A stretch of DNA of 64,000 bases from Methanothrix sp. (GTDB lineage: Archaea > Halobacteriota > Methanosarcinia > Methanotrichales > Methanotrichaceae): NCBI GenBank assembly GCA_026394555.1, contig JAPKXZ010000051.1:59096-123095 (forward strand). Direction: 5' to 3'. The first letter of the stretch is position 1. Each line of letters opens with the position of its first letter. Positions 1-64,000 of the stretch are shown piece after piece. The position numbers and the translations under genes are program-made. Under the pieces are notes generated by a model that was not told the DNA's origin, searched no databases, and saw only the letters and a list, made by a program, of their open reading frames with translations.

Positions 1-1
1 C

Positions 2-202
2 AGCTTCGATGCCTTGGTAAGTGCGGGCAAGACACCGCTCAGCTATCGCTGGAGTTCGAGCATCGACGGAGAACTCTCGACCAGTCGCAAATTTATGCAA
101 AATCCCTCTCTTCTGAGCAAAGGCGGCCATGTGATCATCCTAAAGGTCACTGATGCGGCCGGCAACTCCGCCCAGGGAAGCGTCTTGATCGAGGTGATGT
201 AA
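2..202 (+). CDS. C-terminal fragment of a PKD/Ig-like domain protein (5' end outside window)
   Basis: Frame is open from the window edge; ...SFDALVSAGKTPLSYRWSSSIDG...GGHVIILKVTDAAGNSAQGSVLIEVM resembles a PKD-type beta-sandwich. Confidence 0.6.
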   Translation, partial: SFDALVSAGKTPLSYRWSSSIDGELSTSRKFMQNPSLLSKGGHVIILKVTDAAGNSAQGSVLIEVM

Positions 203-271
203 GGATCTAATTAATATGAGCAACCATGGGACGCAAAGTATTATAATCCCGTTTGGCAAAGCTAAAACGGT

Positions 272-739
272 ATGACAGACGTCCCTGATATTCCCCTGGA
301 ACAGATTCAGCAGCGTGTAGTGGCCATGTGGATGGGCAGCTTCTACGGCAGCAGCGGCTACGTGGCTCGCAAGCTCGGCAAAAAGGGTCTGCGCGAGTTT
401 CAGGGCAACGGCGCCCGCCAGGTGGCGGCCACCTTCAAGCAATTGGGCCTGGAGAAGCCAGAGGATGTGGCCCTGGCCATGGCAACCAACGACAAAAACC
501 TCTTCGGAAGCGTGGTGGTGGTTACAAAGGAAGATGGCTATGTGGAGATCAAACGCAGTCGTTGCGGCTTGATGGATGGTGCCAAATCCTTTGCTCGGGT
601 GGGGGCCAGCCTGATCGCCAAAGAGCACTGCAAGACCTGTGTGGAAAGCCACTGGCGAAAGGTCTTCTCCGACCTGAAGATGAAGCTCGATGTAGAGCAT
701 ACACAAGACGGATGCATCATGAGGATTTCCAAACAGTAA
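272..739 (+). CDS. conserved hypothetical protein (155 aa)
   Basis: Intact ORF with normal protein composition; CKTC near the C-terminus; no family confidently recognised. Confidence 0.7.
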   Translation: MTDVPDIPLEQIQQRVVAMWMGSFYGSSGYVARKLGKKGLREFQGNGARQVAATFKQLGLEKPEDVALAMATNDKNLFGSVVVVTKEDGYVEIKRSRCGLMDGAKSFARVGASLIAKEHCKTCVESHWRKVFSDLKMKLDVEHTQDGCIMRISKQ

Positions 740-836
740 ATTTGAAAAAAAGCGGACGCATTCCTTTAATGCAGATCCGCCTTGCCGAGGACTCTTTGCA
801 GAGTTTGATCTAGGAGCAGACAGGTTTTTGTCAAGG

Positions 837-1724
837 CTATTTTTTGGTAGCTTTGGCCCGCGATTCAGCCGCTTTTTTCTTCATGTTCGCCACAATCCTA
901 TCTCTATTGGCTTTCTGCTTAGCTCTGGCTTCCTGTGTTCTCTTGACTTGGCTGGAGGCTGTCACTTTGCTCTTTTGCGAAGAAACGCTCTTCGTTCCTA
1001 CATCTTTTGAACTTTGAGCGTTATTACTATTACCTGAGACGGTCGCGCTAGCGGTATTTCCCCCGTTATCCGGATTTTGGCCTTGATCAGATTTCGGGCT
1101 AAGAGTCGCTTTTGTTTTGAACTTAATTATTGATACAGGCTCTCTTGCAGGGGTGTCCTTGGATGGATTGGAGATACTGCTGACGGCAACTGATGATGAG
1201 GATGAAAGAGTCGAGTCATTGGATACTTGAGATTTGTTCATTGATGCCGTCTCATTTGTCAGGTTGTTCTTGTCGTTGCTTTTTTTTGCCGACTTTGCAG
1301 AAGAGGACGATGATGAACTATGATGTTTTACAATAAGGGATGATTTGCTTGCAGCAACGCCTCCTTTTGCAGCCTGACTGGATGACAGCGAGGTATTCAT
1401 CTTCGATAGGTTGGCAAAGCTTTGTTCCTTGGTCTGGCGGCTCAGGTTCTCAGAATTGGCGCTAATATTTCCGCTCTTCTCCGTAACGTTCGTCATGGAT
1501 GTGATGCCGTTTTCCGGACCCTTGAGATCAAGGCCGAATAGAACGCCATTACGATCCGAATTCGAGGCAAAAGAAACGAGATCGGATATGATAAATAAGG
1601 CCAGGCCAATCATGCAGATCAAAGATAGTATCACGAGTACGCTGATCAGCCTGGGATATTTATTCATCAATCTTTCGCGAGCCAGACCGTAGTAGGTAAT
1701 GCTCGACCCTGCAAAGTCCTTCAT
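837..1724 (-). CDS. Ser/Lys-rich single-pass membrane protein with low-complexity linker and basic C-terminal tail
   Basis: N-terminal TM (LISVLVILSLICMIGLALFIISDLV), long S/N/K-rich region, Lys/Arg/Ala-rich C-terminus. Confidence 0.65.
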   Translation of the reverse strand: MKDFAGSSITYYGLARERLMNKYPRLISVLVILSLICMIGLALFIISDLVSFASNSDRNGVLFGLDLKGPENGITSMTNVTEKSGNISANSENLSRQTKEQSFANLSKMNTSLSSSQAAKGGVAASKSSLIVKHHSSSSSSSAKSAKKSNDKNNLTNETASMNKSQVSNDSTLSSSSSVAVSSISNPSKDTPAREPVSIIKFKTKATLSPKSDQGQNPDNGGNTASATVSGNSNNAQSSKDVGTKSVSSQKSKVTASSQVKRTQEARAKQKANRDRIVANMKKKAAESRAKATKK

Positions 1725-1820
1725 ACATAAACAGATATTTTTTGAAGTTTATAACTTTTACGATCGAAAAAAAAATTATTGAGTGATAGCCCACTCATGC
1801 AGTAATGCTTTGGAATTAAT

Positions 1821-2435
1821 CTAAGTGACTACAGGCATCCCTGCGGCCTGCCAGGTAACAATTCCGCCCGAGAGGACAAATGCATCGCGACCACCATAGA
1901 CCCTCAGCGTCTGAACGGCAAATGCGGCATTGGTATCAATCGCGCAGTAGACGGCAACCTTCTGGCCGGCAGGAATCATGCCCATCTGTGATATCAGATT
2001 TTCCAAGGGGATGTTCAATGCTTCTGGAATGTGGCCGCCTAGGTATAGCTGTGCCGGCCGAACGTCCACAATGGCCCAGTTCTTATCCGTGCTGGATTTG
2101 TTAAGGAACTGTGCAACGCTCAGGAGATAGAAACCATTGTTCGTTGCCTCCTTAAGGAAGGAATCGGCCTGGCCCAGGTAGTCGGATGACTGGCCTAATA
2201 CGGAAGTGACCGGGACGGCTGAGATAGATTCTATCTTATTGGAATCATTAAGCGATGAAGTAGCCCAGGGCTGGCCCCGATAGCTGTTTGCATCTGTTTT
2301 CTTTTCACTAAGGATCTGCTTATTCATTTGATCCACGTTGTTTTGATCCAGCTCCGGGGTCTGTCCCAGCGCACAGGCTTGAACCAGAATGCAAGCCAGC
2401 GCCACTAAACCGATAAGTAAATAGCTTGATCTCAT
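1821..2435 (-). CDS. rhodanese-like domain protein, secreted/lipoprotein-like
   Basis: Signal-like N-terminus with Cys (LVALACILVQACALG); rhodanese pattern WAIVDVRPAQLYLGGHIPEALNIPLENL...VAVYCAIDTNAAFAVQTLRVYGG. Confidence 0.8.
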   Translation of the reverse strand: MRSSYLLIGLVALACILVQACALGQTPELDQNNVDQMNKQILSEKKTDANSYRGQPWATSSLNDSNKIESISAVPVTSVLGQSSDYLGQADSFLKEATNNGFYLLSVAQFLNKSSTDKNWAIVDVRPAQLYLGGHIPEALNIPLENLISQMGMIPAGQKVAVYCAIDTNAAFAVQTLRVYGGRDAFVLSGGIVTWQAAGMPVVT

Positions 2436-2654
2436 TTACAAACACCTTTTTCCATCACAGTAATCTGCCCCTACTAATAATGTTGGGCTAGCAGTCCTTC
2501 TTATGTGTGGGATCCAACAGGAATCTTTAAGCCGTATCAATTATTTCTGCTCAATAATATCATAATCAGTATTCCTATATAAAAAATGATGGAGCCGCAA
2601 TTAAAATATTTGTTAAGTAAATTATATATACTGTTATGGACTTATTAAGCTGAT

Positions 2655-3020
2655 ATGAAGAAGTTCATCTGTAGAAACTGCGGAGTTGTAAATCAGGCAT
2701 CCAAAGAAGATCTGGAAAGCAATAGCGATTGGCTGCAATGTGCACTTCCTCAGGGTTTCGAATGGATTTTGCCCGCTGGAAAAATTACCCCAATTATCGG
2801 TGATCCGATATACATTTCCGGGATGGGGGAGCATCTCTCCCGCGATGCATATTTGAATAAGCATGGAATTGATCCGGAGATTGCCTACAATCTGATGCGA
2901 GGAAATTCCGGCTACCGATCCGCATCGCTTAATTTTTCGGGACAATCTCAGATAAAAAGCCCGGTAAGCTCAAAGAAAAAGGCCCAAAACTGGCTTGATG
3001 AGGACGACTGGACCTCCTGA
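2655..3020 (+). CDS. hypothetical protein with N-terminal CxxC knuckle
   Basis: MKKFICRNCGVVNQ...; intact ORF. Confidence 0.6.
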   Translation: MKKFICRNCGVVNQASKEDLESNSDWLQCALPQGFEWILPAGKITPIIGDPIYISGMGEHLSRDAYLNKHGIDPEIAYNLMRGNSGYRSASLNFSGQSQIKSPVSSKKKAQNWLDEDDWTS

Positions 3021-3199
3021 GGCTTAATTAGTCTCTGCAATTAACACATTCTATTTTTGCCGCGAAGCCGGTTTACCCTGTTTTATCTGTGATCCTGGCG
3101 TTTCAATTCTTCAATATTTTGAATTTCAGCAATCCCGGCATGAAATCGCTCATGGATAGATTAAAATATGCATGTGAGGCAGTCACAATGCGCTGAGGA

Positions 3200-3754
3200 A
3201 TGAGTATGAAGGAGAGGCTTGATGAAATAGGTTCACGTCTTCGTGAGCTGAGGGAGCTAAATCTGGTATCGTCCGAGGAGATGGCAGAGCACCTTAATGT
3301 GCCTGTGGGGACATACAACTGCTATGAAGATGGAAAGCTGGACATTCCGGCCAGCATTCTCATCGGCATTGCGCGAAAACTCAACGTAGACACAGGCCTG
3401 CTGCTCACAGGCGAAGAGTCCAAGATGAGCATATTCACCATTACAAGAAAGGGCGAGGCAGTGGAAGTGGAGCGCAGAAAGCAATACCACTACCAGAGCC
3501 TGGCCAGAAAGTTCGCTCATAAAAAAGCTGAGCCGTTTATAGTCACGATAGATCCTCGCAAGGGCAGCCCATCATTCTACAGTCATCCGGGCCAGGAGTT
3601 TGAATATGTGCTCGAGGGGTCTCTAAAGATCACTATTCATGACAACGATGTAGTGCTAAACGTTGGAGACTCCATATTCTTTGATTCGTCTTATGATCAC
3701 TTCATGCAAGCCCTAAACGACAAGCCGGTGAAGCTGCTGGCTGTGGTCATGTAG
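3200..3754 (+). CDS. XRE-type HTH + cupin domain transcriptional regulator
   Basis: N-terminal HTH ([37 protein letters not shown]), C-terminal cupin ([44 protein letters not shown]). Confidence 0.9.
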
Positions 3755-3775
3755 GTAGGAGAGAGGATTGGAAAA

Positions 3776-5674
3776 ATGACGTCATTATTGTCCAAGTTCG
3801 TCTCTCGGGTAGATTACAAATCATACGAGGATTTTAAAGAAAATCTGAAGATCCTGGTTCCCGAGAACTTCAATTTTGCTTACGATGTAGTTGATGCCTA
3901 TGCAGCGGAAAATCCTGATAAGCGCGCCTTAGTCTGGTGCAATGATCACGGTGAAGAGTTGATCATCACCTTCAAAGATCTGAAGATTCTGAGTGATCGG
4001 GCCGCCAATCTCTTTTCTAAATATGGACTGCAAAAAGGGGATACGGTCATGCTCACCCTCAAGAGCCGCTGGGAGTTCTGGGTCTGCATGGTGGGCCTAA
4101 ACAAGATTGGGGCCGTCTCCATTCCTTCCACGCATATGCTCAAGGCCAAGGACTTTGTCTATCGCATCAAGAAGGCCGATCTGAAGATGATCATTTGCAT
4201 AGCAGAGAACGGGGTGCCCGACGAGTTCGATGCGGCCCAAAAGAGTCTGGGCAATATTTCCCTGGTCAAAGCCTTTGCAGGAAGTGCGGACGGGGCGCGC
4301 GAGGGCTGGATCAATTTCAATAAGGAGCTAATGGAATCATCGGCAGAATTCGTTCGCCCGACAGGTGAGCGGGCGACGAGAAATGAGGACATCCTCCTCG
4401 GCTACTTTACCTCTGGAACTACCGGATATCCTAAACTGGTCAAACACGATCAGACCTATCCCCTGGGCCATATCCTCACTGCCAAGTACTGGCAGAATGT
4501 GGAGGATGACGGGCTTCATTACACCGTGGCGGATACGGGATGGGCCAAATGCGCCTGGGGCAAGATCTATGGCCAATGGCTGGCCGGCTCGGCGGTCTTC
4601 GTCTACGACTATGATCGATTTGACGCTGGAAAGATGATGGACGAGATGGGCAAATATGGAGTGACGACCTTCTGCGCGCCGCCGACCATCTTCAGGTTCA
4701 TGATCAAGAGCGACATGTCCAGATACGACTTCTCCCGGCTTAAATACGCGGTCACGGCAGGAGAGCCGCTCAATGCATCTGTGTATGAGAGCTTCCTCGC
4801 GACCACGGGTCTAAGGCTCATGGAAGGATTCGGCCAGACAGAGACTGTGGTCTGCATTGCCAACTATCCCTGGATGAATCCCAAGCCCGGCTCCATGGGC
4901 AAGCCTGCACCGGGATTCGAGATAGTACTGGTGGGCAAGAACGATAAATTATGCGAGGTGGGCGAAGAGGGCGAGATTGTGATCAAGACGGACAAGGGAA
5001 AGCCCGTCGGCCTTTTCACCGATTACCATTCCGATCCGGACAAGACCAAGAGCACCTGGCATGACGATTACTATCATACCGGAGACACCGCCTGGCAAGA
5101 CGAGGACGGATTCTTCTGGTTCATAGGCCGAACGGACGACATGATCAAGAGTTCCGGCTACCGGGTAGGCCCATTCGAGGTGGAAAGCGCCCTCATGTCT
5201 CACCCCTCCGTAATGGAGGTTGCCATTACCGGTGTGCCGGACTCCATTCGGGGACAGGTGGTGAAGGCAACCATTGTTCTCGCCCGCGGTTATGCCGCCA
5301 CCGAGCAGCTGAAAAAGGAGCTGCAAGACCACGTAAAGTTGGTCACTGCACCCTACAAGTATCCGAGGATCATCGAGTTTGTAGAGGAGCTGCCCAAGAC
5401 CATAAGCGGAAAGATCCGGCGGGTGGAGATCAGGGACAAAGACAAGCCCTATCCGATAATCAATGCCCTGGAATGCAAAGCCTGTGAGCGGTGTATTGAG
5501 GCTTGTCCTGTGGATGTATTGAAGATGGGCGAAGAGCTCAATTCCCGTGGCTATCACTATGTGCTCTATTCCGGCGACGGCTGCATTGGCTGCGCTGCGT
5601 GCTATTACACCTGCCCTGAGCCGCTGGCCGTTGAGGTTCATGTGCCCCAGAAAGAAAAAGCTGAGGAGAACTGA
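3776..5674 (+). CDS. AMP-forming acyl-CoA synthetase fused to a C-terminal 2x[4Fe-4S] ferredoxin domain
   Basis: ANL motifs [64 protein letters not shown]-terminal [16 protein letters not shown]...[12 protein letters not shown]. Confidence 0.93.
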
Positions 5675-5678
5675 AGAA

Positions 5679-6722
5679 ATGGCGTCTCAATTAGTGGCTG
5701 GAAACAGCGCCGTTATAGTTGGCGCTCTTTATGCAGGATGTGACTGCTTCTTTGGCTACCCCATTACTCCTGCCAGCGAGATATTGCACGAAGCCTCTCG
5801 CTATTTCCCGATGGTTAACCGCAAGTTCGTGCAGGCGGAATCGGAAGAAGCAGCAATCAACATGGTCTACGGGGCGGCAGCCGCAGGACACCGTGTGCTT
5901 GCGGCCTCTTCCGGCCCCGGTATGAGCTTGAAGCAGGAGGGAATAACCTACATTGCGGGTGCAGAGTTGCCCTGCGTTATTGTCGATATCTGCCGGGCGG
6001 GGCCGGGTCTGGGCAACATCGGGCCGGAGCAGTCGGACTACAATCAGGCCTGCAAGAGCGGCGGGCATGGCTGCTATCACAACATCGTTCTGGCACCGGC
6101 AAGCGTGCAGGAGATGTGCGACCTGACCCAGAAGGGCTTCGACCTGGCTTTTAAGTACAGAAATCCCGTGGTGATTTTGGCGGACGGAGTGCTGGGGCAC
6201 ATGGTCGAGCCCCTGGAGTTTCCAAAAGAGGCGCTCCTGCCTGGCATTGACACCACCTGGGCTGTGAATGGTCGGGCTGAGACCAGAGGAAATCTGGTAA
6301 CCTCAATTATGCTCAACTTCGATGATTTGGAGAAACACAACTACAAGCTGCAAGAGAAGTATGAGCTCATAAAAGAGAATGAAGTGGCATGGGAGGGCTA
6401 TCGGCTGGAGGATGCCAGCGTTGTGCTGGTCTCCTACGGCATCAGCAGCAGGATCGCGAGATCTGCCGTGGATGCCGCTCGAAAGGAGGGCATCAAGGCA
6501 GGTCTCTTCCGGCCCATCACGCTCTTCCCCTTCCCGGAAAAGGCCGTTCGCGCCCTCGCCGAGCGCGGCTCTAAGTTCATATCCGTGGAGATGAGCAACG
6601 GACAGATGCGTGAAGACATTCGCCTGGCCAGTGGCTGCAAGCCGGTAGAGCTGGTCTGCCGCTACGGAGGAAATTTGATCCGGCTGGATGCAATCTTGGA
6701 GAAGATCAGGGAGGTGGCTTAA
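5679..6722 (+). CDS. korA: 2-oxoacid:ferredoxin oxidoreductase alpha subunit (Kor/Vor family)
   Basis: [31 protein letters not shown]...[36 protein letters not shown] at 5679 just after the upstream stop is preferred to the longer ORF start at 5547. Confidence 0.88.
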
Positions 6723-6724
6723 AA

Positions 6725-8170
6725 ATGGCAGCTATTGAAAAAGTGATCGGCGGGCATCCCGGCATATATGAGACGTTTCCCAGGAAAGGCGGAGCTGCAA
6801 TCACTGCCACCCATTACTGTGCCGGTTGCGGACACGGCATTTTGCATAAGCTCATCGGCGAAGCCATGGCAGATCTAGGCATCCAGGATCGGTGCGTCGT
6901 GATCAGTCCGGTGGGCTGCGCCGTTTTCGCCTACTACTATCTGGACTGCGGTCATGTGCAGTCCGCTCATGGCCGCGCTCCGGCTGTTGCTACCGGCATA
7001 TCCCGGGCTGAGGACAACGCCGTTGTCATCTCCTATCAGGGAGACGGCGATCTGGCTTCCATTGGCCTGAACGAGACCATCCAGGCGGCCAACCGGGGCG
7101 AGAAGCTGGCAGTATTCTTTGTCAACAACAGCGTCTACGGCATGACCGGTGGCCAGATGGCGCCCACTACCCTGATTGGAGAGGTCACAGCCACCACGCC
7201 CAATGGGCGCAATGCAGAGGAGCAGGGCTATCCCATTCACATCTGCGAACTGCTGGATACTCTGAATGCGCCGGTATTTATCGAAAGGGCGTCGCTTTCA
7301 GACATCGAGCATATCAGAAAAGCACGCCGGGCGGTCAAGAAGGCTCTGGAGATCCAGAGGGACAAAAAAGGCTACGCCTTCGTGGAGCTGCTCTCTCCCT
7401 GTCCTACTATCCTGAGGATGGATGCAAAGGCCGTTGCCAGGTTCATCAATGAGCAGATGGAAAAGGAATTTCCATTAAAGCGATTCCGGGACAGATCCGC
7501 GGAAGCGGCGGCCATAACCAGGCCGAAGAGCGACTTCTCCCGAGGAACGCTGGATAAGATCTTCGGCTGTGAGAGCGGGAGATGCGTGCTGTTCCAGGAG
7601 GATCCGGAGTTTGTGGTCAAGGGCGTGAAGATTGCCGGCTTTGGAGGACAGGGGGTGCTGAGCATGGGCCTGGCCCTGGCCCAGGCGGGCTTTGGCAGCG
7701 GACGCTATGTGTCTTACTATCCCGATTATGGGCCGGAGCAGAGAGGCGGAACCTCGAACTGCTCCGTGGTCATTTCCGGCCAGCCCATCGGCTCGCCAGT
7801 GGTGGATCATCCCGATGTGCTGGTAGCCTTCAACCGCCCGTCTCTGGAGAAGTTCGCGCCCACCGTCAAGAAGGGCGGCCTGATTCTCTATGACTCCTTA
7901 GCCGGACAGTTCCAGGCACCGGAGGGCGTGAGAGTCATATCCGTCCCGGCCACGGGGATCGCCACGGAGCGGGGAACAGCGCAGGCGGCCAACACGGCCA
8001 TGTTCGGGGCCTTGATGCAAGCGGGGAATCTGGGCCTGCCCAATGAGGCTTACGGGAACGCTTTTCGCGTCACCTTTGCCAAGAAGCCCAAGCTTGTTGC
8101 CAAGAACCTGGAGATTCTGGAGGCAGGGGCGCAGGCGGCAAGGGTGCTGGAGATGTCGGCGAGGAAGTAA
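6725..8170 (+). CDS. korB: 2-oxoacid:ferredoxin oxidoreductase beta-gamma fusion
   Basis: Beta: [14 protein letters not shown]...[44 protein letters not shown] (TPP motif); gamma: [22 protein letters not shown]...[17 protein letters not shown]. Confidence 0.9.
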
Positions 8171-8261
8171 ACCCATTTTTTTTTGGGCCCTTCGCATTTT
8201 CCAATGGCCTCGAAACATCTATATCAAGAAAATTACAGTACTTTAATTTGAGGAAATTTCA

Positions 8262-8507
8262 ATGCAGGCGAATCCGTTCCAATATGATGACTCTTGCAAG
8301 TATTGTGGTGTTTGGCCAATCTCAGAGGGGCCACATCACAAAGAAGATTGTCGTAGATATCAATCGCAGATGGCTTATGAATCTGAACTAAGTCGTAAAT
8401 ACCCCTGTAAGTTCTGCGGTGCGCTTCCGTTTATTGCAGGTGCTCATCACAAAAGGGATTGTTTGCGTTGGATTTCAGAGCAAGGTCAGCAGGGCAACAG
8501 TACCTGA
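8262..8507 (+). CDS. small tandem zinc-knuckle protein (two CX2CX9HHX3C units)
   Basis: CKYCGVWPISEGPHHKEDC and CKFCGALPFIAGAHHKRDC within 81 aa. Confidence 0.7.
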   Translation: MQANPFQYDDSCKYCGVWPISEGPHHKEDCRRYQSQMAYESELSRKYPCKFCGALPFIAGAHHKRDCLRWISEQGQQGNST

Positions 8508-8519
8508 GTGTCTATACGA

Positions 8520-8690
8520 CGTCATGCCTGTGGCCGGGCCCTCCGGGCAACTCCCTGCCGTCGCCTTCGGCCCGGCCAGCTTTCCAACATGAATTATGCT
8601 ACCAGAGTCAGGAGGCGCTAAGCCCGAGCTGACCCGGTAGTGGCTGGCAAAGCAGTCCTCCCATTGCCAGGACACTTTTCTCACCACAGC
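8520..8690. ncRNA. candidate structured RNA or bidirectional terminator region between convergent genes; strand and extent unknown
   Basis: 10-bp perfect stem 8531-8540/8569-8578 (TGGCCGGGCC/GGCCCGGCCA) with inner GGCA/TGCC; second stem CTACC(8599-8603)-GTCAG(8607-8611)/CTGAC(8629-8633)-GGTAG(8636-8640). Confidence 0.35.
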
Positions 8691-10105
8691 AAGAACCCGG
8701 CATACCTCGACGCATACACCACGCCCACCACTATCACCAGCAGCCCGAAGAATTTGGTGGTCCAGGCCCCGATGGAGACATATTTCTCTCCGATCCTTCC
8801 CCCCACTGCCCGAGAGAAGGTGGCAATGGGAATGATGGGCACGCCGTGGCCAATTCCGAAGATAAAGAGCATCACGCCTCCCGCCAGGGGGGTGATATTT
8901 TGCGAGGCCAGCCAGATCAATACCGGCAGAACCATGGAGAGAGCACAGGGTGCCCAGCCCAGGGCAAAGAATATACCGAGGGTAAAGGCGCCAAGGAAGG
9001 AGGAGTGCTTAAATAGAGCAACGCAGGTCTCAACCGACCTTTGCAGCAGGCTCTTCCTGGTCTCACAGTACTCTCCTTCTCCTCGATAGCGTCTAATTCG
9101 TGATCGCACCGGCTCCAGGATCTCTTCCAGAGGCTTGAGGTTGCTGATGCCAAGCGTGATCATGATCAGGCCGGCCATCAGGTCGAAGACCCTGGAGTCT
9201 CTTATGAACAGGCCCACCTGAGAGATGAACAGCCCCAGCACAAAGAAGACGGCCGCCATGCCCAGGGTAAAGGCAACTCCAATCATGAAGCCCTCTCTGG
9301 AGGTGGAGACGCTCTTTCTCAGATATTCGTCCTTCTTCCTTATGGTCATAACATAGGAGAATACGGCGATCATAAGAGCTATGGAGCAGGGAGCAAGCGA
9401 CGTTAGTATGCCCAGCAAGAACATGCCGAATGCCGAGACCTCTTGCCGGAAGACCTCTCCCTCCAGGCCCTTCCACTTTCCGCCGTCCACATCTTGCAGC
9501 TTCTGGTAAAGCTTCTCGGCACTCTGCACGCCCTCCAACACGCCTTCACCCACCCGGTAGACGTGATAGACTGCGGCGATATTGCCCTCTTTGTCGATCA
9601 GCAGGAGAGTGGGGTTGGAAGAGCCGCCTCTCACATTCCAGTAATCTAGATATTTGCGGGCGATATTGTAAGGCTCAATATCCTCCGCCCAGGGCCAGGT
9701 GACATTGACCTTCCACCACTTCTCCGCCAGGGACTTGCCGTCTCGCGAGTAGGAATTCTTCCTCATGTTCAATGTGACTATCTGGACGGCGGGGTGCAAG
9801 GCCTTGAGTTTTGCCAGCTCCTCTACCTGTCCTTTCAGGGACTCTTCGCATTCCACGCAGAGCGGAATCTCGATGTTGGTGATATGCAAGATAAGGGGCG
9901 CACCTAAAAAGTCGGAAAGGGAGAAGTTCTTGCCGTCCACTCCTACTGCCGTGAACTCTGGGGCCTTTATGGCATCGGCGGCAAAGGCAGGGCTGGAAAA
10001 AAGAGAAAGGCAAGCCAGGGCTAAAATGAGAAGAAAAGCTGCCAATTGCAGCTTATTTTTGCAGGTATTGGCAATTATAGTATCACTCTCAGATCCAGGC
10101 AGCAC
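8681..10105 (-). CDS. membrane thiol-disulfide protein: N-terminal thioredoxin/peroxiredoxin-like domain + CcdA/DsbD-like transmembrane domain
   Basis: Signal peptide; APEFTAVGVDGKNFSLSDFLGAPLILHIT...CVEC; C-terminal multi-TM region with LTSLAPCSIALMIAVFSYV and LGWAPCALSMVLPVL. Confidence 0.85.
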   Translation of the reverse strand: MLPGSESDTIIANTCKNKLQLAAFLLILALACLSLFSSPAFAADAIKAPEFTAVGVDGKNFSLSDFLGAPLILHITNIEIPLCVECEESLKGQVEELAKLKALHPAVQIVTLNMRKNSYSRDGKSLAEKWWKVNVTWPWAEDIEPYNIARKYLDYWNVRGGSSNPTLLLIDKEGNIAAVYHVYRVGEGVLEGVQSAEKLYQKLQDVDGGKWKGLEGEVFRQEVSAFGMFLLGILTSLAPCSIALMIAVFSYVMTIRKKDEYLRKSVSTSREGFMIGVAFTLGMAAVFFVLGLFISQVGLFIRDSRVFDLMAGLIMITLGISNLKPLEEILEPVRSRIRRYRGEGEYCETRKSLLQRSVETCVALFKHSSFLGAFTLGIFFALGWAPCALSMVLPVLIWLASQNITPLAGGVMLFIFGIGHGVPIIPIATFSRAVGGRIGEKYVSIGAWTTKFFGLLVIVVGVVYASRYAGFLLW

Positions 10106-10670
10106 TATTCTGCTTGTAATAGTAGATGGAGTCCTTCACGTAAGAATCGATTCTTTCCTGGCTCATGGCATCGATTTCACTTCGCCAGGCCACATCCACC
10201 GTTCCATCCGGGCCCTTGGCCAGGGTGATGAAGATGGTCGTTGGAACATACTGGGCTCCTCCGGTTGGACTGTAGACATCCAGTATCTCAATGGCCTTTT
10301 CGTAACCGCTTCCTTCCGCCAGAATATCGTAGTAGGCAAGATCGCCGCTAAAGCTCTCTGCAGCCGCGCTGATTCTGGGCATCTGGGTCAGGCAGGGCAC
10401 GCAGTTGCTGCTGTGAATGAGGATGAGCAGCGGCTTCTCCTTGAGAGCTTTCAAGACCCAATCCGGATGTTTTGCCGCCGAGCCGGAGTTTTCATGCTGA
10501 TCGGGATATGTCGTCCACCAGTCGTCATCGCCTGAGCCTACGGCATGCGCCGGAGTGTAGCTATTCCAATCCTGGCAAAAGGCCGTGTCCGCCGTTACGA
10601 ATCCGGCAACTGAAAAAGCCGCCATTGCCGTCAATATCAATAATGCGAAATTCTTGAACTCACTCTGCAT
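10089..10670 (-). CDS. secreted thioredoxin-like protein
   Basis: Signal-like N-terminus; LLILIHSSNCVPCLTQMPRISAAAESF (CxxC); overlaps the next gene, suggesting an operon. Confidence 0.8.
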   Translation of the reverse strand: MQSEFKNFALLILTAMAAFSVAGFVTADTAFCQDWNSYTPAHAVGSGDDDWWTTYPDQHENSGSAAKHPDWVLKALKEKPLLILIHSSNCVPCLTQMPRISAAAESFSGDLAYYDILAEGSGYEKAIEILDVYSPTGGAQYVPTTIFITLAKGPDGTVDVAWRSEIDAMSQERIDSYVKDSIYYYKQNSAAWI

Positions 10671-10961
10671 GATTTAACCCCCGAAATATCGTCTGCTCTT
10701 TAATATTTAGAGCTTGTCTTCAACTAGCCTGAAAACTCGTGAGCATTCAGTTTGGCGAAAGATCGATAAAAGACCTGGAAAAATTGCGCCTGCTTCCGGC
10801 CTCTTGCATCCACAGCATAGAAACATTAACAGGTACCAGGATGTTATGATCATATTTATCGTTTTTGGGCGAAAATATTCGAAAAAAAAGAAGGAACGAT
10901 TAAGAGGAATAGATTCATGTAGTTTCATTAGCAATAGAATAATTTTAAGAGGTAAGTAAAA

Positions 10962-12413
10962 ATGGCGGAAGAAAAAATGACCACAAATCAAGGTTATCCG
11001 ATCTCCGACGACAACAGCTCCCTGACGGTCGGAAATCGCGGTCCCACCTTATTGCAGGATTTCCAGTTCATTGAAAAGATCGCCCACTTCGACCGGGAGC
11101 GCATTCCGGAAAGGGTGGTGCATGCCAAAGGCGCTGGGGCATTTGGCTACTTCCTGGTCTACAAATCAATGGCCAAATACACAAAGGCCCAATTCCTCCA
11201 GGACCCAAGCGCTAAAACCCCGGTCTTTGTCAGGTTCTCGACCGTTGCCGGAAGCAGAGGCTCAGCCGACACGGTCAGAGATGTGAGGGGATTTGCAACC
11301 AAATTCTACACGAAGGAGGGCAATTACGACCTGGTAGGCAACGACATCCCAGTTTTCTTCATCAGAGATGCCATGAAGTTCCCGGACCTGGTTCATTCCG
11401 TGAAAGCGGAGCCGCACAACAACATCCCTTCCTCTTCTACCGGCCACAACAACTTCTGGGATTTCATATCGCTGACCCCCGAAGCTACCCATATGCTCAC
11501 CTGGGTATTCTCGGATCGGGGAACTCCGGCCAGCTACAGAAAGATGGAAGGCTTTGGAGTAAACACCTACAAATGGGTTAGCAATGAGGGCAAGACGACT
11601 CTGATCAAGTACCACTGGAAGCCCAAGCTTGGTGTGAAAAACTTCGATCGCGAGAAAGCTACCCGCATCGCCGGAGAGGACCCTGACTATCTCACAAGAG
11701 ACCTGTGGGAGGCTATCGAAAGAGGCGAGTATGTGGAGTACGAGTTTTTCGTGCAGATGATGGACATGTCGGAAGAGCAAAACCAGAGCTTCGATCCCCT
11801 GGACCCGACCAAGACCTGGCCGGAGGACAAGTTCCCCTTGATGCCGGTGGGCAAGATGGTGCTGGACAGAAATCCTGAGAACTTTTTCACCGAGGTTGAG
11901 CAGGCAGCCTTCTGCCCGGCCAACCTCGTTCCAGGCATCGAGTTTTCCGATGATAAGCTCTTGCAGGGCAGAACCTTCTCCTATGTGGACACGCAGCGCT
12001 ACCGCCTGGGCGCCAACTTTCATGAGTTGCCCACCAACCGACCACTCTCGCCCACAGCGAACAACCAGCGTGATGGAGCCATGCAGTCCCAGGTGTTCCA
12101 GGGGCCGGTGAACTTTGGGCCCAGCAGCCGGGGCGGGCCGGTGACGACTCCCGTGGAGGGCACGCCCTACAGTCCCCATATTCAAGGGAACCTGGTTCGA
12201 GAGAAGATCAAGAAGACGGACGACTTCAGCCAGGCTGGGGAGAGATATCGCTCCATGAGCAAGACGGAGATAAAGCATCTGGTGGAAAACCTGGTGGCCG
12301 ATCTAAGCCACGTCACCGATCCGGCCATCCAGAAGCGAGCTATCGAGAACCTGGCAAAGGCGGATGAGGGGCTGGGAAGAGCGGTTGTGGCAGGGTTCGG
12401 GCTGGAGAAATAG
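10962..12413 (+). CDS. katA: monofunctional heme catalase
   Basis: FDRERIPERVVHAKGAGAFGYF, PVFVRFSTVAGSRGSADTVRDVRGFATKFYT, heme ligand region FSYVDTQRYRLGANF. Confidence 0.96.
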   Translation: MAEEKMTTNQGYPISDDNSSLTVGNRGPTLLQDFQFIEKIAHFDRERIPERVVHAKGAGAFGYFLVYKSMAKYTKAQFLQDPSAKTPVFVRFSTVAGSRGSADTVRDVRGFATKFYTKEGNYDLVGNDIPVFFIRDAMKFPDLVHSVKAEPHNNIPSSSTGHNNFWDFISLTPEATHMLTWVFSDRGTPASYRKMEGFGVNTYKWVSNEGKTTLIKYHWKPKLGVKNFDREKATRIAGEDPDYLTRDLWEAIERGEYVEYEFFVQMMDMSEEQNQSFDPLDPTKTWPEDKFPLMPVGKMVLDRNPENFFTEVEQAAFCPANLVPGIEFSDDKLLQGRTFSYVDTQRYRLGANFHELPTNRPLSPTANNQRDGAMQSQVFQGPVNFGPSSRGGPVTTPVEGTPYSPHIQGNLVREKIKKTDDFSQAGERYRSMSKTEIKHLVENLVADLSHVTDPAIQKRAIENLAKADEGLGRAVVAGFGLEK

Positions 12414-12432
12414 ATTGGGAAAGGGGACGAGT

Positions 12433-12458
12433 CCGGGCAGCCATTTGTGGCAGCCCGG
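12433..12458. terminator. hairpin between convergent genes
   Basis: CCGGGC-a-GCCA-tttg-TGGC-a-GCCCGG. Confidence 0.5.
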
Positions 12459-12528
12459 TTCGTTCTCAGCCTACTGGAACGACGAGGTACTACGTGGAAG
12501 TTAGGACTTGGTTATATCTTAGACTTAG

Positions 12529-14196
12529 TTATCCCATCATGATTTCTTCTATCAAACCCAATTCAACCAACTTCTCGTTAATCCTCTGATCAACTATCCT
12601 GGCTATATCTTCGTCACCATTAATCAGGCCTGTGGATTTCGTTCCTTCCTTCGGAACGGGAGCATCTTTCTGGAAGATCCGCAAAGGATGGATGAAGAAG
12701 GGCTTGTCTTCCTTGCGTCCATCCCTAAGCCTTTTTCTGGCCTCCGTCAGCTCGAAGACAAAACCGCTTTTTTGGCCGGAGCCATCCGGGCCGAAGAAGA
12801 ACATCTTAAGAGCCTCCTTGGAGGCCTCCGTCAGCTTGACCTGCTCGGCCGGCTTGCCATCTTTTTTGCCCTTTTCTTCTTGTTTGCCTTCATAAAACAG
12901 ATCTTCCGGCTGCTGGCTCATGTACTGCAAAGCCTGAGATATCACCATGCAAAATCTATTTTCCAGCGTGCCCACCTTCTGGTAGGCCTTGGGATCGCCT
13001 CCATAGGGATTTCTTAGCAGAATCAATATCTCATTATTTCCCTCACCCATCTTCCTGGACGGCCATATGCTTTCCGGCGCGATGCCCGTCTCCCTGGAGA
13101 GAATCTCTCTTATCTTCTCCGAATCGATGAAACCGCGGCAGAAGACCATGGCAAAGTCCGCCTTTTCCGGAGAGCAGCCAAAGAGCTTTCCCTCTTCGCT
13201 CAGCGCTTTCTTGATAAGGGCCTCCTCAGGATCGGCGCTCCTCGGCAGGGATGCAAAGAGGGGCACAAATATAGGTGGCCGGGAGAGGCCGCCGGATGAG
13301 TGCTGGGCTACAGCCTGGCTGGGGGGTATCTCTCCGGGATAGTCACGTGCCGCCACAAGGGGCTGCATCATCTTATGAATGAATTGGTTGGCTGCAACGT
13401 AATCATTTCCATATCTTTCCAATAAAATCTCATTATCGACGATGATGACTCCATTGGCCCCGCCACCCTTGGTGAGAAGATCGTAAATGGCGCTTATCGC
13501 TGCCAGGTTCCTTCTTGCGCTCTTTGAAAACTGAGCCTTGTCTGCATAGTCACCAGGTTCGGTCAATATGCCCAGTGCAAAAACAGGGTAATCTGCCTTG
13601 CCTTCATTTCGGATATGGTTAATAATAGGATTAATAAATCCTGTTCCTGTTCCTCCGCCAAAGGAGACCACAAAGAGGATGCCATCGCACTCTCCTTTTC
13701 CCAGTGTTGTGAAGTCTCTTATGGCATTCCAGGCACTGTCGAATATGGGATTGGGGGCCTGGTTGGCATTTCCACCCATTGATTCAACCATTTCTTTATT
13801 CATGGTTTGGGCAACGAGGGCCTGGATCTCTTTATCCGTATCAAAGATTTCAAATACGGCCTTAAGATACTGGGCATCTCTAACAAAGCCTTGCTTCTTT
13901 ACATCATATCCATATTTTTCCTTGACGGCGACATGAACAGCACAGCCATCAGCCACCGCGTCATGAGGGATGTAAAAGCAGGGGTAGCATCCTTCCTCCA
14001 TGTCCCCGAAGAAATGCTGGATATTCTTAGCATCATTCTTATCAGCTTCCAGCCATATTCCCTGCATCTTGCCAGGAGAAAGATACTCAGCTCCTGTTAT
14101 GTGAGAGAGAAGCTGGAAATCCAGATCCTCATTTCCCAAAAACTCCTGGGTTATTTTTCCGCCGGCTCCGCCAATGCCAACAATGCATAGTCTCAT
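12529..14196 (-). CDS. FtsZ/tubulin-superfamily-like GTPase (non-canonical)
   Basis: N-terminal GIGGAGGKI; tubulin signature FGGGTGTGFINPIINHI; lacks the overall organisation of canonical FtsZ. Confidence 0.8.
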   Translation of the reverse strand: MRLCIVGIGGAGGKITQEFLGNEDLDFQLLSHITGAEYLSPGKMQGIWLEADKNDAKNIQHFFGDMEEGCYPCFYIPHDAVADGCAVHVAVKEKYGYDVKKQGFVRDAQYLKAVFEIFDTDKEIQALVAQTMNKEMVESMGGNANQAPNPIFDSAWNAIRDFTTLGKGECDGILFVVSFGGGTGTGFINPIINHIRNEGKADYPVFALGILTEPGDYADKAQFSKSARRNLAAISAIYDLLTKGGGANGVIIVDNEILLERYGNDYVAANQFIHKMMQPLVAARDYPGEIPPSQAVAQHSSGGLSRPPIFVPLFASLPRSADPEEALIKKALSEEGKLFGCSPEKADFAMVFCRGFIDSEKIREILSRETGIAPESIWPSRKMGEGNNEILILLRNPYGGDPKAYQKVGTLENRFCMVISQALQYMSQQPEDLFYEGKQEEKGKKDGKPAEQVKLTEASKEALKMFFFGPDGSGQKSGFVFELTEARKRLRDGRKEDKPFFIHPLRIFQKDAPVPKEGTKSTGLINGDEDIARIVDQRINEKLVELGLIEEIMMG

Positions 14197-14837
14197 CTTC
14201 TCGCCTCCCAGGCCTCTCTATAAATAGGCATGACAAGTACTCCGGTCGATACAACCAAAAGCATCAGGCTCAAAATTTCGGCAGGCTGCGAATGAGCCGG
14301 ATAAATGGTGCCGATATAGGCCGACAGCAATACTGAGGTGCACAAGGCAATAACCGTCATGCTGATCATCTTCTTCACGGTTTTGGAGATGGAATAGAAG
14401 CTATACAATTCCATTAGCTTTAATTCTCTGTGATCTTCAGGAAGCTTATCGAGTAAGAGAATAATCGTCGCGGCAAGACAGGCTACAAGAATGCCGAAGA
14501 TAGCAAATCCCCAGTTACTGGAGGCCAATTCGGCGATATTCATGTAGCTATAGGGAAGGATGGTCGGAACCAGCAGGTAAAGATAGGCTACGGCCACAAA
14601 GAGCATTATCCACGATGCTAGGGCTAAAGCTGTGAAGTTTGAGCCCTGGGAAACAGTCATCTCTTTGTAAAGAAGCTCTTTAGAGACTTCTTTTTTATGC
14701 TGCAGGACAGCCATAAGCTTGTGGACCCTATTTAAGTTATTGATATGCAAAATCGCTGCAATAATCAGCAATAATGCCAGCAGCAATGTACCTGCGGGAA
14801 ATAGGATGTTTATTACGGTTGAGATATCTATCTCCAT
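14193..14837 (-). CDS. multi-pass integral membrane protein of the FtsZ-like operon
   Basis: Several hydrophobic segments (LLALLLIIAAILHI, WIMLFVAVAYLYLLVPTI, GFAIFGILVACLAATIILLL, ...); 4-bp overlap with downstream gene. Confidence 0.75.
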   Translation of the reverse strand: MEIDISTVINILFPAGTLLLALLLIIAAILHINNLNRVHKLMAVLQHKKEVSKELLYKEMTVSQGSNFTALALASWIMLFVAVAYLYLLVPTILPYSYMNIAELASSNWGFAIFGILVACLAATIILLLDKLPEDHRELKLMELYSFYSISKTVKKMISMTVIALCTSVLLSAYIGTIYPAHSQPAEILSLMLLVVSTGVLVMPIYREAWEARR

Positions 14838-14839
14838 TC

Positions 14840-16384
14840 CTAGCCCCTCCTCAACATTTTGAGAACTTTGCCGGCAAAGCTTCCACCAGATTTGCCCTTG
14901 CGTTCTTGTTTATTGCTCTTCCTGTCCCCTGCTTTGCCTGATGCGCTTTCATGAGCCTCAATTCCTTTTTTAAGCTTTCTTTCGATGAAAAAGCTACCCA
15001 TTAGTATCAGGAAAAGCATCGGTACTAAATTCAGGACCATTACCGGATTATAGATGCTATAGGGCACGATCTTGCCGTTGATCAGAACACCCGTCTGCTC
15101 CATGTCATCCTTGCCGCTCTGATCGTATTCCGAGTACTTAACTCTGTAATAAAAGGTCTCGCCCGCATCGGTAACCTGGAAGGGTTTAGTGTTATTGAAG
15201 TTCACCTCGACGGGATCGGGTCCTATTCTGACCGTCTTCGTCTCCACAGTCTTCCATTCATTGTTGCCGGTCCTTGTGCTCAGAGTGAAGGCTACGTCGT
15301 ACTCTTCAGGGTTCAGATTCTTTGCCCTCACGTTGAATCCATACTTCTCCCACCAGTAGTAATTCTCGCTGGTAAAAGAAAAGCCCAGCTTATCCACAGA
15401 GAGCTTTGGACCTTTGCGGATATTGGGTCCGTTTAATGGATCTGCAGGATCTTTGCTGATAAAATCAATGCCATCATCATAGCTGTAGTAGTAGGTAAAG
15501 TTCCTACCTGCGTCAGCCTCTTTAAAGAATCCATATTCGTTGGCCTTGAAGCTAACAGGGCCTGGTTTCATGTTCAGTGTTTCATTCTTCAGCTCAACGC
15601 CGTTCTCATCCAGAATGTGCAGTGTCACATTGAGCAAATCTCCATCTGCATCGGCGATATTAGCCTTGTACTCGATGGGATCATTGTACCTCACGAGGCC
15701 TGATGGAGTAACATTGAAGTCGCTCATGACCGGCAGGCTGTTGGTTACATTGAAGACCAGCTCGCTGTAATAGGGGGGCATCAGCCCGGAGTAGCTTGCT
15801 GTGCTCCATTTATTGACTCCGTCGCTCACATTGGCGCGCACCTTTACCACCCCCACATTCTTGAGGTAGGCAAAAGACGGCAGCATGCCCCATACTCTCA
15901 AGGTGGTATTGGTCTTTTCACTATACTCGTTGGTCTGAATCTTCTCCGGCCAGGAGTTGAGACGCTCGTATTTGTTCGAACCTGGGTTCTTTACCTCCAG
16001 ATAGAGGTCGAGCATGCGGCGCATCTCCAGCGGATTGTTATTGGTGGCAACCGTTATGATCTCCAGAGGCTGGTTTCGGCTGACTGTGGTATTGTTCCCT
16101 TTGTAGTACATGAGCACAGTGGGCATTTCGTAACTTTCGTTTGTGATCGGATTCTTCCAAAGTATGGTTTTCAACTCTTCGAACATCGCAGGCTTGTTCT
16201 TCTTTCCATCCTGCACAGCTTTAAGCAATCCACTGATATCGATCTGCTTGCTGCCGCCTCCGCCGCCTCCGCTGCTACCACTGCCACCCGATGATCCCGC
16301 GGATTTAGTGGCCGGGCCTATCACATTTTGCACCGACAGCAAAAATGCAAATATGACCAGGATGCAGATCAATTTCCGATTCAT
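14840..16384 (-). CDS. secreted/membrane-anchored beta-sandwich protein with C-terminal TM and basic cytoplasmic tail
   Basis: N-terminal signal, GSSGGSGSSGGGGGG linker, Ig-like extracellular region, C-terminal VMVLNLVPMLFLILMGSFFIERKLKKG plus Lys/Arg-rich tail. Confidence 0.75.
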   Translation of the reverse strand: MNRKLICILVIFAFLLSVQNVIGPATKSAGSSGGSGSSGGGGGGSKQIDISGLLKAVQDGKKNKPAMFEELKTILWKNPITNESYEMPTVLMYYKGNNTTVSRNQPLEIITVATNNNPLEMRRMLDLYLEVKNPGSNKYERLNSWPEKIQTNEYSEKTNTTLRVWGMLPSFAYLKNVGVVKVRANVSDGVNKWSTASYSGLMPPYYSELVFNVTNSLPVMSDFNVTPSGLVRYNDPIEYKANIADADGDLLNVTLHILDENGVELKNETLNMKPGPVSFKANEYGFFKEADAGRNFTYYYSYDDGIDFISKDPADPLNGPNIRKGPKLSVDKLGFSFTSENYYWWEKYGFNVRAKNLNPEEYDVAFTLSTRTGNNEWKTVETKTVRIGPDPVEVNFNNTKPFQVTDAGETFYYRVKYSEYDQSGKDDMEQTGVLINGKIVPYSIYNPVMVLNLVPMLFLILMGSFFIERKLKKGIEAHESASGKAGDRKSNKQERKGKSGGSFAGKVLKMLRRG

Positions 16385-19300
16385 TGTTTTGGCACCTCAG
16401 TCTTTCTCTTAATATCGAAATCGTAGTAAGGCGACGTTTGAGACTCTGGGATTTGCCATTTAAACGCCTGCTCACCTGTCCCGAACCGGTAATCACGGCA
16501 CTTGTCCGTAATCTTCCAGGTCTTGATAAGCTCAGGGATGCTATTGTCTCCACCCATAAGGCATACGGTCAGGTTCTCTGAGGAATTGACCGATGCCCAG
16601 AAGTCATGTACTTTGCCGTTTAAGTTGTCTCCTGCATTGGATATTACAGCGATGATGTCCGGCCCTTCAAATTGTGTTGTTTCTTTCCGATCAATTATGA
16701 ACTTGTATTCAGCCTTACCAAGGAATGGTGTCTTCCAGAAGGGCTTGAGGGCCCAGCTTACGCTTCTCGTGACAGGATTGAGTTGCTTTGTGCCTTCTAC
16801 AATCTCCCAATTTGATCCGTATGCCCTTACCGATAGCCCAATCCATGGCATCTCTTCGGAACTCCAGTTCAGAAGCTTCAGGGTATAGGTCAATGTATGA
16901 AGCGGGTCTTTCTCATCCCAGGCCTGTATGACACCTACTGCGGGCGTTACATTGCCGATTACCGTCACCGAACTGTCGTTGAAGAGTCCACCATCATCGA
17001 GCTTTGGAGACACCGGTGTGGTTGATACCAACTTCGGCTTGCCTCCGCTGATGGTCGGCCCGGGATAGACCTCAGATTCATAAGTCTTATCGGCAAAACT
17101 GGCAGTATATCGGAATTTGGCCTGCACTCCTTCCGAATCAGCGCACCTGCTCTTAAACGGTGTAGCATTTAGATTGAGAGTCGTTTCGCCTGCCAGGACC
17201 TTTCCGGAGGCTCTCTGCACCCACATGAAGCTGCAGGGATTATAGACCTCCAGTGCCACCTTCATCTCCACGCTGCTCTTCACAGGCACCGAGTAGGCAT
17301 AGGTTTCATTCCATTTGCCTTTTACAGGCGCTACGGTCGCATCGCCAAAGTTGATTGATATTGCTTTAACATCAATCGACTTTTCTGCCAGCAGCATTTC
17401 CGCGGCAAGACTGGAATGCTTGTAGCTGATCGTGTAATTAAAGCTCTTGCCTATATCTGTCTCCTCGAAGGGCAGGCTCCAGTCGTACCGATATTGATTG
17501 CCGCCCAGAGCTATTCCCTGGCTTGTCTCATCGATACTCTTTTCCGGCCCATTTAGCCTAAGGACGGCCTGGCCCTGGCCAGCTCCATATTCTACCACAG
17601 CCGCAATGCTGCTGGAAGATTCGCTGCCCTCGGAGACATAGACCACGGGATCGCTGTCCAGGGAGATGAGGACTGGCTTACCACCTTCGAAGGTCGGGCC
17701 CTGGTAGGGCTTTGAGGAGTAATCATTTCCAGCAAAGCTGGCCTTGAAACGATACTTAGCTCCTTCCTGCTGCATCTCTTTGCATTCATAGCCAAAAGGC
17801 GAAAGTGTCCAGTTGATCCATGACGACTGAGCCGTCGCTTTCTTTGCACCCTTATCCGTCCATTCGCTGCTGCAGGGGTCGTAAGTCTGGAGCCGGACTT
17901 CGAGAGGGACGATGGTAGTGTCGATCTTCAGGGAATAGGTGTAGCTGTCGTTCCACAGGCCCGCAGTTGGGGACACAAGTCCTTGGGAAAACTGCACGGA
18001 AAGAGATGCCACTCTAATGATTTTGTCCCCGAAGGCATAACTGCCGCCTTCGAGGGTAGGGTGGACAAAGGATAATGCGAGAGTGTAGTTGTTATTGATA
18101 TGGCGGTCGTCGAAAGCAACCTGCCACTTGTACTGATACCTGTTACCTCCCAGAGGCACTCCCTTTTCCGTCAAGTTCAGATCCTGATCAGGGCCAGACA
18201 GCCGGAAATTCATATCACCTAAACCCTTTGAGAATGTAACTGTGGCAATTATGTCCTGAGTGGTGCTCTCACCGGTGCGGACGTAAACGACTGGTGGATA
18301 TTGCAGATCCAGTTTTGGTATCTCTTCCACTACTTTGAAGCTGATGTTGGACTTCTCTGCCTGATAATTCCAGTTTTCATTCTTGTACACAACTTTGGCC
18401 AGGAAGGGCGCATTCTTGGCGAGCTGCACATCACTCCGGTTGAAGAGAGCCGGGATGTTATCATTGGTCCACTCGTAGACCAGGCTGCCGCCCCGCACAA
18501 CGGGCTCAGATGAGTCATAAGTCATCTCGCCTTTCTGGGGGTGGCTGATTATCAGGCTGGCCACGCTGCCGTCCGGCGTGCCGCCCACCATCTTGGCCCC
18601 CGCGTCCTTGACGTAGGCCTGAATGGTAAAGTTGGTATAATCCAGCAGCTTAGGAATGGCAACTTTTTCCAGAGAGGGGTTATAGGGCTGAAGTGAAATG
18701 TTATATGGTCCATAGGTCAAGGGATCGACCTTGAGATTGTTGTAGACCAGCTTGAAAGTGAAATCTCCGCCGTTTCTGTAGCTGGATAGATCCTCAGCCA
18801 CAATGCAGGAGTAGGTGCTCTTTCCTGAGGACTGGCAAGAAACGTCGGCTGTGGTCCAGCTCCTGGATTCCGCGGTGCCCAGCGGACCTGTGATCTCCAG
18901 ATGGCATGTCGGCTTGGGGTTTAGCCCGTCCATGTCCTTGAATCCCGCTGAGACTGCGATTCCCTGGAAGAAATAGGGCTTCTTCTCAAATTGTGTGCCG
19001 GTTAATGTGGGCGGCTGGACGATGGGGCCTTTTATTCGGGTAGTTTTTGCGACCTGCTGACCGCCCGCTAAGAATATGAATTCGAAGGTGGCGTTGCTGG
19101 TTTCAGCTATGCCGAATCGATCCTTGAAGCTGTAGGGGCCGAAGGTGAAAGAGGTTTTGCCCATGCCCGTTTGGCTGGGTGAAGAATCTGAGTAAACCAA
19201 CTGACCTTGGTCGTAGATATTAAGTTTCATGCTGAATTTTGTAACGGCAATCAAGCCTACTTTGCTGGCTGCCTCCTCGCTCATCCACACCTGAGCGGAG

Positions 19301-19512
19301 TAGGTGAAATCCTCATAGCCATATTCTGGAGTTACCACAGCGCTTCTGATTTCATAGCCGCTCTGGGCCGCGCATGGTGCGGCAAGGGATAAAGCAGAAA
19401 TTAAGCACAGGCATATTAGAAACAGTATATGATTATATCTCAATTTTTCCATCTTCTTGCGTAATAATCCATTTATATTTATTTCAGCTTTCGTCCCTTT
19501 CAAGTGGTTCAA
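16381..19512 (-). CDS. large secreted Ig-like repeat protein, first gene of the FtsZ-like operon
   Basis: Signal peptide ILFLICLCLISALSLAAPCAAQ; repeated units such as SVQFSQGLVSPTAGLWNDSYTYSLKI / SINFGDATVAPVKGKWNETYAYSVPV; 4-bp overlap with the next gene. Confidence 0.75.
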   Translation of the reverse strand: MNHLKGTKAEININGLLRKKMEKLRYNHILFLICLCLISALSLAAPCAAQSGYEIRSAVVTPEYGYEDFTYSAQVWMSEEAASKVGLIAVTKFSMKLNIYDQGQLVYSDSSPSQTGMGKTSFTFGPYSFKDRFGIAETSNATFEFIFLAGGQQVAKTTRIKGPIVQPPTLTGTQFEKKPYFFQGIAVSAGFKDMDGLNPKPTCHLEITGPLGTAESRSWTTADVSCQSSGKSTYSCIVAEDLSSYRNGGDFTFKLVYNNLKVDPLTYGPYNISLQPYNPSLEKVAIPKLLDYTNFTIQAYVKDAGAKMVGGTPDGSVASLIISHPQKGEMTYDSSEPVVRGGSLVYEWTNDNIPALFNRSDVQLAKNAPFLAKVVYKNENWNYQAEKSNISFKVVEEIPKLDLQYPPVVYVRTGESTTQDIIATVTFSKGLGDMNFRLSGPDQDLNLTEKGVPLGGNRYQYKWQVAFDDRHINNNYTLALSFVHPTLEGGSYAFGDKIIRVASLSVQFSQGLVSPTAGLWNDSYTYSLKIDTTIVPLEVRLQTYDPCSSEWTDKGAKKATAQSSWINWTLSPFGYECKEMQQEGAKYRFKASFAGNDYSSKPYQGPTFEGGKPVLISLDSDPVVYVSEGSESSSSIAAVVEYGAGQGQAVLRLNGPEKSIDETSQGIALGGNQYRYDWSLPFEETDIGKSFNYTISYKHSSLAAEMLLAEKSIDVKAISINFGDATVAPVKGKWNETYAYSVPVKSSVEMKVALEVYNPCSFMWVQRASGKVLAGETTLNLNATPFKSRCADSEGVQAKFRYTASFADKTYESEVYPGPTISGGKPKLVSTTPVSPKLDDGGLFNDSSVTVIGNVTPAVGVIQAWDEKDPLHTLTYTLKLLNWSSEEMPWIGLSVRAYGSNWEIVEGTKQLNPVTRSVSWALKPFWKTPFLGKAEYKFIIDRKETTQFEGPDIIAVISNAGDNLNGKVHDFWASVNSSENLTVCLMGGDNSIPELIKTWKITDKCRDYRFGTGEQAFKWQIPESQTSPYYDFDIKRKTEVPKQ

Positions 19513-19929
19513 CCCCTATTAATTCCGGAGTTTGTTTCTCCCAGCCAAATATATATAGCCCTTTCCCTCAATCCAATTTATGTCGAGATCTTTAATATCA
19601 TGCTTTCTCAAGAGCATATAATTTTCTTTTGCTGATGCTTTAAAGCAGCGCTATGAACAAGAATTTAAAAACACAATAGTGTCTGAACTTATGGATATGA
19701 AGGCACGATTATATCTGAAGGCCATCGCGATCTACCTATATCATAGAGATAGTATCCGCCAAATTATCATTCATCATAGTATTCTCAAAATGTCAATGAA
19801 GCGACCTCGACACTTCACAGCAGGGACTTTTGCAAGGTTTATGCAAAGGGTGACATCGCATCGTGGTAAATCTTTTATATCAATGAAATGTAAGTGAAAA
19901 GAAGCTTTTAAGAATAGGAGGGATTTTGC

Positions 19930-22900
19930 TTGAAAAAAGAAGTATGCAATAGACCACTATTTAATGGTCGCAGTCTGGTTTTTTTACTATATATATTTGT
20001 AGCCATATCCGGATTATATATAACTATCTCAGAAAGTACTGCTCAACAAGGAAAGGATTGGACTTGGTCTGTAATAACAGGAGATATTGAGGGTTATGAT
20101 AAAAATTATCCCTCTGATTCTTATCGCTACATGATAAATGATAGCGTAAACATATCCTGGAACATCATACCTTCTAATAGTTCTAAAATTATAAATACAA
20201 CGTTAAAGGTATACCCCAAGGATGACGATGAATCGAAATATAAACATTATGCAATAACTATTCCCCCATATACGGGTTCTGTTTATGCGCTATTGGTAGA
20301 TCCATCTCTTTTCGATGGTATTTTAGCAGAAAATGAAAATATATATAACGTAGAGGTAAATGCTACTGCGATAGATAATACCTCAGAAAACACAACGCGC
20401 CCTAATGAATGGCACACACATAAAATAGAGATAACAGTAACCAAGCCAGGAATACTGGTGATTCGAAAGAAGGTGCCAGGATGGAATGATGCCGACCTGT
20501 CTGGTTGGCGATTCCGAGTTGCAGGACCCGTCGATACGGTACTCACGAAAACTGCAGAAAAGGTCACGGACAACTCTGGAATGGTCGTCTTCTCAGGACT
20601 ACGACCGGGGATGTATAGTGTTGAAGAGGTTTCGAGAGACGGTTGGCTTTCAATTCCGCCTCGGAATGTGGAAGTCAAACCCGGACTGAGCAAGCCAATA
20701 GGTCCGAATGAACCACAGGAATTCCTCAATACGCCCAATACACTGACAATAATTAAGAAGGATTCTGTCGGTCATCCTTTATCCGGCTGGGCGTTCAAAG
20801 TCCAGGGATCGAAAGTGACTGAAATCACAAAGCCCACCGACGGCTCAGGAATTACAGTGGTTAAGGGATTGCCTTCGGGAGAGTACAACATCCAAGAAGA
20901 ACCCTCAAAGGCGGGATGGAGGCAGATCTCAACCGAACCGGATCTTCCATTAATATTTGGATCGGGCGAAAGCAAGTCGGTCGTTATAACTAATGCCAAC
21001 GAGGGATCTATAAAGATAACAAAGAAGGACTCTGAAGGAAATCCTCTTGCCGGATGGAGCTTTACCGTGGCCGGACCCGACAGCGCAACTGTGGTTACAG
21101 ATATTTCTGGTGTAGCTGTGGCTCGGGGGCTGTTGCCTGGAGAGTACACAGTCAAAGAGATTCAACAATCGAGATGGGTTAATGTAACGGATATTGCAAG
21201 AGCAGTTACATTAAATCCTGGAGAAAATAAGCAATTAGAGCCATTCATCAATGCGCCAATAATTCCCTTAACCATCGTTAAATTTGATGACAAAAATAGA
21301 AACGGACGACTGGACAGGGATGCAAGCGGCTCGCCAGTCGAAAGCGGGCTTTCCGGCTGGATATATATTGTGGAGGGACCAAGGGGTTTCAAGACCACAG
21401 TGGGACCGACAAATGCCGCGGGAATTGCTGAAGTAGATCTGACTCCGGGAGAATACAAGGTCACAGAGGAGATATCCTCATCTAGCAAGCCTGGCTGGAT
21501 TTGCACAACATCGAATCCACAAACGGTTAAGATATCTCGCAGTGCAGCAAATAAGGTTGAGTTCGGAAACAAGGTGAACAAGCTCACTCTAGTTGCGTTC
21601 AATGATACAAGCATGGATAGAAAGAGGGAAGGCAATGAGAGTGGATTAGCGGGATGGACATTCGTCATAAAAGGCCCTAATGATATAAGTAATCCTCCTG
21701 AAACCACTACCGGACCTACGGGTGCCGATGGCACGGTTGCTATAGATGGATTAAAGGCTGGATCGTACACCGTTACTGAGAACCTAGCAGGTGGCTGGAT
21801 AAATACTACACCAATCTCAACATCGGTCCAGATTCTGGCAGGAGAAGAAAAACAGGTGGAATTTGGCAATATCAAGCCGAGCAGGATCGAGATTTTCAAG
21901 TTCAACGATACGAACCGGAATGGTAAGCTTGATACTGGCGAAAATGGCGTACCTGGATGGTCTTTCAACGTTACAGGCCCAGGTGGGTTCGTCGATACCA
22001 CCAATCCGACCAACGCCGAAGGAACTACTGTTATCGAGGGACTTTTCCCGGGAAATTATATCATAACCGAGCCCCAAGTAGATCGCTGGCTAAATACAAC
22101 TCCCCGCATAGAGAGTGTGATGATTGGATTTGGAGATAGTCAAATAGTTACCTTTGCAAATTACTATTGTCAGAGGTGTCATAGAATCAATGATCAACCA
22201 AAGATCAACAATAGCATAGATCAGGATCTGGTCGTGATCAAAGAAGTGAGCAGTATCTCCGCAGAGAACATAAACAAGAATGGATACCCTGTGAACTACA
22301 ACATCAAGCTCTGTCCATCCGGAAGTCTTGAGCGGATCGCAGCTATTCCAACTGACATTGTGATCGCTGTAGACAATTCACGAAGCTTAAGCAATCTCAG
22401 TGAGTCGGCAATTTCAGGAGTTTCAAATCTGGTGGACGGGATATCGAAGAACGATAAGCAAAAGGTAACCAGATTGGGACTTGTTTCATGGAGCGATAAG
22501 GACTTCAGCAAAACTCAGGTTCCACTGACAGATGATTACAATTCAGTTGCATCGGCAGCAAAGAACATAATCTTCCCTGAAGGCAATTACACCGACTATC
22601 AGGAAGCAATCAATTCCGCTCTCCTGCCGTTCCAGGGGATAAAATCGGATACAAGCAGGACCAAGAAAATCGTGTTCATAACCGATGCAAACGACAGTGG
22701 ATATATTGCGCCTTCTAGTATGCCTGGGCGTGATTATACGATTTACGCCATTGTGGTAGGAAACAACAAGGGCATAAAGCCATATGAGATGCTGGACAAG
22801 CTAACAAGGGATCATCAGGGATACATAAGATCCATAAACAACATCTCTGAGCTGCAAGATGCACTCATTCAAATGGCTACGGCAGGATCGAGGGTCAAGA

Positions 22901-23331
22901 ATGTGCACCTAGTTGAAACTTTGCCTAACTATTTGATCTTGAATAACGGTACCGCTGAAGACGACTTCGGCAAGATAAAGCTCAACGGAGACAGCAAGGA
23001 ATGGACTACCACTACCATCTCCTGGGATGTGGGCGATCTATCTGGATGCTGGAACACGACTTTCGAGGCGTTCTTCTGCTGGAAGCTACCCGCGGATGTG
23101 AATCAACAAAAGTTGACATCTTACGTCAATTACACAGATGATACGGGAGTTGAGAGAACAATTCTGCTGCCTGAGTATGAGATTAATATAGTGCCGGCCT
23201 CAAGGCAAGAATCTCAAGGGGGGCCAGTGAAGACGGAAGAAAAGAAGCAGCCCGGATTCGAGGCATTGTTCGCAGCGATGGGGCTTTCCATTGCAGGATA
23301 TCTCTATCGCAGGAGGAATGCAGGAGATTGA
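19930..23331 (+). CDS. surface protein: multiple SdrD-B/prealbumin-like repeats + vWA domain + PGF-CTERM-like anchor
   Basis: Repeated ...GWSFTVAGPDS...PGEYTVKE units; vWA MIDAS DNSRS in TDIVIAVDNSRSLSN; C-terminal QPGFEALFAAMGLSIAGYLYRRRNAGD. Confidence 0.85.
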   Translation: MKKEVCNRPLFNGRSLVFLLYIFVAISGLYITISESTAQQGKDWTWSVITGDIEGYDKNYPSDSYRYMINDSVNISWNIIPSNSSKIINTTLKVYPKDDDESKYKHYAITIPPYTGSVYALLVDPSLFDGILAENENIYNVEVNATAIDNTSENTTRPNEWHTHKIEITVTKPGILVIRKKVPGWNDADLSGWRFRVAGPVDTVLTKTAEKVTDNSGMVVFSGLRPGMYSVEEVSRDGWLSIPPRNVEVKPGLSKPIGPNEPQEFLNTPNTLTIIKKDSVGHPLSGWAFKVQGSKVTEITKPTDGSGITVVKGLPSGEYNIQEEPSKAGWRQISTEPDLPLIFGSGESKSVVITNANEGSIKITKKDSEGNPLAGWSFTVAGPDSATVVTDISGVAVARGLLPGEYTVKEIQQSRWVNVTDIARAVTLNPGENKQLEPFINAPIIPLTIVKFDDKNRNGRLDRDASGSPVESGLSGWIYIVEGPRGFKTTVGPTNAAGIAEVDLTPGEYKVTEEISSSSKPGWICTTSNPQTVKISRSAANKVEFGNKVNKLTLVAFNDTSMDRKREGNESGLAGWTFVIKGPNDISNPPETTTGPTGADGTVAIDGLKAGSYTVTENLAGGWINTTPISTSVQILAGEEKQVEFGNIKPSRIEIFKFNDTNRNGKLDTGENGVPGWSFNVTGPGGFVDTTNPTNAEGTTVIEGLFPGNYIITEPQVDRWLNTTPRIESVMIGFGDSQIVTFANYYCQRCHRINDQPKINNSIDQDLVVIKEVSSISAENINKNGYPVNYNIKLCPSGSLERIAAIPTDIVIAVDNSRSLSNLSESAISGVSNLVDGISKNDKQKVTRLGLVSWSDKDFSKTQVPLTDDYNSVASAAKNIIFPEGNYTDYQEAINSALLPFQGIKSDTSRTKKIVFITDANDSGYIAPSSMPGRDYTIYAIVVGNNKGIKPYEMLDKLTRDHQGYIRSINNISELQDALIQMATAGSRVKNVHLVETLPNYLILNNGTAEDDFGKIKLNGDSKEWTTTTISWDVGDLSGCWNTTFEAFFCWKLPADVNQQKLTSYVNYTDDTGVERTILLPEYEINIVPASRQESQGGPVKTEEKKQPGFEALFAAMGLSIAGYLYRRRNAGD

Positions 23332-23352
23332 TGGGACGAAAATCCCATCATT
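23332..23352. terminator. hairpin downstream of the vWA surface gene
   Basis: GATGGGA-cgaaaa-TCCCATC immediately after the stop codon. Confidence 0.5.
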
Positions 23353-23569
23353 ATCAATCCTTTTTGCGATTATATTCTGAATTTGTGTAGTCCCGAAACC
23401 TTTGACTTTATATACCCACCAATGGGGCATGGGAAAGAAGAATAAAGTCGTAACCTGGATAGCGACGCGAGTGCCACCTACAATTTCCCCAACCGGTCAT
23501 ATCCAGGCCAATGTATTGGCTATTTTTCTCATTAACTCCAATTAGAAAATTATACACATGTTGCTATAA

Positions 23570-24028
23570 TTATGTACTTGTAGGTGTTATATGACCTACA
23601 AAGAGCCAAAATGCGTAATTCAATTTAAATATTGTTGGAGTTTCATTCATATCGTCGATATATTGACTCATGCGATCCTTCAACTCTTCATTGGATGATA
23701 CACGAATCCCTCTCAGCATGCTTCGAGTCATTTTGCTGAATAGGCTCTTGATTATATTTAGCCATGAGGCATGTTTTGGTGTAAAGACAAAATGAAAGCG
23801 TTGCGGAACTGTTTTGAGATAGCTCTTAGTTTCCTTAGATGTATGTACGCTAACATTCTCCAGAATAATAATTATTTTTATATCTTTTAGATAGGCTGAA
23901 TCGACACATTTTAAGAATTCAATGAACTCCCTACTTCTATGCCTATCGAATATCCTATAATGAACTGTCCCGGTTAAGAGATCAATTCCTGCAAGCAGAG
24001 ATATTGTGCCATGCCTGCACGAGGCCAT
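23570..24028 (-). pseudogene. degenerate IS630-family transposase, C-terminal part of DDE domain
   Basis: HGTISLLAGIDLLTGTVHYRIFDRHRSREFIEFL...RFHFVFTPKHASWLNIIKSLFSKMTRSMLRGI; N-terminal half missing; expected catalytic D (LDN) is E and expected E (WLNxxE) is K. Confidence 0.8.
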
Positions 24029-24212
24029 ACGGCTGGCGCGGGGCCGGGTGGAAGCGAGAGAAGAATAATCGGGGTTTCGCGTCTTCGCATGGTGCCCTGG
24101 ATCTCACGCGAAGCCACGAAGAAGCCATGATCGCCAACCTCATGACCAATGCAAAGCCTTACTAAGTTTAGAGACATTTTCATAGCCAAAAGGGATGGAG
24201 AGCGAGGGCGCA

Positions 24213-25094
24213 ATGGTGAGCATACTGATTTTGGGAGGCACGGGCGAGACTGGTTCTTGGTTTGCCCGCTACTTTAAGGAGAAGGGCTTTGACGTGGCGG
24301 TCTGGGGGCCGAGCGGCAAGGTGGAGGTGGCCGAGCGGCTGGGGGTGCGCTATGCTTTGGACAAGATGGCTGAAGTGGAAAAGAGCGACATCGTCCTGGT
24401 CAGCGTAACCATCGAGAAGACGGTGCAGGTCATCCGGGAGGTTGCGCCTCACATGCATCCCGGCAGCCTGATCATGGATGTGACCTCCATCAAGTCCGGG
24501 CCGGTAAAGGCCATGAAGACCTATGCCCCCAAAGGCGTTGAAGTTTTAGGCACTCATCCCATGTTCGGGCCCACCATGGCCTCTCTTGCCGGTCAGACCA
24601 TCATCCTCACGCCCGTGGAGGGAAAGACGGGAAAGTGGCTCTCCATCATGCAGTCGCTCTTCCAGTCGGACGGAGCGCACGTGGAAATACTGGATGCGGA
24701 GGAGCACGACGAGATCATGGCTGTGGTGCAGGCCCTCACTCACTTCGCCTACATCGGCATTGGGGCGGCGCTGCGTACTCTGGACTTTGATGTGCAGAGG
24801 TCGAGGAAATTCATGTCTCCGGTCTACGAGATCATGATCGACTTTGTGGGCCGAGTCCTAGACCAAAATCCCGAGCTTTACGCCTCCATTCAGACGAATC
24901 CCAAGGCGGCAGCCGTTCGCCAGACCTTTGTGGCCGAATGCATGCGGCTTTGCGAAAAGGCGGATGCGGGAGATCTGGAGGGATTCAAGCAGATCATGAG
25001 AGAGGCAGCCGAGCACTACGGAGGAACGCATGCGGCGTTGGAGAGGTCGGATCGGGTGATCAACGCGCGGATCGAGGAGAAAGAAAAAAGCTAA
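24213..25094 (+). CDS. tyrA: prephenate dehydrogenase
   Basis: ILILGGTGETGSWFARYFKEKGFDVAVWG, DVTSIKSGPVKAM, GTHPMFGPTMASLAGQTIILTP; start at 24213 preferred to 24195. Confidence 0.88.
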   Translation: MVSILILGGTGETGSWFARYFKEKGFDVAVWGPSGKVEVAERLGVRYALDKMAEVEKSDIVLVSVTIEKTVQVIREVAPHMHPGSLIMDVTSIKSGPVKAMKTYAPKGVEVLGTHPMFGPTMASLAGQTIILTPVEGKTGKWLSIMQSLFQSDGAHVEILDAEEHDEIMAVVQALTHFAYIGIGAALRTLDFDVQRSRKFMSPVYEIMIDFVGRVLDQNPELYASIQTNPKAAAVRQTFVAECMRLCEKADAGDLEGFKQIMREAAEHYGGTHAALERSDRVINARIEEKEKS

Positions 25095-26492
25095 TCATAG
25101 AAACAGCCAGTAAACCAGCACGTTCAGCACCGTCAGAGGTACCCCTACCCTGGCAAACTCCAGGAAAGTGAGCGTCTCGCCGCTCTTCTCCGCATTTTGG
25201 ATGATTATCACGTTGCTGGCCGCTCCCAAAATAAAGAGATTTCCAGCGATGGTGCTTCCCGCGGCCAGGGCCATGAGCGCCTGGGGGGAGGGATTGATCA
25301 GCAGCGGCTGGCAGAGGGCCACCAGTGGCACATTGGAGATGAGCTGGCTTAAGAGGACAGAAAGCGCCAGAATGGTGGGAATGGAGGCCAGATCGGCATT
25401 TGATCCGGCCAGAAGAGACTGAAAGATCCCCGACCTCCAGACCGCGTCCATGAGAACGAACATGGCGGCAAAAAAGATCAGAGTGCACCAGTCGATGTTT
25501 CTCAGAACCTCGTATCTTTTGCTGCTGAAGAGAAGGATGGGCAACGCCGAGATGAGGGCGATGTAGGTCAGCCGAAACTCGCCGCCCATGCCAAAGATTA
25601 CCGCGCCCATCTTGGCCAGGATCAATGCTATGAGCAGAACGAAGGATACACGGGAGAGACGAGCTAATGCCGGGTCCGAGATCTCTTCTTGGCCGATCTG
25701 AAGCGTTGTGTTCTGAAACTGCTCTTTGTAGAAAAATCGGAGCACCAGATAGGCCAGCAAAAGGTTGGCAACCGTAGGCAACAGCAGATACTGCAAAAAG
25801 ACGAGAAAGGGATTGGATAGGTTTGCATTGACGGCGATGAGCAGATTTTGCGGGTTGCCGATGGGGCTCATGGCGCTGCCGATGGTCACGGCAAAGGCCA
25901 AAGTGAGGAGCAATAGCTTGGGGGCGATCTTGAGCGTCCGGGCAAAGTAGAGCATGAGCGGCGTGCCGATGATAGCTATTGTGTCATTCATGAGCAGAGC
26001 CGAGAGAAAGCCCATGGCAAACAGGATGAGAAGCAAAAGCTGATCCAGATTGCCGGCCGGGCGGAAGAGTCGATTGAACAGATATAGAAGATAGCCGCTC
26101 TCCTGCATGCACTCGCCAATTACGAACATCGCTCCCAGAAAGATCATCACATCCAGGTTTACAGCGCGAGCAGCATCCGCAGGCGAGATCTGGCCGGTGA
26201 AGAGTACCGTCAGGGCGCCCAGCAGCATAATCTGCCAGATGGCAAGGCTATTCTTGCCCACCTGCCGGACGGCAATGAGGACGAAAACCGCAGCTAAAGC
26301 CATGACAGAAATATTGGCATAATTGGCATAATTTACGGCTTCGAACATTTCCGTTGTCCAGTGTCCCTTTGCGTGACTGATTCTCCACTCCTCAAAGATA
26401 AAGTTCTTCTTTACAGGCAAGAAAACACCAATCCCGTTTTTCGAAACGGATGCCGCGTAGTGATAATTGTAATATATATCCCTGACCGACAC
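25095..26492 (-). CDS. SLC13/ArsB-NhaD-superfamily anion permease
   Basis: Multi-TM; NLDVMIFLGAMFVIGECM, LLMNDTIAIIGTPLML, GSAMSPIGNPQNLLIA, GSTIAGNLFILGAASNVIIIQNA; true start may be internal (for example at MFEAVNYANYAN). Confidence 0.82.
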   Translation of the reverse strand: MSVRDIYYNYHYAASVSKNGIGVFLPVKKNFIFEEWRISHAKGHWTTEMFEAVNYANYANISVMALAAVFVLIAVRQVGKNSLAIWQIMLLGALTVLFTGQISPADAARAVNLDVMIFLGAMFVIGECMQESGYLLYLFNRLFRPAGNLDQLLLLILFAMGFLSALLMNDTIAIIGTPLMLYFARTLKIAPKLLLLTLAFAVTIGSAMSPIGNPQNLLIAVNANLSNPFLVFLQYLLLPTVANLLLAYLVLRFFYKEQFQNTTLQIGQEEISDPALARLSRVSFVLLIALILAKMGAVIFGMGGEFRLTYIALISALPILLFSSKRYEVLRNIDWCTLIFFAAMFVLMDAVWRSGIFQSLLAGSNADLASIPTILALSVLLSQLISNVPLVALCQPLLINPSPQALMALAAGSTIAGNLFILGAASNVIIIQNAEKSGETLTFLEFARVGVPLTVLNVLVYWLFL

Positions 26493-26534
26493 CCTTATAG
26501 CTTGCTATAATGCTACATGCTACCACACGCCACG

Positions 26535-26551
26535 GCTTTCCCCGGGAAAGC
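26535..26551. promoter_or_regulatory. near-perfect palindrome upstream of symporter genes, possible operator
   Basis: GCTTTCCC-C-GGGAAAGC (8-1-8). Confidence 0.4.
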
Positions 26552-26604
26552 TCGCAATATGAGTGTAGGCTGGCAGAATAGACTGCAATCAGGCAGCATT
26601 ATGG

Positions 26605-26805
26605 TTGGTGATAATCGTGCTAGGCATTGATGATCCTTGGATCTGGGGAGTCTATCTTCTTTGTATTCTTAGCGCACTTTTGTGCGTGATTTACGGCTTA
26701 TTAAACTGGAATCGAGAAGGAGAGCTTGAGGCAATGGAAATAAAAGAGGAAGCCGACTGGGAAGCCGGTGAAGAAGATATGCAGGAAAAAGAGCTGGGAA
26801 TGTGA
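26605..26805 (+). CDS. small single-TM protein preceding a sodium:solute symporter (putative symporter accessory protein)
   Basis: DDPWIWGVYLLCILSALLCVIYGLLNWNREGE + acidic tail; ends just upstream of the symporter start. Confidence 0.75.
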   Translation: MVIIVLGIDDPWIWGVYLLCILSALLCVIYGLLNWNREGELEAMEIKEEADWEAGEEDMQEKELGM

Positions 26806-26810
26806 TCTAA

Positions 26811-28397
26811 ATGAATCTTACTCTCCTTTATATTATTATTCTGATCTACCTTCTTGCCACCCTCTATCTGGGTTACAGAGGCTGGAAATCAACCAAGGAC
26901 TCAGAGGGCTACCTGGTGGCAGGTAGAACGACCCACCCCTACATCATGGCCATGAGCTACGGGGCTACCTTCATCAGCACCTCGGCCATCGTCGGCTTCG
27001 GCGGCTCAGCCGGCCTCTTCGGCATGGGCCTGCTGTGGCTGACGTTGCTCAACATATTCGTGGGCATCTTTTTGGCCTTCATTGTTTATGGCAAGCGCAC
27101 CCGGAAGATAGGCCACAACCTCAATGCCATGACCTTTCCCGAGCTATTGGGGAAGAGATTCGACAGCAAATTCATCCAGTATTTCAGCGGTCTTGTCATC
27201 TTCTTCGGCATGCCGCTTTACGCCTCGGTGGTTCTGATCGGTGCTGCGCGCTTCATGGAGACGACTTTAGCCATCGACTTTAAAGTGGCACTGCTTATTT
27301 ACTCCCTCATAATCACCGCTTATGTGTTCTGGGGTGGCATACGCGGTGTCATGTATACCGACGCCATGCAGGGAACCATTATGTTCGTGGGCATGCTCTT
27401 TCTTCTGATTATGACCTACCACAATCTGGGTGGAATTACCGCCGCCCACCAGGCGCTAACCGATATGGCTCATCTGGTTCCGGCAAAGCTCGCCGCCATG
27501 GGCCACACGGGATGGACATCTATGCCCGCCTTCGGCAGCACCTGGTGGTGGACACTGGTATCAACCATTGTCATGGGCGTGGGCATTGGAGTCTTAGCCA
27601 TGCCGCAGCTTGTCGTGCGGTTCATGACGGTAAAATCCAACCGGGAGCTCAATCGGGGCGTTCTCATCGGCGGCATCTTCATATTAGCCATGACGGGCGT
27701 GGCCTTCGTGGTAGGATCTCTTTCTAATGTCTTCTTCTATCAGAACATGGGAAATATATCCGTAAACATAGCCAAAGGCAATGCAGACAGCATAATTCCC
27801 CTATACATCAATGCTGCAACTCCGGAGTGGTTCGTCTACCTATTCATGCTCACCCTTCTGGCCGCAGCCATGTCTACATCCAGCTCCCAGTTTCATGCTC
27901 AAGGGAGCGCGATTGGCAGGGATATCTATGAGACATTGACTAATAAAAAAGGCGGCGAATCGATACTGATTACGAGGGCAGGAATAGTAATAGCCGTCAT
28001 AATTGCCGTCACTCTGGGCGTAATTCTTCCCGACAACATAATCGCTCGCGGCACGGCTATTTTCTTCGGCCTGTGTGCAGCTGCCTTTTTGCCCATGTAC
28101 ACCAGCGCACTCTACTGGAAGGGAGCTACCAAAGCCGGAGCCATTGCAGGCCTCGTCACCGGCACGTTTGTGACCCTCTTTTGGTATCTGTTCATCCATA
28201 AAGCCGAGGCTGTGCCTCTGGGGATATGCAAGATGCTCCTGGGCAGGGACGTCCTGATCGCTCAGATGCCCTGGCCGGTGGTAGACCCGATATTAGTGGC
28301 CCTACCGCTGGCGATACTGGCAACAGTGGCTGTAAGCCTGATGACAAAGAGACCGAGCGATAGACATCTGGAGGAATGCTTCAAAGGAATTAAATAA
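26811..28397 (+). CDS. sodium:solute symporter (SSS) family transporter
   Basis: YLVAGRTTHPYIMAMSYGATFISTSAIVGFGGSAGLFGMG...; SSS-type multi-TM with STSSSQFHAQGSAIGRDIY. Confidence 0.9.
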   Translation: MNLTLLYIIILIYLLATLYLGYRGWKSTKDSEGYLVAGRTTHPYIMAMSYGATFISTSAIVGFGGSAGLFGMGLLWLTLLNIFVGIFLAFIVYGKRTRKIGHNLNAMTFPELLGKRFDSKFIQYFSGLVIFFGMPLYASVVLIGAARFMETTLAIDFKVALLIYSLIITAYVFWGGIRGVMYTDAMQGTIMFVGMLFLLIMTYHNLGGITAAHQALTDMAHLVPAKLAAMGHTGWTSMPAFGSTWWWTLVSTIVMGVGIGVLAMPQLVVRFMTVKSNRELNRGVLIGGIFILAMTGVAFVVGSLSNVFFYQNMGNISVNIAKGNADSIIPLYINAATPEWFVYLFMLTLLAAAMSTSSSQFHAQGSAIGRDIYETLTNKKGGESILITRAGIVIAVIIAVTLGVILPDNIIARGTAIFFGLCAAAFLPMYTSALYWKGATKAGAIAGLVTGTFVTLFWYLFIHKAEAVPLGICKMLLGRDVLIAQMPWPVVDPILVALPLAILATVAVSLMTKRPSDRHLEECFKGIK

Positions 28398-28548
28398 TCC
28401 TTTTTTTGCAATCGTTCCTTTTTTATTTTTATTCTTGTCCGGCATAGATTGTCAAGATTCTCCATCATCGAAAATGTTATAACTATAAACCGATCTCTAA
28501 TCAAACCATAAGACAGAAACCGGTTGATCCAATCGTTGGAGGGAGATT

Positions 28549-31500
28549 ATGGATTATTATAATTATAAACAAGGGACCTTACGAAAGGGTCTATTCATTC
28601 TCATTCTGCTCGTGAATTGTGCCGGGGCCGCGACCCTGAACGTCCCGGGCGACCACCTCACCATCCAGGCCGCCATCAACGCCGCCTCCTCTGGCGACAC
28701 CATCCTGGTGCAGAGCGGCACCTATTATGAACACGTCTTCGTGAACAAGCAGCTCACTCTGCGGGGCGTCGGCTCGCCGGTGGTGGACGGCAGCGGATCG
28801 GGGCACGTCATCACCCTGAATGCAGGCAGCTGCATCCTGCAGGGATTTGTGATCAGGAATGCGGGGGGCGGCAGCAATACGGGGATCCGAGTAAATTCAA
28901 TCGGCAACATCATCTCGGGCAACACCGCCACTGGCAACTATTACGGCATCGGCCTCTATTACTCCAGCGGCAACAACATCTCGGGCAACACCGCTACAGG
29001 AAACATCTACGACATAGACCTCTATTATTCCAGCGGCAACACCATCTACCTCAACACCCTCCGCTCTGGCTTGTCCAACGGGGCCAACACCTGGAACTCG
29101 CCCACAAAGATCGTGTACGCAGGCGCCACAACTTACGTCGGTAACCGCTGGTCCCGCTACACTGGCTGGGACTGTGACGGCGATGGCATCGGCGATACGC
29201 CCTACAACATCCCACCCGGATCGGAGAGGGACAACTACCCTCTAACAACCAACTCAGGACCGAGAACCCTCACGGTCTGCAGCACGGGCTGCAACTACAC
29301 CAGCATCCAGGCGGCCATCAATGCCGCCTGTCCTGGCGACACCATCGTGGTCCTGAGCGGGACATATCACGAAAACGTTGTGGTGAATAAAACCCTCACT
29401 CTGCAGGGCGTGGACACCGGCTCCGGTATGCCGGTGGTGGACGCGGGCGGCTCCGGGGACGCCATCAGCCTCACCGCCAACGGCTGCACCCTGCAGGGGT
29501 TTGAGGCCAGGAATTCACAGTACTCCAAGTCGGGGATCGACGTAACTTCAAGCGGCAACACCATCTCGGGCAACACCGCCACAGGCAATTTTTATGGCAT
29601 CGATGTCTTGGGCGGCAACAACTACATCTCGGGCAACACCGCCACAGGCAATTATGTTGGCATAGTTGTCTTTGGCGGCAACAACTACATCTCGGGCAAC
29701 ACCGCCACAGGCAGTCAAAATGGCATCATTGTCGTGGGCGACAACAACAACATCTCGGGCAACACAGCCACAGGAAACAGCGGTGCTGGCATCATGCTCA
29801 CAGGAAGCAGCGGCAACACCATCTCTGACAACACCGCCGCAGGCAATGCGGCCGGCATCGAACTCTATCCCGACAGCGGCAACAACAACATCTCTGGCAA
29901 CACCGTCACGAGCGATGATATCGGCATCTATGTCTATCGCGGCTACAACAACAACATCTCGGGCAACACCGTCACAGGCAACCGAACGGGCATCCGCCTC
30001 GAAATTGCCAGCGGCAACACCATCTACCTCAACACCTTCAACTCTGGCTGGTCCAGAGGGGGGGCCAACACCTGGAACTCGCCCACAAAGATCCAGTACG
30101 GAGGCACCACAACTTACGTCGGGAACCGCTGGTCCGACTACAGTGGCTGGGACTGCGATGGCGACGGCATCGGCGATACGCCCTACCTGATCGGAGGCGG
30201 TTCTGACAAAGACCTGTATCCCATCGGCGGCAAGCAGTGCGCCAGCGGACTGGAGGTGGAAAAGCTCGCCAATAGATCTGAGGCCGAGGTCGGTGACTGG
30301 ATCAGCTACACCATCCATGTGAACAACACCGGCAACGTCAGCCTCACCGGCGTTCGGGCCGAAGATAACCTGACCTCGGCCGGCTGGACGGTGGGAGATC
30401 TCGCGCCCGGCCAGAACTACACCAGCACCACCAGGTACCAGGTAAAGTTATCCGACCTGCCCGGCCCACTGACCAACAAGCTTTGGGCCAACGGAACCGA
30501 CCCCTGCGGCTTCGAGGTCAACAATTCGTCCCTCGAGACTGTGGACATCAGTTATCTCCCGCAGATCATAGTGAACAAGACAGCTAACCTCACCGGTGGC
30601 GCGCAGTCCACCGTTCTCTGCTTCAACATCGAGGTCAACAACACCGGAAACGCCGATTTCGACTCGGTCGATGTCGAAGACCTTCTGCCCGTGGGGCTTG
30701 ATTACCTCTCCGACGACTCGGGGCTGACCCCTGCGAGGGCAGGCAACAGGTACACCTGGGACCTGGGCAGGCTGAACTGCAGCGATTCCTTCAGCTTCAA
30801 CCTCACCGCTCGCATCAATGGCGACAGGTTCGGAGATCTGGTCAACGTGGTCAACGCCACCGGCGATACCGGCTACGGCGATCCTGTCAACTCCAGTGCC
30901 ACGGCAAGCGTTCTGGCAAGACAAGCCAAGATGCTGGTCACAAAATCCGCCGATCCCGCATCCGGCTCGATGGGAACTCCAATCAACTTCACATTGATCG
31001 TGACCAACAACGGTACGGCCACGCTCTCGCAGGTCTTCGTGAGCGACCTTATGCCCGCGGGCCTGAAGTACGACTCTTCCAACGGAGGGACGAACAACGG
31101 CCAGCACGTCAACTGGACGAACGTCGGACCACTGGCAGCGGGCGCAGCTCACGTTCTATGGGTTAAGGCCGCAATCGACGGTTCAGCCTACGGGGCGCTC
31201 ACCAACCAGGTGAACGTCACCGGTACACCCGAGCACGGCGATCCTGTCAAGTCCAACGCAACTGCAAGCGTGCTGGCAAGACAAGCCCGCATCCTTGTCA
31301 CTAATACCGCCGATCCCACATCCGGCTCGAAGGGAACTCCGATAAACTTCACGCTGACAGTGACCAACAACGGCACCGCCCCGCTCTCGCAGGTCTTCGT
31401 GAGCGACCTTCTGCCGGACGGACTGACCTATGACTCGTCTGACGGCGGGATGAAGAGCGGCCGCTTCATCAATTGGACGAACGTCGGCCCGCTCGCGCCC

Positions 31501-34215
31501 GCCGCATCCCGCGCCCTCTGGCTCAAGGCTACAATCGACGGTTCGGCCTACGGGACGCTCACCAACCAGGTGAATGTCACAGGCACTCCTGAGCACGGCG
31601 CTGATGTCCGGTCCAGTGCCACGGCAAACGTGCAATCGAGCAACATCTGCTTATCCGGGCATAAGTTCCTGGCCAGCACCGGCGCAGGTCTGGCAGGCTG
31701 GAACATCACTGCCACAGACAGCACGGGCAACGCCACTAATGCCACAACTGATTCCGCAGGCTACTGGGAGATCTGCAATATTTCGGTGGGCTCCTACACC
31801 GTCTCTGAGCAGCTCAGAGATGGCTGGACCCAGGTCTCGCCCAAAGGCAGTTTCAATGTAGTTTTAGAAAACGAGAGCATTTCGCACCTGGACTTCTCCA
31901 ATGATCTCGCCTGCAACCTCACTCTGACCAAGACGGCAAACGTGCCGGTTGCTCACCGGGGTGAAGAGATCACCTACACCATCGACCTCTCCAATCCCTG
32001 CGGTTGGGGCAGCTACACCAACGTCACCCTCTGGGATATTCTCCCCCAGGCGGTCGAGCTGGTTTCCGTCTCCCCAACGCCATCATCGTCTTCGTCCTCC
32101 AACCTGACCTGGGACGTCGGCACTCTTGGCCCTGGCCAGAATTTCCCGGCAACGATCGTGGTGCGCGTCCCGATAGTCGATATCAACTACGACATGTCCC
32201 AGGCGGTGCGGGGAACGGGATTCGTCAATGTCCATAACGACTATGACACCCACCAGGGCCCCGAATCGGTAACCAACTGCGCCTACGCCAAAGCCGACCT
32301 TGTCGAGACCTTATCCAGCTGCGCCTCCACCCGCATAGTCGATCCGGGAACACAGCTGCAAAGCCGCGAGTCCGGCAGCGGCTCCTATGAGAGCGAAGAG
32401 CTGACGCGAATGCGTACGGAGAACAAGTCCATCCGCTCGATTTCCAACCTCTCCGCGTCCCATCGGCCCACCACATTCACCCTGCCCCAGAACCGGTCCA
32501 TAGACTATGGCACAAAATGGACAGAGAAGTCCAGGGGCATCAACACCATAACCGGCGCCAACATCAACGAGGAGTACACATCCGCCAACAAGATCGAAAA
32601 GGATCGGTCCATAGAGCTGGACCGTAACGGCTCGACCATGAAGACCGAAGTCGAGTTCGAGGGCACCGGGCATATCGGCGTCCTCAAGAAGGAGAGCCCC
32701 GACGCTCACCCCAAGGTCAAGCCGATCTTTGAGTCTTCTGAGGACTTTGTGGGCAGCTTCAAAGCGACAGAGATGGTGGACGAGTACGGCAGCAGCGTCC
32801 AGTCCAACAAGTCCATGACCGGCTACGGCTATGTTGCTGTTGACAAGAGGGTGCGTGACAGCCAGAGGACTTACGAATCAGGAACGGGCTCCTACAAGAT
32901 CGATGAGATCATCGACACGCCTACCAACTACATAGCCAAGGACATCAGCCTGGTGCACGGGCCGACCAACTACAGCTACACGCCACGGTTCAACGTCAGC
33001 CAGGACATGAAATGGAGCGAAGGCATGTGGTCGAGGAGCGGCTACCTGGCTGGCGGCGATATATTCAAGGATAGCAGCAACTGCGGCCTTCCAGTCGCAA
33101 AAGTTGACAACAACTCACCTCCAGCTTCCTACATCAGCGAGAGATATTCCTCATTGGACTATCTCAAGAAGGATAGCGTTGCCCTGGGCCTCAATGAGAT
33201 GAAGACCAATGCCAGCTTCAGCGGCCAGGCAGACTTCAGAGTGAAGGCAGTAGGAGACAACCGCAGCGACCGAGTCGATAATGAGGAACGCTACGTAGGC
33301 CAGTACAACATCGCCAGGAAGGTTCTCCTAACGGGTGTCTCCAAGTACGACCGGCCTCATTTAACTGTGAAGAAAGAAGGCAGCATGACTACCAGGTGGT
33401 TCAATAAAACCAATGCCCAGGTTGCCAAGTACGTCATAACCATAACCAATGACGGCAACGTGGCTCTGGCTCCCATAAATGTCCGGGACATCTTCCCAAC
33501 GGGCACGGAGTACATAGGCTCGTCCATCCGGCCTGCCAGCCTCTCCAAGACCGATGCGAACTGGACTCTGGTTCATATCGGTATAGGAAACACCATTGAG
33601 ATAGAGCTGGAGTTGAATGTAACCGATTACGCGCCTGGCAACATTGTCAACCGCGTCATGGTTTGCGGCATGAATGGAGACGCCTGCGTATCAGGAGCGG
33701 CTTATGCGGCATTAGAATCCGCCGAGCTGCCCTGCTGCCTGCCCGAGGTTAGGCTGGACAAGAGGGCAGTGCTGGATGCCACCGATCCCACGCTGGTCCA
33801 TTTCACCATCGAAGTAAGCAATAATGCGGACAGCATCGTGGCCGCTACACTCACGGACATGCTGCCAGCCGGCCTGACTTTCCTGAACGCCTCAACCGAG
33901 CCGAGTCGCCAGGAGGGCCAGTTCCTGCAATGGATTGTTCCCGACCTGCAGCCAGGCGGCGCGGCAACTATCCAATATCTGGCCAGGGCAACCATGGATG
34001 GCAGTTATGTCAACTCTGTGCATCTGGATGCAACTGCCGTGGATGGAACCGGTTCTGACACTGCCGATGCCGCGGCCAGAGTTGAGGTGTGGAGCAGCGG
34101 GGTGGCGCCCAGGACCACCAGGTACGGAGGCTGGCAGACTCCCAACTGGAACATGACCTCGCCGGACGAGGGAATCACCATACAACTCTCGCCGGACGAG
34201 GATCTGGCGGAGTAG
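28549..34215 (+). CDS. giant surface protein: NosD/pectate-lyase-like beta-helix repeats + DUF11 repeats
   Basis: Signal peptide; two IQAAINAA..GDTI-V-SGTY-E-V-VNK modules with GNNISGNTATGN repeats; multiple DUF11 units (VTNNGTAPLSQVFVSDLLPDGLTYDSS...). Confidence 0.88.
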   Translation: MDYYNYKQGTLRKGLFILILLVNCAGAATLNVPGDHLTIQAAINAASSGDTILVQSGTYYEHVFVNKQLTLRGVGSPVVDGSGSGHVITLNAGSCILQGFVIRNAGGGSNTGIRVNSIGNIISGNTATGNYYGIGLYYSSGNNISGNTATGNIYDIDLYYSSGNTIYLNTLRSGLSNGANTWNSPTKIVYAGATTYVGNRWSRYTGWDCDGDGIGDTPYNIPPGSERDNYPLTTNSGPRTLTVCSTGCNYTSIQAAINAACPGDTIVVLSGTYHENVVVNKTLTLQGVDTGSGMPVVDAGGSGDAISLTANGCTLQGFEARNSQYSKSGIDVTSSGNTISGNTATGNFYGIDVLGGNNYISGNTATGNYVGIVVFGGNNYISGNTATGSQNGIIVVGDNNNISGNTATGNSGAGIMLTGSSGNTISDNTAAGNAAGIELYPDSGNNNISGNTVTSDDIGIYVYRGYNNNISGNTVTGNRTGIRLEIASGNTIYLNTFNSGWSRGGANTWNSPTKIQYGGTTTYVGNRWSDYSGWDCDGDGIGDTPYLIGGGSDKDLYPIGGKQCASGLEVEKLANRSEAEVGDWISYTIHVNNTGNVSLTGVRAEDNLTSAGWTVGDLAPGQNYTSTTRYQVKLSDLPGPLTNKLWANGTDPCGFEVNNSSLETVDISYLPQIIVNKTANLTGGAQSTVLCFNIEVNNTGNADFDSVDVEDLLPVGLDYLSDDSGLTPARAGNRYTWDLGRLNCSDSFSFNLTARINGDRFGDLVNVVNATGDTGYGDPVNSSATASVLARQAKMLVTKSADPASGSMGTPINFTLIVTNNGTATLSQVFVSDLMPAGLKYDSSNGGTNNGQHVNWTNVGPLAAGAAHVLWVKAAIDGSAYGALTNQVNVTGTPEHGDPVKSNATASVLARQARILVTNTADPTSGSKGTPINFTLTVTNNGTAPLSQVFVSDLLPDGLTYDSSDGGMKSGRFINWTNVGPLAPAASRALWLKATIDGSAYGTLTNQVNVTGTPEHGADVRSSATANVQSSNICLSGHKFLASTGAGLAGWNITATDSTGNATNATTDSAGYWEICNISVGSYTVSEQLRDGWTQVSPKGSFNVVLENESISHLDFSNDLACNLTLTKTANVPVAHRGEEITYTIDLSNPCGWGSYTNVTLWDILPQAVELVSVSPTPSSSSSSNLTWDVGTLGPGQNFPATIVVRVPIVDINYDMSQAVRGTGFVNVHNDYDTHQGPESVTNCAYAKADLVETLSSCASTRIVDPGTQLQSRESGSGSYESEELTRMRTENKSIRSISNLSASHRPTTFTLPQNRSIDYGTKWTEKSRGINTITGANINEEYTSANKIEKDRSIELDRNGSTMKTEVEFEGTGHIGVLKKESPDAHPKVKPIFESSEDFVGSFKATEMVDEYGSSVQSNKSMTGYGYVAVDKRVRDSQRTYESGTGSYKIDEIIDTPTNYIAKDISLVHGPTNYSYTPRFNVSQDMKWSEGMWSRSGYLAGGDIFKDSSNCGLPVAKVDNNSPPASYISERYSSLDYLKKDSVALGLNEMKTNASFSGQADFRVKAVGDNRSDRVDNEERYVGQYNIARKVLLTGVSKYDRPHLTVKKEGSMTTRWFNKTNAQVAKYVITITNDGNVALAPINVRDIFPTGTEYIGSSIRPASLSKTDANWTLVHIGIGNTIEIELELNVTDYAPGNIVNRVMVCGMNGDACVSGAAYAALESAELPCCLPEVRLDKRAVLDATDPTLVHFTIEVSNNADSIVAATLTDMLPAGLTFLNASTEPSRQEGQFLQWIVPDLQPGGAATIQYLARATMDGSYVNSVHLDATAVDGTGSDTADAAARVEVWSSGVAPRTTRYGGWQTPNWNMTSPDEGITIQLSPDEDLAE
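28905..30030 (+). repeat. in-frame tandem beta-helix repeats (GGCAACAACATCTCGGGCAACACCGCCACAGGCAAC-type)
   Basis: Recurring NxISGNTATGN coding unit at DNA and protein level. Confidence 0.85.
30904..31632 (+). repeat. two adjacent, highly similar DUF11 coding repeats
   Basis: GCAAGCGT(T/G)CTGGCAAGACAAGCC...GCCGATCCC(G/A)CATCCGGCTCGA(T/A)GGGAACTCC; both carry near-identical ...CTCTCGCAGGTCTTCGTGAGCGACCTT. Confidence 0.8.
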
Positions 34216-34364
34216 GCAGGAGGGAAACAGCTTCTGCACCTCACGTTTCCCTTTTTTTGATTTAGAGTCTGGGGTCGAGTAATGAATAGCTCTCTTTCTT
34301 CCTCATACAATAGAAAAGCTAAAAGCTTATGCCATATTGCAGATGTCCTGGAGATGACACAAGA

Positions 34365-34781
34365 ATGAAGTTGATCGCGGCAATAGCCGTTTTAATTATG
34401 CTCATAATAGCCGTTACTTTCGCTCTCGGGGATATGACCGACTATCAGAGAGGAGTGGCCAATGGGCTGAAGATCGGACTGTTCATGGGCGAATATCATG
34501 GAAAAGGCCAGTACGTAATGGAATCTGCAGGACAGTTTAATACCTATCTGGAAAACTATAATAAGTTCATTTGGGCGTCTTTTGCCAACAACCAGAGCTT
34601 GATTAATGAGTTCATGCTCTCACCCATTGCTGTTGCGCGACGATCTTCAAGCACTGGAGTATTGAGACCGGATGCAAGCGGTAGAGTTCTTGGCTATCCG
34701 GCCGATTCTTACTTCACATGGATTGGGGCGGTTCCAGGAACGACACCCCTAAATCCAGGAGATGCGCTCCCCGGTGTGTAG
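34365..34781 (+). CDS. hypothetical protein with N-terminal TM/signal
   Basis: MKLIAAIAVLIMLIIAVTFALGDMTDYQRG...; ATG at 34365 gives the canonical N-terminus. Confidence 0.65.
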   Translation: MKLIAAIAVLIMLIIAVTFALGDMTDYQRGVANGLKIGLFMGEYHGKGQYVMESAGQFNTYLENYNKFIWASFANNQSLINEFMLSPIAVARRSSSTGVLRPDASGRVLGYPADSYFTWIGAVPGTTPLNPGDALPGV

Positions 34782-34782
34782 A

Positions 34783-35820
34783 ATGCAACTTGATCTGCCA
34801 ATACGTCTGGGCAAGAAAAATTGGCTGATAGTCTTCACATTAGCCCTTGCCATCCTGCTTTGTTACTACATCTGGCCGCTTCTCGACGGCCTGGTCCTGG
34901 GCCTCGTCTTCTCCTACGTGGGCCGACCGGTGCGTGATCTATTCGGAAAAAACCGGCGCATCGGTTCCTTGGCCGCCATCATCTGCATTGTCGTTCCGCT
35001 CTCTGCGATCTTTGCCTCGGGAGTTATCGAGACTTCAAACCAGATCAGGTGGCTGGAGAGCCACGAAAGGGAGATCGTCACCCTCATCTTTGAATTTGTC
35101 TCCCGGGTCCATATTCCGCAAGCGATATTCGATGAAATCTCGCGGGGCATGGCCAACCTGATGGGAATGGGCATCAATCTCTTAGCCAGCCTGCCCGTCT
35201 TCAGCCTGGGCTCAACCATAACCCTTGGCATTGTCAATTTCTTGATCGCATTTTGCGTCTGCTACTTTTTATTGCTTGATGCAGATCGAATCTCAGAAGC
35301 CGTAAGGGAGCTTTTCCATCTGGAAAACGACAGCTTTGAGTTGCGCTGCCTGGCCAGAATAGATAGCATTCTTTGCGGAGTTTACATGGGCAGCATCTAC
35401 ACCGCCATAGCGGGCGGGATTACCTCTGTGGCCATCTTTTACATATTTGCCGTTCCCCGGCCCTTTGCCATGGCCAGCATCGTCTTCTTGGCCGGTATGG
35501 TGCCTTTTCTCACCTGGCTGGTCTTCATACCCACGGCTGTAGGCAGGTACATTGAGATGGGGCCCATGGATGCCGCTCTCTTCTTCCTGGCCGCCTCGAT
35601 TCTGGTTCATATCGCGGAGCTGGTCATCCGGCCTTACATCGTCTACACCAAGTCCTCGCTGCATCCGCTACTGGTGCTGCTTGCCTTTCTGGGTGGAGGC
35701 CTTGTCGCCGGAATCTCCGGCTTCTTCTTGGCTCCGGCAATGGTTGGCGTGGTGACCGGTATCTTTCGGGTGATGAGGGAAGATCGGGCGAAAAGGAACA
35801 CGGAAATGCAAAATCCTTAG
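34783..35820 (+). CDS. AI-2E family (PerM-like) transporter
   Basis: Multi-TM; LALAILLCYYIWPLLDGLVLGLVFSYVGRPV...; C-terminal GGGLVAGISGFFLAPAMVGVVTGIFRV. Confidence 0.85.
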   Translation: MQLDLPIRLGKKNWLIVFTLALAILLCYYIWPLLDGLVLGLVFSYVGRPVRDLFGKNRRIGSLAAIICIVVPLSAIFASGVIETSNQIRWLESHEREIVTLIFEFVSRVHIPQAIFDEISRGMANLMGMGINLLASLPVFSLGSTITLGIVNFLIAFCVCYFLLLDADRISEAVRELFHLENDSFELRCLARIDSILCGVYMGSIYTAIAGGITSVAIFYIFAVPRPFAMASIVFLAGMVPFLTWLVFIPTAVGRYIEMGPMDAALFFLAASILVHIAELVIRPYIVYTKSSLHPLLVLLAFLGGGLVAGISGFFLAPAMVGVVTGIFRVMREDRAKRNTEMQNP

Positions 35821-35833
35821 GACGGCCAGCATA

Positions 35834-36022
35834 AATGGCGAGAACCTGTCTATTCAAGGCAACCTCAGTGAGTTTAGTGACGGCGGCGTGGATACCATCG
35901 GGTACGAGCTGCAGAATATGGCAGCAAGCGCAAAAAAGATAGTCGATGAGTATCCGGATAGGTTCCATCAATTGGATTTTAAGCTGTTCGATTTTTCGGG
36001 CAACAAAATCACATTCGCTTGA
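35834..36022 (+). other. unassigned coding-like segment, no clear start codon
   Basis: Frame reads ...NGENLSIQGNLSEFSDGGVDTIGYELQNMAASAKKIVDEYPDRFHQLDFKLFDFSGNKITFA*; possible GTG start internally; absent from ORF track. Confidence 0.35.
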
Positions 36023-36114
36023 AAAATCCACATTTTCAACAAAGCTTTTTTTAATGTCAATCAGGGCCAATTAGGAGCAATCCTTATACCTTGCCTATGT
36101 CAACATAATTTTGA

Positions 36115-36789
36115 ATGGAAAAATGGAGCCGCCTTTCCCTTGTTGCAGAAATGATCCGTGATCACATCTCCCTGGACGGAATCGACCGATATCTAGCCGA
36201 AACCGGGGTTCAAGGCTGCGATTTCGTGCTCGTGCAGCCCAGTGACTTTGCCGGAGAGATATTCGCTGTGGACGGCTCCAATGTCTCCATCTGCAACTGG
36301 TCGACTGCCAATGTGAACCTGATCCGGGCAGGCTATGCCGTCTACCGGGGAAGAGATTGGAAGCGCACGGTCATCACCTTTGACGATGTCTTCGTGGCCG
36401 ATGCGAAGTTATGCAGAAACATGTTCGACCCTTATCTGGAGCAATTCTTCGGCCTGAATGGAGTCGATCTCAAGGAATCGGATCTGGATCGACTCTCCAG
36501 CTACTATCGAGAGCTACAGGAGTATGTGGCCATAAATGAAGCCCTGGGTGAAGCCCATGCCGGAGACATCGTCCTTTACGACGGCAGCTTTGACGTCTTT
36601 GAACTCTTGAGGGATGCACTTGCCGTCATCTTTGCCCGAGCAGAGGAGAAGGGCGTCGCGCTTCTGGCCGTAGCCAAGTCCAGCTCCCTCTTTTGGGGTG
36701 AGGAGATCACGCTTCCCTTTGTGCAGCATACCAGCATGGCCGGCAGCCGGCTTACAGCCAGAATGAGATACATTTGGATTATGAATTAA
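36115..36789 (+). pseudogene. nurA: 3'-truncated NurA-domain gene (N-terminal about 215 residues)
   Basis: Aligns by eye along its length with the intact NurA at 39409-40446 (FAVDGSN, NLIRAGY, DRLSSYYRELQEYVA, SSLFWGEEITLPFVQHTSMAGSR) then ends abruptly. Confidence 0.8.
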
Positions 36790-36829
36790 AGGAAATATGA
36801 TAATTAAAATTTAGATAGGAGACTCCGAT

Positions 36830-39382
36830 ATGGGATTACTTGATTGGTTTAAAAAGCCCAGCAATAAAGTCACGGATATATCAACAAAATTAGAAAAAGC
36901 AATTTCGTATCCATCAACTCCTTCGGACCAATCGCGTTCTGGAGCCAGAGAATTTATATCATTTATTGAATCTCCTTTATTTAAAATCGTGGGTTCTTTT
37001 CAATTACAAGTTGATGGGTACAATGGTTGCGATGATTTTTTTATAACAGGAAAGCAAACAGAAAAATTGCCAGGTTTTGATCTTAGATCAAGACGCAAAT
37101 TTAAGCTACACTATCATGGATTTAACTGTTTTATAGTAGAGGCTAATAAAACGCTTTTTATTATTAGGCCGACTAGCAGTAATAAAATTAGTCTTGAACA
37201 TTCAGCACTTGAATCAATGCAAATTCTGGACTTAGACGAAAAATGTGCGATTTTATCCTCAGAAAACACATTAGCCTATCTTGATCTCAATACAGGTTTG
37301 GTTATGCTATATCAATTCAGTTGGCATCCATTTAGAATTGCAATTGGTAAGGAGTTTTGGTTGGTTAGCACAAGAGAGACTACTGAAGGTCCAGGAGAAC
37401 TTTATAGTTTTTCTCTAAAAGGAGAATACTTGTGGGGAATTCAATTTAGTGAGGAATTTGAAACTGCGTTTGGAACTATCAAGGCAACAGCATATCATTT
37501 ACTTATCTCAAGAGATGACAAGCATATTGTTGTTTCCACAATGGATCGAGTATATCGCCTAAATCATAATGGAACATTGATTTCTCGAATAGCACTCGCG
37601 GATTTACGTGAGGCCGAGATTAAAATAGAAGAAGCTAAACGCAGAGAGAATCTCCCCAAGAATCCGAAAACCAAAGAAGAGCTAATTCAAGTACGGGCTC
37701 ATGAGATGTCTGAACAGCTAGTAGGTGGAATGATAAGGGCCACCTCGCTTAATACTCCACTAGCAGGTTTTATTCTAGGTCCGATAATAGATAATATATT
37801 CATATTAGAAGATAAAGGTCGATTAACATCATGGAATTCCCAAGGTAATCTTGTTTGGGCTTATTCATTTAATGAATCTGGAAATTACATCGGACTCTTA
37901 GATGACTCTCTTGTTGTGTCCCTTAAAACAGGCAATATCTTTTGGCTTAACCAGCGAGGCGAGACTCTATTTTCTGCAAAGCTACCTAAGCAGGCAAAAG
38001 CTGTCTTCACAATTCCTGAGCAAGATAAATATTTGATTGCTTGCGAAGACGGACGCCGCTATGAATTAGATAGACAGACCAGCGAGTTAATTCAAGGCCC
38101 AGAGGGTGATAGAGACATGGAATTATTTATGTTCCAGGATCGAATCATATTCTACGACAATTATCTGTGGGCGACATCACCAGCTTCTCCCTGGCAAACA
38201 TATCAACCGAAGAAGACGGATCATGCGGCTCTAGCCGAAGGACTCTCTTCAGATGATTTTGCGCCGCAGGTAAAAATTTGTAAGGGATTTCAAAAAACGT
38301 CAATACTTAGCGATCTAAACGAATATCCATTTTATTACTATGCAATTGATAAGAAGAACCGACGTATATGCATAGGAAGAAGAAAGGCAGAACTCTCCAA
38401 AAAAGAGATGGAAATGCAGGAAAAACTTTCTAGGAATAACAGTTTTTCTACATGGAATGATGTGTTATGCTATGATTTTTCATCAAGGCTGCTATGGTCA
38501 ACTTCATTTCTATCTGAAATTACATCAATCGCAGTATCACCTGAGGGAGATGCAGTGTTTGTTGGGTTATGGGGCGAGGGGTTGGCTTATGACCCAGGAA
38601 AGCTTATTGTTTTGGACACAAATGGAAAGGAAAAACTCGCGTTAGTCACTGTGGCAAATCCTACTGCATTTAATTTTAAAAACCCAAATCAAGGAAAAAT
38701 GCATGTATTTCAAGGATCTTCATATTTGGTTCAACGTATAAATATAGGAAAATGGAAAATAGAACAAGATTCAAAATCCTGTGATTCAGAGACGTCTATG
38801 GATTATGGAGCGGGGTTAGACGAAGCCACTTTAGGTAATTACAAGATAATCCGAGTAGGTAAAAAGAGTTATCAAATAGCCTATAACGAAATGCAACGTG
38901 ATCTTAAAACTAGTGCAGCTATTTATGAAGCAGTATCTATTCCAAATTCAGATAACTTATTATTACGTATTGGAAATAAAACTGTTAGGGGTATCTCCCC
39001 TAGAATCGACACACTCTGGGAGATAAAGGCCAAAGGGAATATTAAGTCAATAACAATAGGCGACAACGGATTCTTAATTTTATCTAGAGAGGAAATAGTA
39101 TTTTGTAATTCAGATGGAACTACTAAATGGAGGTTGGGATGCCCCCCAAACTCAGAATACAACATTGCAGTCTGGTTGGAGATGCATAAATCGTTTTTCT
39201 GGGGAGCTGGAGATCGGAACTATTTCCAAATTTGCCTAATATCGTCAGACGGTCTAATAAAGAAGAGTCAATTATTCAAAGAAGTAACCATAGACTCTCG
39301 TTTTCCCAGTATAGACGTATTAGAGGATGAAACACTATTCGTTTTGAGAATGGCTGGATCAATAGTCAGTTATGAAATTTAA
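36830..39382 (+). CDS. 850-aa WD40/PQQ-like beta-propeller protein of unknown function, next to nurA-herA
   Basis: Repeated blade-like strands (VVSTMDRVYRLNHNGTLISRI, NIFILEDKGRLTSWNSQGNLVWAYSF, DSLVVSLKTGNIFWLNQRGETLFSAKL, ITSIAVSPEGDAVFVGLWGEG). Confidence 0.75.
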   Translation: MGLLDWFKKPSNKVTDISTKLEKAISYPSTPSDQSRSGAREFISFIESPLFKIVGSFQLQVDGYNGCDDFFITGKQTEKLPGFDLRSRRKFKLHYHGFNCFIVEANKTLFIIRPTSSNKISLEHSALESMQILDLDEKCAILSSENTLAYLDLNTGLVMLYQFSWHPFRIAIGKEFWLVSTRETTEGPGELYSFSLKGEYLWGIQFSEEFETAFGTIKATAYHLLISRDDKHIVVSTMDRVYRLNHNGTLISRIALADLREAEIKIEEAKRRENLPKNPKTKEELIQVRAHEMSEQLVGGMIRATSLNTPLAGFILGPIIDNIFILEDKGRLTSWNSQGNLVWAYSFNESGNYIGLLDDSLVVSLKTGNIFWLNQRGETLFSAKLPKQAKAVFTIPEQDKYLIACEDGRRYELDRQTSELIQGPEGDRDMELFMFQDRIIFYDNYLWATSPASPWQTYQPKKTDHAALAEGLSSDDFAPQVKICKGFQKTSILSDLNEYPFYYYAIDKKNRRICIGRRKAELSKKEMEMQEKLSRNNSFSTWNDVLCYDFSSRLLWSTSFLSEITSIAVSPEGDAVFVGLWGEGLAYDPGKLIVLDTNGKEKLALVTVANPTAFNFKNPNQGKMHVFQGSSYLVQRINIGKWKIEQDSKSCDSETSMDYGAGLDEATLGNYKIIRVGKKSYQIAYNEMQRDLKTSAAIYEAVSIPNSDNLLLRIGNKTVRGISPRIDTLWEIKAKGNIKSITIGDNGFLILSREEIVFCNSDGTTKWRLGCPPNSEYNIAVWLEMHKSFFWGAGDRNYFQICLISSDGLIKKSQLFKEVTIDSRFPSIDVLEDETLFVLRMAGSIVSYEI

Positions 39383-39408
39383 AATATTATAACAAATATG
39401 AGGTTAAG

Positions 39409-40446
39409 ATGATAGATAAGACTTCACTCGGAGCGATCGCCGAACAGGTTAAGAATTATCTCTTAATGGACAATATAACTCAATATTTTGAGGAAACTGG
39501 TGTTAAAGATATCGATTTTAAAAAGATAATTTTACACGATAAGTTTGAGGGAAATATTTATGCAGTGGATGGAAGCAATGGTGTTATTTTTGATCTGACA
39601 TCAGTTAGTTTCAACCTAATAAGAGCAGGATATGTTTCCTATATTGGGAAAAAATGGCAAAAGACCGTCCTTTTCGATAAAGTTTTTAAGGCAGATACTG
39701 AGCATTATATGTATCAGTTCGAAAATGACTTACGTAATAATTTTGATATTAATAGCAGTTTTATTTTAGCTAAAACAGAACTTGATCGACTTTCAACTTA
39801 CTATAGAGAACTCCAAGAGTATGTGGCGCTGTACGAAGCTATCTCTGAAGCGGAAACAGGAGACCTTGTGCTCTATGATGGGGATTTCGCATATTGGACG
39901 GATCCATTTAGAGAAGTCCTTAAGATCATATTCGACAAAGCAGAGGACAAAGATTTGGATTTGCTTGCGATCAGCAAATCTAGCACATTCTCATGGGGCA
40001 AAGGTTTTTCAAAGCCCTTTGTTCTTCATACCGGCTACGCTGGAAGTCGAATAATACCAAATAATCCATGGTATATAGAATTGAGTGGAAAAAATATAAA
40101 ACCAAAGCCAAAAGGTAAGAACTGGAAAGGAAAGATCTACGTAATAAAATTGCATCCAGATTCCGAATTTGTCTTCCGGCTTGATGCGCCGCCGCATGTT
40201 GCAAGCCGAATTGATAAGGCTTTAGGACATTTATCTATGTATTCAAGTTCGTCGGAATGCTTGGGTTATCCACATGCTCTATTTAGAGCGCACCGAGATC
40301 TAAGCATAAAAGACTTGGAAAGGGTGCATCTCAATAATCTTCTAATAGATGAATTAAGTGACAAAGGTGTAAATGACAAACACATCCGTAGCTCGTTAGA
40401 CTATCATACGATATTAGAAATGAAGCAAGGGAGGAGAATAATATGA
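39409..40446 (+). CDS. nurA: NurA-family 5'-3' nuclease
   Basis: YAVDGSNGVIFDLTSVSFNLIRAGY, DLVLYDGDF, LLAISKSSTFSWG; 4-bp overlap with herA. Confidence 0.85.
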   Translation: MIDKTSLGAIAEQVKNYLLMDNITQYFEETGVKDIDFKKIILHDKFEGNIYAVDGSNGVIFDLTSVSFNLIRAGYVSYIGKKWQKTVLFDKVFKADTEHYMYQFENDLRNNFDINSSFILAKTELDRLSTYYRELQEYVALYEAISEAETGDLVLYDGDFAYWTDPFREVLKIIFDKAEDKDLDLLAISKSSTFSWGKGFSKPFVLHTGYAGSRIIPNNPWYIELSGKNIKPKPKGKNWKGKIYVIKLHPDSEFVFRLDAPPHVASRIDKALGHLSMYSSSSECLGYPHALFRAHRDLSIKDLERVHLNNLLIDELSDKGVNDKHIRSSLDYHTILEMKQGRRII

Positions 40447-42083
40447 AGGATTTCATTACGACGAATCAATTATCAATTATGGACGATGACGCAAGTTCGC
40501 ATGTATTAGAGAGAAAGACAATAGATAGAACCAAAACAACTACGTATAAAATTATATCAAAAGATGTTAGGGAATTTCATTTTATAATTCCGTATAACGA
40601 AAGGGTTGAACTGGGCCAAATATTCTCTATCAGAGATTACGGCGTGAAAGATGATGAAATTACGTTCCTGGCAAGGGTTACGGATATTAAACATGATTCC
40701 AATTATGAAGGAAAATGGGATACGGCACTTAAAGGGACGGAATTCTATGATGAGGACCAAATATTCAATAGGATCGTGGCTGAGCCGCTTGGGTGCATAA
40801 TATTTAATGAAAAAATTAACAAAAAAGAGTTCAAGAAATCAAAGACTATCCCATCAAAATTCTCGGAAGTAGAAAAGGCGAGCTTTGATGAATTTGAGTT
40901 TCTAACAGAAAAGATGGGGGACTTAGAAGTCGGGTATTTGAGGAATGGAAGTCAGGTTGTTGAAGAAATAGGAGTGAAGCTAAACAGTGAGATCATGGAT
41001 CATCACATGGGCGTTTTTGCGACTACCGGAATGGGAAAATCCAATTTCATGAAGGTCTTTGCGGCCTCATGTATGAAGAAAGCATCAATGGGTGAATCCA
41101 AGTTGGGTCTTCTTCTTGCAGATCCTCATGGGGAGTATCTTCTAGGAAGCGCCAAAAATAATACAAAAGGCTTACTTCATTTAGGAAAATATAGTGATGG
41201 TCTTATATGTTATTCCACTAATAAAAAAAATGCAGAAAAAAATGGAGAAGTCGAGGACTTAAAGATAGGATTAAGAGATATAAAGCCAACGGATATATTG
41301 CCACTAGTGGGGGAATGGAGGACTGCCCAAGTTGAAGCTATTGAATCTTTGGATTCGGAAATAACGAGCGATTGGTTGAAGAGCTTCAAAGAAGATGGAA
41401 AGTTGGTCATAAAAAATTTTGATCCCAGAACGATTAATGTCATTGAAAGAAGACTAAAAAGGCTTCTTGGATTCAGTTATATTGATGAGAAAATCTCAAG
41501 TATCGATAAAATCATTAAATCCCTCCAAGAAGGGAAAGTTGTTTTAATCGATATGCAAGGAATTAACGAAAGAGAAGAACTATTCCTTCTTTCGCTTCTT
41601 TCGCGCCATATTCTCGACAAATACAGAGAGGAGAGTCTGGATGAATGTAAAAAGATCTGCCTTATAACAATTGAAGAGGCACAGAGGGTCCTAGGTGGAA
41701 AGGATAGTAGTATATCTAGATTCGAAATTATAGCCAGAGAAGGAAGGAAGTTTGGTGTGGGCCTATGTGCAATAACTCAGCAACCTAAATTAGTTGACAA
41801 GCAGTTGTTATCTCAGTTCAATACATTAGTTGTAATGGGTCTTGGCGATAGAAATGATAGGAAATGCTTAGAGGAGTCTGCAAAACAAGATTTAACGACG
41901 CTTGATGTAGAAATACAGACGCTAGAAAAAGGCGAAGCAATAATAAGTACGCTCAAGGTACCTTTCCCCATTCCAGCCACCATCCATTTGTATGAAGATT
42001 ACATAGAGCAGTTGAAAAAGAAAGATCAGACAGATGGGAGTCCCGTTAGCAAAGCCAAAAAGCTAAGTCGACCACCTGATTGA
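40443..42083 (+). CDS. herA: HerA-family bipolar DNA helicase/ATPase
   Basis: Walker A HHMGVFATTGMGKSNFMKVF; Walker B/E LITIEEAQRVLG; arginine-finger region FGVGLCAITQQPKLVDKQLLSQFNT. Confidence 0.93.
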   Translation: MKDFITTNQLSIMDDDASSHVLERKTIDRTKTTTYKIISKDVREFHFIIPYNERVELGQIFSIRDYGVKDDEITFLARVTDIKHDSNYEGKWDTALKGTEFYDEDQIFNRIVAEPLGCIIFNEKINKKEFKKSKTIPSKFSEVEKASFDEFEFLTEKMGDLEVGYLRNGSQVVEEIGVKLNSEIMDHHMGVFATTGMGKSNFMKVFAASCMKKASMGESKLGLLLADPHGEYLLGSAKNNTKGLLHLGKYSDGLICYSTNKKNAEKNGEVEDLKIGLRDIKPTDILPLVGEWRTAQVEAIESLDSEITSDWLKSFKEDGKLVIKNFDPRTINVIERRLKRLLGFSYIDEKISSIDKIIKSLQEGKVVLIDMQGINEREELFLLSLLSRHILDKYREESLDECKKICLITIEEAQRVLGGKDSSISRFEIIAREGRKFGVGLCAITQQPKLVDKQLLSQFNTLVVMGLGDRNDRKCLEESAKQDLTTLDVEIQTLEKGEAIISTLKVPFPIPATIHLYEDYIEQLKKKDQTDGSPVSKAKKLSRPPD

Positions 42084-42095
42084 AGTTACGAGGTA

Positions 42096-43253
42096 TTGAG
42101 AAGAATGAGGATAATCCATATGGCAGATTCGCACCTAGGCTTTTCTGCCTACAATAAGGTCGATCAATTCGGGAGAAACATCATTGAAGAAAAAGTCTAT
42201 GAAGGCTTTAAGCAGACCATCGACAAGATAATTGATGACATACATCCCGATGCGATTATCCATGCGGGAGATGTCTTTCATCATGTAAGACCAAGAATAA
42301 GAACGCTATATGTATTTAAGAAAGAGATAGAAAAGCTAAATAGGAATAAGATCCCCACTATCATTATTAGTGGTAATCACGACGCTCCAAAGTCGTCATC
42401 AACCACTAGTCCGTTTTCTATCTTTGAAGGTCTAGAGCATATTCACATAGTACATAATAACGAGTATCAAGGCATCCCAATTGAAGACTACGTTTTTCAT
42501 TGTATACCATTTTGCCTTAATAATGACGCCTACTTAGACGAATTTAGCAAAATAAGACCTACCGGATCAGATGTTCTCGTTATGCATGGCCTTATCGAAT
42601 CAATAAGAGATAAGCGCCTTAGAACTGTTGGTGAACACGAACTTAGTGATAGCTTTCTGAAAAGATATTTTTCATATATCGCATTGGGACATTATCATAA
42701 TCAGGCCCAAGTTGCAGGGAATGCATGGTATAGTGGATCTATTGAATATTTTAATTTTGGCGAAGCATCCGATAGGAAAGGAATTCTTCAAGTTGACCTT
42801 GATACTCATAAAGTGGAACAAATAGATATAATATCCAAATATATGATTGATCATCCTCCAATAGACTGCAGTGGATTCTCCTCAAAGGAATTAGCAGAAA
42901 AACTCCTAAATTTATGCGATGAAGAAGAAATTAAAGATAAAATTATCAGGATAAATCTAGTAAATGTATCTAAAGCTGCGTTTAAGGGCATAGATCAATC
43001 AAACAAAGCAAAGCTTGGATCGTCTGCATTATTTTTAAAAATAAAAGTCGAATATATTGATGAAAAAGACAAGTATGATAAGCAATTGGATTCTACAAGG
43101 CTCGATGAAGCTTTTTCTAGGTTCCTTGACGAAGAATCACAAAAAGATCGTATACGCAAAGCAATAACTAATGATGTTGTTGCCTACGGGACAGATGTTA
43201 TGAAAAAGGCAGCTTCAGTGCATAACACAAGGAGTCTTAATGCTTCTGGATAG
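42096..43253 (+). CDS. mre11: DNA double-strand break repair nuclease Mre11
   Basis: IHMADSHLGFSAYNK, IIHAGDVFHHVRP, IIISGNHDAPKSS, YIALGHYHNQAQV phosphoesterase motifs. Confidence 0.94.
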   Translation: MRRMRIIHMADSHLGFSAYNKVDQFGRNIIEEKVYEGFKQTIDKIIDDIHPDAIIHAGDVFHHVRPRIRTLYVFKKEIEKLNRNKIPTIIISGNHDAPKSSSTTSPFSIFEGLEHIHIVHNNEYQGIPIEDYVFHCIPFCLNNDAYLDEFSKIRPTGSDVLVMHGLIESIRDKRLRTVGEHELSDSFLKRYFSYIALGHYHNQAQVAGNAWYSGSIEYFNFGEASDRKGILQVDLDTHKVEQIDIISKYMIDHPPIDCSGFSSKELAEKLLNLCDEEEIKDKIIRINLVNVSKAAFKGIDQSNKAKLGSSALFLKIKVEYIDEKDKYDKQLDSTRLDEAFSRFLDEESQKDRIRKAITNDVVAYGTDVMKKAASVHNTRSLNASG

Positions 43254-46200
43254 GCTTATTTTGCGTAATTTCAAAAAATATAAACGTGCAACAATTGGTT
43301 TTCAAGAAGGACTGACAGGCATCATTGGGAGTAATGGCTCTGGAAAAAGCACAATAGTTGAAGCAATAGCATGGGCGCTATATGGCAACAAAGCATCTTC
43401 TATCAAAAGAGAGCTTATAAAAAACATTCATGCTAATGATAATGAACCTGTAGATGTAACTTTATGTCTTAGACAAGATAATAAAGATATAAAAATAATC
43501 AGGAGCATGAAGGGGAAGAATCTCAGTCCGGATGCGACGTTGTATTTAAACAATGATATAATATCTTCTGGAACACGAGATGTAGACCAGAAGTTAGAAG
43601 AAATTCTCAATATCAATTATCAGGACTTCATGAAGACCTTCTACGCCCGGCAAAAGGACCTGGACAATCTGCTCAAAGAGGGCGGAATGGGCAAGAGAGA
43701 ATATCTGCTCAAGCTCCTGGGCCTGGAAGACATCAAGGAGTATGCAATCGAGCTGATCAAGTCCGACCGCGCCACACTAGAGGAGCAAAAGAGCCGTCTG
43801 GCTGGAGCGCTGTCTGAGATTGGAGATGTATCTTCCCGGCTTGAGAAGGCTTTCCAGGACATTGCAGCAGAGAGAAAGGGCCTGGAGGAGGCAGAGGGGA
43901 ACCGGGCAATGCTGGCACAGGCCTATGAGCAAAGCCGACAGGAGCTGGAGGCCATTGCAGAGAAGATGCGCAGCCATGGCCTTTTAGCGGAACGGGCAAA
44001 GAGCCTGGAGTCTCAGGACAAGGAGATGAAAGAGACGATAAAAGCCGCAGAAAAACGGCTCTCTCTGATCGATGCCTCCAAAAAGAGGCTCTCTGATCTT
44101 GCGCCGATGCTTGAGAGGCTTGCCGCCGTAGGGGAAAGGCTTGAAATTTTGCAGCCCATGAGAGAAGTTTATGAGGAGACAGCGCGCCGCCTGGCCGCCC
44201 AGGAGGCAGCTATCCAGGGCGAGAGAAAAGCGCTCTCTCTAAGCCAGAGAAGGCTCCTGGAGCTGGACAAAGATGCCGCAATGCGAGAGGATCTCCTGCC
44301 CCGAGAAGAGGAGCATACAACGCTGCAGGCCAGGCTACTTTCCCTGGAGGATCTCCGGGATAAGCATAACGAGATGCAGGCCCGGCAAAAAGAGGAGGCC
44401 ATCCGAGAGCAAGCAATCGTAGCCAGCATCTCCCGCACGAAAACATTGATTGATGATCTCCACAAAGCTCATGCCAGGCGAGAAGAGATTGCATCCTGCC
44501 CGGAGGAAGAAAAGAGGCGCAAGAACCAGCAGGCGGAGCTTGTCCTGCAAAGGGAGCTACAAAAGGAACGGGACGGACTCCTGGCCAGAAGGAATGCTCT
44601 GGAAGAGCGCCTGGCCCGGTTGAAGGCCGAGGCTGCGGGAGCGCAGGCTGAGATGGAGGGCCTTGGCAAAATCGAGGAGAGGGAGGCGCAGCTACGCCGC
44701 CAGGATAAGGATCTGGATATGCTGGGCAGCGAGCTAGCCCTCGTTCTGGCAGATCTGAGAGGAAGCTACAAGGTAGAGGAGAGCGCCTTTGCCGAGGCGC
44801 AACGCTCTCTGAAAAAGGTCGCAGCGCTGGGGGCGGAAGGCCTCTGCCCTACCTGCGAGAGGCCGCTAGAGGACCAGCGCTATCTGCTCATCAATAAGTA
44901 TGAAAAATCCGCAACGCTCGCAAAAGCAGAGAAGGAGAAGCTTGCCGCCCTGATCGCTGGACAAACTGAGAAGATTGAGGGGGCGACCAGGTCTAGGAGC
45001 AGTCTGAGTTCGGCCTTCGATGAACTAAATGCCCAAAAAAGCCGCCGCTCGGCTTTGCAGGCCGATTTGAGGAATCTGACCTTGCAGATGCACGAGTCCC
45101 AAACCGAGCAGAAGGATCTCTCGGCTAAAATTGAGGGCCTCGGATTGGTCTGCTTCGAAGCCGGAAAGTTAGCCGAGGTTGAAGCGGCTCTAAAAGCTCT
45201 TGGACCTCTGATAACGGAATACGCCAGCCTTTCCCAGCGGCTTGAGGATCTGCCCGGCCTGGAACGCGAGATTGGCCTGCGGCAAAAAGAGCTGGCGGCT
45301 TTAAAGGAGCGACAGGAGCAGCTCCTGGGGCAGATAGAGGCACTGGGCTACGCCGAATCGGACTACATCAATGCCAGAGCGCGCTTGGCCATCCTCAAGC
45401 CGCTGCACGATCGTTTTCTTTCAATTTCGGAGCGGGCTGCGCAAATTCCCGCCCTAAAAGAGAGGATGAAAGGGCAAGAAAAGGAGATAGTGCGGCTCGA
45501 CCTTGTCTTGAGGGCTCTACAGATTTCGCAAAAAGAGCTGGGCTACAATTCGCAGGAGTACGAGGCTCTTTTTAAAGAGAAGAAAGACCTCGCTGCAGCG
45601 GAAAAGGAGAGCCAGAAGATTCGCCTGCTGGTCGCGGGCGAGATCGAGGAGAGAGAGAGGCTGGCAGCAGCCTTGGCCACGTTGGAAAAGCTCAACCTGG
45701 ATCTGAGCGAGTGCAGGCAGCGCCTCTTTGCTCTGGCATACAGCAGAGAGGAGCACGAGATGGCAAAAGCCCTTTTGGCGAGAGCCGAAGGAGAGCTGGA
45801 AGCGGCCAGGAAGGCCGTTTCAGAGCGGCAGGTGCAAATGGGCGTTTTGCTGGCCGCACGGGAGCGACATGCCCGGGAAGCGCAACGGAAGGAGGAGTTG
45901 GAGCGAACTGCCGCCCAGGTGGGCCTGAGAATGGAGGTTGTGGAGGTGACTCGCAGTCTGGTCAACAGCTTCATGGACCAGGTATTGATCCGAGTCAAGA
46001 ACGAGATCGCTCGCACCGCAGGAGAGATCTTGGAGGAGGTATCCGGCAAGTACAGTCGACTGTGTATCGATGACGACTTCAATATCCGAGTCGAGGACGG
46101 GGCCAACTACTATCCCATCTCCCGCTACTCAGGCGGCGAGATCGATATGATCGCCGTTTCCGTGCGCGTGGCCATCAGCGAGTACCTGATGCGCTTTGGA

Positions 46201-46419
46201 CCCGACGGAGAGAGCTACTCCTTCCTGATTTTGGACGAGGTCTTCGGCAGCCAGGACCAGGAGCACCGGGAGAAGATGATCCAGATGCTGAGAAGCCTGG
46301 AGGAGCGCTTTCCCCAGATCATCGCCATCAGCCACATCAGCGACGTGCAGGGGCAGTTCGACAACACGCTGCTGGTGGTGGAGGACGAGCAGGGCAACAG
46401 TAGAGTGGAGGCTCTTTAG
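43240..46419 (+). CDS. rad50: DNA double-strand break repair ATPase Rad50 (compositionally chimeric)
   Basis: Walker A GSNGSGKSTIVEAIAWALYG; zinc hook LCPTCERPL; signature/Walker B YSGGEIDMIAVSVRVAISEYL..SFLILDEVFGSQD. Confidence 0.95.
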   Translation: MLLDRLILRNFKKYKRATIGFQEGLTGIIGSNGSGKSTIVEAIAWALYGNKASSIKRELIKNIHANDNEPVDVTLCLRQDNKDIKIIRSMKGKNLSPDATLYLNNDIISSGTRDVDQKLEEILNINYQDFMKTFYARQKDLDNLLKEGGMGKREYLLKLLGLEDIKEYAIELIKSDRATLEEQKSRLAGALSEIGDVSSRLEKAFQDIAAERKGLEEAEGNRAMLAQAYEQSRQELEAIAEKMRSHGLLAERAKSLESQDKEMKETIKAAEKRLSLIDASKKRLSDLAPMLERLAAVGERLEILQPMREVYEETARRLAAQEAAIQGERKALSLSQRRLLELDKDAAMREDLLPREEEHTTLQARLLSLEDLRDKHNEMQARQKEEAIREQAIVASISRTKTLIDDLHKAHARREEIASCPEEEKRRKNQQAELVLQRELQKERDGLLARRNALEERLARLKAEAAGAQAEMEGLGKIEEREAQLRRQDKDLDMLGSELALVLADLRGSYKVEESAFAEAQRSLKKVAALGAEGLCPTCERPLEDQRYLLINKYEKSATLAKAEKEKLAALIAGQTEKIEGATRSRSSLSSAFDELNAQKSRRSALQADLRNLTLQMHESQTEQKDLSAKIEGLGLVCFEAGKLAEVEAALKALGPLITEYASLSQRLEDLPGLEREIGLRQKELAALKERQEQLLGQIEALGYAESDYINARARLAILKPLHDRFLSISERAAQIPALKERMKGQEKEIVRLDLVLRALQISQKELGYNSQEYEALFKEKKDLAAAEKESQKIRLLVAGEIEERERLAAALATLEKLNLDLSECRQRLFALAYSREEHEMAKALLARAEGELEAARKAVSERQVQMGVLLAARERHAREAQRKEELERTAAQVGLRMEVVEVTRSLVNSFMDQVLIRVKNEIARTAGEILEEVSGKYSRLCIDDDFNIRVEDGANYYPISRYSGGEIDMIAVSVRVAISEYLMRFGPDGESYSFLILDEVFGSQDQEHREKMIQMLRSLEERFPQIIAISHISDVQGQFDNTLLVVEDEQGNSRVEAL

Positions 46420-46447
46420 GATTTAGATTAGTGGAGGCCTTGATAAA

Positions 46448-47788
46448 ATGGATAAAAGTTTGTTTCTTCAGAGAAGTTCCGACCCGGCCTATGCCACTCT
46501 CGACGATTGGATCCTGCACGAAGCGATTCCGTTCTCCGTCGATTCGTCCCAAACCTTAAACGCCTCTGTGGACAGGGTCATGGCCTCACTTGGCGCCTCG
46601 GTGAAGCTGTTGGGCTTGGGAGAAGCGCTGCACGGCGGCGAGGACATTCTTCTGCTCCGTAACCGCCTCTTCCAGTGCCTGGTGGAGAAGCACGGCTTCA
46701 GCGCCATTGCCATGGAGAGCAGCTTCCCCCGGGCGCGCGCCGTGAACGAGTACGTGGCCGGTCGCGGCCCGGCATCGTATGACGCCCTGCGGGAAGCGGG
46801 ATTCAGTCACGGCTTTGGCCGGCTCGAGGCCAATCGAGAACTGGTGGAGTGGATGAGGGCCTACAATGCCGATGCAGCGCACAGCGTCAAGCTCCAGTTC
46901 TACGGCTTCGACAGTCCGACCGAGATGATGTTCAGCGATAGTCCTGCCCAGGTTTTGCATTTTGTTCTCGATTACCTGGCCTCGATTGATAGCGCCAGCG
47001 ACGAGGAGCAACGCTTGCGTATCGACCAGCTTCTGGGCCAGGACTCCGATTGGGAGAACCCCGCTGCAATGATGGACCCGACCAAGTCCATAGGCCTCTC
47101 GCCAGCCGCCACTGCGCTGCGCATTGAGACCGAGGATCTCATTGCACAGCTGCAAATGCGCCGTCCCGAGCTGGTGGCTAAGAGCGATGAAGCCAGCTAT
47201 TTGGAGGCCATGCAGTATGCAACGCTCGCTCGATGGTTGCTGAACTATCACGCCGCGCTGGCACGAAAATCCAACAACCGGATTGTCCAAGGTCTCGGCC
47301 TTCGTGACGCGATGATGGCGGATAATCTGGCGTATGCCGTGGCCCGTGAGGGTGGCCGGGGGAAAGTGTTGGCCTTTGCTCACAACAGCCATCTACAGCG
47401 CGGAAAGGCAGAGTGGCAACTGGGCACTGACCTGCTCACGTGGTGGCCGGCGGGAGCGCACCTCGATGAGATCTTCGGCCCGGGCTATGCCGTCTTCGGA
47501 ACTGCTGTGGGCGTTTCTGATGCCAATGGCATAAGCCAGCCAGAAGCAGGCACTCTTGAGGCGCTCCTGACCGCCGGCCCAGGGTCGGCGCGCTTCATTC
47601 CCACACACAAAGGCCAGGGGCTTCCAACATCAGCAATCGTAGCTCTTCCGGCTCGCTCGGGAAGTATGATGAACCCAACCCACTTCGCACTGACTCCTCA
47701 AAGCTTCACCGATTTCGACTGGCTGGCGGTCCTGGATAAAACGGCATACAGCCGCGGCGGACCACAGCTGGAAAAAATGGGGTGCTAA
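46448..47788 (+). CDS. erythromycin esterase-family protein
   Basis: LLGLGEALHGGEDILLLRNRLFQCLVEKHGFSAIAMESSFPRARAVNEYVAGRG; VLAFAHNSHLQRGKAE. Confidence 0.88.
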   Translation: MDKSLFLQRSSDPAYATLDDWILHEAIPFSVDSSQTLNASVDRVMASLGASVKLLGLGEALHGGEDILLLRNRLFQCLVEKHGFSAIAMESSFPRARAVNEYVAGRGPASYDALREAGFSHGFGRLEANRELVEWMRAYNADAAHSVKLQFYGFDSPTEMMFSDSPAQVLHFVLDYLASIDSASDEEQRLRIDQLLGQDSDWENPAAMMDPTKSIGLSPAATALRIETEDLIAQLQMRRPELVAKSDEASYLEAMQYATLARWLLNYHAALARKSNNRIVQGLGLRDAMMADNLAYAVAREGGRGKVLAFAHNSHLQRGKAEWQLGTDLLTWWPAGAHLDEIFGPGYAVFGTAVGVSDANGISQPEAGTLEALLTAGPGSARFIPTHKGQGLPTSAIVALPARSGSMMNPTHFALTPQSFTDFDWLAVLDKTAYSRGGPQLEKMGC

Positions 47789-47872
47789 ATCTAAACAGTA
47801 AAACCCGTCCACGTTCTGGGAGTCGACTGTACAGCGGGAAGTTCGGAACGAGGGTATGGGCGAGTGAAACAG

Positions 47873-47918
47873 AGGGCTTTGCTCGGATGCACACTGTCCA
47901 GGCAACAGCCCTTTTTTT
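47873..47918 (+). terminator. stem-loop with T tract after the erythromycin-esterase-like gene
   Basis: AGGGCT(47873-47878)/AGCCCT(47907-47912) followed by a run of T. Confidence 0.5.
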
Positions 47919-47964
47919 AAGCGCAATATCCTGCAACTTGCTGCGAGGGTGCTCCGCCGCTGTT

Positions 47965-49761
47965 TCACTCACTATAAATCTCACTGGCGCTCAGCTGTCT
48001 ACCTTCTGCCAGCAGCTTTGCTGCCTTAAGTACAAGTTCTGCACGTCTGCGGGTGAATGCCTCAAAATTTGCTGCAAGTTTTATGTTCTTTTCCAAATCC
48101 GATAGATTTTCATACCCACCGGTTTCAAGTTCTTTGATGGGTATTAGGTGCGACTGCAGACGCTCTGAAACGATAGTTTCTGTGGTCCATTTATACCGAT
48201 CTATCAGGTATTGCTTTGGGTCTTTCCTACCGATAACCGTGTTTGTCTTATCGTCGATGAGTGCGCAGTTCATAGCGAGAAAGCTGTTGATTCCAGCTCC
48301 TTTCAATAGAGCATCGGGATATATGTGGTGATAGTGCCGCCCTTCGATATTGTCAGCGTTGAGTTGCTTACCTGATGCGAAGTCGTGGGCTCCAAGGCGG
48401 CAAGCGACAGCTAACACACCACGACCACGAATTGTTGCTCGTTTGGGCCAATCGGCTGTTATTAGCTCTTCGACTTCTGCGAGACCTTGCTCTGAAAAGA
48501 TGGGTACATCTTCGATGCCATAATTTGAGCCATCCAGCTTGCATTCACTGAGAATTATTCGTTTTAATGCATTGAAATCGGCAAATGCGTGGGTGGCAGC
48601 TGAGTTTTCATAGCGCTCTGTGAAAAAGGCGTACCATAGGTACTTTTTTAGCAAAAGTTCGTCCTGTCCCATTTTGTCCCCTGATTCCGGAATATATGCA
48701 TACAGGGCAGCAATAACGGCTAGCACAGCATTTGTAGGAAGACGCTGCTTATCATAAATGCCTTGGCTCTCTAGGAAGATGGCCATTCGGTGCAGCCCAT
48801 TTTCCATTTTATCCCAGTTTTCCACCATGCGCCTCTTATCCATATCCCATGAGCCGCGCTGGTTCGGCAGATTACCTTGCAGAAGTGCAGAAGTCGTGAG
48901 AATTTGATCTGAGAGTGGCGAATACCTGATAATTTCGGGATATTTTCTGTTAAGATCTGCTTCGAGATCGTGAATGGATTGCTCCATCGCGCTCTCCACT
49001 TCTGCGACAATGATATCATAGGTTGAAAGTGGCTTGCTGTTGGTGTTCATGTTTATGAAAACGTTCAGGGCGACGGTCTTCTCGGTACAGGAGGGTAGTG
49101 AGAGATATGGAAGATTGTAATTGGCGACAATTGAACGAACGTCCTTGATCCGATCGCTTACTTGTTTTTTAAAATTATAGAACTGGCTTAGTTCCTCTTT
49201 TCCTTCATTTGGCTCAATGGGCTTTGTGGCTGCATCAATCCAGTTATCTATTTCGTTCTGAATGTCTTCTGGTCGCAGTAGGTCGGTTGGGATCATGCCC
49301 CTCTCAAGACATTGAGGTGGGCTATCACACCAAAGAGGATAACGATCGCCTCTTTTATCATAGTAGCGGCTTCGGCAAAACACGGAAAGGTCTTCGCGAT
49401 CTATGTCACCTTCGTATCGATCGAATTCCTTGAAATATATGAAGTATGTCTCATTCTCATAATTATTGTGAAATGTTCTCCATAAAGCAGTGAGTCGTTG
49501 TTGTCCGTCAAGCAGGTGCTCAAAGACGCGACCACCAACCCTTTCAGGAGCAGTACTTAGGAAACGCGATACAAACTTCTCTTGGTCACCGACTTCTAAG
49601 ACTAGAGTTATGCCTAACGGCAAGTTATGAATGACCATCTCGTTCAGACTGCAGATGCGATGTCGATCCCAAGCTTCAAATCGTTGAAAACGTGGGAGCT
49701 TGATCTCGCTGCGTTTTATCTTTCCGTACCATTCGTCAAGATTCCGGTTCCTAGCTTCCAT
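47965..49761 (-). CDS. DUF262 + HNH (DUF1524-like) protein, GmrSD-like type IV restriction family
   Basis: LPRFQRFEAWD, HLLDGQQRLTALWRTFHN; C-terminal RHYHHIYPDALLKGAGINSFLAMNCALIDDKTNTVIGRKDPKQYL. Confidence 0.85.
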   Translation of the reverse strand: MEARNRNLDEWYGKIKRSEIKLPRFQRFEAWDRHRICSLNEMVIHNLPLGITLVLEVGDQEKFVSRFLSTAPERVGGRVFEHLLDGQQRLTALWRTFHNNYENETYFIYFKEFDRYEGDIDREDLSVFCRSRYYDKRGDRYPLWCDSPPQCLERGMIPTDLLRPEDIQNEIDNWIDAATKPIEPNEGKEELSQFYNFKKQVSDRIKDVRSIVANYNLPYLSLPSCTEKTVALNVFINMNTNSKPLSTYDIIVAEVESAMEQSIHDLEADLNRKYPEIIRYSPLSDQILTTSALLQGNLPNQRGSWDMDKRRMVENWDKMENGLHRMAIFLESQGIYDKQRLPTNAVLAVIAALYAYIPESGDKMGQDELLLKKYLWYAFFTERYENSAATHAFADFNALKRIILSECKLDGSNYGIEDVPIFSEQGLAEVEELITADWPKRATIRGRGVLAVACRLGAHDFASGKQLNADNIEGRHYHHIYPDALLKGAGINSFLAMNCALIDDKTNTVIGRKDPKQYLIDRYKWTTETIVSERLQSHLIPIKELETGGYENLSDLEKNIKLAANFEAFTRRRAELVLKAAKLLAEGRQLSASEIYSE

Positions 49762-49967
49762 AATCCCTCCTAGATAAATTATTAAGAACGCTCCGGGTTG
49801 ATTTTTTATTATCCTATTATCTGTCTTCTCTACTCCAGTGCTGAGCTAGATCTATTGGAGTTGTATCTTTCTTGATTTTGAAAAGGTTTTCCATATCTAG
49901 AGCTAAAACCCAATCCGCAAAAAACCTAGAACCAACTGTGTTAAAATTAGCAGAATAATATTAATAA

Positions 49968-51140
49968 TTATCCCAAGGCGTATCCCAGCAGCCTGGCCAG
50001 CCGGATGGCATCCCAATCGAGGTGGCGCAGCATGCGGCCCATGAGGCGACTGGGTCGGTCGATATCCCCGTGCTCCTCTATGGCTTTTATGAGCCGGGGC
50101 TTGCCGGCCAGGTAGCCCACCAGCTCATCCAATTCAGCATCGCTCATTTTGCCCAGCATGCGGTTCGCCCTCATGCCGATCTCCAGCTCCCGGCCCAACG
50201 CCGCCCTCCAGAGCCGGTCGTACTCCATGAGCCGCTTCGCGGAAAAGTCGCCTTCCATTGCCGCAGCAGCCGTCACGCCGCCCGCGATCTTGGCCGCTAC
50301 CAGCCCTGGATAGATTCCGCCGCCTGAGGTAGGCTTGACCTGGCCTGCCGCATCGCCCACGGCCAGCAGGCCCTCCACAGCAGTGGCCGCAGGCGGGCCC
50401 AGGGGCAGACCGCCCACATTCAGGGCCACTGGTGAGCCCTGTAGCCTCTTTTTGATAACATCCGTTTTCAAGAACGCCCGCAAGTGCTCGCACCCCTGAT
50501 CGCGAGCGCACAGACCGATGCGGGCCGTTCTCTCGTCCAGAGGAATCACCCAGGCAAAGAGGCCCGGCGCGGCACCCAGGTGCACCTCCACCTTCTCAGC
50601 ATCTTCCACGGCAAAGGGCACCTGCACCTGGGCCCCGGAGAGGATCATCTGAGGCGGAGCAATGCCGGCCCGGCGGGCGAGAAGGGCAGAGACGCCCTCC
50701 GCAGATATTACTATCTTTGCATAGATCTCTTGGCCCCCGCCCAGGGTGAGGACGCTTGTCCCTTTTTCCCGTCTGATCTGTCGCACAGCCGCACGAAGGC
50801 GAAGATTCGCTCCTTCCTGCACGGCCCGGCCAAGCAGCGCCTGGTCAAAGAGCCTCCTGTCCACCACCCAGGCCTTGCAGGATTTGGCTTTGAAGTCCAT
50901 GCGCTGGCCGCCGGGCGAAAAGACCGACGCTCCCATCATGCCGCGCAGAATGTGGGAGCCCTGCGACAGCTCCGACTCGGCCATAGCCTGCTCACCCAGC
51001 AGGCCAGCGCACTGCACCGGCCATCCTGCTGCGGCATGCTCCTCCAGCAAAATTGTGCAGGCACCGGCTTTGGCGGCATACTTGGCGGCCATAGAGCCAG
51101 CCGGCCCGGCGCCGATGACGGCCACGTCGAATATGTCCAT
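49968..51140 (-). CDS. geranylgeranyl reductase-family FAD-dependent oxidoreductase
   Basis: DVAVIGAGPAGSMAAKYAAKAGACTILLEEHAAAGWPVQCAG; GLLAVGDAAGQVKPTSGGGIYPGLVAAKIAGG. Confidence 0.9.
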   Translation of the reverse strand: MDIFDVAVIGAGPAGSMAAKYAAKAGACTILLEEHAAAGWPVQCAGLLGEQAMAESELSQGSHILRGMMGASVFSPGGQRMDFKAKSCKAWVVDRRLFDQALLGRAVQEGANLRLRAAVRQIRREKGTSVLTLGGGQEIYAKIVISAEGVSALLARRAGIAPPQMILSGAQVQVPFAVEDAEKVEVHLGAAPGLFAWVIPLDERTARIGLCARDQGCEHLRAFLKTDVIKKRLQGSPVALNVGGLPLGPPAATAVEGLLAVGDAAGQVKPTSGGGIYPGLVAAKIAGGVTAAAAMEGDFSAKRLMEYDRLWRAALGRELEIGMRANRMLGKMSDAELDELVGYLAGKPRLIKAIEEHGDIDRPSRLMGRMLRHLDWDAIRLARLLGYALG

Positions 51141-51370
51141 GTTCGAGAAGAGAGATGAAAGGCAATGATGTTAACTTTTTCTTTCGAGGCTTGGCAAGTC
51201 GGCCTGAGCCGTCCGCCCGGCTGGCCGCCCGCCTGCACGCGCGCCCGCATGAGACGAAACTTTATTTCTGTTGAGAGTAAATCAAATTAATTGGAGAACG
51301 CTGCAAGATGGCGGATATTGATCTTACGTAATATAACTAAACCGCCAAATATACAAAAGGGGATCGAAGG

Positions 51371-52132
51371 ATGGAAGAGGTACAAAGGTTAATGGACCAG
51401 TATGTCGCGTGGCTGAGAAGCAAAACCACACTCCGACAGGTAGATGACTGGATTGAAGTAACCACACCGTATCTCGACCGGAACAACGACTATCTTCAGA
51501 TATATGCCCGAAGACAGAACGGGAGCTATATCCTTACGGATGACGGTTATATCCTCGGCGAGTTAGAACTGTCAGGCTGCAAACTGGAGAGCCCGAAGAG
51601 ATTGGCTCTTCTTCAGATGACCTTAAACGGTTTCGGGGTGAAACAGGTCGATGGTGCTCTTGAGGTAAGAGCCTCAAAAGAGGATTTCCCGCTGCGCAAG
51701 CATAACCTTGTTCAAGCGATGTTAGCGGTAAACGACTTGTTTTATTTAGCCACGCCTATGGTGTCCAGTCTGTTCCTGGAAGATGTTGTCGCTTGGCTTG
51801 ATGAGAATGAAATTCGCTATACTCCCAATGTAAAGTTCACTGGAAAGAGCGGATATGATCACCTATTCGACTTTGTGATACCGAAATCAAAGAAGCAGCC
51901 TGAAAGGATTATCCAGGCAATCAACCGCCCGAGCCGAGATGAAGCCCAGGCGACGGCCTTCGCATGGTTTGATACCAAAGAGGTTCGATCACCTGAGTCC
52001 AGGGCCTACACCATATTGAACGATTCTGAGCGAGATATTCCACTAACTGTTATGGATGCTCTTCAAAGCTACGAAGTGAGACCAATACCTTGGAGCAAAA
52101 GGGATTTCGTGGTGGAGGAGTTGACGGCGTAA
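51371..52132 (+). CDS. DUF1828/DUF1829 domain protein
   Basis: [44 protein letters not shown]...; C-terminal [25 protein letters not shown]. Confidence 0.75.
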
Positions 52133-52189
52133 CATCTTCGGGCGCTGTCCGGGAATTACGAATTATGGCGTTTTAGTGCGTACAAATAT

Positions 52190-52537
52190 TCACGCAAAGC
52201 ACCTCTCCAGGAAAGCCGCCATATCCTCGATGCTCTCCACCGTCTCTTCGATGGGCGTGCCTTTTGAGATGCGCTCGTAGACCACATCCCATGTGGAGTA
52301 CCCGCGCAGTCTCATGACAAGCTCGCCGGCTGGCGTTGTGGCCAGATCGGTCTCAAAGCGCATCCACCGGTCGCCTTCCCGCTCCACCTCGAAATTCTGC
52401 GAGGCTCCGCAGGTGCCACCGTAAAAAACGCCATGCACCACATCGATGTACAGCCTTATCCAGGAGATGCATTTCGAGTAGCGATAAACTCCCTCTGTGA
52501 TGCAATCGGGCCCATCCCATCCGGTTAGAGGCTTCAT
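52190..52537 (-). CDS. hypothetical protein (115 aa)
   Basis: Intact ORF; C-terminal helix GTPIEETVESIEDMAAFLERCF. Confidence 0.5.
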   Translation of the reverse strand: MKPLTGWDGPDCITEGVYRYSKCISWIRLYIDVVHGVFYGGTCGASQNFEVEREGDRWMRFETDLATTPAGELVMRLRGYSTWDVVYERISKGTPIEETVESIEDMAAFLERCFA

Positions 52538-52640
52538 GGATGGTAGAATATCCTGGCAGCTTTATGCATCTTATGGGTGGCGTGGATCATAACCTCAGAG
52601 CGTGCAAAAGAATTAGTAGAATCCAGTCAGAATATTATCC

Positions 52641-53474
52641 ATGCCCGATGTTGTGCAGCTTGCCGAGGAAAAGCCGGAAAAGACTCCAGATGGCCCTACT
52701 GCCGACGCTCCCCCCAGAACCACCTGGTCCGGCAGCCTGCGGATCGGTCTCGTAAACATCCCTGTCAAGGCCCTGCTCATGACAAAAGATGTGCGCATCA
52801 GCTTTCGCATGCTTCATCGGAGCTGCAAGACGCAAATCTCCTTCAAGCGTTTCTGCCAGGAGGGCGAGGAGGTCACGTTGGCCGATATCGTCTATGGCTA
52901 TCCTCTGGGAAAAGATCAGTACGCAGTACTGGAAAAAAAGGAGATCGAGGCTGCCAGGCCCGAATCGAAGAACACCATAGCTCTCGATCGTTTTGTGAAC
53001 TTCTTTGAGATCGATCCTCACTACTTCGAAAAAACCTATCTGCTTTTGCCGGATAAATCCGAGGAGGCCTACTCGCTTCTAAGAACCGTCATGGAGAAGA
53101 CGGCAAAGGCGGCCATCGGCCGGATTTCCCTTCGCTCGCGAGAGAGACCGGTCCTGGTCCACTACTACCGGCAGGCTGTGGTGGCCACCACTCTCCGCTA
53201 TCCGGAGGAGGTATTAGACCCAGTGAACTATCAGGCGATCAGAGATCTTCCACAGCCCCAGGAAAAGGAGCTGGAACTGGCCTTGGAGATCATAAAAAGC
53301 CTGAGCGGAGAATTGGACCTTTCTAGCTACCACGACCAGTACAAAGAGAGGATCGAGGCGCTGGTCAGGTCCAAGATGGCAGGGACCGTGGCGGTCCCGG
53401 AGAAGAAGAAGACAAGGCCCGCTGCCAAGAGCCTCATGGAGGCCCTGCGCCTGACCGCGGAGTCGTTGAAGTAA
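52641..53474 (+). CDS. ku: Ku protein (prokaryotic NHEJ)
   Basis: RTTWSGSLRIGLVNIPVKALLMTKDVRISFRMLHRSCKTQISFKRFCQEGEEV...YLLLPDKSEEAYSLLRTVMEKTAKAAIGRISLRSRERPVLV. Confidence 0.95.
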   Translation: MPDVVQLAEEKPEKTPDGPTADAPPRTTWSGSLRIGLVNIPVKALLMTKDVRISFRMLHRSCKTQISFKRFCQEGEEVTLADIVYGYPLGKDQYAVLEKKEIEAARPESKNTIALDRFVNFFEIDPHYFEKTYLLLPDKSEEAYSLLRTVMEKTAKAAIGRISLRSRERPVLVHYYRQAVVATTLRYPEEVLDPVNYQAIRDLPQPQEKELELALEIIKSLSGELDLSSYHDQYKERIEALVRSKMAGTVAVPEKKKTRPAAKSLMEALRLTAESLK

Positions 53475-53537
53475 TGGACTTATGCGATGTAATTTTATTC
53501 CATAAACCACCAGGGTATTATTATCCAGCTATGATTA

Positions 53538-53677
53538 TTAACCACAGAGGCACAGAGCTCACAGAGACGCGCAATTTATCTAATTACCAACACTTGAAGA
53601 GGAAAGCATCTTAATTCCAAGCAAATAGTCGTCTCCGTCCGCTCGTCCTCTGTGCGCTCTGTGACTCTGTGGTTTAT
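53538..53677. mobile_element. MITE-like element with imperfect terminal inverted repeats
   Basis: Left TTAACCACAGAGGCACAGAGCTCACAGAGACG and reverse complement of right TAAACCACAGAGTCACAGAGCGCACAGAGGACG; about 140 bp, no ORF. Confidence 0.55.
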
Positions 53678-53746
53678 TCCCGTAACTGTCTGTGTTTGAT
53701 TATTCAGCAATTCCATTAACCATTCGATACAACGAGGTGCCAGAAA

Positions 53747-54685
53747 ATGAATCTCGTAAAGCCCATGCTCGCGGTCTCCGGTCAGCCCTTCAACTCGCCA
53801 GAATGGATCTATGAGCCCAAGATCGACGGCACTCGCTGCCTGGCGGAGGTTACCTCAAGCGGCGTGCGCCTCTACAATCGCAGGCTTTTCAATATCACAT
53901 ATCGCTATCCAGAGCTGGCTCTTGCCCTGGCCCGGGGGGCTTCCGGCTGCGTCCTGGATGGAGAGATTGCCGTCTTCTCGAATGGCCGGCCAAGCTTTGC
54001 GAAGCTTGCCGAGCGCGACCACCTGAGCGACAGGCTCGCCATAGACTACCTCGCCCGCGTCCTTCCAGCCAGCTATGTTGTCTTTGATATCCTCTTCGCC
54101 AAAGAGATGAGCGTCATGGGTCTACCTCTTCGCGAGCGAAAGCAGATTTTAAGAGAAGAGCTGCAAGAGAGCGAGGCCGTAAGCATCGCCGACTCATTTC
54201 CGGAAAAGGGTGAGGACTATTTTCAGGCGGCACAAAAGATGGGACTCGAAGGAATCGTAGCCAAGAGGCTGAACTCCGTCTATGAGCCGGGCACAAGAAG
54301 CCCCGACTGGATAAAGATCAAGAAAAGCATCAAGCTCGATCTGGTGATCGGAGGCTACATTCCAGGAAAGGGAGGGCGCGTTTCTTACTTTGGCGGCCTT
54401 CTCCTGGGCGCCTACCACCACAGCCTGCTGCATTACGTTGGTCGGGTCGGATCAGGATTTACTGACAAAGAGCTGGAAGAGATTGCCGCAGGCTTTTCGC
54501 CCCTGGACAGTTCTCCCTTCACCAATGAACCGGCAACGCCCGAGGTAAGATGGGTCAAACCCTTACAAGTAGTGCAGGTCTCTGCCCTGGAGGTCACGTT
54601 GGACGGCCACCTTCGCGCACCGGTATACCTGCGTACCAGAGATGACAAAGAGCCGCAAGAATGCACACTGGATCAGCTCAATTGA
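53747..54685 (+). CDS. ATP-dependent DNA ligase (LigD ligase-domain type)
   Basis: Adenylation motif YEPKIDGTRCLAEV; CVLDGEIAV, EGIVAKRLNSVYEPGTRSPDWIKIKKS, YVGRVGSGFTDKELEE. Confidence 0.94.
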   Translation: MNLVKPMLAVSGQPFNSPEWIYEPKIDGTRCLAEVTSSGVRLYNRRLFNITYRYPELALALARGASGCVLDGEIAVFSNGRPSFAKLAERDHLSDRLAIDYLARVLPASYVVFDILFAKEMSVMGLPLRERKQILREELQESEAVSIADSFPEKGEDYFQAAQKMGLEGIVAKRLNSVYEPGTRSPDWIKIKKSIKLDLVIGGYIPGKGGRVSYFGGLLLGAYHHSLLHYVGRVGSGFTDKELEEIAAGFSPLDSSPFTNEPATPEVRWVKPLQVVQVSALEVTLDGHLRAPVYLRTRDDKEPQECTLDQLN

Positions 54686-54739
54686 TTGCAAAAAAACTGA
54701 GGGCTTTCCTACAGCCGGCTCCTTAAGTCTGCGTCCACT

Positions 54740-55147
54740 TTACGCCATCACCTGCTCTTTGAGAATATAGCGGATCAAGTCTTCCGAGAGTTTGGTCTCC
54801 CTTTGCAGCTTCTTTACAGTCTCCTCGATGCTGTTGCCTTCTGTCATGAGGTTTGATATTCGTCCCACAATCTTCTCGCCAATGGCATAATACTCATCAA
54901 TATCCTTCCTGTGGCCCCAAACATCACCCCGCAGGAGCTGCACTCCCTGAATCTCCAGGAATTGCTGGGCGGCCTTGGACATGGTCTCATGGTAGGACGG
55001 CGGAATCTGTACGGCTCTTAGACGCGGGCAGGACTGGACCAGGTTCATTACATCCATATTGGAGGCTCGGAAAGCCAGATGAACCAGCTGCTCGTTCCTG
55101 TTTAGATCGGTTATCTCTTTCTTAGAACTAACTACCCTCAGTTTCAT
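54740..55147 (-). CDS. DUF1699-family protein (methanogen conserved)
   Basis: MKLRVVSSKKEITDLNRNEQLVHLAFRASNMDVMNLVQSCPRLRAVQIPPSYHETMS. Confidence 0.75.
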   Translation of the reverse strand: MKLRVVSSKKEITDLNRNEQLVHLAFRASNMDVMNLVQSCPRLRAVQIPPSYHETMSKAAQQFLEIQGVQLLRGDVWGHRKDIDEYYAIGEKIVGRISNLMTEGNSIEETVKKLQRETKLSEDLIRYILKEQVMA

Positions 55148-55475
55148 GCCACTTACCAATGCTCTTAAAATATTTATAGATAATGGTAATCATAGTAATC
55201 CTTAATTAGATATACTGAGATCAGTAACTGAATCGGTGAAATATTATGCATGGGCGCTAATGCTCAGAGATATTTGCAGAGTTATGTCAACGATTTGAAT
55301 ATGTTTATATGATACATTGATATTTATATTAGATAAGCTAGCACTTAACTAGTTAGCAGTAATACTGCAAACCAGGCCCAGCTAGTTATGTCAGGCTTTC
55401 GGGGCCCGACTTTTCAGGATACCTCTGTATAAAATCAGACCGCAATTTGTCGGCAATTAGTCCGGTGTCGCCAGC

Positions 55476-56453
55476 CTATGCGCCGTCCTGTCGGAATGAT
55501 CTCACTGCTGCGGCGCAATTCGTGAGAAGCCTGCCCGCCAGATCTTGACTGGGCCAGGAACCCAGGCCGCAGTCGGGACCTGTCGCCCTCAGCCTATCTC
55601 CAAATTGGGCATAGACTTTGTCCAGCCTTTTCCTCATGACCTGGGGGGATTCCAATTCCAGTATCTCCCTTTCCAGCCTTGGCATATCCTGCCAGAGGTT
55701 GGTGCCGAGCTGTTCGTTCAAGCGGGCGGACATGGACAAAATATCGGTGCGTGCGATGCCTGCGCGAAGATAACTGTCCGTCTCCTCCAGGACCTTCTTG
55801 TCTATCAATTGCAGATAGTCAGGATGCGCCGCCGACTCAATGCCCACGATGCTTATGCCGGGAACGCGAGCACAGGCCTCGGCATAAAGAGGCGAATGCA
55901 AATGCACTTCACAGTCCATGCCCAGACAGGGCGCGCTCGCGATCTGTAGGGCATCAAGGATCTCATCCTCTGAAAAAACAATGTTGGAGTTCAAACCAAG
56001 GCTCGGCTCATCCAAAGACGCCACAGACATCTTTCCTTCCTCCAATGCCAGAGAGAGGAACCTGGATACGCTCTTCGCCAGGGTTTTGAGAATATCCGGA
56101 TAATGCGTAGCCCCGAAAGCGGAGATATAAAGCTCCACCGGCCCGGTGACGCAGACGCGCACATCCTCGCCCGCCGGCACCGCCTCCAGCTCCATGATCC
56201 TGGCATGCTCTTTCTTGATCAGGTAGGGGCTCTTTGCTTTGGCCGGGTCCTCGATCTCGTCCATGAACATGCGGATCATATCTCGAAACTGGGGGTAGGT
56301 GGGAACCTCTACGCCGGCACAGCTCTTTTGAGCCAGAACATCGCGCACCATTTTTAGATACTGATCGCGAGAGAGGCTTGGCAGCCTGACTCCTTTGGGC
56401 AGGGGAAAGCTGCCGATATCATCGAAGAATAAGCCCTCAATTTGCCGCGCCAT
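55476..56453 (-). CDS. MetE-like (core-type) cobalamin-independent methionine synthase homologue
   Basis: DDIGSFPLP, VCVTGPVELYISAFG, SLDEPSLGLN, GPDCGLGSWPS; N-terminal MetE domain absent. Confidence 0.8.
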   Translation of the reverse strand: MARQIEGLFFDDIGSFPLPKGVRLPSLSRDQYLKMVRDVLAQKSCAGVEVPTYPQFRDMIRMFMDEIEDPAKAKSPYLIKKEHARIMELEAVPAGEDVRVCVTGPVELYISAFGATHYPDILKTLAKSVSRFLSLALEEGKMSVASLDEPSLGLNSNIVFSEDEILDALQIASAPCLGMDCEVHLHSPLYAEACARVPGISIVGIESAAHPDYLQLIDKKVLEETDSYLRAGIARTDILSMSARLNEQLGTNLWQDMPRLEREILELESPQVMRKRLDKVYAQFGDRLRATGPDCGLGSWPSQDLAGRLLTNCAAAVRSFRQDGA

Positions 56454-56466
56454 TCCTTAATCACCT

Positions 56467-57813
56467 CTAAAGAAAGCGCCTCAGGTAATCCTTTAAAGAG
56501 GCGTACTGTCCATCCATCATCTCGAAGTTCTCCTCCAGCTCATCCAGCCTTGCCATGGCCGCAGGCAAAGGAGGATTTATGCCGGTGGCTCGCACGATCT
56601 CCTCAGGGAACTTGGCCGGGTCGGCCGTCTCCAGGGATACGCAGGGACTCGCGTCCCCGCACTCTTTCAAGTACTTCATGAGCCCGGCAAAGGCCACGGC
56701 TCCGTGCGGCTCCAGAAGGACCTTGTACTGGCTGTATGCCTCTTTGATGGTCTGGCGGGTCTCCTCGTCCGTGATGGAGACGGCATAAATATCCTTTCGC
56801 ATAGCCTCCAGATCCGGTTGCAGGCTTACCTGGCCGGTCTCATCCATCTGACCGCCGTAAAGGTTGAAGAGTCGAGCCAGGTTACTGGGGTGGCCCACGT
56901 TCATGGCATTGGAGACGCAGTTCTTGCTGGGCCGGATGGGCTCGTAGATGCCTGTATTCATGAAGCGGGGGAACTCATCGTTCTCATTGGTCGCCACCAC
57001 GAACTTTTGCACAGGAAGGCCCATCTTCTTGGCCAGAAGTCCGCCCATGAGGTCTCCGAAGTTACCGCTGGGCACCGAGAAGACGATCTCCTCGCCCCGT
57101 GGGGCGACGCGCGAGTGAGCATAGAAGTAATAGACGGCCTGAGGCAGCAGTCTGCCGATATTGATGGAATTGGCCGAGGAGAGATTGAGAGCAGACAGAT
57201 CTGCATCGGCAAAGGCCTGCTTGACCAGAGCCTGGCAGTCATCAAACTTACCATCTACAGCGAGCGGGAAGATATTTTTGCCCAGGGTGGTCATCTGACG
57301 GCGCTGCCTCTGTGTTACCTCCTTCTCCGGGAATAATACAACCACCAATACGTTATCCAGACCATAGAAGGCATGGGCCACAGCAGAGCCCGTGTCTCCC
57401 GAGGTGGCGGTGAGGATGAGTATGCTTCTGCCTTCTTGTTTCAGGAAGTACTGGATCAGCCGCCCCATGGCCCGGGCGGCATAGTCCTTGAAAGAGCAGG
57501 TGGGGCCGCGATCCAGCCGCATTACATACTTTTCGTCATAGACCCGTTCCACAGGAACATCGAAATTATAGGCGTCTTCCAGCATTGCCAAGAGGTCGGA
57601 GTCGGAGACGAGATCGCCCAAATAAGGTTTGATGACCTCATAGGCGATTTCTGGATAGCTCATCCTGGAAAATTGCTCTATCCTAATTTGGGGGATCTGC
57701 TCAGGCATATAGAGCCCTTTGTCCGGGGCCTGGCCCATCAAGAGCGCCGTTTTAAAGTCCACACGCTCGGTTTGGCCGTTGGTGCTGAAGAATTTGATCA
57801 GAGACATGGTCAT
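56467..57813 (-). CDS. thrC: threonine synthase
   Basis: FFSTNGQTERVDFKTALLMGQAPDKGLYMP, DRGPTCSFKDYAARAMGRL, ATSGDTGSAVAHAFYG, SVPSGNFGDLMGGLLAKKMGLPV. Confidence 0.94.
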   Translation of the reverse strand: MTMSLIKFFSTNGQTERVDFKTALLMGQAPDKGLYMPEQIPQIRIEQFSRMSYPEIAYEVIKPYLGDLVSDSDLLAMLEDAYNFDVPVERVYDEKYVMRLDRGPTCSFKDYAARAMGRLIQYFLKQEGRSILILTATSGDTGSAVAHAFYGLDNVLVVVLFPEKEVTQRQRRQMTTLGKNIFPLAVDGKFDDCQALVKQAFADADLSALNLSSANSINIGRLLPQAVYYFYAHSRVAPRGEEIVFSVPSGNFGDLMGGLLAKKMGLPVQKFVVATNENDEFPRFMNTGIYEPIRPSKNCVSNAMNVGHPSNLARLFNLYGGQMDETGQVSLQPDLEAMRKDIYAVSITDEETRQTIKEAYSQYKVLLEPHGAVAFAGLMKYLKECGDASPCVSLETADPAKFPEEIVRATGINPPLPAAMARLDELEENFEMMDGQYASLKDYLRRFL

Positions 57814-58030
57814 AAGAAATAAGGTAGAGCTGATCTTTAAGGCTTTTCCATGCCAAGACCGAAATCCTTATATTCGATTATTGTCTAAGACGGGTTCGTC
57901 TAACATCGAAAAGATTGGGAATGGGATCACATTCCCTCGGTTGAAAGACCGTAGATGCCTGCGATTTTATTCGTGGGAGTGGTCACACTGCATAGCAAAC
58001 CTAAATATTCCCATTAATCGGGAGGAAACC

Positions 58031-58171
58031 TTGTTCAGATTCGAAGCAGACTACTTGTTTGAAGATGCCGCAGGCATCTGCACAGGCATGAGACCGGCGA
58101 ATTGGGATCTGCCCCAGGGCCCGGAACCCGGACCCCAGTGGCCCAAGAAGAGAAGACCGCAAATCCTTTGA
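58031..58171 (+). CDS. candidate 46-aa small protein (TTG start) preceded by a GGGAGG ribosome-binding site
   Basis: cgGGAGGaaaccTTG; MFRFEADYLFEDAAGICTGMRPANWDLPQGPEPGPQWPKKRRPQIL. Confidence 0.45.
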   Translation: MFRFEADYLFEDAAGICTGMRPANWDLPQGPEPGPQWPKKRRPQIL

Positions 58172-58417
58172 AGCTAGACTGGGCCGACAGATGGCCTTCG
58201 CGGCCCTAGGCTCAAAGACGTTCCAGAAAGACTAACCTTTTTTTAGCGCCATGCACGAAGCATTTTTGCAGTATGATTTCTCATGAGCCTTCCTCCCTTT
58301 GCAGCAATTTCAGGCTGCGCTGAGGGAATATTTAAGTATTAGTTGTCAGGTAAGTTGGAGACAAATGATGGTCGTATCGCCCCGATATAGTGATAAATAT
58401 AACTAGGAGGAAATGAG

Positions 58418-59170
58418 ATGGCGTTCTACACGTTGGGCCTCACTTTTAATCTTGTGATATTCCTGACAGTCATTGTACTGGCTGTTTGGATATATGGTAT
58501 ATATTTCAACTTTAAGAAATGGGGCCTCGGATCCACCGGCTACCACGACCAGTTGCGCAATAGCTTCTGGCTCTTCCTTGCCACCTGGATTCACGAGGCA
58601 TTTAAGGATGGATTATGGGTATTTTTGAGGACAGTTGTGCTTGATGTCCTTCTTTTGCGAAGGACCCTGGCCAGAAGCCCGGTGCGATGGGTTATGCACA
58701 TGTCCATGTTTTATGGATTTTTGATGCTGGCGGCTCTTTCCGGCCTGGGACTTATGATCGATATCGTCGAGCATTTCAACCTGCTCGGGCTCTCTGCAGA
58801 AGCTGAGACTGCCAAGGAACTCCTGTCGCTGCCTTTCGATATCTTCGGCTACCTGCTTCTCATCGGAGCCACCATTGCCGTATCCAGGAGAATACTGCTC
58901 AAGTTCGTCCGGGACAACACCAGCGCCTATGACGCACTGTTGATCGGTGCCGTGTTCCTCATCACAGTCACCGGATTTTATGCTGAGTGGATGCGCGGCA
59001 ATTCCTTCCTCATCGGGAATGCCTTTGAATATCCCATCTATGCACCCCACTTCGCAATGATTCACACCGTCCTGGCAATTGGTCTGTTCGCCTTGATCTT
59101 GCCATGGAGCAAATACATCCACGTCATAGCGACACCCATGACCCTTCTGGCCAACAGAGGAGGAGAATAA
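58418..59170 (+). CDS. hdrE: CoB-CoM heterodisulfide reductase subunit E (cytochrome b)
   Basis: Multi-TM cytochrome b-like protein with HdrD immediately downstream; AGGAGG RBS upstream. Confidence 0.92.
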   Translation: MAFYTLGLTFNLVIFLTVIVLAVWIYGIYFNFKKWGLGSTGYHDQLRNSFWLFLATWIHEAFKDGLWVFLRTVVLDVLLLRRTLARSPVRWVMHMSMFYGFLMLAALSGLGLMIDIVEHFNLLGLSAEAETAKELLSLPFDIFGYLLLIGATIAVSRRILLKFVRDNTSAYDALLIGAVFLITVTGFYAEWMRGNSFLIGNAFEYPIYAPHFAMIHTVLAIGLFALILPWSKYIHVIATPMTLLANRGGE

Positions 59171-59172
59171 AA

Positions 59173-60543
59173 ATGGCTGATCAAAAAGGCTCCAAGCCCT
59201 TGATGACGGGCTATATGATGTCCACCCAGCTCATGGAAGTAGACGGCTGCAACAGATGTCAGGAGTGCATGAAGTGGTGCCCGACCTTCGCGGTGAGACC
59301 GGACCGGCCAGGCATTACTCCCATGTATAAGAACGCAAGGTGGAGAGAGCTGCAAGCCAAGAGCCAGAGCCTGCGCGCCAAGATCTTCGGCCCCAAGCCC
59401 CTCACCGATGATGAGATGAAGGTCTTCACCGAAGATACATACAGTTGCACCACCTGCGGCGTCTGCGGCACGGTCTGTGAGGCAGGAATCAAGACCGTTG
59501 AGCTGTGGGAGGCCATGCGGCCTAACCTGGTAAAGCGTGGCGACGGACCCGTGGGAAAGCAGCCCTTCTTCCCCAAGCTCATCAAGGGAGATAGAAATCC
59601 CTACATGGCCAAGCAAGAAGAACGACTGTGCTGGATACCCAAGGATGCCAAGGTACAGGAGTCAGGAGAGCTCGTTTACTTCGCAGGATGCACTGCCGCA
59701 TACAGGCAGCAGGCCCTGGGAGTAGCTACCGTCAGGATCCTGAATAAATTGAACGTGGACTTTGCTATGCTTGGCAAGGACGAATGGTGCTGTGCTTCAG
59801 CACTGATCAGAACCGGCCAGCGCGAGGTCATGGCCGAGCATGCCGTGCATAATATCGATGCTCTCAAAGACGCGGGAGCGAAGAACGTGCTCTTCGCCTG
59901 CGCCGGATGTCTCCGGAATGCCGCCATCGATTGGCCCATGTGGTACGAGGGCTACATCCCCTACGAGACCATGCCCCTCTCCGTATTCCTGAGGGACAAG
60001 ATAAGGAATGGCGAGGTTGAGTACAAGATACCTCTGAATTACAGATTCACTTACCACGACCCCTGCCACAACGGCAGGCATCTCATGCACTCCAAGGGAA
60101 AAGATTGGGCCTTTGAGGCACCCAGAGATGTCGTCCAGTCCATCCCCGGCGTCAAGTTCCAGGAGATGGTAAGAAACCGGGCTCTGCAAAGATGCTGTGG
60201 AGCAGGCGGCGGTGTGAAGGCTGGTATTCCCGACCTGGCCATGGACTGCGCTATGGCCCGAGTTCAGGATGCAACGGATATTCAGGCAGAGGTAATCTGT
60301 TCCACCTGTCCGTTCTGCAGGCTGAACCTGATCGACGGAAGAAACACAGCAAAGTCCCCCATTAAGATGGTGGATATTGTTGAGATGATGGCCGCCTCCA
60401 TGGGCTTGGACACGACCATACCCGAAAATCCGTACACCAAGTTCCAGTCCCAGGATGTCCTGGTCTGCACACCAACCGAGTGCAAGCTCGATACGGTGGA
60501 GCGCAAGGAACCCGGCAAGGATCTGGTGGGCGAAGCTCACTAA
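59173..60543 (+). CDS. hdrD: CoB-CoM heterodisulfide reductase subunit D
   Basis: CNRCQECMKWCP and CTTCGVCGTVCEAG Fe-S motifs; two CCG domains (VYFAGCTAAY...EWCCAS; HDPCHNGRHL...RCCGAGGGVKAG); ATG at 59173 preferred. Confidence 0.94.
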   Translation: MADQKGSKPLMTGYMMSTQLMEVDGCNRCQECMKWCPTFAVRPDRPGITPMYKNARWRELQAKSQSLRAKIFGPKPLTDDEMKVFTEDTYSCTTCGVCGTVCEAGIKTVELWEAMRPNLVKRGDGPVGKQPFFPKLIKGDRNPYMAKQEERLCWIPKDAKVQESGELVYFAGCTAAYRQQALGVATVRILNKLNVDFAMLGKDEWCCASALIRTGQREVMAEHAVHNIDALKDAGAKNVLFACAGCLRNAAIDWPMWYEGYIPYETMPLSVFLRDKIRNGEVEYKIPLNYRFTYHDPCHNGRHLMHSKGKDWAFEAPRDVVQSIPGVKFQEMVRNRALQRCCGAGGGVKAGIPDLAMDCAMARVQDATDIQAEVICSTCPFCRLNLIDGRNTAKSPIKMVDIVEMMAASMGLDTTIPENPYTKFQSQDVLVCTPTECKLDTVERKEPGKDLVGEAH

Positions 60544-60575
60544 AAAGAATGCCCGCTGCGGCGGCCATTCTTTTT
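60542..60575 (+). terminator. intrinsic-type terminator after hdrD
   Basis: AAAAAGAATG ... CATTCTTTTT perfect 10-bp stem with T tract. Confidence 0.7.
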
Positions 60576-60645
60576 AATATTTTATTTTAAAGATTTATAT
60601 AGCTCCGATACTTTTATCATTTCCGCCGTCTGGCCTTAGGGCAAG

Positions 60646-63864
<3,219 letters not shown>

Positions 63865-64000
63865 CTATTCAGCCACCCAGTCAAAACCCTATTTTTCGTC
63901 CGATACTCCATGAATCATAATGTGCTATAATCGACCAAAAATTTAAAATATTAATAATAATCATATGCGCGTTATAATGGAGGGACGCAAATTTCATCAA

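Follow-up and report, generated by a model that had tools for sequence, protein, structure and literature searches.

The rad50 gene examined here occupies positions 43240–46419 of the forward strand of the window, by which we mean the whole 64,000-nucleotide stretch analysed (positions 59096–123095 of a 123,095-base contig). The genome, a draft in 75 contigs from Methanothrix sp., a methanogen of the Methanotrichaceae, is referred to below as G000. The open reading frame is intact over 1059 codons and overlaps the preceding mre11 by 14 bases, so that rad50 is encoded beside mre11. Its product matches the SMC_N and AAA_23 domains and displays, in order and in one frame, Walker A (residue 30), Q-loop (138), hook (536), signature (964), Walker B (994) and H-loop (1030). 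It is thus a Rad50 with the full set of motifs, including a CxxC zinc hook within a long coiled coil. GC3 is 0.29 in codons 1–128 and 0.68 in the remainder of the gene; in the native rad50 of eleven related genomes of the genus, codons 1–128 have a GC3 of 0.62–0.82. An earlier note, made from the sequence alone, had described an AT-rich start followed by a GC-rich gene, and its reading frame, coordinates, Walker A, CPTC, signature and Walker B all agree with ours. The AT-rich 5′ part, which is foreign, covers codons 1–124 (43240–43611) and carries the Walker A motif GSNGSGKS at residues 30–37. The junction, delimited by a max-chi-square scan and by alignment, lies at 43612–43626 (codons 125–129). 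The native 3′ part (43627–46419) contains the Q-loop Gln138, both coiled-coil strands, the CPTC zinc hook (44845–44856), the SGGE signature (46129), Walker B (46219) and the H-loop (46327), and is 80% identical to its counterparts in G021 and G001 and 76% to that of G018.

The chimera described in the earlier note is real, but the description was incomplete, since the AT-rich block reaches well beyond rad50 and spans the operon from about position 36755. The foreign block extends over ∼6.9 kb (36756–43611) with a GC content of 0.37, as compared with 0.57 in the remainder of rad50, and comprises a gene for an 850-aa protein, nurA, herA, mre11 and the 5′ end of rad50, all on the forward strand. 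It is preceded by a GC-rich remnant of the native nurA (36115–36755, forward strand), which retains ∼213 of ∼340 codons and whose reading frame continues into foreign sequence as far as 36789. The remnant shares 91–92% protein identity with the full-length nurA of G021, G010 and G001, after which similarity is abruptly lost. Alignment with the native nurA genes places this left junction at 36750–36760, where GC falls from ∼0.6 to ∼0.25 inside 50 bases. The junction is non-allelic, codon ∼213 of the native nurA abutting DNA from ∼2.7 kb ahead of the foreign nurA, and a later deletion could have reshaped this end. The 850-aa gene (36830–39382) has no good family match apart from a weak similarity to DUF5711; neither an NCBIfam nor a PADLOC match was found, nor any relative in the genomes of the family, G004 aside. 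In G004, a fragment of a homologue sits at the same place, at the left junction, which indicates that the gene belongs to the neighbourhood of the donor operon. The complete foreign nurA (39409–40446; GC 0.37; Pfam NurA, 1e-10) is 82% identical to its foreign counterpart in G004 and 39–46% identical to native genes of the genus. The corresponding values are 82% and ∼58% for herA (40443–42083; Pfam DUF87/HerA, 1e-22), and 77% and 53–57% for mre11 (42096–43253; Pfam Metallophos), the probable start of which is the ATG at 42105.

On both sides the block is bordered by native DNA. The flanks are 94.6% (34310–35800) and 90.7% (46420–47848) identical to those of G021, whose operon is native, and the neighbouring gene downstream (46448–47788, forward strand) marks an intact right flank. 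In G000, mre11, rad50 and operon-type herA each occur once, at this locus, and no native mre11, rad50 5′ part or herA was found elsewhere in the 2.53-Mb genome, which is 96% complete. With no second copy of these genes, the event was a replacement rather than an addition. In the RpoB tree, G000 groups with G021 and G008 (98/99), and the branches of G000 and G021 have zero length. Since G021, the nearest genome by RpoB, has a native operon, the capture postdates the divergence of the two.

The two parts of Rad50 yield conflicting trees. Residues 1–126 of the window protein join those of G004 (100/98) at a position outside the native members of the genus, whereas residues 135–1059 fall with G018, G021, G010, G001, G019 and G020 (99/100), G004 being placed elsewhere. 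AU tests rejected the opposite groupings both ways: forcing the N part to the close species cost 68.9 log-likelihood units (p 1.5e-7), forcing it inside the native group of the genus cost 49.1 (p 4.5e-7), and forcing the C part to G004 cost 130.5 (p 5.4e-8). The trees of Mre11 and HerA agree with that of the Rad50 N part in uniting the window with G004 (100/100 and 100/99). The suspicion voiced in the earlier note that the two half-lobes have different ancestries, for which it proposed separate phylogenies, is therefore supported by their incongruence. With significantly conflicting phylogenies on either side of the breakpoint, rad50 behaves as a mosaic gene, and its predicted product joins a foreign Walker A lobe to a native remainder.

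The breakpoint can be located within a few codons. In the sharpest comparison, that of the window with G004 and G021, the max-chi-square scan places the switch between the informative sites 43611 and 43626 (p 0.0005, the floor with 2000 permutations), an interval that includes the position of about 43620 proposed earlier. Against two other relatives the switch appears at 43659–43692, the intervening DNA being uninformative there. The interval falls, as had been anticipated, in the conserved QDFMKTFYARQKDLD patch, nine or more residues ahead of the Q-loop Gln138. The junction is in frame, at homologous codons and within aligned homologous sequence. In the part of rad50 that precedes the coiled coil, the resemblance between foreign-type and native alleles peaks at two places, Walker A and the Q-loop patch (∼64–78% in 60-base windows), and is 39–61% between them. 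A crossover that needs local similarity would thus be expected to fall in either patch. The Q-loop patch was used in both known chimeras, that of the window and that of G004, and a crossover there keeps the foreign Walker A lobe together with the foreign Mre11. In these two cases, either selection or chance may have chosen this patch.

The second chimera belongs to another species, G004, which is represented by a single chromosome of 3,008,626 bases and is the only genome to share the first part of rad50 with the window. Its layout consists of native nurA to codon ∼197, the fragment of the 850-aa homologue, nurA, herA, mre11 and the rad50 5′ part, and its foreign genes are 77–82% identical to those of the window at the protein level. 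The right junction (43611–43616 in window coordinates), beyond which rad50 is native, falls in the same interval as that of the window; the left junction differs. A transposase gene (DUF4277/DDE_Tnp_1; G004:C1, L041, 13156–14769) is located 0.8 kb downstream of the chimeric rad50.

Three more species of the genus, G024, G007 and G013, carry foreign AT-rich mre11/rad50 at the same operon. Among the genomes of the genus, GC3 outliers account for 5 of the 22 readable mre11 genes and for none of 23 rpoB and 23 top6B genes. In G024, the native nurA runs to codon 138 and is followed by a full foreign operon that includes rad50 (41% over the C part), behind which comes a native rad50 tail of 213 codons, 87% identical to that of the window. 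An open frame of 240 codons encoding the native Rad50 C-terminal lobe, with signature and Walker B, stands right behind the complete foreign rad50 (G024:C398, L051, 8013–8732); this may be either a stub or a separately made half-lobe. In G007, a native nurA precedes a herA that lacks native similarity from about halfway, a foreign mre11 and a foreign rad50 5′ part. The herA is apparently mosaic, native-like to codon ∼230, and the contig stops before the rad50 junction (G007:C324, L033, 1519–4602). In G013, the foreign mre11–rad50 pair is reversed, and AddB-like and AddA-like genes (1049 and 1169 aa; G013:C56:67000-86999, L052, 1127–13040) occupy the place of nurA–herA, flanked by a scrap of native nurA and a broken native rad50 tail. 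This genome has no operon-type HerA, and its AddA-like gene has no close match among the other 49 genomes of the family; at this locus, the class of end-resection enzyme has apparently changed. In the mre11 tree, the foreign gene of G007 joins that of G013 in a second clade (100/99), and that of G024 is placed apart; G007 and G024 both have very short RpoB branches, yet they carry different foreign alleles. Some candidates were set aside. The rad50 'tails' of G014 and G017 (81–91% identity) were not taken as remnants, as they reflect frameshifts, or contigs that break off, at the conserved Rad50 C-terminus; the apparent loss of rad50/mre11 in G022 was not counted since its contig ends at the site; nor was a radA value below 0.5 in L154, where the longest ORF (390 aa) exceeds the radA frame (342 aa).

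That the 5′ part of rad50 might be native after all, merely showing local AT-biased codon use without any transfer, is a reading for which composition alone speaks. It is ruled out by the protein phylogeny, the AU tests, the cut nurA and the genes of the sister species, and we give it practically no credence. An assembly or binning chimera, in which reads from an AT-rich organism were joined to a native contig at a conserved patch, is the chief alternative to a genuine junction: the assembly is a draft, and the junction lies in just the kind of conserved sequence at which assemblers can mis-join. However, native flanks are present on both sides within one contig of 123 kb, the join is in frame, and the longest exact match between the two known full-length AT-type rad50 alleles and native ones, at any point of the gene, is 16 bases, which is short for a mis-join. 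Moreover, the native mre11, rad50 5′ part and herA are missing from the genome, and the same structure recurs in the independent 3.0-Mb chromosome of G004. An artefact is accordingly very improbable.

How often the operon was captured, and from what, is less straightforward. The right junctions of G000 and G004 lie within ∼15 bases of each other and their DNA is 90–95% identical just past the junction, as would be expected if a single ancestral capture had later moved between species by homologous recombination, from a G004-like donor to G000, with right junctions identical by descent. Against this, the left junctions differ, and dS between the foreign tracts is 0.65–1.0, too much for one recent copy. 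This value is at the same time lower than the dS of 1.87 between the native parts of the two rad50 genes, so that the tracts are younger than the host split and were not inherited from the host ancestor. Both tracts also retain a GC3 of 0.2–0.4 in hosts near 0.69, where AT-rich third positions would erode, implying that they diverged in AT-rich donors and not in these hosts; the low dN/dS between them (0.09–0.14) would mostly reflect selection in the donors. We therefore regard a single capture as unlikely. What fits the sequences best would be two separate captures from related AT-rich donors. The shared right junction could also be explained, however, if G000 had acquired its tract from a relative whose rad50 was chimeric beforehand, a further crossover falling within ∼50 bases. 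As to the source, no allele closer than 61–64% was found in viral contigs, plasmids, phages, GTDB contigs, 50 genomes of the family or 394 genomes of the phylum, and these best matches outside the captures are within the family. In a quick tree of concatenated nurA–herA–mre11, the foreign clade stands beside other genera of the Methanotrichaceae (SH-aLRT 98). The likeliest donor, on this sequence evidence, would be an AT-rich relative in or near this family; its genome was not found, and the junctions on the donor side can only be inferred. Alternatively, the tract may be cargo of a virus, plasmid or integrative element. This would account for the AT-richness of all five captures regardless of donor clade, for the presence of an extra, unrelated 850-aa gene and for the absence of donor alleles from every sequenced chromosome searched. 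On the other hand, no integrase or transposase, terminal or convincing direct repeats or att-like ends were seen in or around the tract, no relatives of it were found in viral, phage and plasmid collections, and its operon order is that of the chromosomes of the family. We consider such cargo a little less improbable than a single capture, but still doubtful.

Taken together, we favour with good confidence a repeated displacement of the end-resection operon through homologous crossover at the rad50 Q-loop patch and non-allelic joining in nurA. A fragment from an AT-rich relative, carrying its own nurA–herA–mre11–rad50 operon, would have made its way into the cell and taken the place of the resident operon. 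At the right end, homologous recombination at the conserved patch just ahead of the Q-loop would have produced the in-frame chimera; on the left, joining at a non-allelic point inside the native nurA would have left a nurA stub next to a complete foreign nurA and the extra gene. The overall pattern would be that of homology-facilitated illegitimate recombination, which yields one joint by homology, a second that is non-allelic, and leftover stubs of the old genes (PMC3240628); the single homologous junction is found here at rad50 codons 125–129. The likeness extends to the foreign DNA between a homologous end (rad50) and a non-allelic end (nurA). The published system, however, concerns laboratory bacteria (three naturally competent ones and conjugation in E. 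coli), whereas here the process is inferred from the traces left in an archaeal repair operon, with divergent DNA at the homologous end. The same process has also been proposed to explain how modules are displaced in Vibrio cholerae, where T6SS effector–immunity modules are replaced sequentially and recurrently at one locus, with orphan pieces of old genes alongside (PMC5361080). In contrast to that case, core DNA-repair genes are affected here, and the homologous end lies inside the coding sequence of an ATPase lobe, giving a full-length fused protein. The window has the same four genes in one operon, in the order native to the genus, as the known archaeal nurA–herA–mre11–rad50 operon (PMC4351679, PMC12977600), but they are of two ancestries and rad50 itself is split. 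A helicase–nuclease of AddAB/RecBCD type, such as the AddA/AddB-like pair at the nurA–herA site of G013, is absent from G000.

All four genes of the operon are essential in Sulfolobus islandicus (PMC4351679). If this holds here, the captured operon must have been functional immediately wherever the old one was lost. That the frame and all motifs are intact, and that another species has the same chimera, suggests that the chimeric Rad50 may indeed be functional, presumably together with the foreign Mre11. Mre11–Rad50 is a tightly coupled machine and, as in ABC ATPases generally, each ATP site is formed by the Walker A of one subunit and the signature of the other. Every active site of the chimeric Rad50 would consequently mix both ancestries. 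In two species, and at the same point, Mre11 and the Walker A lobe of Rad50 were swapped jointly while the native coiled coil and signature lobe were kept, and this natural swap offers a ready-made experiment on which parts of Mre11–Rad50 must co-evolve. As the proportion of foreign mre11 genes in the genus also shows, the turnover of a core repair operon can resemble that of an accessory locus. It is tempting to speculate, more tentatively and as a possibility that we do not yet favour, that the whole resection module of Methanothrix-type archaea behaves as an interchangeable cassette, its alleles, and once its enzyme class (AddAB-like for HerA–NurA), being replaced at one site by operon displacement, and that Rad50 half-lobes can be mixed across ∼45% protein divergence. 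To name viral inhibitors of resection as the driver of this turnover would be a guess.

Elsewhere in the window, further short AT-rich stretches (19500–20500, 23500–24000 and 63000–64000) have a GC content of 0.31–0.36, the flanking DNA being near 0.55. A GC-poor (0.46) ORF of 598 aa on the reverse strand (47965–49761) is probably another insertion in this genome, as its native neighbours are directly adjacent in G010 and G001.
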